Source of the DNA: Geosiphon pyriformis
Lineage: Eukaryota; Glomeromycota; Glomeromycetes; Archaeosporales; Geosiphonaceae
Length of the DNA stretch: 64,000 bases
Assembly: GCA_016748015.1 (NCBI GenBank)
Contig: JAAOMT010000070.1
Location: 62,001-126,000 of the forward strand
Reading direction: 5' to 3'
In this document: positions 1-64,000 of the stretch, one piece after another
How positions within the stretch are numbered: position 1 is the first letter of the stretch
How the letters are laid out: each line of letters begins with the position of its first letter
The notes under the pieces: model-generated
Told to the model about the DNA's origin: nothing
The model's input: only the letters and a program-made list of their open reading frames with translations
Databases searched by the model: none
Program-made: the position numbers and the translations under genes

Positions 1-1400
1 TGGAACATTGTGTAAAACAATAGCCAAAATCAGCCAAAAAAACCAGAATAAATGAAATTTGTTTATACTATTAGTATTATTTGCTTATTGGACAATAAAG
101 CAAGACACTACACAAATTACATCATTTGAATTAGTATATGATAGAACAGCAACAATACTAGTTAAAATAGAAATCAAAACATATTTAACAGAACCAATAA
201 CAGAAGAGAATTTCCAAGAAAGATTGATGAAAAAAACATATAACTTGATAGAAACACTAGAAAACAAATGGCAAAAAGCAGCTAATAATATTTAGAAGTT
301 ACAAAAAAAACAAAAAAAAAGACACAATAACCAATTACCAAATAAACCAGTTGAATTCAGGATTGAAGATAAAGTACTTTTACATTGTACCAAAATAGAA
401 AAACAATGAAGTGGAAAATTTGACCCCAAATGAGACAGACCATTTTACATAGAAGAAATTCTAAGAAATAGAGCTTATAAATTAAAATAGAACAACAAAA
501 TCTTAGCCAAAGTAGCACATAATAATCGATTAAAACCATATCATACTATAGCATTATTACTAACCAATAATATTTTACAATTGGAAGTAGAGAGAATAAT
601 AATTCAATCAGAAGAAATTCTATGAGATTTAGAACTAATAATAATTATCAACACAAACACATCAAATTATGACATCAAAACTCTATATAAAGAATTAGCA
701 CACAACAAAAGATACCAGAAAAATAGAAATTACTAACAATATCTATATACTGACACAACAACTTTTTCAACTAATTTAACAACAAAATATGAAAATTACA
801 ATTAACCAACAAATCATTCAATATAAAAATACAAAGAAGAAGTCTTAATATGAAGTACAAAGAAAACCAGAAAACATTGTCAACAGGATAATTTTAAAAG
901 TAAGAATAACAATAGAAGTACAAACAAAAGTTATACCATACCAAAAATTGACCAAAAAAACTTAGAACTAGTGGATACAACAATTTCTAAAAAACTTTTG
1001 TTATTTTTACTTGAGACAATATTTGAATATTTAAAACTTATATACAGATAAAACAAAGTGAATATTTGATACAAAAATACTACAACAACTTGAACAATTT
1101 GTGGGAAAAAACAATCTAACTATACAAACACAAGCAATATATTGATTACAAGCTGGATTTCAAGACCAACCAGAAATACTACTCAATCTAAAAATGAATA
1201 CAGTTACCACTAATCAAATAAGTAAGATAATCAATGTCCAATTTAAGAAATTACAGGTTAAAATAACACAAGTAATTTTTGAAAAAGAAGTTCAAGATAT
1301 AATTCAATTGGGAGAATTAGAAAAATTAGGAGATTTTGATGAAGCTCAATATTAAAAAGAAGAGAATAATATTACTTATAAAATATAGAAATTATATTAA
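1..1400 (+). mobile_element. Decayed Ty3/Gypsy retrotransposon, integrase C-terminal part
   Basis: An open segment at 59-295 reads like the end of a Gypsy-type integrase (VLFAYWTIKQDTTQ, then TSFELVYDRTAT). The same frame continues to about 540 through FDPK-stop-DRPFYIEEIL and ends in NRLKPYHT, the usual post-integrase pattern. The stops lie where the family has tryptophan (TGG to TGA/TAG), so this is a dead copy with G-to-A changes. 700-1400 continues as low-complexity, stop-rich remains of the same element that I cannot assign to a domain. The upstream pol region is outside the window. Confidence 0.75.
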
Positions 1401-1690
1401 TATATAAATTAGCCAATCAGAAGTAGACATAATAAATAGAGAATTCTAAGATTCCTCTCAAAAAAATTGCAAAATTCCAAGAATTTCAGGATTCTTGATG
1501 CAAAAAATTAAGAAATTGAAAAATCTCAATTATGTATATATAGTAGTAGTATTAGAAACAGAAAAGACAAACATCTGAGTTTCATTTCCTAGTTAACATC
1601 TATATACTTTATCAATAAATATATTTATTAATTTTATCAATTTAATTATTTACTATTAATACTTTATGTTGATAGTAAATTATACTTAAC
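1400..1690. repeat. AT-rich stretch after the Gypsy remnant, possible LTR
   Basis: Follows the retroelement and contains a TATATATAG motif near 1535 and AATAAA-like signals near 1615. This would fit an LTR, but no second copy is visible in the window and no clear ends (TG...CA) can be set. Low confidence. Confidence 0.3.
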
Positions 1691-2100
1691 CATACTGAAA
1701 CAATAGCTCTTGATCATGACTATTGATGGAATACTAATTTGCCTTGGTTTAATTTCTTTATTTTTTTTTATTTTTTTTATTTTTTTATTTTTTTATTTTT
1801 GTTTGTTGTTTACTAAATTAAGTAAAAATTAAATGCTGAATTGTTAATGTCAAAGAACTGGTAAAAAACCCAGAAACAAGGATAGAAACTCATAGAATTG
1901 AGAATAGCTTACCAGAAGATTACTGGCCACCATATTAAGAAAAAAATTCAAGGAATTGCAATTCCAAGAGACTACAGATAAAACAACTATTAAATCTCTG
2001 TCTATTATACAAAAAACTCAAACCCAAAACCTTCAGATTAACAAAACCTTTAGATCACGAAAAACTTCAGAGATTATCACCATCATATCAGCTATTAAGC
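1690..2100 (+). repeat. Dispersed repeat, inverted second copy at 27.32-27.64 kb
   Basis: Shares long stretches with the reverse complement of 27,320-27,640, for example AATAGCTCTTGATCATGACT here against AATAGCTCTTAATTATGACT there. Another matching pair is AGAATAGCTTACCAGAAGAT against AGAATAGCTTATCAAAAAAG. Differences are dominated by C/T and G/A exchanges. It probably belongs to a transposable element, but its class is not evident. A T-rich tract lies at 1755-1800. Confidence 0.6.
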
Positions 2101-2109
2101 ATTAAGTTA

Positions 2110-2565
2110 CAGGTTTGTTATTTGTTTTGAGATCCCAAATAATTACTTGTAACAATAATAATAAAAAAACTGTAATTTTTGTATTGATTGGTTTCTTTTA
2201 TCAGTTGGTTGATTCTTATTACCAAAATATATGATTTGTTAAAGCCAAGTTTAAGTTTAAAACAGAGGGTTAGACTGATTGGTAATGATAAAGTGGTGAC
2301 TAAAGTAAGTAGTAGTTTATATACAAGTTTGTTTAATAGAATAATTTATATGTTAAGTGTTATTGAGTCAATGGCAGTTAGTTTTAGTAAGCATTTGCTG
2401 TGTCTTTTTTTTTAGATATCAATAAAAAATTAATTGTATGTATAAATATGTAGTGTTGTTTTAATTGGCTCAAATGGCTAATTATATATAATAAGCATAT
2501 AAGTTGTATTAAGTTAGAATTATCTAATTTAATTCTGAATACTAAATAATAACTAAACTATACTT
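2110..2565 (+). mobile_element. Decayed LINE 3' end (C-terminus of ORF2 plus 3' tail)
   Basis: The open segment 2188-2415 aligns with the last ~65 residues of the LINE ORF2 at 15.6-17.5 kb: LYTSLFNRIIYMLSVIES here against LPSVLSSSVIRLLGITDA there. It is followed at 2450-2565 by a copy of the same 3' untranslated tail (GTGTTGTTTTAATTGGCTCA here, GTGTTGTCTTGACTAGTCTG there). It is a 5'-truncated copy, heavily C-to-T and G-to-A mutated. Confidence 0.7.
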
Positions 2566-2569
2566 ATTA

Positions 2570-2890
2570 AATATATAAAAAATATATAATATAGTTTTAA
2601 TTAATTTAAGTGATTAATTACATGTAATTAAAATGTAAATTATATTTATTTTAAAGTATTTTGTTTATTATATTATAATAAATAATAATTAAATATATTT
2701 TTTAAAAAATAAAAAATAAAAATTGTTTTATATTAAAATTATATAAACTAAAATTTTTATTTAATTATTTTTATAATTAAATTTTTTTTTAAATTATATT
2801 ATTATTAGCTATTATAAAAAAATAATAATTGGTTTTTTATTAATTTTATATTAAAATAAAAAAAAATTTTTTGTTTTCTTAATTTTATGA
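2570..2890. other. AT-only spacer
   Basis: Nearly pure A/T sequence between two LINE remnants. No open frame, repeat unit or RNA gene could be recognised. Confidence 0.6.
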
Positions 2891-5100
2891 TTATGACCAA
2901 AGTGAAAAGTAAAAAAGCTGTACCTAATATTTTTTCTAAGATATCTAATAAAATCCAACCAAAAAAACTCTCTTTGTTGTAAAAACTACTAAACAGAACA
3001 TCTTAAAAGTTTTTTTTAAAATATTCATAGTAAAAGGCTGTCTTTGGTGACTTTTAAAGGATTTTTCTCATCTTTAACTGGTTCTTTATCTGTCAAAGTC
3101 TTTTTAAAGAGATACATTTAGGTTAGTTCTAGTGTTGTCTCTACTTCTTCAAAAAGCCCAAAATTTTTTAATAACAGACTAGTCAACAAACTGGTTTTTT
3201 TTTCCATAGTTTCTATATTAGGTGTTGCTGGTATCTTTTTTTCAAAAAAAATGGTCAAAAAGACCAAAATTTCAGAAAAGTGAGAACAGTCACTTGTTTT
3301 ATTATTATTATACTTAAGCTTTTTATTGTATTATCTAATATGTTGTTTAAAATAGACTAAGATCAATTATTGGCTGTATTACCAAATATAGTATCCTTTA
3401 ACAAATCATTACTGGTTTTAAAAACAAAACAATAGTCTCCTGTTAGATTATCTGCTTTTGAGAACTGAATTAATTAGATAGAAACTAATTCAATTTTTTT
3501 TCTGGTTTCTGGTGTTACCATTAGTGATGCTTGAGAAACTATTGTTAATTATCAAATATTTGCTAGATAGATGGTTTTTATTCTGGTGTTTGGTGCTATT
3601 TTTAAGATTAAATTAGCTTATGTTAAGACTGCTTTTTAGTCTGTACATAGTTTTTTGGATGTAAATTTAGTATCAAAAAACAATATAAAACTTTTTTATA
3701 TAAAGTTTGCTTTTTAAAAATCTTTGAAAATTGCTCTTTTGGTTGAGTTTACAAGCTCAGTTTATTTAGCCACTTTTAAAATTGCCAAGTCTGGTAATTT
3801 TTGAGTCTGGTTCTTTTTTTACTATTGTTATGCTGCATAATATGCTTTTAGATATATTTGTTGTTAACATTAAAACAGCTTTTAGTGTATTTGGTAAAGT
3901 CATTTGTGTTGTATTAAAGTTTATAATATGTGATTATTCATTTTGAGAAACTGAATTTTGCTGTTTTTGCTTTAAATTATTGGTCACTTTTAATAAATAA
4001 AAATAATATTAGGATCTTTTTTTTGGTAAATTAAAATAAAATTATTTTGTTTTATATTAAGTTTAAAGCCAAGTTATTAATCTTTTTTTAGCTATACTGC
4101 TTTTAAAATTAGTAATATAATTTCTCAAATTGATGATTAGACATGTTTTATTCTTTGCTCTCTTAATTTTGGTTGTTATTTCCAATTTGTTTTGGTTATA
4201 TTTGGATCTTATATTGATTTAAATGCTGTAGTTATTAGAACTAATATGTTAAAAAAATGCTATATTTGATAAAAAACTTCTGAAAATTGGTACTGCTTTT
4301 GATGCCAATATTTAAATTATCTGGTTTTAAATTGTAAGATGTTTTTATCTCTTCTTTTTAAGGTTTTCAAGGCTTTTGTTCTTTGTATTATTAACAACAA
4401 GTTTTATGTCAAGACTGCTGTTTTTGTGCTTTTTTTGATTTTTTGTTCTTCTGTTGGTTTAATTTTTTTTGCTGATATAATATTTAATAATCTTGTGGTT
4501 TTTTTTTAGTTGATCTCTCTGGAATTTAAGTTGGCCAAGCTTTTTGTTTTGGTTAATTTTATTGTTAAGCCAGTTGGTTTCATGATTAAAGTATTTAAAC
4601 AATTTGTTAATAAAGATTTGGTTTCAAGTAGTGCTTTTAGTCTTAAAGTCAATAAAGTTTTAATACATATGAGTATCTTTAATAAGACTGTTGATAAGCT
4701 AAAATGAGAGATGTTTGCTTTAAAAACAGAGTATAACTATGAAAACATTAATATGTTCAACTCCTATATATGTTTGTTTTCTATTAATAATAATGTTTTT
4801 TCTAATTTAATGTTTCTTTAAAAACATAAATCTGCTGTTGTTAAGACTAATGCTTTGAAAATAGCTAAGTAACTGGTTAAATTAGTTAGTAATAATACTA
4901 TATTGTTTGAAATTATTCAAAAAATGTCTTCTTTAAATAAGTTTTCTTTTAAAGTATTAATGTAGTATAATCTAAACTGGTTTAAGTAACTGGTTATATG
5001 TAAAAAGTACATGAATTAGACTTAATTTGAAATATTAAATTTGTTCTAAAGTACAAGATAATAATTAGACCATATTTGTTAAACTTAATAAATAAAAATA
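2890..5100 (+). mobile_element. Decayed LINE-like element, ORF1 only, with the common 3' tail
   Basis: Degenerate coding sequence runs throughout on the plus strand; an early stretch (near 3190) reads VSILGVAGIFFSKKMVKKTK, and the longest open piece is 4510-4707 (65 codons, heptad-like hydrophobic spacing). It resembles the non-enzymatic first ORF of fungal LINEs; no endonuclease, RT or RNase H motif is visible. It runs directly into a tail at about 4970-5095 that matches the 3' tail of the ORF2-bearing LINE at 17.36-17.49 kb. Stops are frequent and mostly TAA/TAG/TGA at expected Trp/Gln positions. Could be an internally deleted LINE or a non-autonomous partner. Confidence 0.55.
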
Positions 5101-6200
5101 TTAAAGTAAAATATTATTAAATATTAATTAATTAATTTTAATATAAAATATTTTAATTATATTATTTTTAAATTTAAAATTATACTAAAATTGTAAAGCT
5201 ATTTTAATTTTAATAATTAATTGTTTTAAAATATTTTTAAATTGATTAGTATTTTTTATGATTATTAATTTTAATTTTTATATATTTAATATTTAATTAT
5301 TTTATTTGTTTCTTTAAAATAATAATAACTTATATCAATATTGTTTTAATAAAATTATATGAAAACAAGATTGTAGGTAATAAAATTAATTAAAAAGAAT
5401 TCAACTTCAAAGAGCAAATTGAATAAATATGGATTCAATATGTAAGATCAGTCTTATAAAATATCTCAGTCACTATTCTTTTTAAAAAATAACCAAAGAA
5501 TCTGAAGGTAAAGGGATAGTTTGTACTGTCAACAAATAATAATACACTGGTATAATTCTATGTCTTATGTTAATGTTCTTAGAATTTAATATCAAGTATT
5601 AGATGTATTTTTTAGTCATGTTTTATTTAATAATCTTTAAATTCTACAATTATATAAATCAGGAAAAAGGTAGATAAATGCCAACAAATAATCTTTTATC
5701 TCAAGATATTCAGATACTTAAAGATAAGAAAAGGAAAATTAGTGAGAAAAGAAGAATTGAAATAAAGTTGTTATTTTATTTCTTTGCTTTTATTGATTTG
5801 TACATGCTTTTCTATAACTAAGAGATTCATCACTTATATAGCTATAAAAAGTAATTAATAATTACTATCTAAAAATAGAGTGGCTAATTATATGACATCA
5901 ATGGTTAATACATGTGATAATTAATAAAAAGTATGGGTTTCAATCGTAACAATATAAAAATACAATAATTTTTATATAATTAAGATAAAAGATAAAAATT
6001 GCAAATATGACAAATAAATATTATGTAAAATATTAGCAAATAAATTTATTACAATTATGCAACAATTAAGCATTACACTAGTTACAACTTATCTTTAATT
6101 GAGATGTTACTATTATGAACATAAAGATAATAATGTAATTCTGGACATATTATATTTTTCATAAGCAGGATAACTTTCTTTTATAGTGTATAAAAGTTGA
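5100..6200. other. AT-rich desert without a recognisable gene
   Basis: A/T-dominated sequence with scattered less biased stretches (5390-5760) that look like further transposon remains. No frame longer than a few dozen codons, and no family recognised. Confidence 0.5.
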
Positions 6201-6659
6201 TTTTGGCATTTACACATTTAAAACATGTTACACAAATATATCAATACAATATGTGGCTTAAAGAATTTAAAAAGATTTTCCCATCTTACAATATACGCAT
6301 TTGAGAGATTGAACATTGGTTCGGGCCTCAAAAACCAACAGGCGACCTGAATCCGTGAATTTTGGGTTGAAACAAGATATACGAGAAACCAAGTGACTTT
6401 CCGAGTTTGACCATTTACACTGAGGATATAGTCTAATGATAAGCCTATTAGGTTCAATCTCATTCTATGATGGCTGATTATTCTTAGTCGAACGCGTTTT
6501 AAACGCGCGTTGTAATTTTGCACTTATTTTATCTTCAAAGTTGGACCGTCAGGTTGAACGTATCAAGATCTCGTTCCTTCCAGCTACTAATAACACTTTT
6601 TGGGGCTTGGGAACTTTTTCAAAAGACTAAACTACTATACTGTTAATTGAAATTTCGAA
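6200..6659. other. Transition from desert to gene island, upstream of the first gene
   Basis: Base composition shifts abruptly near 6,200 from about 80% A/T to ordinary genic composition, with CpG reappearing (for example at 6490-6510). A minus-strand open stretch at 6218-6523 has no recognisable product and is not called as a gene. Confidence 0.5.
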
Positions 6660-7657
6660 ATGGCGGCTTTTCGTGAAATAAATTTAGACAATCAAAAGCG
6701 AGAAACCCTAAGGTTTTTCCCATATTTGAATTCAGCACTAGCTAAAGGACGCCAAGTTGCAGTGTGTGCGCGCAAAAGAATCTCCAAGGTAGTCCTTAAC
6801 ATTATCAAAGCGTAAAATCTACTCCAAAGTTTCTCTCAGCTTTTGGACGAAAAACTGACTAAATAATTGATTTCGATAGGCTTTTTCCATAGATAGTGTC
6901 GAATATCACATTATCACCACACAAATCTTTGACGTCTTAAGCCGTTTGCACAGAGGCAAATCATATTTGGACAAGACACGCTTAGAAACCCCACGAGGCC
7001 TTGAAGAGGAGGCGATTGAATATCGAAAGCGGTTTCTGATGAAAAAGTATTTTCGTATATGGAAGAAAGTGATAGAAACACAGCTGCGTCTTTTGTATAA
7101 GAAACGAACTCTCGGCCTAGCTTTTGACGAATATGAAGAGAGCACAAAAGTAATTGATAAATTTTTTATGTATTTTTGAAAAAGTTGAAATTAATGACTA
7201 ACGTATAGAAAATATTCGTGACATTAAAGAAACGATTCAAGTTTGATTTTTACGGAAACTTATCATTACAACAACAAAGTAAATCAATTTCTATTGAATA
7301 TGTAAGAGCAAGATCAATTTTGAAGAAATCAAAAATGGTATATTATTCATAATTGAAAAATGAATTGTGGGTTGTGAACAAAACGCTTGCTGATACTGTT
7401 TTTACCTTTAGGTACCTCGTTATTTGAGATTCGTGAGAACAACAAAAGAAATCAGGGAAAGGTCATTGTCCAAGGATGGCGGGTTAAAAGTGAGATGGGA
7501 TCTTTTATCGAATCGGGAATCTGAATATTATACTTCATTGGCACCACAAATTTCCATTTTTCCCTTTGGCTGGAGTAGATATAGAAAAGAACGGGGAAAT
7601 TTTGGTGATGATATCTCGGCAGTAGAATATTGTACGACAGAGATGGAAATTGAATGA
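6660..7657 (+). CDS. Unrecognised 214-residue basic protein, three exons
   Basis: Proposed exons are 6660-6788, 6880-7149 and 7412-7657. Both junctions are GT-AG in phase 0 (GTAGTC...GATAG and GTAATT...TTTAG), and the frame stays open through all three, ending in TGA. The start is the first ATG (MAAFREINLDNQ). The middle exon is long, charged and predicted helical, rich in Arg/Lys/Glu (LEEEAIEYRKRFLMKKYFRI), followed by RFVRTTKEIRER. No catalytic motif, signal peptide or membrane helix is visible. The look is that of a small nuclear, nucleolar or organellar RNA-associated factor, but I do not recognise the family and assign no function. Intact splicing and an open frame argue that it is a real gene. 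Confidence 0.6.
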
Positions 7658-8646
7658 CCCGACATTGGAATCAATGAAAACTAATACAAGGTCACGAGGT
7701 CATTGCGGTCGATCTTCAAATTGAATTAAACTTTAATAAAACTTGAAAATAGCAGATGGCATAATAAATTAATTCCTGGGCGTGTGGGAAATCAGTTTTT
7801 CACAAGGAAATGCGATTGGTCGATAACCGAGTCCACTGCTACGGCTATTTTTACAATTCAAATTACAAATGTCTCATAGCAAAGTTCATGTATCCAAAAA
7901 GACGAAGAGGTATTGTATGACATTTAGGATTTCAAAAAGGAAAGCAAATAACGCGAAGCGGTAACACTGGCATTTTTAGCCTTAGCACTAATCACTTTTT
8001 CGTAGAAACATATAATATTTTCAAATACCCACCCCTTTGTTCATGTTCACGTACGACTTCAGAGAATTGGTTTCCGAGTTTCAAGAACTTTGACCTTTCT
8101 TGCCACCTCTTTACGGAGGACTACATACATCGTAACACAATTATTTGTGTTGCATACTGTATTTATATAATTCATTTCTTTTCCTACTTGACAAATTCCA
8201 TTCTTTTTTATTAGTTGCAAGATAGTATTATAAATTTTCAGAAAATTTAAGCGATTCGAATAGCTACAGGCCAAAGAAACCGACGGATAGGTACTGGGAA
8301 GGAGAAAAGGGTTCGAACCCCTTCAACTGATAAAATTTATCACGGCTTCGATGTTGAAATATCAAATATAAATATGAGAACCAAGACAAAAAATTTTATG
8401 GTTTCTTTGTATCCTGGATATATTTCTCATTTTTTATAATACACTTTTTTAACTTCAAACTCCATACCCCACTTGAGTTTTCTGAAAATTTCCCCTTTAC
8501 GCTAGGCGTAACTCTGTAATATAGCTTTAAATAATGCAATAAATATACGTACAGTTTCAATAATAAATCTAACTTGAACGTAAAATTGTGATTTTCCGAT
8601 TCTCAATCTTCAATTCAATCTATCACATTATAATAATGATGTTGAT
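7658..8646. other. Intergenic region
   Basis: About 1 kb between the unrecognised gene and the membrane-protein gene. A minus-strand open stretch at 8059-8274 shows no domain. A tRNA-like T-arm near 8308-8325 lacks a matching acceptor (see rejected items). 8560-8646 is A/T-rich and probably holds the promoter and 5' UTR of the next gene. Confidence 0.4.
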
Positions 8647-9708
8647 ATGACGACTTACAATCACAACACATTGCCAAATTCAATCGCCGAGTCTTCTATG
8701 TCAGATATAATTAATGGGACAATTTCGAACATGGTCAGACCTTCATCACAAGTCTCAACCACAGCATCATCGATTGAGATGTCGGGAGAAATATTATTGC
8801 CAATAGATGGGGAGCAACAGCCACAAAGTTCACTGAGAACAGAAGAAACAATCAATTCAAACATAAATGTTTTGTTTACAAATTCTTTTTCAGGGAGGAA
8901 CAATGACACTAATTATAACAACAACAATAATAATTTAGCGGAAACATCAACAACAAACCCAAATATTCCAATCCCCATGCCTCCTCGCGCACATGTTAAT
9001 ATTAATTTCCAACGACCGTCTCATTTATCGACATCATTTAACAATTCTCCATTACCCCAACAAAATTCAATAGAAACCTCTTCAAATTATCGCCTACTCG
9101 AATCGAATCCCAACCAGGTAACTTCAACAATATCTCAATCAATAACACCAACAAACCAACAGACCCCGTTTAACTATCGCCGTTCACCATCTCGCTGCAT
9201 AAACGTCCTTGTGCATACAACAATCATATTCATCCTAATAGTAACTACAAGTACCTACATTTGTATTTTGAAATTCGAAGGCCCGAAACAAGCTTACTTC
9301 CACGTAATCTTCGTTTTCCTATTAATCGCCGAACTTTCGATAGGTGAACGATATTATACTAGCAACCTGGCTCGAAATCGTTTGGGAGATGACAGGCGAC
9401 ATACAAATTATCTTCCACCACCACCACCCGATTCCGCAGTTAGGTTATGGGCTCCATGGAACGATCCTGAAGTTGCAATCCGAATTGCGGAGCGACACTC
9501 GAGAGCCGCTACGATAACGATAATGGCAGAATCATCGTTTGATCCTGTGTGTCCAATGGATTTTGTCGCACCACCTGCCTACGGGAATTTTAGGGATTCC
9601 ATATTGATTGACCCCACTACTGGGGGTGCTATTGAGGGTGATAGGCAAGGAAATGAAATGTCATCGATCCCAGGTTCGCTGCCTGAATATGACGCTTTGT
9701 CATTATGA
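8647..9708 (+). CDS. Two-helix membrane protein with PY-like motifs, stop followed by a long in-frame extension
   Basis: Single-exon 353-residue protein starting at ATG 8647. Residues 1-180 are a low-complexity Ser/Thr/Asn/Pro-rich region. Two hydrophobic segments follow, about 185-208 (VLVHTTIIFILIVTTSTYIC) and 216-233 (YFHVIFVFLLIAELSIG), joined by a short loop. The tail has a polyproline run at 257-261, PPAY at 309-312 and LPEYDALSL at the C-terminus. PPxY/LPxY motifs bind WW domains of Rsp5/Nedd4 ubiquitin ligases, so an adaptor or substrate role at a membrane is possible, but this is inference. The TGA at 9706-9708 is followed in the same frame by 177 further sense codons (9709-10239) of similar composition. 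The family is not recognised. Confidence 0.65.
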   Translation: MTTYNHNTLPNSIAESSMSDIINGTISNMVRPSSQVSTTASSIEMSGEILLPIDGEQQPQSSLRTEETINSNINVLFTNSFSGRNNDTNYNNNNNNLAETSTTNPNIPIPMPPRAHVNINFQRPSHLSTSFNNSPLPQQNSIETSSNYRLLESNPNQVTSTISQSITPTNQQTPFNYRRSPSRCINVLVHTTIIFILIVTTSTYICILKFEGPKQAYFHVIFVFLLIAELSIGERYYTSNLARNRLGDDRRHTNYLPPPPPDSAVRLWAPWNDPEVAIRIAERHSRAATITIMAESSFDPVCPMDFVAPPAYGNFRDSILIDPTTGGAIEGDRQGNEMSSIPGSLPEYDALSL

Positions 9709-10242
9709 TCATCCGTACGATCTAGTGTACATACAGTTCAATCAACAAGAGACGAAAATATGGGTCGTAGAAGAAATGGAGGTGTTGAAGCGACAGTTAT
9801 TGGTGGTGGTACTATTAGTAATAGTCGGGAAGTTGCAAATGGGAGTGATGAAAGGAATTTTGCCACTTTAATTGCTGGTAACAATAACGTATCTAGTTCA
9901 AGACAAACCACAACATCGATGACCCAACGGCCGACTATTGTGGAAGAAAATAGTGCCTCTTCTCGGAATCACCCAGGTGCTCAATCTGCTTTAAATCGCC
10001 ATCACACAATGTCCTCTCATTGTAATGTTCAAAGACAGTGTTCCAGTGCTACTGTTGCTGGAGGACGAATTCTGAGATCAATATCCCCACTTTTAGAGTA
10101 TCATCATTTCAATCCGCGACAACCTCAGTACACCGCACCGAATGGATCCGTAATGACTTCCACAAGTTTCCTTTTTGATGCAGCCCTAAACTCTTCTACT
10201 CATTTTCTAATTCCACTGCCCCGAACAAGGGGTTCACAATGA
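9709..10242 (+). CDS. In-frame C-terminal extension after the TGA at 9706
   Basis: 177 codons open in the same frame as the upstream 353-codon ORF, ending at TGA 10240-10242. An internal ATG at 9760 (MGRRRNGG) could also start it as a separate ORF. The product is Ser/Asn/Gln-rich like the upstream half (residues such as SSRQTTTSMTQRPTIVEENS), with no domain. Explanations are a nonsense mutation splitting a 531-codon gene, stop-codon readthrough, an unseen intron removing the TGA, or a second small gene. Sequence alone cannot decide. Confidence 0.4.
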   Translation, partial: SSVRSSVHTVQSTRDENMGRRRNGGVEATVIGGGTISNSREVANGSDERNFATLIAGNNNVSSSRQTTTSMTQRPTIVEENSASSRNHPGAQSALNRHHTMSSHCNVQRQCSSATVAGGRILRSISPLLEYHHFNPRQPQYTAPNGSVMTSTSFLFDAALNSSTHFLIPLPRTRGSQ

Positions 10243-10714
10243 GTTTCGTGTTGGTTTAGTTTTGAAGTTGGTAGGATAAAGATTGTGCAATGAGCAGTGT
10301 CGGTTCATCTTTCCCTTAGAATGAAATCAGTTGTAATTTATTGTTCATAAAATTGTAATTTTGAGAAAACAATGGTTAATCATTATCAAAAAAATAAAAT
10401 TTTCGGAGTCAAATACAATGTGTTTTCAGTTCGCCAAATAATTCAGAGAATTTTATAAAATGACCCTTGATTTCTTGGAATCTGTATTATCGCTACTAGA
10501 ACACTTACAATCTACACAAGAAATGCTATGATTCTGGGTTATTGTACGAATATATTCTGAGAAAAATCAAGACACTTATCAAATCTTAGCAATAGATTGT
10601 TCGTGGATGAAGTAAATCTCACGTTCGAATTTGCGAGGCCAAAATTCGAATCTTGTCCTATCGCTGATTAGTGGAATGCTTTATTCTAACGATTACAGCC
10701 GTAATAAATTATCA
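10243..10714. other. 3' intergenic region between convergent genes
   Basis: Holds the presumed 3' UTRs of the membrane-protein gene (plus strand; AATAAA near 10,395) and MUS81 (minus strand). No gene seen. Confidence 0.45.
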
Positions 10715-12971
10715 TTACTCGTAACTGTTAGCACACCAAATATGAGCAACCTTTTCACTAAGTGCGGGACCTATCTTTTTCCTGCCAATAACTTTGTTGC
10801 ATGTTTCCTTTAACATTTTCTTTTTCTCTTCTTCCGTAGAAAGTGACTCATATGCTTGATTAAGTGCATGAGGTGTTGAATAACGCTTTGCAATTTCTAA
10901 TGCCTTGTCACCACTAATTCCTCGAACAGTCATAAGCATCTTGACAAAAGTGTCACGTAATGTCAATGATCCGTTTTTGCTGTTAATCTCCGAATACATA
11001 GCATAGGAAATGTGATACGAGCGTTCAAGATGACTAGTTGACAGCCGTTGCTTCAACTCCAAAAAAGTAGAGCGAAACACAACATTATTTGGAATCTCAT
11101 ACAGAATTTTGTTCTATTTGAATAGAAAAAAAATTCAAAGTGAGAGAAATTCAAATAATAAACTTGATATTGAATATTTCTAACCTCATGCAAGGATTTT
11201 AGAATTTTGGTCATCGCGACTAAATAATCGATGGTTTGATCAATAGTTTTTGTTCGTTTCAAAAAGAAACCATTGATAACTTGGGTCTCAGACATGGCGG
11301 TTTGAACAGCTTGCATTCCAAACTCAACTGCTTCTTCAATTAAATAGTCTTCAACCAAGTATATTATCTGCTTAGTGCCAGACTTTTTAAGTCGAAACTA
11401 TCAAAATATGCAAAATTTGGCAGATAATTCATTTGACATTTGATTCAAACAATTTCAGAGTATGCTGTTGCTCTACCTTTTGTTCTTTGAACCGACCATC
11501 CTTGATACTCATTATTAGATCATCCATCCTTTTCCTTTCCATGACAAAGTCTAAAACAATTTCTTCAGGTTGTTTCCCACTTGAGCCTGAGGAATATCTT
11601 CGAGCAACCCAAATGACATCCCCTAATTCCAAAGCTCTCACTTGAGCATTGATACCCCTTTCTAACAATTGCTGCTCGAAATAGTCACGATCCTGTTTTT
11701 TTCGCATCTCACGATTATCGACAAGAAGAGCGACCTCAAAAGTTCCAGGCAACCATTTGATAGGTGTAAAAGACGGGTAGTCAGAAGTAGGCTTGGACGT
11801 CAGATTTTCGAAGGAGGAGGAGGAGGATGATGATTCAGACCTCACACCAACAATTGGAATATTTTGTGAGTTATCATCACTGTTTTTTTCAAGTTCAGTT
11901 ATTGGCTTATTTTCTGAAAATACACTGCCTGAAGTAGAGGCACTTTGATCAAGATTTGAACTAACATTGTCGAAAATGGTATAGCCACTATATTGAACCT
12001 TTTCTGCAAGCGAAGATATTTGATCAAAATTCATACTTAATGGATCTTCACCCGCTCCAAGCCCGGCAAAAACATCAACGCCACTTTTCTTGGACGTCTT
12101 GATCATTTGACGGGCAATTAATAAACCAGCATCGGTCAATGAATACCTTGGCGGACATCCATTCTTATAAACATAGTCCTTGTCTAGCAATATTCTCATT
12201 GAATTCCATGCTGTGTAATACTTTCCCTGTTTGGAAGATGGCATGTCAAAAGACGACTCACAAAATTGTTGTGCGACTTTGATCAGATCCGCTTTAGTCA
12301 TACTATGGTTGCTGCTAAGATATTTAGTATAATTGAGATATAAGGCGAGAATAATGCCATAACCGCCGGATTTATATTGCGGTAAATATATTCGTTTTTG
12401 CTTTTTTGAAACAGGATCCCGGACTTCAAGGGATTCTGTGGTCTTATTCATTTCGAGTTCATTAATTTTTGAAGTAGTCTTTGGAATATCATCTTTAAAG
12501 CATTGATTTAGAGAGCCAAATTTAAGAAAAAGACATATTAACAAAGAAAGAGAAAATAGTTATGATAGAAAGGGGACCAGGTGATGAATTCGTTTCACAG
12601 AGCGAATGACAAATACCGGGATGTTTGGGCATTGGTTCCCCGGTTTCTTTGCAATGTTGCATGAGTCTCTTTTCTAGCTTTTTACATATAGCTGGACCAA
12701 TTCCGTTTAATATTAAGGCTTCAATTGGATGGTTAAAAGGTAATGGGTATTTAGAGAGTGAATCAAAGGCCTATCATTAAAGCAGCCATTTTCAGTTATT
12801 ATTTGCCCGATAGAAAGAAGTGAATTCTGGCAGACAAGTACAAACTCTTTTATAAGTATGATAGGCTTTGCTATTTTCAGCCTTCGCTTTTTCCACCCAC
12901 TCGTTTATCCATTGCTGATATAATGGGTTACCACAAACCGGAGCCAGAGTGTAATTTCTTTTTGGCGGCAT
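10715..12971 (-). CDS. MUS81: Mus81, catalytic subunit of the structure-specific endonuclease
   Basis: Five exons in transcript order: 12971-12846, 12770-12617, 12492-11477, 11397-11185, 11113-10715; all junctions are GT-AG and in frame, about 635 residues. The N-terminus has the conserved CGNPLYQQWINEW and a helix-hairpin-helix region (ILNGIGPAICKKLEKRL). A winged-helix region follows (YYTAWNSMRILLDKDYVYK, then PPRYSLTDAG). The ERCC4 nuclease domain has VDNREMRKKQDRDYF, GDVIWVARR and the metal-binding ERKRMDDL box with SIKDGRFKEQK. The C-terminal HhH is TVRGISGDKALEIAKRY. The protein pairs with Eme1/Mms4 to cut 3' flaps, replication forks and nicked Holliday junctions in the nucleus. Length and all key residues look normal; the gene appears functional. 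Confidence 0.95.
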
Positions 12972-14100
12972 TTTTACCAAAGTTTAAAAGTAACAATAAT
13001 TAGGGTCGCGTCTAAATGCTTATAGTTGTTGACGATTCAAATTTTATCTGATTGACAATCGGTGTGTCACGGAAAAAATATCACCTATAAGATCATCATG
13101 AAATCAAGTCAATCCCATTTAATTACATCCGGATGTTCTTTAAATTTTTGATACGCGTCATAATTAAAGAAGGATAGTTCGGTCTCGTTTTCTTAAGGTT
13201 AAATATAAAATTTTTTCTAGATCAATAGTATCGATAAAAAAAAAAAAAATTGCTTCAACAATTGTCTACCTATTCCGTAAGATGATAAGGTAAAATTGTC
13301 ATCTTTTAATATCCAATCTTCATCGTGATCAAGATTTATGGTAAGATTTTGTGTCTAAAAAATTGTCTGAGGTTTGGGAATATGTCATATGTAAAATCTA
13401 TGAGATAACGGATTATCCCAAAGTTACCTTGGAACCATGAGCTTTAGTATAAATTTTAAGAGTATCTTTGGTCATGATTTAAATTTAAATTGAAAAGAGT
13501 GTTTTTTAAATTATTTCCCTGAAAAAGCAAAGTTTGAGTACAAGTATCCCTTTTACCATATTGAACTGTACGATATGGTCGTAATCCTGGAGTATTATTT
13601 ATTTCTTTTTTTTTCAAAAAAAAAAAATTTTTCTGTGTCAAAAGATATTTGAAAAGAAATATCAAAAAAATAAAAATGAATCGAAATAAATACTATCACG
13701 TAGCAACTCTTTTAGCTTTATTACTGTGATTGACTCCAAGTCCAATTGTTGCATGACAAGATTTTTTATTGAACGATATTCAAAACTTTTAATCAACCTT
13801 ATTGTGAGAGTTGAAGAGGTAGTCGGATTTAAAGTATTTGTTAAAGGATCAGCCAGCATGACTTTTAAAAAAAAATTTTTTTTGGGAAAAAAATATCAGA
13901 TCACAAATCTGATTTAAACTCGCCGGGGGGTTCAACGTTTTTCCGAGAAATCTTGAATTTTGGTTAGAAAAAATCTGTAATTTCAAGAATCTATTTTAAT
14001 AGATATTTGTTTACTTTAAAACTCAATTTTACAAAAATCTTTATTTTATGAATTATACAAAAAATAAAATAAAATATGGGTTTTAAGTTTCGATTCAATT
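12972..14100. other. Upstream region of MUS81 grading into the desert
   Basis: No gene recognised. 13,230-13,260 and 13,605-13,630 are homopolymer A/T runs. Small open stretches on both strands near 13,660-13,920 have no recognisable product. Composition turns strongly A/T-rich at about 13,960. Confidence 0.45.
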
Positions 14101-15583
14101 TAATTCATAAAAAAAACTTTTTTTTTTTTTTAGGTTTAAAATTTTCCAAAAAGAAATTGTTTTTTGATAAAAGTTTTTTATTTTTTATTGCTTTATTATT
14201 TCCAATATTTTGTAAGATACCAACTTTTTTGTGCAAAAACTGATAGCTGCTATTAATAATAATATGGCCAAAAAAAAGTTGCCAAAAGATATTATATATG
14301 GCCTTATTAATAATAATTTTATGCAAAATATTAAAAACTTTAATAATAAAACAATTCTTTTTTTAAACAAATTTTTTTTAAATAGTAATTTAATTATTAT
14401 TAACAAATATAATAACATAAAAACTAATTTTATGTGTAAAATAAAAAGATTTATTTTTTTTATTTTTATTTTATTTTATAAGTAAAATTTAAATACTACT
14501 TAATATAATATATTAAATTAAATAATTTAAATTAAGTATAAATTATGCTTTTTTTATACATAACTAACTATTTAAACCAATTAAAACAATACTTTGTGTT
14601 TATATTAATCATAATCAGATTATTTATGTTCAAATAAATTGAATACTTACTATATATTTTAAAACAAATTCTAAAAGTTTTAACAATTTCAAGCAATTTT
14701 ATAATACTATTAGAAACATATATATATTGCTAATAATAAATATTATTAAGCTATTATAAAGTATTAAACTGTTTTTTTTAAGATTATTTTATATTTTGTC
14801 TTAATTAATCAAACTTTATCTTAATAAGTTATTTTAAAACTATAAACAAAATTCACAATTTTATTAACAGTTAATTTTGAATTCTTAAAAACAAAAAAAT
14901 TTTTTAAAACCAATTTATAAAAACAAAGTTTTTGTCAAAAATTATACATAAAATAACATTAAATATATATAAAAAAAGTATTTATATAAGCTAAATACTA
15001 ATTTCTATAGTATAATATACAAATTTAACAATTAAATATAAATGTTTAGATCTGTTTTACAAAAAAATAATTAAAAAACTTGACATTATTATAAAAAAAA
15101 CACAAAATATTATAATAAAAACTATTGTATAGTTATTTATAAACAATAATAGACAAATAATAATACAAAAATTTTATAAAATAAGAATACAAATTAATAA
15201 TAAACTTGTTTATAAAACCAATTATTATATAAGAATCAGAATATTAAAACAAAAATAATTGAATTTAATTAATATTTTTAAGTAAATTTTTATCTAAAAT
15301 TTATGTATTAAAATCAATTTTTCAATATATTTAATTTACTATTTAAAAATATTACAAACAAAATATTAAGCATTTCTTAAAACTACCATATTATTGGCTC
15401 TAATAAATTTTTTAAACATAAATTAATAGCATCAAATTTAAAAAAAAACATTATTAGCCAATTTATTAATTATTTTATTACCAAAAATATCTAAATAACT
15501 CTTAATTTTTAACTAAATAATACAAAACTTCTTATTTTTAATAATGTTTGTAATATAATATCTTTTCAATTAACAGTAATTGT
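14100..15583. other. AT-rich repeat desert
   Basis: Over 80% A/T with very few CpG. Short open stretches at 14185-14418 (minus) and 14231-14485 (plus) overlap and are low-complexity. Likely eroded transposon sequence, but no domain could be matched. Confidence 0.4.
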
Positions 15584-15593
15584 AAAAGTTAAA
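15584..15593. repeat. Candidate target-site duplication, 5' copy
   Basis: AAAAGTTAAA lies directly before the abrupt start of the LINE. The same 10 bases recur at 17489-17498 directly after its A-rich tail. The motif is A-rich, so chance matching is possible. Confidence 0.45.
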
Positions 15594-15945
15594 GGTTCTC
15601 AGCTGGCGCTCTCATCACCCTCTGCTTTTCCCTTCTTGTATTAATGTCAGTTCTTTGAATAATTTTTTGGCTGGTATCATCTGGATTTTTTTGGGTTGCG
15701 ATTTTTCTCTGGGTGGTCTCATGACCAATGTTTTTCGTTTTCAAAAGGGGACCCCAATGTCTATTGTTCTTAGCAAGTTAGCTTTTTATAAATGTGTTTC
15801 TTCACTTCGGTGATATGGAATTGCCTTTGTTAAGCAGCTTCGTGATCGAACTGGTTCTGTTTTTGAATAGAGGACTTTCAAGCAGTGGAAGAGACTAGAC
15901 CCTCGGGGCCCGATTCCTGATTGGTTCAATGCTACTGTTCGCTTT

Positions 15946-17360
15946 TTGTCTGGTTCTGGGTTATCTCTCATTTGTTCTCTTTTGCCACTGAATGTTGACT
16001 CATCTGACGTACTTGAGTCTTGCAAATTTAATGTTGTTTGCAATCGCTTGTTGGAGATTGATTCTGACTGCCTTTCTCTGTTTACGGATGGTTCTTTGTG
16101 TGGGCTGGGTACTCTTGGTATGAAGGCTGGCGCTGCTGTTTTTTTTAAGAACATTGATTTGGATTTAGGTGTGGAAGTTTCTGGTCTGGTTTCTTCTACT
16201 ATGACGGAGCTGCAGGCCATTGCTTTGGCTCTCGAGTGTGTCCCTTCTTCTCGTTCGGTTAATCTGTTTTCGGACAGCCAGGCCACTTTGGATGCAGCAG
16301 GTCAGAGTTAATGTTGGGGTGTTCGGATTTCAGGAATCAGTATTGGGTCGAACGCCACCATATTTCTAATGTTATTTGTCGCAAAAATTTGGATGTTAAT
16401 TGGATTAAAGTTAGAGGTCACTCTGGAGTCTTGGGCAATGAGTGTGCTGACACTTTGGCTAGGACTGCTGCGTCTTCTGGTGTGCATCTTCCTCACAGGA
16501 TCAATGAACATTTTCTCAAGGCTGGCGGTACTGTGGTTTCTGATAATTCTAGGCATTTTGTTTGTAATGTTTTCCACTCTATTCACCATGCACATTGGGA
16601 GGTTGGTTCTGGTTTTCGGGTATTGGTGGACAGCTTACGTGCTGATGTTGATTGGTTCAGGTCATGTTCGGTGTGGCATCCGAATTCTCATTTGGCCACT
16701 GGTTTCACTAGTGCTTGTACTGCTGATTCTCGGACGTATTTTATAAAGACGTTGCATCATTGTCTTCCTGTTGCTGTGCAAAAGTGACTTTACAATAAGG
16801 AGTACCCCAGTGTGATGTGTTTGTTCTGCGGCAATGTTGAAATTTCAGATCATGTGTTTTCGTGCCCATTCGATGCTGGTGATTATGCTCGGTTGATGAA
16901 TGCTCATGCATCTGTTTGGGAAACACACTCAGATTTATCTTACTTGACTTCATGTGTTTCACAGTTGCTTTCTGCTTGCACTTCCAATGCTGTTGTTGGT
17001 GCAGCTATATGTAAGGGCTTTGTTTTCAATGAGTGGTATCATGAATCTTTTTCTGTTTTCAAGGACTCTAAAATGGCAGCTCAGAATATCGTGGCATTCG
17101 TGCGTGATTTCTGTCTTGCATTCCATGATGATATTTGGCTGGTTCGTGTGAAACACAGAGCTATTATGGAGAAGAGTGGCTTTATCTCACGTGATGGTTC
17201 TATTCCTGTCTCGGTTTCTGGTCTTCCTTCGGTACTCTCGTCCAGTGTGATTAGATTATTGGGTATCACTGATGCTATTGGTATTGGTTTTGGGTTTCGT
17301 AAATCTAGTTTATTCTTTTCAGGTGTAGGTAACTTGGTCTCAGTGCATATAGGTGCCTAG
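15946..17360 (+). pseudogene. LINE ORF2 C-terminal half: RNase H and CCHC-like region
   Basis: Open pieces at 15946-16311, 16311-16787 and 16812-17360 form one broken polyprotein end. The first ends in the RNase H catalytic DSQ; the second carries the HSG...NECAD part of RNase H; the third holds the zinc motif and ends IGA-stop. RNase H acts in removing RNA from the cDNA hybrid during retrotransposition. The frame change at about 16,310 and the TGA at 16,785 separate the pieces, so no complete protein can be made here. Confidence 0.8.
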
Positions 17361-17488
17361 TGTTGTCTTGACTAGTCTGAGTGGCTGGTCACGTGTAGAA
17401 AGAGCATGATTCACACCTAGTTTAGATCACTTGTATGATGTATTGTACTAGGTAGTGTTTGGACCTCACTCGTTAAAATAAAATAAAA
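17361..17488 (+). repeat. LINE 3' tail, best-preserved of four copies
   Basis: Starts TGTTGTCTTGACTAGTCTGA and ends in AAAATAAAATAAAAAA. Copies with the same order of motifs occur at about 2450-2565, 4970-5095 and 25,440-25,560. The tail is the likely recognition region for the element's reverse transcriptase. Confidence 0.8.
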
Positions 17489-17587
17489 AAAAGTTAAATA
17501 AGACTAAATCTAACTTAATAATATATATATTTAAAAAACTTAATAATTTAAGTTAACTATAATATTATTAATAAAAAAAAACATGCT

Positions 17588-18300
17588 TTAAAAACAAAAC
17601 AATAACTTGTAATTTGACCAATATAAAAAAACTAAGTTATGTATCTTAATACCAATAACTAAATTTAAATTATCAAAAAACATAACAGTATCACTTTTTA
17701 TTTTTGTTAAATTTAAATTACTTAAAAACTTATTAGTATAAACATTAATAATATTTAGATTAATATTAAGTAAACTGGTTTTACCTAAAAAAAATCCATT
17801 AAAATAAAGCATATTAGCCAATTAATAGCCAATAATCAATAATAATACAAAATAATTATTAAACAAATTAGCTAAAAAGTGGGTTTTTAAGATTTAATTT
17901 TTTTTAGTATTGAAAACTTTTCTAATTAAACACACTTTTTTTTTAATATACAGCTATTTAGTAAAAACAATACCAAATTTTTTAAGTAAATAAAACACAT
18001 TAATAAAGACTAAAGTATTTAAAACCAAAAACATTAAAATTTTATTCAAAAAACAAAAAACAAAAAATAAATTATTTATAAGTAAAATATTATATTCTTT
18101 AAAAATCTTAACAATTCTAGCTAAAAAATTATTTACTAAATTAATATTTAAATAAACTGGATATTGCAAAAAGTGATTTAAAAACCAGTTTAAAATTTGT
18201 AAATTTAGAAATCTATAATTAAAAAAATAAATAAAAATATTTTTTGTATTTAAAAAACATATTACTAATACTATTTTATTTTTTATTTGTATCTGTTTAA
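17588..18300 (-). mobile_element. Decayed LINE ORF2 fragment, minus strand
   Basis: The minus-strand segment 17821-17588 contains VYTNKFLSNLNLTKIKSD and VMFFDNLNLVIGIKIHNLVF, aligned with the RNase H start of the fresh copy (FTDGS...AAVFFKNIDLDLGVEVSGLV). The catalytic Asp of the TDG motif reads Asn (GAT to AAT). Upstream in transcript order, 18169-17954 matches the region between RT and RNase H (LKKFGIVFTK against RYGIAFVKQ). The element therefore lies in the opposite orientation to its neighbours and is heavily mutated. Confidence 0.65.
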
Positions 18301-18399
18301 AAATTTTAAACTATATAATAAAAAAATCTATTAAAAATTCTGGTTTTGACAATAATAGCAAACAAGTTTTTCTTAGAAAAAAAAAAGGAGTGGTGTTTT

Positions 18400-21300
18400 A
18401 AAAAACAGTATTAATGGCTTTAACTAATCACTTTTGGAGTTCTGAAACTGGCAATACTATTAAATTTGATAGTGTTAATATAGAAGAGAAATGTCTAGTA
18501 GAGAAAGCCAAGTGTTGATTATGGTAAAAAACACATTTCTAATGAAAAAAATTCCAATTGAATACCAAAAAGTCCATAAGTTAAAACCAAAAAAGTTTTA
18601 AATATACTTTTAAGGAAAATAAACTTCTTGAATAATAATGATAATGATAATATATTGTTAGATATTCCACCAAATTTCTTTTTTTTTCTAAAAAATCTGG
18701 TTTTTGTTTCTGTTAAGAAGTTTTTTGCTTTAAATATTGGTTTGAATAATGTTATTAAAAAGTTTTTTCAAGAAAAGTTTATAATAATAAAAAAATTATT
18801 CTCAAAAATCAATGGTTTTGAAAAGGCTTTTATCTCCTTAAAATTTGCTGGAATTATTCAAACTATGTTCACTTTTGAATCAAGCTTGGCACAAGTAATT
18901 ATTTTGGCAAAGACTAAAGATATTACTGTAAATACCAATCTTAAAAAATTAACTGTGTATTCAAATTAGACTGTAGTGATAAAAAAAATCTCAATCAGGA
19001 CATTGACTAATGCTGTATATGCTGTACTATTCGAATTTAGTAAGATCAAGTTAATCAAAATACAACTGATAGGACTATAACAAAAAGCTGTGATTAAATT
19101 TGGTTATTTAAATCAAGTTAATCTAGTTATAACAATGTAATTTGTCTTAATTAGAAAGAATACAATACATATAGTCAGAGCTAACATGAACAAAGAATTA
19201 TGGGATGTAAAAAACAAGTATAAAATGCTACTTTATATATTATCAGTAAGAACAAATGTTCACAATATTTGGAATTTTATTGGCTTTGTGTATAGAAAAA
19301 CATGTGTTATGAATTATTATTTAATTACATATGTCTAAACTAAGTATATAATAGTTTGTTTTAATTCTGTTAAATCATTAAAAACTGTTATAAAAACTAT
19401 ATTAGTGCTAAAAAATACCAATTTGTATTGATTACACCTGAGTTTGACTAAGTGTACTAAGTATAAGAATTTAAGTTATATATTATTAGACTGTATTGTA
19501 AATAGAAAAGCATCTCTTGGTGACTTAAATTGTAGAAATTTATCAAAAACAGATAAAAACAGATTAATAAACATTTATGCTAAATATTTGACACTTATTA
19601 TTTAACTTGTCTCTTTTGATGGCATCTTTTGGGCTAAAGTAGTTAGTGGAATATTCTTTTTCTTTTTTTTTGTGCAAAATAATTTTGTAGAATTTGGCTT
19701 TTTTCCAAAAATAAAGTTTAATTCACTTATGTCTAATAAATTGAATATTAGATTTGCTATTCTTAAGTATAGTCTTACTAGTTTCATGAGACAAATTAGT
19801 GAGTTGGTTGAGAGATTAAACAAACTTAAACCAATAGTTCTTCAGTTTAACTCTAGAAGTCAGTTATTAATAACTCTTTTATTACAGAATTAAGAGGCAA
19901 ATACATTAATAAGTGAGAGTTTGGGTTTAGTTACTAGTAGTAAGACTGTAGTAGAAGTGATATCTTTGGACTTTTTAGTAGTTTATAAGTTAAAAAACAG
20001 TTTTAGGTTTTTCAGCCAAGATAGACAAATTTAATTTGGTTTTAAAACTTTTTTTATCTTAATGACCAGTCTTGTCTAAAAAATTGTTACATGTAATATT
20101 AGAGGCATAAACAATTTAACAAAACAGAAAAATATTGTTAGATGACATAAAAAATTAGACAATTTGATTTCTATTGTAATTAAGACAAAATTAAAAAGAC
20201 AAATTAGATCTTAGATTAAGACCAGATTTGTAGAATTGAAAGTTTTTGTATTTGGTTTGAACACTAGTTATCTGAATTCGGAAGTGGTAATAGTAATGGA
20301 CAAATTCTTTACTTAATATGTATATAAGATCTCTGAAATTTTTGGTTATTTTTTCTTATTTTGATTGTTGTTTAACAAAAAAGTTTTGGTAATTATTCTA
20401 GGTTTTTATATGAGTGCTTCTACTAAAATATAATTTAATCAAGCTGGTAAAATGAATTTGTGGATTGTCAAGACAATTAACATAAGTTTTTATGTAGTTT
20501 TAGGAAATGACTTCAATAAAAATAGAGCAAAGTAATACATGAGCTTAAAAAAATGTTTTGATTTGGGTTTGTACAATTTTATATTAAGTATTAAAGTAGC
20601 TAAACTTCCAATATGAGATAATTTAAGAGGTGTTAAAAAGACTATTGATTATATTTTAGTTAGTAAATATTTTTTAACAATAGTAATCAAGCAAAATATT
20701 AATAGTGTTTCTGATTTTTTTGATACTAATCATTTGGCTGTTGTGATTTTACTTAGTTTAATCAGTCTTTAGAATGCAAATTTGAATGCTATTTGAAAAC
20801 ATGCCAATAGAAATTAATGGAAGTTTGGTCTTAAAAATACTAATCTGTTAAAATAGACCCAGTTTAAGGAATATTTATCAATTAGAATGTCTTAATCATA
20901 TTATGAGTTTCAAAGTACAAAGGAAAAAAACAATTGAATGTAATATAAAATCTTGTAAAATTGGTTATTATTAGATTAATAGACAAAGTATTTCCAGGAA
21001 TTGGTTTAAAAATTTCAATAATTTTAAGAACAAACAGTCTTTTAAGTACTATAAACTAGAAATTTTGGTTTTAAGAATAATTAAAATCTTTACTTCTAAG
21101 AATATTACTGAGTTTAATTGTTTTAAACAAATTTAATCAAAATTGAATACTGATAATTCAAGTGGTTTGTTTTTTTTAATTGAGTATAAAGCTAAGAATA
21201 AGAAAATTCTTCTGTATTTGTTAAAATTTAAAAAAAAATATTGGAAATTTAAGTATCAAAAATTTGAGACTAAAAAAACAGCTAATATTAAAAGCATAAT

Positions 21301-24300
21301 TAATAAAAAAATGGAAAATTTCAGTTTTAATAAAGACAATATGATTAAAAATGTTTTAGAATAGTCATTTTGAAAGATAGTTCTAAATTATCTGGTAATT
21401 AGAAAGAAGTTGGTTCTAAAGCCAGATGAGGTAAAGCAAAAGATTGATAAAATCATGATAAATTGAACAAAAAAGTGTAAAATTTTTTTAGTCTTGTCTA
21501 ATTTGTAAGCTTGTTAATATGTGTCTTTGGCATTATTATGGAAGAGTTTTCTTAGTATATTTTAATTGTTGATATCCCGTTTTAATTGTAATCAGTCTTT
21601 TGTGAGTTCCTCAATTTTATGTGTTAGATATTAATAATAATGTACTGAAGATTTTTTTTTAATATTGTGATATAAGTCTTCTCTTTAATTCTAGTTGTTT
21701 TTATATGTTGTGTACTTTTTTCTAAAGGCTAATCTAAAATTTATCTGCTGTCTGGGGTCTTTTCTGAGACTATTTTTGCAATTGCCTAATGTGTTTCTTT
21801 AATCTAGAAACATGGAATGTTAATGGCTTTTTTACAATTTTTTTAAGTATATAATAAAGCTTTTTCAATTTAATTAGCAACCATATGAATAATTTTGATC
21901 AGGAATTATTCTTCCAAAGGGTTCAGAAATGGAATGATAGTTTTATTTGTTAGAGAGAATATGTGAATTCTATTGTTAATCTTATAATTGTGATGTTAAT
22001 TCAATTTATTATTTTTATTAATTCTTTTTGAATAAAATTTTATTTAGATATTTGTTGCTTTTAATTAAAACTGTTCTATTTTTCATTATTAAAACTATTG
22101 TATATATATATAATTATTGTTTTACAAAATAATATCTTGTAATATTTTATTTCTATTATTTCTAATAGTGCTTGCTGCTTTTGTATAATAGTGCTTACTG
22201 TTATTGTAAAATAGTACTTATTGCTTTTGTACAATAGTGTTTACTGCTATTGTAAAATAATGCTTGCTGTTATTTGTAAATCATTTTTTTTTATAAATTG
22301 TTGCTGTGCTATTTCATGATTGGCTAATTTATAATTCCTATTAAATTCTTAAACTATAACAGCATATATAAATAAGAATATTTTCTTTGGTGTAATAAGT
22401 GTCATCAAAAAGATAGATTTGATCTCAATAATTGACAACTTGTCTAATAGCAAAGCTGCTAATTTATTTGGCATAACTAATAAACTTTGGAAACATTGTG
22501 ATAATATAATAGTAGACTGTTTCTTAGTTCTGTTAAACACTTGTTTAATTCTTGAAAACATTTCTGTTCTCTGGAAAAATACATAAGTTTTAATGATCCC
22601 CAAGCTATATAATTGGAATAGAGTTTTAATTAACACATAACCCATTGTATTGATTAAAACTGCCAAAAAAATCTTGTCTAAAATTCTATTAAATTGTATC
22701 TTATTTGCTTATGATAAATTTAATGTTTTCTATAGTAACAATTTCTTAGTTTTAAAAGGTACTTTAATTCAATCTTCAATATTTGTTGATAGTTTTATCA
22801 TAAAAGATGCTTTGAAAACATATATAAAAACAGGATTAACAGAATAATAACAGATTTTAGTTTTTTAAATAGTTATAAAATGCATAATAAACTAGATTAA
22901 GATAAGATTTTTTTATTATTTCTTTGGAAAATTTTTTATGATTCCCTATTGTGCAAAGTAAAACATCAAGAACATTTGTGTAAATATTAGATTAATACCA
23001 ATTTTGTGGTTAAAACAAACAGAGTAAAAGTCAGTAGAGAAAAAACTTCTTTCTTTGCAACTGGTATTTTTATAAATAACACAATTTGAATAAGAAATAG
23101 TTAGGCTTCAATGCAGTATATTTTAGACTTAACCAATTAGTTTTTTAAGATTAATAATATTTGCATTAACAATAAAAAGACAGTTGTAATTTCTATTAAC
23201 TAAAGAGTTGTATTTGCTTTATTATATATTGGCAATCCAACTTATTTTTATTGCCAAGTGTAAAAAATCTTACAAATATTTAGAAATTTTTTTGTTAACA
23301 GAAAGTATGTTTAAGCCAAGTCTTGTCAAAGCATATTTAGATATTAAGTTTTTTTCAAACATGATTCTCAAGAAAACTCTATCAGATAAGCAATTTTTTT
23401 ACTTAGTTTTAGCAGTTTTGCAGTCTATTATTGGTTACTAGATGTAATTTAGTTTTGTGTTTAAGAGTGTATATCAAAAGTGGAATGTTATGATTAGAAA
23501 AGAGCTTAAGTTAAAGACTAATTTGCTAAAAAACTTTCTTAATAAAGCTCTATATTATCTATTATTATATGAGCTTAAATTATTTGAGCAGTTTTAGGCT
23601 AAAAACAAGATGGTTTTATTAATTTGGTTTTCTAATGTGACAAGAATTCTTGGCAGTCTATTTGTGTACTGGTTTCTAAATTTGCAGATTGCAGACTGAA
23701 TGTCAAAAAACTTATTACAATATTTTGTCAAGTTAAAAGTTCATTCTATAAAAAATTTCTGGCAAGTATAATAAAAATTTTTTAAATAACAATATTTCTT
23801 TGACAAATAAACTATCTTGTGCATTTAATCTTCTTGTTACTTTTTTATGTTAAAAATTTTGGGTGGCTTATGTTACTTTAATATAACTCACTCTTTAAAA
23901 TATCTTGGTATTGTTTTTAATAATAAATTATTAAACAAACATGGCTTTATTATGGATTAAAAGATATTTTATCATTAAAAAAGACTGAGTTCAAAGAATT
24001 TTGTGCCAATATGGTTTGTAAAAGCTGCTAATTACATAAACAACTTTTCTGTTAATCTTATTGAGTACAGCTTTGATTTTGACAGTTCAGATTTTTATAG
24101 TTTAAGTGAATTTTTAAATGTTTAGGAGTATATACATAAACTTTAGGCAAAAAAGATTAACATTTACACCAATAGTTTTTTATGTAATCTAAGTACTATT
24201 AAAGTAATAAGTGGAGTGACAGTGTATTTTTCTGAGATTGTGATAAGTTTTGGTGTAAAAGTTTTTGGTTTGTTATTATTAATATTATTAGAATTACAGG

Positions 24301-25565
24301 TTATTGCTCTAACTTTAAAATATGTCTTTTCATTATGCTTGATGGTTTTACATACAGACAGCTAAATTATTATAAATATATCTATATTAGAGCTTATGTT
24401 GTTTGTGCCTAATTTTTGAAATAAATGCTGAATTAAAATATGTCATATGGCTAATCTAATTAGATTCAAAGACATTTCTGTTAAGTAAGTAAAGGTTAAA
24501 AGCTATTTAGTGAATATTAACAATGATAAAACTGATAGTTTTATGAGTATTACAGTACAGTTTTGTATTTTTTTACTTATTAGTGTACAGAAAAAATTTA
24601 TTTTGGTAAATGAGTTAGTTATTTTAAACAATGCTTAGTATTTTGTTTACAATATATATCAGATAATTAAGTATGCTTAATAAAAAATGAATCTGAGTAT
24701 GGAAATTTTACAGAATTTTTTTATTCAGATTATTAATTAGTACTGTACTGTTTCAGTATAGTACTCTAATTCTCATATGCTTTTTGGTTATGCTAACAGA
24801 CTTTTAGTGACTTTTTATACATATTTAATAAAGGTAATTTATAGGAGATTGCCAACTGTAGTTAAAAAAAGACTTTATAACATAAAATATTTAAGTGTAT
24901 TATATCTGTTTTGTAATAATATTAAACTATTTGATTATGTTTTTATCTGTTCAAAAAATGCTTTAGCATGCTCAAAAATCTTGTTAGATTATGCCAAATT
25001 GTGAACTTTTTTAGTAGAATCTTGCTCTTTATTAATTTTTTTGGTGTTGTATACTTTTCTGTTAAAAGTATTAAATATTAGTGTTTATGGGATTTTATAT
25101 AAAAAATTTGTTCTCAAAAATTAGATTAGCAAAGCTGTTTTTAGGATTGAAAATAAAAAAAATGCTATGGTAATAGTAACTAATTTTATTTAATATCTGA
25201 TTAATATATATTATAGTAGATTGTAGAATTTTAAGTCTAAATATAGAATTAATATGAAAAAAAGTGGTTTAGTTAAGAACACAGAGATTTAGTCTAAGAT
25301 ATGCAATGGCCTTTCTAAGTTTTTTTTATCTGGAGTAATCTGTATATTTAGAATTATTGAATTATTTGCTGTCAATTTTGAATTATACAAGATCTGTTTG
25401 TTTTTTTTAATTTAAATAATGGATTAGAAATTAATATAAATATATAATGTGGTTTTAATTAGTTTGAATAAATAGTTATATATAGTAAGTACATAAGTCA
25501 TATTTAGTTTGATACACTTAGTTTGTTTTTGTATGTTAAATAATAGTTAAATTGCACTTATAAAA
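18400..25565 (+). mobile_element. Near full-length but decayed LINE: ORF1, AP-endonuclease, RT, RNase H, C-terminus, 3' tail
   Basis: Domains appear in family order although riddled with stops. ORF1 lies at 18,410-19,900, with an open segment at 18628-18969 and a mutated zinc knuckle at 19453-19494. Endonuclease-like sequence spans 20,080-20,760: NIRGINNLTKQKNIVR, VLGNDFNKN, and TIDYILVSKYF ahead of a DTNHLAV motif. RT-like segments run from about 21,400 to 23,500 (NTMGY at about 22,635; KILSKILLN at about 22,665). RNase H is at about 24,155-24,365, and the CLFC zinc motif at 24,895-24,960 reads YLFCNN. The tail is at 25,440-25,560. Every landmark is present but none is intact. Confidence 0.75.
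19453..19494 (+). pseudogene. Mutated CCHC zinc knuckle of LINE ORF1
   Basis: Reads CTKYKNLSYILLDC. The CX2CX4HX4C spacing is exact if the first Tyr was Cys (TGT to TAT) and the second Tyr was His (CAT to TAT). The Ser at the usual Gly position also fits one G-to-A change. Three transitions in 14 codons remove nucleic-acid binding. Zinc knuckles in LINE ORF1 proteins bind RNA. Confidence 0.7.
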
Positions 25566-27300
25566 TAATAATAATAATGATAAAATAATAAAAAATACCC
25601 AAGTATTTGTAAGATTTATTTTTTTTAACTATTAAAATTAGTAAATTACTGATTAATAATAAGAAAATATTAATTTTATAATTAATAAAAATAACTATTG
25701 TTTTGTTATTATTGATTAAAATATCATTAACCTAAAAAAATTTACTTATTATATTCAAAATATACTAAATTGTAATTTGACTATAACTTATTTAAGTGTA
25801 TTATTAATAAAAATCTTAACAACAAAAAAAAATTCAAATTGACTTAATTCTTAATTTGTTTTGTTTTAATAATAAATTTAGTATTAATTTTATATTTACA
25901 TATATTTTTTTTTGTCTTTTAACTTTATATTAAAAAAAATTATAAAAGATTTACCAGAAAAAAAAATTTATTTTAATTTAACTTATTATATATATAATAT
26001 TTATTTATTAAACCAAAATTTATTATAATATAATTAATCTAGTTATTGTAAATTCTACTAAAAAACCTAATAAATTTGGTATATATTTTAATTTGAACTA
26101 AATTATTTTTCAAATACTATTAACTTATTAAATTATATGTTTTATATATATTTTGTAATATTAATTAAAATTTGTAATTTTTTTTTCCAAGTATTTTTTA
26201 TTACAAAACCAATTGCAAAAATTAAAAATTGCATTTTAGTATTTTTTAAAACTGAAAAATTATTTCTATAGAATATATTAAACTTATTATAAGCCAAAAA
26301 AATTTTGTCAAAAAAAATCTTGAAAAAAATCTTTTATGTAATTTTAATTAAAACAATAAGTCTAATATTAGTTAAAATTTTTTTTATTTATATGACTTGA
26401 AAATTATCAACACTTATGTTTTTTTCTAAAATTAAGAAATTAATTTACAAATCAAACAAAAATTTAAGAAGTCTAAAAACATACTTAATACTGATTTATT
26501 ATAATGTTTTTAAAGTTTATTTATAATTCTAAATAAATTTATAGTTTTTTTATTAAACAAATATTTTATCATGTTTAGTATTTTATTAAAACTAATAGCA
26601 TTTATAACTCCAGAAAAAACACTATTGTTAACATAAATTAATAACAAATATTGTTGATGTTACAAGTTAAGAACAATATTTAAAACTTTTTATTTTTTTG
26701 TTTAATTTTATATAATCTTATCTATTTTAAACTTAACTTTCTTAGACTTTATAATTAATTTATTATTATCAATTAAATAATTCAAAACTATTTTTAAAAA
26801 AAGTATTTCAATATATTTTTAATAGTATAACTTTTATTGATTTTAAAATTTTTTATTTTCTTATTAATAACAATCTTAATTTTTACAATCTTGGTTTTTT
26901 AAGACTTAATAAGTTTGAATACATAATAAAATTTTTTTATTTTGGCTAATTTAAATCTAATTTATATTAAAACCAGTATTTGAATCCAAAAGTTCTTAAA
27001 TATAAAGTATATTATTATTAGAAAACCAACAATGTACTAAAAAATTAAAGTTAATATTTAAATTTAATTAAAAAATTTTGTAAATTTTTAAAACCAAAAT
27101 TTCTAATTTGTGAAAATAAAAAAAAATTGGTAAAAATACTATTATAACTTATATATCAAAATTTAAAAAACACTTTAATGACTAAAAAATATATAACTTT
27201 CTAAATAATATTCTATATAAAATTTACATATAAGAAATTTATTGAATTAATAAACTTATAACTTGGTACTTAATAATTAATTATATTGTTAGTAATTTTT
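25565..27300. other. AT-rich desert
   Basis: About 85% A/T. No reading frame or RNA gene recognised; the texture resembles the oldest parts of the LINE remains. Confidence 0.5.
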
Positions 27301-27319
27301 AAAGATTTTCAGATCTAAA

Positions 27320-27640
27320 AATTTTGGTTGAGTTCTTTGTATAAAAGATAAAGATTTATTTAATAATTGTTTTTTCAAATTTTTTCTTTAGTGTAAAAAC
27401 TGGTTTAATCTAACAGTTATGCTTTTTTGATAAGCTATTCTTAAGTTTTTATTCTTGTTTTATGAGTCTTTTACCAGACTATTTTTGACATTAATATATT
27501 AGTACTTAATTTCTTAATCAATTAGTAAACAATAAAGAAACAAAAGAAAAAAAAGAAAAAAAAAAACAAGAAATTAGTATTTGTTAATAGTCATAATTAA
27601 GAGCTATTGATTCAGTGTAATTAAGTAGTAAATATTATAA
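27320..27640 (-). repeat. Inverted copy of the 1.69-2.10 kb repeat
   Basis: The reverse complement matches 1690-2060 in order across several blocks (ACTGAATCAATAGCTCTTAA, then TTAATGTCAAAAATAGTCTG, then ATACAAAGAACTCAACC). Purine-rich tract at 27,535-27,570 corresponds to the T-rich tract at 1755-1800. Decayed transposon of unknown class. Confidence 0.6.
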
Positions 27641-30600
27641 ACATAAATTGCTGATAGAATTAAAAAATAATAATATTGATTCAATAAAAAAAATGATAAT
27701 TTTATTTAATATTTGAATAATTATATTTTAAGATATAAAAAACTATTTTTTTAAAAAAAAAGTATGTTATTAATATTTATTGTTAACCAACTAAGAACTT
27801 GTGTGAATTTTTTTCTTATTTCTAATACTATTGCTATATATACTTAATTTTTATTATATAAGATCTTACATATTTTTACTCTTTTTTATGCTATTTTTTA
27901 GAATTGTAATTATTTTTGAGCAATATATCATAATTTCTTGAAAATATGTTGTGATTTCTTGACAATGTACTTATTTTTTAAAAATATGTATATTTCTGAA
28001 AATATGCTCATATGTTGAATACTATTTTTTTATTGGTCTATTTTTATAATTTGTTTTTTTTGTATTCTTTTTCTATAAATAATAATATTTATAAAAATTA
28101 CTTAAATTAATAAAAACAAATACAGCATAATAATTAATATTAAATTTTTTTTATACTTAAAACTTTCTAATTAGTTATTATATTAATAAGATTTAAAAAA
28201 ATAAATATGTAATTAATTATTTTTTTAATACTTTTAGAGTTTTTTTATGTATAAGTCTTAATTGTAAAACTATTAATTAAGAAGTTAACTAAATTTAAAT
28301 CAAAATACTTCTTAAAACTTACATATTTCTAAGTATTATTTTATTAAAATTATTACTTAAAATCACAAAAAAAATTTAAAATAATTAATAATAAATAATA
28401 AAACAAAGTTTTTTTAAACTTATAAATAAATATTCTTAAAACAAAAAAATAAATTTTAAAAAATTACAAATATTATTATTGAATACTATTTTTTATAATA
28501 CTAAAATAAAAAAATATTTTTACTATTTTTTTTGTTGTTTTATTTAAATTAAGTTAGTTTAATTCTATAATAATTAAAAAAAATTAAAAATTATTATTAA
28601 AAAAATGATATAAAAAAAATATAAATAATTAAAAAACCACTTTTTTTAGTCAATAATTTTAAAAAAGCTTTTAATTTCTAAGAAATTATTTAATTTAATT
28701 AAAACAATAATATTAACTATTAATAAAAGTGTTTTGCTAAATACTAATTTCAAAAAACCAAATATAATATTAAATTAAGTTGTAAATATTAAAAAAAATT
28801 AAATAAATATATTTAAAAAATCAATTATTTAATTTTATTTAAATTTTTAATAATTAATTAGATTGTAACAAAAATTTTTAATAAAATTTGTTAAATTAAA
28901 ACAAACTAATTTTTTAGTTTTTAGATAATTAATATTAATTAATAAAAACTTTATTTAAGTAAATAAAACTATTAAAAATCAAATTACTTAAAACAAAAAA
29001 TAAATTTAATACTTTATTGTTTATTTTGCTAATAAATATTATTGTTCATAATTTTAAATAAAATCTATAAAAAAAAATATATGAATTATTAATTATTTTT
29101 TTATAATAAACAATAAGATAAAATATATTATTATTTGTTTAAATTAAAAAAAATTTAAATAAATCTATTATATTATTATATTATTTAATAAAGTTAATTT
29201 ATATTAAATTAAATTTGGTTTGTTATAAAAATTGTAAATATTTTAATTATATCAAATTAAACTATAATTCTCTTATAACCAAAAAAATTTGTCAAATATA
29301 TTTTATATAAAATAAATTAAGATTATTTAATTATTATATATATTAAAAAAAATATTTTAATTTTTTATTTTATTATTTTTAATAATAAATTTTGGGCTTA
29401 AATAATATCTTTAATTTAAAAACAATATATATTAATAATTTTAATATTGTTATTAAACAAAATTTAAATTAATAATTAACATAAAATTATATTTATAATT
29501 TTTATTATTAATTAATATATAATATTATTTTTAATATAATTATTTATTATTTAGTTAAATTATTAAAAATTGCTATTTAATTAAATTATGTAATATTTTA
29601 AACTATGTAATATTTAAAAATTTACCAAAATATTTAATAGCTTATTAAAATAATTTGTAATTTGTTAAAATAAATATTTAATTTATTAAAATATTAGCGA
29701 AAAAAGCATTAAAACTCGAAATACTATTACAACAAAAAATATAAAAGAAGAATCTTTTTATTTAAAAAAATATATTAATTTATTAATTATTAAAATAAAA
29801 ATAAAAATAAAAATATTAATTAATTAGTCATAATAAATCAATAAAATAAAAATTTATTTTAAAAATCCAAAACTTTTTTTATAATTAAAATGCTTTAAAA
29901 ATTTACAAAATTTTGATTAATATTTTGAAATTAACTAGTTATTAATTTTAATAACAGTTTAATTAACTCTATACTTAAACAAAAAACATTATCTTATTAA
30001 AACAAATATTTATTTATTTATTTATTTTTTATTTTTTTATATTATTAAATAGCTTATAATTAAGATTTTTTGTAAAAAAGTTAACTTTTATTGCAATATA
30101 ATTACATATTATTAAAAAACCTATATTTAAAAATTTTTATGAAGAATTAACTTTTATTAACATAAAATTGATTATTTTATTATAAATTCAATAATATAAA
30201 TAATTTAAAATATAAAAAAATATTTTGAAAATTAATTAGCTTATTAAAAATTTAACAGCTTTTATTAACAATAAAATTAACAACAATTTAGTATTAATAA
30301 TATAAGAAAAATAACCAAAAATTTTGTGTTTTTTTAGAAATTTAAAACAACAAAAAGTTTATTTAATGTGATAATCATTTTTAATACAACAATCCTAAAA
30401 TATTACCAGTTAATTTATACTTATTATAAGCAAAAATTTGATAAAAAATTTTTCAAAAATTATATTAATAACTACTTTTTTAAAAATTATAATATTTTAA
30501 AAAGCAAAAAAAATTTTTATAAAAAACCAAAATATTGTAATCATAAAATACTTGACACCTATTTTTAAAACTTGTTAATCAACAATTTTTACTTAACTTA

Positions 30601-30660
30601 AAATTAGAACCAAAATATAATAATAACAAAAAAACAGAAAAAAACTTCATAAATTAGCCA
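27640..30660. other. Extreme AT-rich desert, nothing recognisable
   Basis: Close to 90% A/T for 3 kb. The single open stretch at 30368-30568 (66 codons, Lys/Asn/Tyr-rich) is what such composition gives by chance and has no known domain. The boundary at about 30,660 is abrupt. Confidence 0.5.
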
Positions 30661-30667
30661 AATAATT

Positions 30668-30866
30668 TAGATTTCTATATTATGGATTTCGTTTGAATTA
30701 AAATGATACTAAATTCAATGTTTCAATACACAAAAATGCCATTGGAGCTTATGGAGGATCATACTGTGTCTATCGTGCTTTGGCTGTGGCAATGGGTGCT
30801 TTTGGTCTAATCATAGACCTGATTTTAAAAATACCGAGCCTACTGTAATAATTGAATCTCATATCT
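30668..30866 (+). pseudogene. Fragment resembling the N-terminal domain of RibA-like GTP cyclohydrolase II
   Basis: Plus-strand translation reads NAIGAYGGSYCVYRALAVAM, then after a frame change near 30,805 SNHRPDFKNTEPTVII. The pattern YRALA...HRPD..NT.P.V.I is what I recall for the N-terminal domain of fungal and bacterial GTP cyclohydrolase II-like proteins (uracil catabolism Urc1 type). It has no start, a frameshift and a stop soon after, so it is a dead fragment. Identification is from memory of the motif and is tentative. Confidence 0.4.
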
Positions 30867-31035
30867 AAATCGTGAGTTATTTTATTTATCGAGTCATAAC
30901 CATGCACTAATCCCCAAATTTTACGTAAAGCCTTGCTTCGCACACACACATTTAAAGTCCGTGGAGACAGCATATTTTTAGCTAATGTCGGAAATCAAAA
31001 TACACGAGTACTTTAACCACAAGCCTGTGGAATAG

Positions 31036-31218
31036 AACATTTTGAACTTCCTAAATGAATGCGATACAAAACAATTTGACCTTAAGCTAGATTTTTATAT
31101 CAAATCCCTTGAAATTATCACTGACTGTAAACAAGGCAACAGGCAAAAAAAAGCAGGTCTGTTACTTGATAACTATAGAAAAGCAAGTAAAATCTTTTGG
31201 TTAGAATTAGTGGCGTGA
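31036..31218 (+). pseudogene. Open fragment of an unrecognised protein
   Basis: 61 codons open on the plus strand, including FDLKLDFYIKSLEIITDCKQ and LLLDNYRKASKIFWLELVA, ending at TGA. No ATG-initiated gene structure is visible and composition is genic rather than desert-like. It looks like part of a dispersed coding repeat. Confidence 0.3.
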
Positions 31219-31233
31219 CGAGGACTTTTTTAG

Positions 31234-31400
31234 TTCAAGGTTGCTCACTGAGCCACAAAACCAGTGTTGGGGCACAAATGGCTTTCTTGGTTGTCTGATG
31301 TTCAAGGTTTCTTGCTGACCCAGCACTGGTCCCACTGGGGAATAAGTAACTTTTTCGGTTACCTGGTGTTGAAGATTTTTCACTGATCTGTGGGATGAGA
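31234..31400. repeat. Imperfect tandem repeat, about 67-bp unit, 2.5 copies
   Basis: Units begin at 31,234 (TTCAAGGTTGCTCACTGAGC), 31,301 (TTCAAGGTTTCTTGCTGACC) and 31,369 (TTGAAGATTTTTCACTGATC), spaced 67 and 68 bases. Each unit continues with a CAGTGTTGG/CAGCACTGG-like block and a GGTTGTCTGATG/GGTTACCTGGTG block. Confidence 0.65.
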
Positions 31401-31534
31401 AATCGGATATCCGATATGTACCAGAGATATGCTAGCTAAGAAATATTTCTAATTTCTTGTATCTTCTTTTCTAGGATTCTCGACCTGACCAACAACTTGC
31501 TAAGAATTGGGAGATATAATGTAAATTAGGCAAA

Positions 31535-33121
31535 ATGAATGGTAGATCTTTAATTAATATTCACAAATCAACGTTGACTGGGAGTGAAATTGGGTCTATT
31601 GAACATGGAATCTTCATTGCTAACTTTTCAAAGAAGAGAGACTATAAAGTGGTAAAGATGAGAGCTTTTTAGTGAAAGTTATTAAGATCGATAGAACTAA
31701 TTATTTTCTATTACAATATTTTAGGACGATGAGTTCGATGAAGAAAGAGTCCCAAAAAAGCATTGTGAAGAAACTAAGTATACTACATCGCTGCCACCAC
31801 CACCACCACCACCACTATTACGTTCAGTATTAATTGGATTAAGAGAAAAAGCATTTACGAGCGAAGAAAAAACTCTTTTTTGATGATGAGATTATAAAAA
31901 TTGATGATGACATTATAATAATTGATGATGTAAATGAACTGTGCTTTGAGGGCGAAGATTCAGCAGATGATTTCAAGATAGGAGAGACCAATGTGTCTCA
32001 GTTATTTCGGCATTATCAAAACGAATCAATAAAGATAGCGAAGACTGATGGTTTATTCGTTTAATCAAATGTGCACGAAATACTTTCACTATCATCAATT
32101 TTTCTGCTCATTCCGGATTCTCACTCAAAAACAATGATCAATATATTCAGTTCTCCTTTACTTGATGAAATCCATCAAAAAATTACCCCAGCACGGCAAA
32201 TAAAATTAAATCCAGAGTGCAAATCAAAATTTAGGGATGCAATCAAGCTAGCAACAAAGGAGTCATGCGGCCATGCCATAAATTGGTTGTTTACAGCACT
32301 TGGAAATAGTCAAGCTTTGAGGGAGAATATGGGCTTTTTAATATTAGAATGTATAAGATTATTACCCATGATAAAGCTTAAGAATGAGCCCAGCGAAATA
32401 ACATTCATCACCAATTATTTAGACCACATTATGAAGGTGATTTCACATGACCCAAGCAAACATATCGTTGAGTGGCCCAACACGGGTCTTAATGAAAGCA
32501 AGGCAAGGAAGCCACAAGGAAGAAGCAAACAGCCGGACTTTACAGTATCCACCATTCATCAGCTAGAAACGAGTGGTGTTATATTGTGGGTGAAGTCAGT
32601 CCACCTGCAGAAAAAAACAATGTGTATAAGAATTGTAATGATTTAATTCGCGTTGGTATTTTTATGAAGGACTGTCTTGATTTAGCCATAGACTTGAGTG
32701 CTGATATTAAAATGCTTGGTTTTCAATGTGTTGGTAAGACAAATTGGATTAGTTTTTCTCTCATAATTTCTGTAAATAATTTTTTTTTGCCTCCCCCCAC
32801 AGATCATAAAATAGATTTCTATATTATGGATCTCGTTCAAGGAACATATATTATGATCTATGTCGGCCAAGTATCAGTTCCAGCCTCGGTGAAAGAGATG
32901 TTTCCATTCATTGATGAAATGGAAATGCTTTTAGAAATACGAAGGATTTTTCGCGAATCCTTTGATACTTTATACGCCAAGCTCCGTTATCCTAGTCCAC
33001 CATCAACAAAGGCACGTTTCAAACGCGATACGCTTGGCACACCCAAATTTAAAGAGCTTGTGAGCAAGACACGCGACTGTCATAGAAACTGTCCAAGTTG
33101 GTATGGACGTTCTAATAGATA
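31535..33121 (+). pseudogene. Broken gene of an unrecognised, probably lineage-specific family
   Basis: Starts ATGAATGGTAGATC (MNGRSLINIHKSTLTGSE); a GT-AG intron follows at about 31,654-31,723. The next exon reads DDEFDEERVPKKHCEE and a proline run. It is disrupted by a frameshift at a T-run near 31,878, a TAA at 32,062-32,064 and a second frameshift near 32,560. Downstream the frame is good again (EWCYIVGEVSPPAEKNN, a GT-AG intron 32,735-32,802, then IDFYIMDLVQGTYIMIYVGQ and STKARFKRDTLGTPKFKELV) to the TAG at 33,119. No domain with known activity is visible. Broken in at least three places, so not translatable as one protein. Confidence 0.55.
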
Positions 33122-33137
33122 GATAGATAGATAGATT
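33114..33137. repeat. GATA tetranucleotide microsatellite
   Basis: Five to six GATA units at the end of the broken gene; the stop codon lies inside the repeat. Confidence 0.7.
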
Positions 33138-33139
33138 TT

Positions 33140-34104
33140 CTCTCAACTTTTCATTGAAATATACTAATTAATTATTAATTAGTTTACAAATTCATGTTCT
33201 ATTTTTTAAATTAAAAGTTATATTATTATAACAAAAACACTTGTTATAAAAAATATACGTTTTGGCTTTCCTTGAAGCGCGTGAGTTTTATCGCCCATTA
33301 TGTTTCAAGTTTCAGGAAACTGTCATTGTCTTCATATTTAAGAAAAAATTGTAGACAGTAGAAAGAGCGAATCAAAATTAAAATGGATCAAATATGGGCA
33401 TTAGATGCGGAAAAGCAAGAGTAGTAGTCAAACTTTCAAGGAAAATCGGCTTCTAATTGGAATAGTAGTAGTTATCACATAATAATGAAAACATTAGTGA
33501 AATAGAATAATCAATGAAAAGTTAATAGTAATGATTGTCCGTTAGAGAAGGAAAGAGAGACGGAATCAAACGAAAAACAAATGTTTTTAAAGTTAGCAGT
33601 TTGATGCAGCATCACCATCAGCACCACCACATAATAGAAAACAATTACAAAAGATGATCATAATTGGTGTGCGTGTGTGTGCATTAACTTTGATTCTCTA
33701 ACGCAAAGAAAAGATGGGAACATAGGGGAAGATTTTTTGTTCCACTTGGAATTTCACTGAAAATTATATCGGGTATATTACAAAACGTGAATCACAAGAC
33801 TTTATGACGCAAAAAATTTCTAAATAACCCATAATCAAGAGACAAATGACTCCTTTGCTCGGCATTCGGAATTATTTTCAGGGATCAAAACAATCTATTG
33901 CAGATGCTTCCCTCCTCCTGGACCCATTCCAAAGAATAATATCATGATAAATTTTGAAAAAAAATGAAATGTCTGTTTTTGGGTGAGAAAAAATGTTCTT
34001 TTGGGAAATGAAAAAATCATTTGCCTAGCAAAAATATACACATTAAATTCGCGGTCATTTGGCATACCCATAACGTCGAAAAAGTAGTTTGAAAATTTCG
34101 TGTT
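33140..34104. other. Intergenic region, 3' of the MADS-box gene
   Basis: About 1 kb with no recognised gene. Holds the presumed 3' UTR of the minus-strand MADS gene. A CAC/CAG-rich stretch is at 33,608-33,632. Confidence 0.4.
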
Positions 34105-36414
<2,310 letters not shown>

Positions 36415-37076
36415 AATGTAAAGTTAATAAGAGTGTAGGTCCCAGTAACTTTTTTTTTTTATTAGTTGAGGTTGGGTAATAATTCAAAACTGGTTGGAAG
36501 ATAGTCGTTGAGAAAGGAGATATAGTATTTAACTGAACTATTATTTAAGTTGGTATTAAAAATTTGAAAAACGGCACTCCCGGGTTACTAAAAGAAAAAA
36601 CACACGTTATGCCAGTTGGTAATAGAAACTTTCGGGGTTTATTGGTTTATTGGTTTACTGGTTGGTTTATTGGGTTTGTTTGATATAACAAGACCGTTAA
36701 GGAAGTAAAAAATGCAAAAGTTACTCACAATATAATCAGGTTAAATAGGTAAACCAAGTAGAGAAAGATATTGTTATTATTATCAAGAGTATGTCGGGGA
36801 CGCTTATACGCAAGGAAAAAGAGAAAGAACAACAGAAAAAGAAAGCATTTTGGATTATTTGATCATTTGGTATTTTATGTTTATTGTAAGGTCGGGTAGC
36901 CGAAGTCGGTAAGAACGAGGGGTAATATCATGATATATGAATAGAACAAAAGGCAGTGCACTGCAGTGACTCTGTTAGAATATCTGATGATTCAGTTAAT
37001 AAAATTTAAATATAGAATTTTCAATTTTTAGAAAATCGGGGCTCCTATAAAAAAAGTTTCTCCGCAGGTAAATGTT

Positions 37077-37157
37077 GAGGATAGAGGATAGAGGATAGAG
37101 GATAGAGGATAGAGGATAGAGGATAGAGGATAGAGGATAGAGGATAGAGGGTAGAGG
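37077..37157. repeat. GGATAGA minisatellite, about 10-11 units
   Basis: Perfect 7-bp head-to-tail units until the last copy, which changes to GGGTAGA. It lies about 660 bases upstream of the MADS-box start. Confidence 0.9.
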
Positions 37158-38511
37158 TTGGATTTATTTCGAATGAAGATAGTCATTGGGAATATATGAC
37201 AATGAGTCGAACCTGATTGATTTAATTGATGTAGGATTGGGAAATTGTTTAAATTTCATAGGTTTTTTAATTCCCAAAATTTTTATATTTCGAATCCCAT
37301 ACTTGAAACTAGGCTCAAATGACGTCGCAATCAATTTTTAAATATTATGAAAAATAAATAATAAAGGGCGTCAAACTTAAAAAGGAAATATCTGGTGAAA
37401 AGCCTTACTATCTGGATTCATATGAGGAAAGGGAAACAGGTGTGCATATGAGAAAAAAAAAAATTCCATGAATTATTAAGTTACCATGTCTGGTGTTTTT
37501 GTGTTAAGGGTTAATTGTTTTTTGTTGATCCTTAAAAAGGAAAATTCATATTTAAAATTTTTGGCTATGAATGTAATACCATGATTTCTGTAATTTTTTT
37601 TTTTTTTTTTTGACCGAGTGAGAAATACGGATAATGATTTTCAAGACATTCACTTAAATTAAAAAGCGGCTTAAGCGATTTTTTTTAATTTTAGAATGAA
37701 TTAAAAAGATGATTACTGACTTGGAAAAAAGATTTTTAAAGAGAACCTTTGAAATGAAATTAAATTAAATGAAATGCTAATGATATTGCGCTAAATTATG
37801 ACCGACCTATCATTATGTGAAAATATTTTGGGAATAAAATCATCGATCAACAACTAAAAGTGTAAAATATTTTCCCGGTTTTATGTGAAATTCTTTTTTA
37901 GGATAAGAATGATTCACATTAATGCCAGTAAAAACTTGACTAGAAATTTTTTATTTGGGATTTTCATCACGAAGAGGTAAGCATTTCTGCATGGAGCAGT
38001 TTTCGAATTTTCTTGTTCTATGATCATCCTGGTTCCACCTCGAAATTTGGATAAAATTAAGTGATCCGAGTTTTTAAAACTTGAGAAAATCCTCAAAAAA
38101 AAAAAATTTTTTTTATTATTTTTTATTATTTTTTATTATTATTTTTTTTTAATCACCCTTACTATTCTTAAAAGATAGACTTCTGTAACATTCTACAACT
38201 TAAAAATAACTTTTTATTCAGTCTATTTTTATTTTTATTTTTAAAACTCAAAAAGCTGTACTTCTTGAAAAAACTGCAAATGTTCCATGTGAAACAATAC
38301 CTATTGACCAAAAAGAAATCGATCATCTTTCGATCTTTTTGAACAATATTGTTGTGTTACTTATTTTCCTGATTTCATGATTGTATCTAAAAATCTTTTT
38401 AAGTAACAAAATTTTTTTTAATTAATCCAAACTCAGAAATTAATTTTGTCATTTTTATTGAAAATCATTATGTTTAAAAATTGGGGGTTTATAATTCAAT
38501 AACAAAATTTT

Positions 38512-38726
<215 letters not shown>

Positions 38727-39364
38727 TTTTAATTCTCAAAAATTAAAACCTATAAAAGTAAACTTTTTTAATAAATTACAACCAATATAAATAATTATTT
38801 AATAATTCAGTTAAACTAAATTCTATTTTTATTTTATAATTAACTTTTATTCTAATTTATATAATTTCTTATTAATAATTCTAATAACAAAAAAATGTAA
38901 CAAATATTAAATATATGAATTTATTAAAAAAAATTTTTTTTTATTTAGTTAAATATCATAAATAATATGATTGGTTGTATGGTTGATTCGGAATTACCAT
39001 TTATTAATTTTTAGTTTAGGTGCTGAATCTCACGTGAAAGGGGACATTAACGTAATAAATGTTATTTCGTTGTTTCAATGAGCAGTATAATAAAATACTA
39101 CTTTTGTCTTTGCTCAGATCTCTCAATCTGTTTGAAACAACTTCTAGCCGTTCTTTTTTAGCCTCCCTTAGCAAACTAAACTTGAAAACTTAATCTCACC
39201 AATCCTTTCCTATTATTCACACTCGAAATTTCAAAAAAGAGCTCAACTGAAACCTAAGCTGTCAAGGAACCAATCAATCAAATAAACTATTAAAAACAGA
39301 TCCGCGTGACTCATTTCGTTTTTAAGGAAGTGTGTCCTTTTTTCACAAGCATCTTTTCAGGATC

Positions 39365-40504
39365 ATGCAAAAAAACTTGGTACAAATATGTATCGCACTC
39401 TACAATTATGAAGCTGAAAAAGAGGATGAACTTTCGTTCAAGGAAGATGATATTTTATACATTTTGGAAAACGATGACGATCAATGGTGGAAAGCGAGAC
39501 TTAAAGTAGCTTCTGAAGAGGGTGTAGAAAGCGGAGAAGGACCTATTGGGCTTGTTCCTAGTAATTATATTCACGAGGTGTGTTATTTGAAGCTTGAAAC
39601 TCATCTATTGACTCACCTCGTCGTCACCTTTGGAAGCAGAAGGTTTCGACATCAATTACAAGGTTAAATTTTTTGAATCGTTCCAATCTTTTATTTTATT
39701 CTGTATTCAGGCCGAATCTTCATCTATCGCCAAAGCAGCATATGATTATGAAGCTCAGAGAGATGATGAATTATCGTTCAAGGTCGATGATACGATACAC
39801 ATTTATGAAATGGATAACGAAAATTGGTATTTAGCCAAATTAAATGACCAATTCGGCTTAGTGCCAGCGAATTATCTTGAAGTAAGTTAATTAAAAATTC
39901 CCGTGACATGTGTGTTGGCCCAATCAGCAATTTAAAGTTTTGACGGTTTTGTAATCTTTAAATTTCATACATATACATATATATATATATATATATATAG
40001 CTCTCATTCGGAGAAACGGTAGAAGTCGCTGATGAGATAGAGGCTGAAGACCCATCCGATAATCAGCTTGGGAAACCAAAACCAACTTCACTTTTTCAGG
40101 CTCTACAGGTAAAATATTTTATTTTTATCCCATGTACCATAAAAGGTCGACTGAAATATCTTTACATTTAACAAACAAATGATTTTCAAGACTGCGGCTG
40201 ATCATAACACGTACGCTGATCCCCTCCGAATATATGCACAGCAAGCTGCGCGTCCCAAAGGTGGGTCTGTTTCTGGTTCCGCAAATGAGACTAAAACATG
40301 GTCTATCTCGGTAATGTACCTTTAGCTAAGGGAATAGGCTATGGTTACTGTTTTTCATGAATACCAAGTATCAAATATTAAATTCTTAATTTCTAATTGG
40401 GTTGTAATGTTAGGAAATCGATAAAAAAAAGAAAAAGAAAAAGGGTCGATTAGGGATTGGGAACGGGAAGATTTTTTATGGCAGTGATTCAGATAAGGTG
40501 GACG

Positions 40505-40576
<72 letters not shown>

Positions 40577-41643
40577 CACTACCTATATTCTCATTTTTTT
40601 AATTAATCTTCTTTCATATTTCAGGCAGCGCCAGTTCAACAATGGGACATAACAGATATATCAGATATTAAACATGACAAGAAACATGTTCTAATAACAT
40701 TTCATGGTCCCAAGGCAGCTTCTTTTGATTTCCTCGCTAGCAGTAAAAATGACGCCGAGGCCATCTATCAAAAAGCTTTGGATTGTATCGCAATGTTCGA
40801 TGTGCCTGAAGTGCATTTGGAGGAGCCTGCAACTCATAAGGCTGTATCTCACAATACGAAATTTAATATGGAGACAAAAAACAATAAATCAGATGATGAA
40901 GAGGCATACGAAGAAGCTGAATACGAGGATAAACAAGCCAGCGAAGACGACCAGCGCGATGAAGAGAAAGTAGTCTCTCAATCACCATCCATTTCTGTGA
41001 CCCAAAGCTCACCTAAACGTGGTATCATTCTTTATGAATTTACTGCTCAAGGAGATGATGAGCTCTCAGTTATGGAAGGTGACCAGTTATGGATTATCGA
41101 TGATGTTACTAGTGAGGATTGGTGGAGATGTAGAAAAGGAGACGAAGAGGGTGTCGTGCCTGCCCAATATGTCGAAGTAAGTGTGTTAACAGTCACTCTT
41201 TGAAAGTCTGGATTATTTACTTTAAAGCTAATCGTTATACCTTTAGGTTCAAACTGAAACCAACAATAATAGTATCGAGGAGGAAACACAAGAGGAGATT
41301 GCGGCACAGGAAGCTGAGCGTCAAAAGATGGAAGAGGCGACGCGTAGAAGACAAGAGCAATCGCGTCGTGAAGAAAAGGAAAAGCGGCGACGAGAAGCCG
41401 AAGAGAAACGACGAGAAGAAGAAAAGGAAAAACAGGCATCTGCACCTCCACCACCCCCAACTCCTCCAGCTTTACCAAGTAATTAATGCTCCCAATGCTA
41501 TTGATTTATATAAAGTCATTTCATAATCTCACCCACAAACTTCTTTTGTTTTCTCTATTATTTAGGTCGTCCACCTGTCAAATCAAGAGCCTCGCAAGGT
41601 ACGTGAGTGGATCAGACTTTCGGCAATTTGATCAACGTTTTCA

Positions 41644-41741
<98 letters not shown>

Positions 41742-43671
41742 CACTCTAGAAGAGGCTATAGTCAAAAACATTCAAACTCCTGTCAACCGTCAACTTCCAG
41801 ATAGGCCAAATCAGGCCCAGTCAAAGTCCAGTAGGTTTAACTATAGTTCGTGTATTCCAATTAGAACCTACATTTATAATAAAATTTTTTATTCATAGAA
41901 CCTATTCCATCAAACACTAGAACATGGACCGATCGTTCAGGCTCTTTCAAAGTCGAAGCTCAGTTTCTTCAATATTTGGATGGAAAAGTGCATTTGCATA
42001 AGCTTAATGGTGTAAAAATTGCAGTACCAATTGACAAAATGAGCAAAGAGGACATTGCATATATTGAAGAAGTTTCCGGTGAAAAAATTGAGGACAAGAA
42101 TGACAATACACCCTTGGCCGCTATTGTTGCTGCTAAAGCAACCTCCAAAAGCGGCAGGCGTGATTATGATTGGTTCGATTTCTTTCTCAAAGCTTCTATT
42201 TCTCACGAAGATGCGTACAAATACGCTACTTCGTTCCTTGCTGAAAAAATGGACGGAACTTCAATACCTGATTTGAATCGAGATCTCATGAAAGAGCTTG
42301 GGGTTAAAGAGGGAGATATTATTAGGATAAAAAAGTATATTGAACAAAAATCACCCACAGTCAAACCAAAGAAAAATGTCAGCTTTGGAGGTACTAATAT
42401 TATTCCTGATGATGACAATGATCAAAGTGAAGTTGCGAATAAAAAATCTGCCGTAAGAATTCAAATAATCCGTCCCATTTTATCGGGTACCTCCGATAAT
42501 GTAAATTTATACGAATTTTTTGCATTTTTAGTCGGAAGAATCGAAAAAAAGTGGAAAGCCCATCTCCGAATTTGATCGAAAAATTCAAGAAAAACGCGAT
42601 GCACAATTAGCAATGGAACTTCAAGAAGAAGAGAATAGAATAGCACGCCGTGAAGGTAGATCAATACCTAAGGCCGCTGATATATATAGCAATCTGGGTT
42701 CAATCATACAGAGAGAAGAAAAGAAACCAGCCTTAAATCCTACACCTCCATTACTATTTTCTGAAACTAATGGTGTTTTAAAAAACAACACGAGAAAGGC
42801 ACGACCTCAACCTAGTAAATCAGCTTCAATTACAATTGACGCGAACTCATTCACCAGCGGAAAACAGGAAATAAATGAGGCATTTAAAACTTCCAAAACA
42901 GCCGTTAATGAAAAATTTGACGATGATGCGTGGACCACTCCTCAAACCTCCTCAGCTGCCTCTGTATTGACCCCCACCCCGATGAAGCAAGTAACCCCTT
43001 CTCTCGTGCCTACTCCTATGAATTCAGCAAAAACATTAGTGCCCCCACCGCCGCCGCCACCACCACCACCCTCTTTGGTTAATATTACTGTTCCTTCTCC
43101 CCCAATTCAACGTCCAGTTGCTCCTCTACGAGGACATCTTCCTAAATCGGCTGCTCAATTTGATAGCAGTGCATGGACCGGACAATCAATTGTGATAACC
43201 TCTTCGCCCGCCGCGACAATCACCTCCCCAGCCCCATCTCTTAACTCCATTTCATCGGGATCAACGCTTGTTCCGACACAATCTCCATTCATGCGGCCAA
43301 CAAATTTCAATCAAGTTGTAGAACCAGCTTCCCGACAAACAAATCTCAATCAACTTGTTCAACAAGTGTCCCAATCCCCACCGCCGCCACCACCACCACC
43401 ACCACCACCACCACAGCAATCAAATATGTTGATAGCTTTAAATCAAAGTGTTCCTCATTCAATTGGTTCAAGTTCACTATTAACCGAAACCCGCACTAAT
43501 CCAAATGCCTTGAACTTCAGTAGCTCAAGTTTGAATTCTGGTTTAAATGTTTCAAATAATTTACTACTTAACAATTATAACAGTCTACAACGAGTCAGTT
43601 CGGCGCCAAATTTACAAGGAACAAATTCCGGGCTGGACAGCACATTAATTCGACCAATGAACAATTATAAT

Positions 43672-43721
<50 letters not shown>

Positions 43722-44782
43722 TAACAATAGTGTCTCTGTCTCGAACATCTCGGCGGCATGGACAAATTCAAGTGTGTTATTTTATTTTAGATAAATTTTG
43801 TGGTTCATTATCTCCAAAGTTTTTAACGTTTCTTTTATTTTTGCTGATGATTAATAGATGGGCCATCAAATACCGTTAATCAATTTGTTCCATCGAGTGG
43901 GCTCCCAAATTCTATTTATACACTAAACCAAGTTCGATCAACAACTACTTTATCTTCATCATTCACCCCAGGATATTCCCAACCAGTTTTACTTCAACCT
44001 AATCTACTTCAACCTAATCTACTTCAACAAACACCCCTACAACCAACTTTACACCAACAAACCCAACTACATCAATCGCATCAACAACAAACCACATCAA
44101 ATTTTGAACCAAAAAATATTTTTGCAACAATGAAAGCCGGACAAATCCCGAATAATAATAGTAAGGCTTCACAGAAAATTTTAAATATTTCATTAAGTTC
44201 ATTCATTAATTGTTATTTGATATTTGACAGCCTCTGGTGATAGATATGACGCTTTCAAGCAACTAGATCCTCAAGCACCAAGCGTCTTTAATCAAACCTC
44301 AAGTTTGAGTCAGACAGGCATGTGTTCTTTTAATTCATACTTGGCATTTCTTTTCTAGCTTTTCATCATATTTATTAAATTTAAAATGTAGCTTCCATAA
44401 GTTTCGTTTCAAACGCACAATCTACGGGTTGGATTCAATCTCAACCTAATAATTTTTCAGGGTTGTCAGGGTCTAATACTGGTCTCAATAACTTACAGCC
44501 TAATCAACAGCTTGGTTATGGGGCTGGAACGCTACAGCAACAGCAACAGCAACAGCAATTACAACAGCAACAGCAATTACAACAGCAAAATCAAACCAAC
44601 GCCAATTTTTCTGGGTATAATGGTTCATTGGCAAGTTTCCATAATCCACAACAGAGTAATATTAACCAAGGATTTAGCAACAGTGGATATAATAATAGAC
44701 AGGTAAGAGTATTAAAGAGTTTTTCCTGGACCGTCTCTCTCAAATTCATTAACTAGAATGATTTCTCATTTTTTAGTGGTAG
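39365..44782 (+). CDS. SLA1: Sla1-type actin/endocytosis adaptor (three SH3, SHD1, SHD2)
   Basis: Fifteen exons: 39365-39577, 39711-39881, 40001-40108, 40191-40310, 40414-40497, 40625-41176, 41247-41478, 41566-41598, 41750-41830, 41899-42452, 42532-43771, 43858-44160, 44231-44317, 44392-44702, 44777-44782; about 1,364 residues (yeast Sla1 is 1,244). SH3-1 is at about 6-70 (ALYNYEAEKEDELSFKEDD...GLVPSNYI), SH3-2 at 76-127 (AAYDYEAQRDDELSFK...FGLVPANYLE), a PH-like SHD3 region at about 233-290, and SH3-3 at about 362-416 (DWWRCRK...VPAQYVE). An Arg/Glu coiled region, SHD1 (RTWTDRSGSFKVEAQFL), SHD2/SAM (YDWFDFFLKASIS...LGVKEGDIIRIKKYI) and a Pro/Asn/Gln-rich tail follow. The protein links cargo, clathrin and Las17/Arp2/3 at cortical actin patches. 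Intron 13 appears to use a GC donor; the last exon encodes only Trp-stop. Confidence 0.94.
39970..40000. repeat. AT dinucleotide run abutting a splice acceptor
   Basis: ATACATATAT...ATATATAG runs directly into exon 3 of SLA1, so the repeat supplies the acceptor AG. Confidence 0.75.
40507..40576. repeat. TTA microsatellite in SLA1 intron 5
   Basis: About 23 perfect TTA units between the donor at 40,498 and the acceptor at 40,624. Confidence 0.9.
41646..41738. repeat. Poly-T tract of 93 bases in SLA1 intron 8
   Basis: Uninterrupted T run located just before the acceptor ACTCACTCTAG, acting as an extreme polypyrimidine tract. The exact length is likely unreliable because homopolymers of this size are hard to sequence. 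Confidence 0.85.
43663..43731 (+). repeat. Coding AAT/AAC repeat, poly-Asn run in the Sla1 tail
   Basis: In-frame AAT units with a few AAC at the end give a run of about 18 Asn after NYNYN. Proline runs from CCA/CCG repeats occur nearby at 43,041-43,070 and 43,379-43,413. Confidence 0.8.
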
Positions 44783-45411
44783 GGTAAATGTAAATAACAA
44801 TATCGTTTTCTTCGGTTATATATTACAATAATTTGTTTGTTTCCGGACTATAGAATTTTTTCGATTTCAGCACCCGGGATTAGAAAGATTTGTTCTCCAT
44901 TTTTTTATATATGGATTATAATGTGTAAAACGGTGTCAATACCGATCATAATTATTCAGATTTGATAATTTATTCCATTTTAAAATGTAAATGAAGGTTT
45001 CAATGTGGTTTTTACAATTAAATTTGTGAATTTACACAGTCATATTAGAGGCTAGAAAGCTTTCACATGTGTGGTTGCGATGCGATCGTAAACTGAAAAA
45101 AGGCTTTTCCTAATAAGTTTTGGCTGAAGCTCTTTTCCATACTATTTTATTGACAAAAAGTGATGGCCAACCCAAAACCTCCACAACTTGATGGCTGAGG
45201 GCTTCTTATCCTATTCCTGAAATTTGCCTCTACGAAGATTGGGAAATTGATGGGGAATTCATCTTGCCAGAATACCAGCTAGTACTTCCACAAGAACTTC
45301 CCCCGATAATTAGTACTTTTTTATAATCCAATATTTTTAGCTAACTATGATTTGGTATGAGTCATTTGTAACGATCAAAATTTTGACAAGATTTTTCTTC
45401 ATTGAACAATA
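44783..45411. other. Intergenic region between SLA1 and MEF1
   Basis: Contains the SLA1 3' UTR and the MEF1 promoter. A 44-codon open stretch at 45,192-45,326 (PEICLYEDWEIDGEFILPEY) has codon-like composition but no ATG or known domain. Confidence 0.4.
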
Positions 45412-48814
<3,403 letters not shown>

Positions 48815-49781
48815 GGCCGATAATATTGTAACGATAACATAAAGCAGAAATATTTTCCGAGGCTTTTGCCTATTCCTTACTATATACCTCGGTTGCACAT
48901 GAAAAGATTTCAAACTAATTGAATATATGATTCGACAAGTTATAAAAAACAAATCTATTAACAGATTACAAAGATAAATTTTAGAAAAACTAGATCTTTA
49001 ATATTGGTCTTTGGAAAAAAAGCTTGCATAAAAAGTTATCAGCATTTTAAGAAATAATTATGGCTTTTGTTTACATAAAATGTTATATGTTTTAAAATTT
49101 GAATATAAATAAAATTACTAATTGCAAGTAACAAATTAATTGAAAAGCCATAACTCTTGATTTCTGTTTCACTTAATCATTTATTTTTACGTTTTTAGGT
49201 AAATGTGTTTTACCAATTAGAAGTTTGGTTACAAAATTTTAAACTGACTAATCATAGTGCAAACTAATCTTTGGGTTGGCAATTGGGTTTGTGTTTCTGA
49301 TGTTGAAGGGTAAAGCCATTCCATCCTAAGCCCTACAAAAATTGAAAATAAAATTATATTTCAAGTTGCACAATCGTTTAGCTTTACGAAATCGCTGCCT
49401 TTCAGAGGTCACTTGATTGAGTGAACATTAAAACTAAATAAGCGTTGAGCAATCGTTCTGGATTAGTTGGATTTTAAGATTGGTAAGCTGCATTTTAGTA
49501 GAGTTTTAAGCCGATGTACCCAATTGAGAAGTCAAATCGTTATTCGAATTAAAATTCGGTTTCAATCAAAAGTTTTCATCTTCCTTCGTCGATGTTTGAT
49601 ACGCGATGTTCGATATACATTCGGGACGTCCGGCATCAAATGGTATCGATAAGCTTCGATTAACTGGGTAAGCGCCAGAGGAAAAAAGATGAACCAGAAA
49701 TGCAAGCAATTAATCTTATCAGAACACAACTTAAAACCACACATGAAACAGCATCAGGTAAAAGTTTTTTAACCAATGTGT
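48815..49781. other. Convergent intergenic region
   Basis: Nearly 1 kb between the MEF1 stop and the stop of the minus-strand BTB gene. No gene is recognised; small open stretches near 49,467-49,744 on both strands lack any domain. Confidence 0.4.
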
Positions 49782-51800
49782 TTAGGTAATTATCGCATTG
49801 TAAGCTCCTCTCACCAAATCCTTCATCCCATCAACTGACATCACCATAAGATTGCTTTCAACTTCCTCCAAAAGATATCGTTTTGGCATCATAGGAAATC
49901 GAACGCATTCAAGCAAAGATGGAAGCGCAGCCAATCTATCACCACGCCAAGGTCTGGGAAATTGCTCTATTTCTTCTGTTTCTGCCGTATGACCATCCTC
50001 AAATTCTGTTTGCTTCACTAAATTCCGATTCGTCTCTTTATTCAGATTAACAAGAGAATATTCTTCATATGATCTATCAGATAATTCGGATGGCATTGAT
50101 ACCGAGGATTCATGATGGGAAGATGTATTCCCAATTTCTGTGGAAGAAGTTAATGGAGAAAATGTCTCTGAAGGTGTGCATGTTGTTGATGCGATTGACT
50201 TAGAGTTTGCCCAACGAACTACCAATTCGAAGATCTTCTCCTCAGAGCTCACATTAGCTTCGTCATTTTCAAGCGCTAGTCGAAGTATGTTTGGATCAGC
50301 GTCTAATGTAGCCTGCTTATCCAGTAATTTATCAAAATGAAGAGCAACGAAATCTTTACAAGTACTTCCGGTTTTTACGCATGAATATTTTTCTAATGTT
50401 AAGTCCAATTTAAATGAAAGCTTAAACTTTATTTGTTAAGTAAGGTTGAATAAAATTAAAAATATATACCTGCTAATTCCCAGACCCCCCAAACATTCTC
50501 ATAGTTTAGTTCTAATCGAAGGTAGCGCAAGCACTCTTCACGGACAGGTGCAATCGCAAATCGGTCTGCCAATGCCAATAATTTCTCAGCTTCATTCAAA
50601 GAGCCAATATTGAATTTGAAAGTATAAACAAAAGTCAATAATGCAAGGAATGCATCATGATCTGTTTTACAGAGCTGAATTTCTTCTTCAAAAGTCTCTT
50701 TCATTCCATTTGTTAGCATTGCCTCAAACACTGGAGACGTACTAGCCAAGATGCCTTTATGAGCATAGAATAACTTTTCTCGAGACCATTCATCAACTAC
50801 TCGGAACGTAACATCAGAAAATTGAGGTGAATTTACAAGCCTATCGAATGGATTTGATATTTGTGGAGGAGCATCAATTATCGATTCCTGAACCTCAAAT
50901 TTTACGAGCAAGGATATAGTGTCATTGCTAATGAATCTATTGGATAAAAAAATTAACAATTATTTATAGGTGTATATCAACAGAAAAGTTATAAACAAAC
51001 CTGTCCATTTCATCGAGGGACATTAGATTTTCTTCGCCCCATGTTGAATGCTCTGAGGACAAGGGAAGTACGAAAGTTAAATATGAATCTACGCATAGAG
51101 GATCGGTGATTTGCATTGTGGAATAGAAGCATACCCACTTTCACAAAACCATACTGGTAATTCCACTATCAACCAAGAATAGATTTTTAGAGTTGAGCTG
51201 ATTCAAGGAATCATGATTTAAACAGACTTCTTACTTTTCCCAAAATCCATTCCTCTTGTTCGCAAATTCTCCAACACGAAAATTATGGAAACTTTCTTTC
51301 TAATACCTCTTAAGCATCCCGTAGATGTCTCAAGAATGCCAAGGTAAAGAGATATCGCCTTTTTATTAAATAGTAAATTGCTTATGTTTATATTTACAGA
51401 GCATTAAATATCAATTAAGAAAGCTTATAAACTTACCTGAGGATTTTTCGGTCGGCCTTTGTAAAACTGGTTTAGTTTTCTGATTAGTGGGGAATATAAC
51501 ATAATTTGTGCACGAAGCTAGTCCAGAATCGTAAAAAATATATACCTTGAAAACCCTATTATATGCACGAAAGTTTATAGTCAGTATGATACGAGAAATT
51601 TGGAAGAGTGGCGGGAATAAGTTTTCTTAACCGCTTACCATTGCAGTCCATCGGCACTAAACGAGGGGCTGGTATGTTCTACTAAAGGTTTTACCTCGCT
51701 CCAGTTGGTTATCTTCCAGCGATAAACATATGTTAAAGTACCACCTGCTGTGTTTTGACTCGTTTCATTGTACTTTAAATAAACGGATCGAGTAGTCATT
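49782..51800 (-). CDS. MATH-BTB-BACK domain protein, candidate Cul3 substrate adaptor
   Basis: Exons in transcript order: about 51800-51639, 51555-51437, 51358-51235, 51165-51139 (a 27-bp microexon), 51052-51001, 50936-50470, 50392-49782. MATH domain: TYVYRWKITNWSEV, AISLYLGILE, RKKVSIIFVLEN, HSTWGEENLMSL, FISNDTISLLVKFEV. BTB domain: SPQFSDVTFRVVDEW, YAHKGILASTSPVFEAMLTN, LLTFVYTF. BACK-like: LALADRFAIAPVREECLRYL through EKIFELVVRWA and LLECVRFPMMPKRYLLEEVE. The SPOP/BPM type recruits substrates to Cullin-3 ubiquitin ligase. The first exon starts at ATG 51,799, but the open frame extends a little upstream, so another 5' exon is possible. In exon 2 the two halves of the MATH alignment lie in different frames (see findings). 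Confidence 0.8.
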
Positions 51801-51839
51801 TTAAATTTATCTACTGGTAATTCTATTGCACTCACGAAG

Positions 51840-52124
51840 GTCGCTTCAGAACTATAGAGTTAGGAAACCCTATTTATCATTTTTTTTTATTAAGCTTGAG
51901 CTAGTCAAAATTAGAAAGCTGGCTATACTTCATTGAGATGTATAATCTATAAAAAAACAATCCTTTTTGCAGATAAATATTTAATTTTAATTTTGTTCGA
52001 TTAATTCATTTATTCAAAGTCGGATATTCAAAAAAGATGTAAAACTAATTAGCAAAAATTTATAAGAATCGGAACTAGAGGGGTGGGATCCTTAATCATG
52101 GATAAATTGTCCATTGTACGAGCA
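51840..52124. other. Short intergenic stretch
   Basis: Upstream of the MATH-BTB gene and downstream of the forkhead remnant. Nothing recognised. Confidence 0.35.
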
Positions 52125-53400
<1,276 letters not shown>

Positions 53401-53602
53401 ATCTAAAATTTCGGTACAACTTTGCCCTGACCGAAAATTTCGTAAAATTTATTGGTACATGAAAAATATGAGCACCTGCGCATTATTCTATAAAACTTTG
53501 ATCGTCGGACAATATAAAAAAGTGACGATTTTCGTTACCTCCCAATGAAATAAAACATTTAAAATGCCTTTTATATGAAAGTCCTAATCTTTACAAACTC
53601 AT

Positions 53603-56600
53603 TCAATATTTGGATGGTATTGGCCATAGACTAATCTTTATGGGTTCTTTCGAGAGAGCAAGGGTATTGGCATGAGTGATACGACCAACAGTGATATTAT
53701 TTGCAAGTTTGTTGGTGTTCCTCATGATAAATGAATCGAGTGGAGAAAGATCAGGTTTAAATGAACGAACAATCATCACGGCGATGACACAAGTTTCTGT
53801 GGAATCGATTTTCAAAAAGGCAAAGAATCAAGGAATTGTTTAATATCATCTTTTCCAAAACAATATTAAATCATACATACCAGTCCAGGGAGATTGAGAA
53901 ATCTCAATATGTGTTCGAAGCTGATATTGAAGAGGCCTTATAATAATGAAATGGGACGGTGGTGGCCAGAAATGTTGAATTCTGTTGTCAGGCATTGTCA
54001 CCTGAAATTAAAGTTTCTAGATTGATCTCGAGTTCAAAGTTTAAAAATCAATCTCCTGCATATACCTGTATCCCCACAGTACTAGTATCGGAAATATTTG
54101 AAATCTCTGCCTCTATAAATATGCGGAGAGGAAATCCAGCGACAAACTCTTTGTTAGAACTCGAAATTGTCTGGATTATCTTTGCTTCGGTTTTTTTAAA
54201 GACATTTCCAAGCATAGATTCGGGAATTGAAAATTCCTAAAAATATTAAATAGCTTAGCAACGAAAGCTCTAACTTCATATTAAATCTGGAATGTAATTA
54301 CTTCAATGTAGCTAAAAAACGGGATTATATTGAGAGTAGTAGGCTCCTCAAAGGCTCTTTGTAGTTTCCCTCGAAGCTCGATGATATCAAGCAAATCATG
54401 ATCCTTGCGTTCAAATTGCCTGTATGATTTTATAAGAAAAAAAATTAGCAACAAAAAAATCATTATTGACTTGTAGATAATAGAGAAAGGGCATACGTTT
54501 GGATATAAGTGATCCGCTTGATGAACATTTGTATTAAATTTTGGGTAATAAAGGGCGAAGAAGCATCACTAAATCGTAGAAAGAATATTAAAATTAGCAT
54601 TTTAGAAAGCGCAAAATATCGGTGCAAGGAAATAAAAGATCGGAATATAAAGATTATTTACCTATCAATCGGCTTTAAAGCACCAATAAGCCATACTATA
54701 TTTGCCAGCGCACGTAATCTCACTATGAAATAACCTATGTGTCCGCTGACTCCGAGAAATATGTTTTCCATAGCATAGGAAAGAGCTAGCAAGTACGCAG
54801 CCAAGTCAACAGCTATCACTGAAAAGTTTCTATTGCGAAACTTCTTTTTAATCTATTTCAATTAAAATAAAAAATATATTAAAATCATCTTCGTAAACTT
54901 AGGCACTTTGAAAGCAGAGCACATACCTCTATAATTACTCTTAAAGATTCCAAATACATATTGACAAACTCTGCTTTTCCAGAGAATAAAGGCGTCATCC
55001 TTGATATGTAGCTCAAATCTCTGAAGCAGAGATAGGAAATTCAAAAGCCATTTTATAAAGTTGACAAAAGAAATAATCAAGACTATCTGATTTTGTGTAA
55101 TACCTCGAGCAAACACGCAATAGAGACATCGCTCCATTGAGATTATCGGTTTCATACAAGGATTTCACTGCACCGACCATAGCTAATGTTTGTTCCATAA
55201 ATTGCTGTGTATCAACTCAATATAAAAAATAGTACCAAAAGATTTATCCTTAAGCTTTCATTTCAGAAAAAATTACTTCATATTTGTATAAATGATTTTC
55301 TCTCTCAATTAGGTAATCTGTTAAAAGGACTTACTTGTTATTTCGTTAACAGAATCCAGTATTTCACCCTCTTCAATAACTTCCATCGCGGTAGGTTTAT
55401 TTGTTGGAAGAGGGACTTCATCTGGAACCTAAAATTAAAATTAACACTACATTAGGAATCTATTTATTTATTAAAATCATGGGATATATATCTATACCTT
55501 AATCTCAGGGAAGCAGTTAGGAAATTTATCTCGTAGATAAACATAATGTCTAAATGCATATTTTGGGAGTCTTCTCAAGATGAGGGGTTTGATAATTGCC
55601 GCGTTGAAGGAAAGGATCAGGTATCCAATATCTTACATTTTTAGTTAAGAACACCAAAAAATCGTTAAAAGCCGAAAGATATAGAAAAAGAATAAGCAGG
55701 ATACGTTTTGGAATATCAGCTTGTATTTCTTTGGGAGCAAAATTCGGCTCCATGTTGAAAAAACTGGGAATGAAATGCTCTAAAGGGTAAAATCGATTTA
55801 TTTTACTATGAGGATTTACTCAATAAAGTGAGAGCAAATTATTCAAAGAAATACCTATATAATCTCCATGATTTTTGCCAAATTGACCAAAACAACGATA
55901 TATTGACAAACGATCAATTGGATAACGTTCCATACTGCTCAACAAGGCTTCCATTAATTTAGGAAATAAGTCACGCGTCTTTAGGCGAGCAACGCTAAAA
56001 ATTAATTATAAAAAGCTTTGCTATCGATAACTCGAAAATTGAAATAAAAAAGATTTTTAATAAAATTATGGCTCACCCCAGCATTTGATGCGTTGCTTCT
56101 CGGACCTTTTTATCCGCATCGTCCAACACGCTAAGGGTAATTTGCAATTGCTCAGAGTCTAGAGAGATTTTTGCAAGTGTCCCAATTTTGCGCAAACTAT
56201 GAATGGCATTCAATCGCACAGAGTCGATTTCATCATGAAACATGTCTGATAAGTTAAAGAAAGTGGATTATTTTATTGTATATAATTTTTTAAATAATGG
56301 CCGTGATTTCCAAAATTCTTACCCACTAAGAAATCTCTCGCTCTTTTGGAAAATTGTAGATTGTGCATAGATAACTCACAAATTGAATCTATCATTAAAA
56401 ACCAATTCAGTAACATGATCCATAGATAAAAATATGATTCTGAAAAGAAAATTCAAATTCAAGTAGAATACCGATGGATGCGTTTCGAACATCATGATAT
56501 TCATCTTCTAATCCTCGAACAAACGCACCACATGCACCAGAATCAAGAAGCCGAAAATCATCGGATTCTACGTCAAAATCACCCTCTGGCGTGGGAATAT

Positions 56601-58600
56601 AATATCTTTTGGGCTTCTATATCGATAATTTTTTAAGCAGATAATGAGGTGTGAATTTTTACAAAAAGCTTAGAAAGACGATTGTGGTAATGCAAGAAAA
56701 TGCTAAATAGATCAATCGGTTACATAAGTTAGGGAAGTGTATTACTTCAGACCTTTTTTAATTATTAGACTGACCTTGCCTTGTAACCCTTTACTTGGAT
56801 TTTTCCGTTGCAAATGAGACATTAATTCCTTACTAAAAGTTTGCATCAGAACTAAATCACTGATATTTCGAAAGCTGCCCATGATTGCGCAAGCCTTTTG
56901 AAAGAAAGATAAGAGCTATTAAGCAGGTTGATCTTAATACATAATTAACAAATAGATGTTGCAAATGAATTTGTGTTACCTTACTACGAATATGCACCGA
57001 TCCATCACTAACCATATCACAAATTTTGACAAACGCGTCTTCTGCAAGTGAAGATTCTGAGGCAGAGCTGCGTTTAAGCTTGAATCTCGGATGAAGACTA
57101 CCTAATACCCTTAAAAAGATTTTTTGAGCTATTACAATGACAAAAAAACATCACAAATTTCCAATTATTTTACTCACCATATCAAACTTAAAGCTGCCGA
57201 TCTAACCTCTTCATAATCATCTTTCAAGCATTGGCAAGTAAGATTATACAAGTTTGGATCAAGTTCAGAGCCACGTTGATGGAGAAGCAGCATCGCTTTT
57301 AATGCCGTCTGGTTTCATGATTTGGATTTTGAATAAATTTGCAATCAATATTATTAAGAAAGGATAACGAGAGCTTACCCGACGAACTCTTGGATCTGTA
57401 TCGTGTCCAAAATTACGCATAACTGTTTGAATTTCAACATCGCTTAAAAAGTCTGGGTTTTTCATAGGTCCACCATTTTCATAAATTAGGTTTTTAATTC
57501 GCTTGTTGATGGGTGATAAAGAGGCCAACAACAAGAGAGCGGCAGATCTTATGCGGGAATGTGAATCTGACAATTCTTGTATCGCGTGGAGAGTAAGTGA
57601 ATGTATTGTATCCCTGAACGAAGCTGTGTCTATCTGATCCAATTTTTTGTACTGGCAATAATTTGGGATCATTTAATTTCCGGATGGAGATTTTTTTTAG
57701 AAAATTTATCCTTTAAATCACCTTTAAAATCCCCATAATTGAGTTGTAAATCTGGTACTTTAGTTTTGTGGAATCGGACTGCAACTAAAATGAAAGTTAT
57801 ATCGAATTAAGTTCAATTTTTAGGGAGTAAAATCATTTGATGATATCACCTCAAGACTAGACTCTAAGCAATAGTATCTAATCTCAATGAGGGATGCGGG
57901 GTTTTGGAAATTTTATCAATATGTAAGAAGAGCTGTAAATTCCAACCTCATTTTGAAGGGTTTCTAATATTGATCGACAATCAATTGATGGATCGTGAGC
58001 CAATTTCTCCAAGAGCAACACTAAAAGAACCTGATATAAGCGAAGAAGTGTGTACGCTTTATTTATGTCAGGAATAGTTAAAGCTAAAAACGATCCCCAA
58101 CATACTTTGACATCTTTATCCCTTTCATCACGCAGTTTTAAAATAAGGATGTTGAACAAAGTATTTCTCGAATCAGAGCGTAGATTCGAAAATTTTCGAA
58201 TGAGAGATCTAAGTGCCTGATAGGAATTGAAGAAAATAACTGAATCGCTCAAGGAAGTAAAAAACCGAGCAGAAGTTGAGGAGTGTATTTACGTGAACTC
58301 TAACTTGCTTATCAAATGAATCTAACTGATCAAAATTCAGCTAAAAATTAAAATTTTCGCTCAAGAATTAGTTTCTCTTTTATGAAAAGATGCAGCTTTA
58401 AACCAACCTCATCTAAAGGCGTATGGCCAAGATCAATGAAAACTTTGCATGTCTTTGAGTCTTCGTCACTTCCACTTTGCATAGGAAGTGCACTATTGAG
58501 AAAATCTGTAAGGATTTGTATAGAAAATGTTCATTTCGACTAGAGTCGAATATAAATCAAAATAGAAAAACCTTTGCGTTGCGTAGAAGGAGCGTTTCAT
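53603..58600 (-). CDS. INTS4-like Integrator subunit (HEAT-repeat protein)
   Basis: A many-exon gene. Exons supported from the 5' side: 58505-58408, 58340-58293, 58216-57947, 57882-57850, 57778-57722, 57651-57379, 57308-57178, 57109-56980, 56894-56775, 56616-56472, 56388-56323, 56245-56077, 55994-55855, 55779-55637; further exons continue to the stop at 53,603. HEAT-type helices appear throughout (SRIRSAALLLLASLSP, DYEEVRSAALSLIWVLGSL, SVHIRSKACAIMG). The segment LLDSGACGAFVRGLEDEYHD is strikingly close to the human INTS4 ESGACGAFVHGLEDEMYE region, and YAFRHYVYLRD near 55,540 matches its C-terminal part. INTS4 scaffolds the INTS9/INTS11 endonuclease of Integrator, which cleaves nascent snRNA and attenuated mRNA transcripts in the nucleus. 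The start codon is unresolved: ATG 58,600 gives a first exon whose phase does not fit the next one. Confidence 0.82.
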
Positions 58601-58743
58601 TGTGAAATTTACCCTACTGTAAGATTAAAGAAACTAATAGCCCCAAAAAATATCAACATAAGCCATTAGACATTTTTTTGTTAGCAGCTTTTAGTGAAAT
58701 TTAATTGGCAAATAGCACAAAATTTTGCCTGAATTGGAAAGCT
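58601..58743. promoter_or_regulatory. Short divergent promoter region
   Basis: About 140 bases separate the presumed INTS4-like start (minus) from the kanadaptin ATG (plus). A T-rich run lies at 58,673-58,681. A shared bidirectional promoter is inferred from spacing only. Confidence 0.5.
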
Positions 58744-61627
58744 ATGGAATGTTCAGCTCAAAATACTGAAGAAACCAAGCCAAAAATCAAAAAATCCGTT
58801 CGCTTCAATGTCCCTTCACAGCCATCTAGTAAATCTTCAAGAACTCATATTTCTGGGCGTAGTTTTGGAGATTTACTGAACTTATGGCGCTAAAGAACCT
58901 TTTCTCCTAGCACCAGAACGAATCCTTCAACCCCCACCACCACCTCTTGCCTATGAAAAACCTCTTTGGAGTGGATTACTACCACAAGACAAATATGCCT
59001 TTGAAGTTATAAAGGAAGGCGTATCCCTGGATATAATACAAATTCCTTTCAGAGAGTTCATAGTTCTTGGTATCTTGATCCCATTTAACATTTTCCCAGT
59101 TTCCGCTTATATTTCACGAACTTTTAAATAGGACGTCTGCCCACCTGCGATATCATAATGGATCACCCTGTATCCTTATCTAAGTGCAAAATTTTATGTT
59201 GAAAAGATCTCATTGTTAGCGAAGTAACCCTTAATTCTTAACCCTTTCCCACAGTCTATATCAAGACATCATGCAATATTGCAGTTCAAGGATAATGGTT
59301 GGTTTTTTTCACAAATTTTCTCAATTATTGGCTTATTTTCTATACAGTTTTAAGTATAACAAACGTACTTTACAGGGGAGATATACATATATGATTTGGA
59401 TAGTGTGCATGGGTCCATATTGAACAGATCCCCAGTGCCAGCACGAAGTTATACCAGAGTCAGGGTTGGGGATCAATTAAGATTTGGTGAGAGTTCGCGC
59501 ATATATATTCTACAAGGACCTGAAGATGAAGATTTTGGAGAGCAGCTCATAAATACTCACCCTATTAGCCAGCAAAAGCAAAAAAGTATCCCGGAGGAAA
59601 CAGGTGTTACCTGGTAAGATTCTTCTAGTTTCCTATTTTGTTATAATTATATCATAGCATTGTATAAATTTTAGCCGTCACAAAGGGGATTTTCTGAGGA
59701 TGCAGACGCAGAAAGTGAAATGCCCGAGACATCTATCGATACATGGAAACGAGATGAAAACGCTTACTATTACAAAGATCCCCGAAAGGCGCTGCGCAAT
59801 TGGTTTGATGTATGCAATGTATCTTATTCGCTTTTGCTCAAGAAAATATCTGATTATAATCTTAATCTTCTCAGAACTGTGGAATTGATATGGAATTTGA
59901 AATAGAAGAACAAGGGCCCGTACATGCTCGCACCTTTACAGCACGGTATTTTAACGTGTTTTCTCCATTTTTATTTTTATTTTTACTATCATTATATTAT
60001 TATTTTTGAAGTGATTAATTCATAAATATTTCAGAGTTCAATTGCCCGATGTCGAGGATGCTTATGGACCAGTATATGGATTAGGGTCTAGTTCTAAAAA
60101 ACGGTAATATTCCATCAAGAGATTATGGCTTTTAAACTCAGACGATAACTCAATCTTTATTTTTAGAGATGCTGAAAAACAGGCTGCAATTGATGCCTGT
60201 GAAAAATTGGATATGTATGGTGCTTTGCGAGGAGGACACGATGAAACAGGTAGGATATTTAATTAATACTCTTAAGAAACCAAAACTATTAATCTTGATT
60301 TTTCATAGCAATTAGGAAAAGGCGACTTCGTCGATTATTAGGCAAAGATGAAGATGAAACTGATTCATTTTATGATAGAACTAATTCCTGTAAGCTGACC
60401 AAACTTCAAATAAATACTGTCTATCTTCTGCCAATTGTTAATTAAATTTTAATATTAGCCGAGCGGAATAAGTCGCGTAAATCGCAGAAAAGCCCTTCTC
60501 AAAAAGTAGAAACTTATGAATCACTTACACAACGAAGAAAAGAACTGGTAATTCAGATTGCTGATTTACGCCACAGAATATCTGAGATCAACCACTCGGG
60601 TTTGTTTACTGTATTGAAGTTTTTGTTCTAACCGATCATATTGCCAACTTTAACCCGTCCTTTATAATTAGATAAAATGATTCCTTCAAACCTTGATGAC
60701 GATTTTGATATTTATATGAATAAATTACAACAAAACTTGAGTGGTGAATCTAAATCAGATTTGGAATTGGCTTTGGAAGAAATGATGAAGGTTTTTATTA
60801 GGGTATTATTTAATTATTTTTCCATACTTCTAATTAATTTTTGTATCCAAATTCGATAACTTGACAGCAAGATCAGCGTTTATCGAAACTTATTGATATA
60901 ACCAAACCAGCTGACATCCTACAAGATCATCTGTTTTCTACCTCATTAAAAGTTTCATCCAAGTCTAAAAGGTGTGTCATGGGAGAACTTGGAAGGGTTT
61001 ATTTTACTATTGTTTTTAATGCTCAGTTATTTTTATGCGGTTTTAACATCTGATTGATATCTTTTTATCAACATGTGTAACCTCTATTTTCTAGCCGTCA
61101 AGATGATGTGATTGAAGAATTAAGCGACATACAGGTAAATTTAATTATTTCTTTTTCGAATTTGCCAATTGACTCATTCCTATCAAAACCTGATATCCAT
61201 TTTGATATTAGAACTCAGCACCAAAAACCTTAAATGTATCATCAACGTCCAAATTTTCAGACTCTTTATCCCAACAACCCGAAGATAGAGATTCGTTCTC
61301 ATCAATAGAAAGAAAAACTAAAAGAGAACCCCCAGAAATCGCTGAATTTTTCGATAAAGGAAAGAGGGCAAAAATTATGGCCCCTATGACCCCCAAAGAG
61401 TATGAAGATCAACAAATAGAAATGAATAATGAAATAGAGGAGTTTGATATAGAAGCTGAGGATGACATTACTGCCTGGGACCCACCTCAAGGACAGACAG
61501 GTAAACCTATATTTATGGACATAATAATTGATAATATGTTCAAAGCTGTAATTCATATGGTGAAAACTTTAATCATTATATAACAGGTGATGGCAGGACA
61601 GCACTAAATGACAAGTTTGGATATTAG
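58744..61627 (+). CDS. Kanadaptin (SLC4A1AP-like) FHA-domain nuclear protein
   Basis: Sixteen exons: 58744-58858, 58911-59069, 59132-59169, 59255-59297, 59376-59613, 59686-59809, 59875-59945, 60035-60103, 60167-60249, 60309-60389, 60459-60599, 60672-60790, 60868-60971, 61095-61134, 61212-61500, 61587-61627; 584 residues, all GT-AG and in frame. After a Pro-rich segment (ERILQPPPPPLAYEKPLW) comes an FHA domain with GRLPTCDIIMDHP, SISRHHAILQF, YIYDLDSVHGSILN and VRVGDQLRFGESSRIYIL. Next are GVTWGFSEDAD and YYYKDPRKALRNWFD, then a short dsRBD-like helix (AAIDACEKLDMYGAL). The C-terminus PPQGQTGDGRTALNDKFGY is the family hallmark. The family is nuclear, FHA-bearing and linked to spliceosome or ciliary transport work in animals; the exact role in fungi is unknown. 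Confidence 0.93.
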
Positions 61628-62500
61628 TAGGTCAATTGTGGTTTCAATTTACTGTGCTTCATTGGATGTGTATCTATAAATAAGATGGCTTTTAGTCACT
61701 TGCACACGTTACATTTACTCTACTTTCTAGGCTCTCCCTGATTCCACTGATTCAAAAAAAAAAGAAAGGGCTGATTGTCACTTGAGAGATCTGATTTTTA
61801 TACTTGAATTTGATGATCAGCCACTCACTACAGAACGATTATAAATCAGAGTTCATTGGCCGAAAATATTTTTTTATTATCTAATATTAAACTGTAAAAG
61901 TTCTGGTCTATTCCTTCCGTTATTCCACATACTTGTGAAAATTTCCACCATTCCGTGATATGTTTATATTACTATTTCACAAAGTGAAACAAGCACTTTA
62001 GCATATCCTTAATTTTGAACCAAATTTTTGAAATATGAAATTAAAGATTTTTGAGATATTTAAATTCAGTTTGGTGAAAAAATTTGCCTATTAATAAAAA
62101 TATTAATGAGTTGCTTAGTAATGCTTACCAGATTGAAATTGCGAAAAGAAATATTCCATTCTGTTCTTTTATTTTAAATTGGTTTTTCAAAATGTTGTTA
62201 TTAAAAAAAGTTGCCTTCATATCTGTATTTTTAATACAAACCAAAAAAAAGAATTTCAAGTAATAAAAGCAGCATTTTTTCAATTTTCAATATTAAAACG
62301 GATATAAAATTAACATCACAAAATTTTGAAATTGTTTAATTATCGAATACTTTTAAAATAATAATAAAAACAGTTTTAATTAATTATTGAATTTATTAAG
62401 TTTATTAATTAAATAATTGTAACAATCATTCTGTCAATTGTAAAGAAAAATTTTTAAAATTATAATATTGCAATTTTTTTTATTTTTATATATAATTAAA
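61628..62500. other. 3' flank of kanadaptin grading into desert
   Basis: No gene recognised. Composition becomes steadily A/T-richer after about 62,000. Confidence 0.45.
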
Positions 62501-64000
62501 ATAATATTTTTTTTATTGCCGAAATGTACCCCAAACACTGAATATTCGATACAATGCAATTATTGTACATTGGACGTAAATTGCGCATAACCAGCCATTC
62601 GAAAATAATATTATAATTATTATTATTATAATTATGTCTTAAATTTTACATAAATTTTGTTGTTATTACATTTACTTAAAAATAACCATTTTTTTACTTG
62701 TATAATATTGTAGTTTTTTAAAAAAATAGTTATTAATTCAATTTTTAAAATATGTATAAAATGTTTTTTTTACAATTGTAATTTCATTTAAAATTCCAAA
62801 TTTTTGTTTATAATAAATGTAAATTAAGTAATAATATTTTAAAATTATTGTGTTAAAAAGTATATTTTGGCAAATTATAAATTATTTTATTAAACTATTA
62901 AATATTTTTTTAAATTTTTAAATATTTTAATGAATTTTTAAATATTATAATATTTAAAATATTGTATAATTTAATTATATTTATGTATTATATAAATTAA
63001 ATTATTAATTAAATAATAATAATTAATAATAATAATTAAAAAATTAATTTATGTTTCTAATAACTTAATTTTTATTTAATAATAATAATTTAATCTAATT
63101 TTTTAACATTGTTTAATAAAATTATTAAAAATTTAATTATTAAAAATAAATTTACTTAAAAACAATTTGGTTTTTTTAATATAATACTTAATATTAAAAC
63201 TATTTATTTTTTATAAAATTAATAAATAAATAGCAGTTTTTTTATTTTAAAAAAAAAGCTTAATAGTATTTATATTATTTTTATATTACCAAAATCTATT
63301 TTAATCTTAAAACTAACAAAGTTTTTAGACACGTTAATTAAAAAACTAACAAAATAATTAATGATTTTTATTATAATAATCATATTTTTTCTACTTTAAA
63401 ATTTTTATGCAAATTTTTATTCAAAAAAAAGATAACCAAAACAATTAAAAAACCAATTAGTTTAACAACAAACTTAATTAAATTAGCCAAATTAAAGATT
63501 TTAAATTTTTTGAAATTTAATTACAAAATTAATAACAAAAATAATTAAAAATACAAAAAAAAAAAAACTCCAAAAAAACAAAACCATTTATATATAATTT
63601 TATATTAATAAAAAATGGCTAAAATTTTTAAAATCATTAGCAAATTTAAAAAAATATTTTATAATCCAAAGATAAATAATCTAAACTTTAATATTTATAA
63701 TAATATTAATATTCAAAAGTTTTTTATTAGTACTTATATAAAATACAAGTATTTAAAACAATTAAGCTTAAAATTTTTAAAGAATTAAAAATTACAATAA
63801 TAAAATATTAATAATAATAAGAATTAAAAAAATAGAAAATAAACCATATATAATTATTAATTTAAAAAATTAAATTACTAATTTAAAACAATATAAACAA
63901 AAAAAATATATTTTTAAAAATAATAATTTTTTTTTAATTAAGCAGAAAAAAATTTTATTACTGTTTTTTTAATTAGTACAAATTAGTTAATAAAAATAAT
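62500..64000. other. AT-rich desert at the right edge
   Basis: About 85-90% A/T with a short less biased island at 62,515-62,605 (a few CpG). No domain or RNA gene recognised. Texture is identical to the 14-15.5 kb and 26-30.6 kb deserts. Confidence 0.5.

Follow-up and report, generated by a model that had tools for sequence, protein, structure and literature searches.

In this study, we analysed the decay of cytosines in repeats of a 64,000 nt window of the Geosiphon pyriformis genome (contig JAAOMT010000070.1, positions 62,001 to 126,000; all coordinates below are those of the window). At 18409..25565 on the plus strand lies a decayed LINE copy (family A), made up of two blocks (18409–21530 and 22364–25565) on either side of a nested repeat that is dispersed in the genome and measures about 830 bp (family N, 21533..22364, plus strand). 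The family A copy has a GC content of about 0.23, its own-genome copies are mostly 73–84% identical (best 40 of 5615 candidates scored), and one frame per block holds 66 or 46 stops against 114–125 in the other two frames. A Pfam scan of six natural stop-free fragments found no family, and the putative LINE nature of family A rests on an RNase H match to family B, a younger LINE at 15589..17492 (plus strand), whose RNase H fragments at 15946..16787 (plus strand; PF00075, E 4e-7 and 3e-6) were used to locate the TDG motif of family A. The window copy of family B (GC 0.42, 46 CpG vs 82.7 expected) has at least 39 further copies at 85–92% identity among the best 40 of 3322 candidates scored, and it looks 5'-truncated: in most of 19 other loci examined, the 5' flank is repetitive with a GC content of about 0.40. 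Family N (GC 0.224, one CpG) is found in at least 23 further genomic places at 84–87% identity among the best 40 of 5615 candidates scored. Repeat G (3..2157, no strand assigned) shows TGG codons converted to stops and near-absence of CpG; its Gypsy class is the assignment of an earlier note on this DNA, and the one fragment scanned against Pfam gave no family above the cut-off. Older repeats, with main copies 70–80% identical, occupy 25590..28500.

CpG has almost disappeared from two regions, with 3 CpG vs 90.5 expected in the LINE (18400–25565, Poisson P 6e-35) and 2 vs 71.1 in region 1–5900 (Poisson P 3e-28), as compared to 238 vs 242.9 in the gene island at 6000–13700 and 607 vs 681.5 in that at 40700–62000, the latter a mild yet significant deficit (P 0.002). 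The cytosine decay for which the earlier note had proposed a repeat-directed mutator, or methylation with deamination, is therefore confirmed as real and far beyond chance, including its description of deserts nearly free of CpG next to islands that retain it. The contrast is not all-or-none, since kinase genes are also mildly short of CpG (305 vs 398.2 expected), as are the islands. Two internal controls lie within the window: the single-copy gene island at 40700..51000, whose sole paralog match spans 206 bp, and the AT-rich, nearly repeat-free DNA at 61950..62850 (GC 0.18), where repeat matches start only at about 62701. Because the latter retains its CpG (9 vs 7.4 expected), low GC alone is not the cause of the loss. 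Positions 25566–28500, occupied by repeats, have a GC content of 0.13 and no CpG (13.0 expected); the AT-rich desert is therefore partly decayed repeat, and very old repeats reach GC contents as low as 0.09–0.13. In the flanks of family B, masked for the loci examined only, we counted 3 CpG vs 21.9 expected within 500 bp and 76 vs 114.3 further out; in the four cleanest flanks, the number of CpG expected close to the element is too low to test for spread of the loss. In the deserts of this window, standard dinucleotide RIP indices gave a weak and ambiguous signal and were not taken as evidence.

Comparison with sibling copies allowed us to trace individual codons for which C-to-T or G-to-A changes had been claimed. 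In the zinc-knuckle remnant at 19453..19494 (plus strand), the CX2CX4HX4C spacing and the tyrosines at the second Cys and the His are present as described, but their derivation from Cys and His is not borne out, as both tyrosines are common to 6 of 6 aligned copies; the first Cys reads TAT in four of the six and TGT in two, the window among them, and at the Gly position the window has AGT, two copies have AAT and three have GAT. For the C-terminal zinc-motif remnant (24870..24940, plus strand), the claim holds at codon 24903 (TAT in the window vs TGT in 8 of 10 siblings) and at codon 24936 (TAT vs CAT in 3 of 10), but finds no support at the in-frame Tyr codons 24876 and 24888, where none of the 10 siblings has Cys or His. 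The RNase H remnant of family A (24147..24362, plus strand) aligns over a 69-aa stretch with the TDGS motif of family B (E 1e-13), and the conversion of TDG to TN is confirmed here: of 11 copies, ten have AAT and one has GAT at the Asp codon at 24171, while the following codon reads AGT, AAT or TAT in ten and GGC in one. Because the change is common to most copies, it need not have occurred independently in each. In repeat G, the window has TGA at 407 and 431, where 7 and 3 of 10 siblings keep TGG, in agreement with the reported conversion of Trp codons to stops between 370 and 440. By sequence logic, TGT to TAT, CAT to TAT and TGG to TAG are C>T changes in CpA, and TGG to TGA is one in CpC; these codons therefore represent a non-CpG component, while the loss of CpG constitutes a second one.

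Substitution spectra were obtained from six alignments of four families, comprising 20 copies of family B (window included, of 40 listed), 6 copies of family A in 18409–21530 and 11 in each later block, 7 copies of family N (the window and six others, of 24) and the window plus 10 of at least 31 other listed copies of repeat G (3–1509). The family A core consists of 8 copies, excluding L016–L018; of the 20 regions fetched, L019–L022 entered no substitution count and L002–L008 were dropped as duplicates of other loci. C>T and G>A dominate the differences between repeat copies throughout and transversions are rare, with per-site values in family B of 0.126 for C>T, 0.0019 for C>A, 0.0006 for C>G and 0.0058 for T>C. 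Sorted by dinucleotide, as the earlier note had suggested, C>T in family B is strongest in CpG (0.318), followed by CpC (0.086), CpT (0.061) and CpA (0.060); CpG is also the top context in families A, N and G, CpA is not higher than CpT in these, and a preference for CpA was found in none of the four. All four families favour T over A or G 5' of the mutated C in CpH. No such preference is seen for CpG in family B, TCG not being favoured among NCG, so the CpH decay may have a separate origin. There is no preference for CHG over CHH.

C>T and G>A are nearly equal in both LINE families (family B: 0.307/0.330 in CpG and 0.078/0.061 in CpH), with uneven strands in repeat G (0.248/0.368) and family N (0.190/0.133). 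The load is similar among family B copies, with 56–74 of about 210 CpG positions hit per copy, and same-strand clustering is weak (484 vs 458, sd 14.5). Of the changes private to a single family B copy, 210 lie in CpH and 3 in CpG, 53 are transversions and 27 are T>C; they were used no further, and those in CpG are so few because these positions are mutated in several copies. Comparing the family A core with the 20 copies of family B, transversions per copy are alike (0.0051 vs 0.0041), yet CpH loss differs about 4.5-fold (0.42 vs 0.091), and the ratios of CpH decay to transversions have non-overlapping intervals, where the expectation of a clock presumes equal methylation. The division of family B into 15 young and 5 old copies was made after the transversion counts had been seen, which renders the whole-family figure the fairer one. 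In family A, CpG survival is drawn from few cells (78 to 134) and biased towards survivors, and T>C counts are probably hidden C>T, because T has often become the majority state; we therefore used pairwise estimates, which presuppose a star-like history and underestimate decay shared between copies.

Gene duplicates served as the control outside repeats, namely six disjoint kinase pairs (85–95% identical, about 0.6 kb each; 12 of 20 loci, themselves taken from 146 rows) and one pair of methyltransferase genes (about 90% identical, 1.0 kb compared). CpH C>T per transversion is 2.6 in the kinases and 8.2 in the methyltransferase pair, compared to 17–33 in the sets of family B, 63–108 in those of family A, 24 in N and 23 in G. 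Transition/transversion ratios of the duplicates are 0.9 and 2.9 without clear CpG excess, and fourfold sites of the kinases display 12 transitions and 12 transversions at 340 sites in five of the six pairs, the one without an open frame being left out. The decay signature is thus absent from these seven gene pairs, whose short stretches make for an imperfect test. Between repeat copies, transitions clearly outnumber transversions, and the bias does not recur in the gene duplicates that stood in for DNA outside repeats. A cytosine mutator directed at transposons, or methylation with deamination, which spares the gene duplicates tested, is well supported, so that the interpretation in the earlier note is borne out in part.

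Methyltransferase domains (PF00145) were found at seven genes of this genome, including a DNMT1-like gene (C96), two DIM-2-like genes and a gene of unclear class present in two copies (C318). C355 matches 9baq/9bap at 1e-32, equal to its DNMT1 match; C318 and C96 match the same entries only at 1e-10 and 1e-13. Together with two SRA-domain loci, the DNMT1-like C96 represents predicted CpG maintenance machinery. The suggested search for RID/Masc1-type enzymes, for which PMC6709928 describes EQT or EET in motif VI, yielded no methyltransferase with that triad: six of the seven genes read ENV, the motif is not readable in the second C318 copy, which looks broken, and intron-split genes may be missed.

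We consider methylation of transposons at CpG, together with weaker non-CpG methylation and subsequent deamination, the best reading, with a probability of roughly 60%. According to this model, transposons would carry cytosine methylation chiefly in CpG and more weakly at other cytosines, DNMT1-like and SRA/UHRF1-type proteins would both establish and maintain the CpG mark, and the two DIM-2-like enzymes would be candidate writers of the non-CpG mark, DIM-2 being described as methylating every CpN (PMC13297926). Deamination of 5mC to T, if poorly repaired, would erode copies on both strands, first in CpG and then in CpH, until old copies reach about 9–13% GC and join the AT-rich deserts. Several observations run against this reading: the C>T decay of families A and B is out of proportion to their transversion loads, CpH prefers TpC while CpG in family B does not, the CpT preference reported for DIM-2 (PMC13297926) is unseen in family B, CHG is not above CHH, kinases and islands have a mild CpG deficit, and strands are moderately uneven in G and N.

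The disproportion between families A and B would suit bursts or family-specific targeting, and a RIP-like mutator that actively converts C to T in bursts on recognition of repeats, with CpG-first and TpC contexts unlike those of Neurospora, has to be weighed. The overwhelming excess of C>T in every context and the two gene copies on C318 agree with it, as do TpCpG decay in Microbotryum (PMC5381629) and the proposal of RIP outside Dikarya for Entomophthorales (PMC11105155); however, duplicates of 85–95% identity lack the signature, and neither a CpA preference, nor the EQT/EET triad, nor more than weak same-strand clustering was found, so that we regard it as rather unlikely. Of similarly low probability is an active mutator that is not RIP but addressed to transposons, which would ignore gene duplicates, attack CpG and then TpC-biased CpH in family-specific bursts and build deserts in an early-diverging fungus; it might use the duplicated C318 methyltransferase or the DIM-2-like pair.

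Methylation could also be confined to CpG, with CpH loss arising in silent chromatin, where cytosines would deaminate faster or be repaired less well. This would fit the different 5' contexts of CpG and CpH and the lack of CHG preference, and the oldest repeats at GC 0.09–0.13 imply that non-CpG loss must run far; but CpH C>T per transversion is far above that of gene duplicates and a general failure of repair would be expected to increase other changes as well, which makes this account doubtful. A C>T bias of the whole genome is disfavoured and very improbable: the genome is AT-rich and family B CpH C>T vs T>C alone would lead to an equilibrium GC of about 8%, but gene duplicates show neither high transition/transversion ratios (0.9, 2.9) nor clear CpG excess, and islands and nearly repeat-free AT-rich DNA keep most or all of their CpG. 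Least probable, to a degree that we consider remote, is editing of single-stranded retroelement cDNA by an APOBEC-like deaminase: TpC is preferred in CpH, LINEs are copied via cDNA and strands are somewhat uneven in G and N, but C>T nearly equals G>A in the LINE families, CpG is the main target and APOBEC_N (PF08210) had no match at E 0.1.

If this genome is glomeromycotinan, as its kinase expansion also suggests, the C>T decay described here bears on the report, quoted in PMC8647823, that RIP signatures were undetected in Gigaspora margarita and Mucoromycotina (Venice et al. 2020). Index-based screens could overlook a spectrum of CpG plus TpC; in this window the indices are weak, while the copy alignments gave a strong signal. 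The preferred reading, methylation followed by deamination, further offers a testable account of AT-rich desert formation and indicates how transposons may erode while gene families expand, an expansion that a homology-triggered mutator should hinder.

RIP in the sense of Neurospora (RID/DIM-2) is not supported for this genome, as CpA, its preferred context (PMC12543289), is not preferred, the duplicated genes tested are spared and no EQT/EET methyltransferase was found. The decay resembles RIP in both-strand C>T in repeats, premature stops and an AT-rich end state, but Neurospora RIP hits any long duplicate including genes, while the duplicates tested here are spared. In Rhizophagus irregularis, most TE loci are described as having high mCG (Dallaire et al. 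2021, PMC8647823); such methylation would yield the CpG loss seen here, where DNMT1-type and SRA genes are likewise encoded, though the methylation calls presented there are CpG and the decay in Geosiphon includes all CpH. RIP-like TpCpG hypermutation in Microbotryum (Pucciniomycotina, PMC5381629) is similarly centred on CpG in transposons. However, T before C matters here in CpH, TCG is not favoured in family B, and the load is heavier, at 56–74 of about 210 CpG per copy compared to 1.7 of 35 target sites. The suggested RIP of Entomophthorales shares the position outside Dikarya and the presence of PF00145 genes; the evidence set out in PMC11105155 consists of a composite index and the architecture of protein domains, while ours consists of copy alignments with gene-duplicate controls.

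Copy alignments of four repeat families, all from the window's own genome (124.7 Mb, 406 contigs), bore out the earlier note's claim of C-to-T and G-to-A decay: resolved by dinucleotide, as it had proposed, C>T was dominant and highest at CpG. Family B, the younger LINE at 15589–17492 aligned with 19 further copies (89–92% identity to the window copy), was the cleanest, with 2266 C>T, 34 C>A and 10 C>G among 17982 C cells and 114 T>C, 79 T>A and 16 T>G among 19801 T cells. By 3′ neighbour, its C>T amounted to 0.318 for CpG, 0.086 for CpC, 0.061 for CpT and 0.060 for CpA, per-copy transition loads were alike (CpG 56–74, CpH 32–64), and C>T and G>A were close to balanced. The same spectrum was obtained for the decayed LINE at 18409–25565 (family A), the repeat nested in it (family N) and the repeat at 3–2157 (family G, aligned over 3–1509), with families G and N uneven between strands. 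In each of the four families, CpH C>T was higher where the 5′ neighbour was T than where it was A or G, and at CpG in family B a 5′ T did not raise it. Family N is an 830-bp dispersed repeat (21533–22364) with at least 23 further copies, 84–87% identical among the matches listed.

Of the residue changes previously cited, comparison with sibling copies upheld two codons of the C-terminal motif of family A (about 24870–24940), the RNase H Asp and Gly and the Trp codons of family G, but not two residues of the zinc-knuckle remnant at 19453–19494, where Tyr at the second Cys and at the His is common to 6/6 copies. The context is CpA for Cys-to-Tyr, His-to-Tyr and TGG-to-TAG and CpC for TGG-to-TGA, so these changes are part of the CpH component and not of the CpG loss.

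The contrast of CpG-poor deserts and CpG-bearing gene islands was likewise confirmed: islands keep CpG, while transposon blocks have almost none (18400–25565, 3 observed vs 90.5 expected). An AT-rich tract nearly without repeat matches (61950–62850) retained CpG (9 vs 7.4). The adjoining desert at 25566–28500 (GC 0.13, CpG 0 vs 13.0) consists, by own-genome copy search, of old repeats with many relatives elsewhere, and the desert is therefore at least partly decayed repeat. The window also carries long AAT/GAT triplet arrays (35238–35690 and 38504–38730, inverted counterpart at about 40507–40620) and a tandem array of the 7-base unit GAGGATA (37077–37160).

Decay was then expressed per transversion from pairwise estimates, which need no ancestor, with block-bootstrap intervals; the control outside transposons consisted of gene duplicates within one genome. 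For CpH we obtained 23.0 [16.4–35.7] in family B, 63.1 [54.8–73.4] in all 11 copies of family A and 108 [90–131] in its core of 8, 24 [14–53] in family N and 23 [19–28] in family G. Among the gene duplicates, the value was 2.6 [2.1–3.7] for six disjoint pairs of kinase genes; for a duplicated methyltransferase gene it was 8.2 [5.2–14.7], an interval that touches the lower ends of family N and of the five older B copies (11.6–29.0). CpG values were 43–152 in transposons and 3.7 and 5.5 in genes. At 4-fold sites of five of the six kinase pairs (n=340), 12 transitions equalled 12 transversions, so that selection on protein is unlikely to mask a mutation bias there. The kinases, as well, show a mild CpG deficit (305 vs 398.2 expected). 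The PF07714 kinase family is very large (597 first-look candidates, 146 listed), with paralogs reaching about 95% identity, several on contigs C402 and C271.

Profile search placed PF00145 methyltransferase genes at seven places in the genome. One (contig C96) is DNMT1-like; another (C355) matches 9baq/9bap, which we take to be Neurospora DIM-2, at 1e-32, and here, and by resemblance on C327, the stretch ahead of the methyltransferase looks by eye like a BAH region. Contig C318 carries two copies of a C5-methyltransferase gene (PPCQGFSNANTRG...ENV) 32 kb apart (788280–789372 and 820713–821336), about 90% identical, one apparently broken, with an ordinary substitution spectrum between them. Two separate DNMT2/TRDMT1-type genes (C346 and C307) are present, where one is usual; an apparent Sel1-repeat gene, judged by eye, adjoins one of them. 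Together with the size of the kinase family, this would be in keeping with Glomeromycotina. SRA domains occur at two loci, and the genome search gave no match to APOBEC_N. The suggested RID/Masc1-type enzyme did not emerge: ENV stands in 6/7 genes, and the EQT or EET triad, the mark of RID/Masc1 according to PMC6709928, in none of the seven.

The simplest account would be that transposons are methylated at CpG and to a lesser degree at other cytosines, with deamination following, as suggested by the enzyme genes present together with transposon mCG reported in Rhizophagus irregularis (PMC8647823) and the activity of DIM-2 on all CpN (PMC13297926). The strand unevenness of families G and N does not fit this account well. 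Transversion load per copy is alike in the A core (0.0051) and family B (0.0041) and CpH loss is 0.42 vs 0.091, which implies either a strong difference in methylation between families or decay in bursts.

Titles and abstract openings, a partial coverage that leaves novelty unproven, yielded no description of such a spectrum in Glomeromycotina. A further misfit to the methylation account is that DIM-2 is reported to prefer CpT (PMC13297926), whereas family B displays no such preference. The outcome resembles RIP, but three defining features of RIP that were tested failed here: its sequence context, mutation of duplicated genes (in the pairs compared) and the RID triad. The decay appears to operate in the manner of transposon-directed 5mC decay, with a CpH component that is unusual for it.
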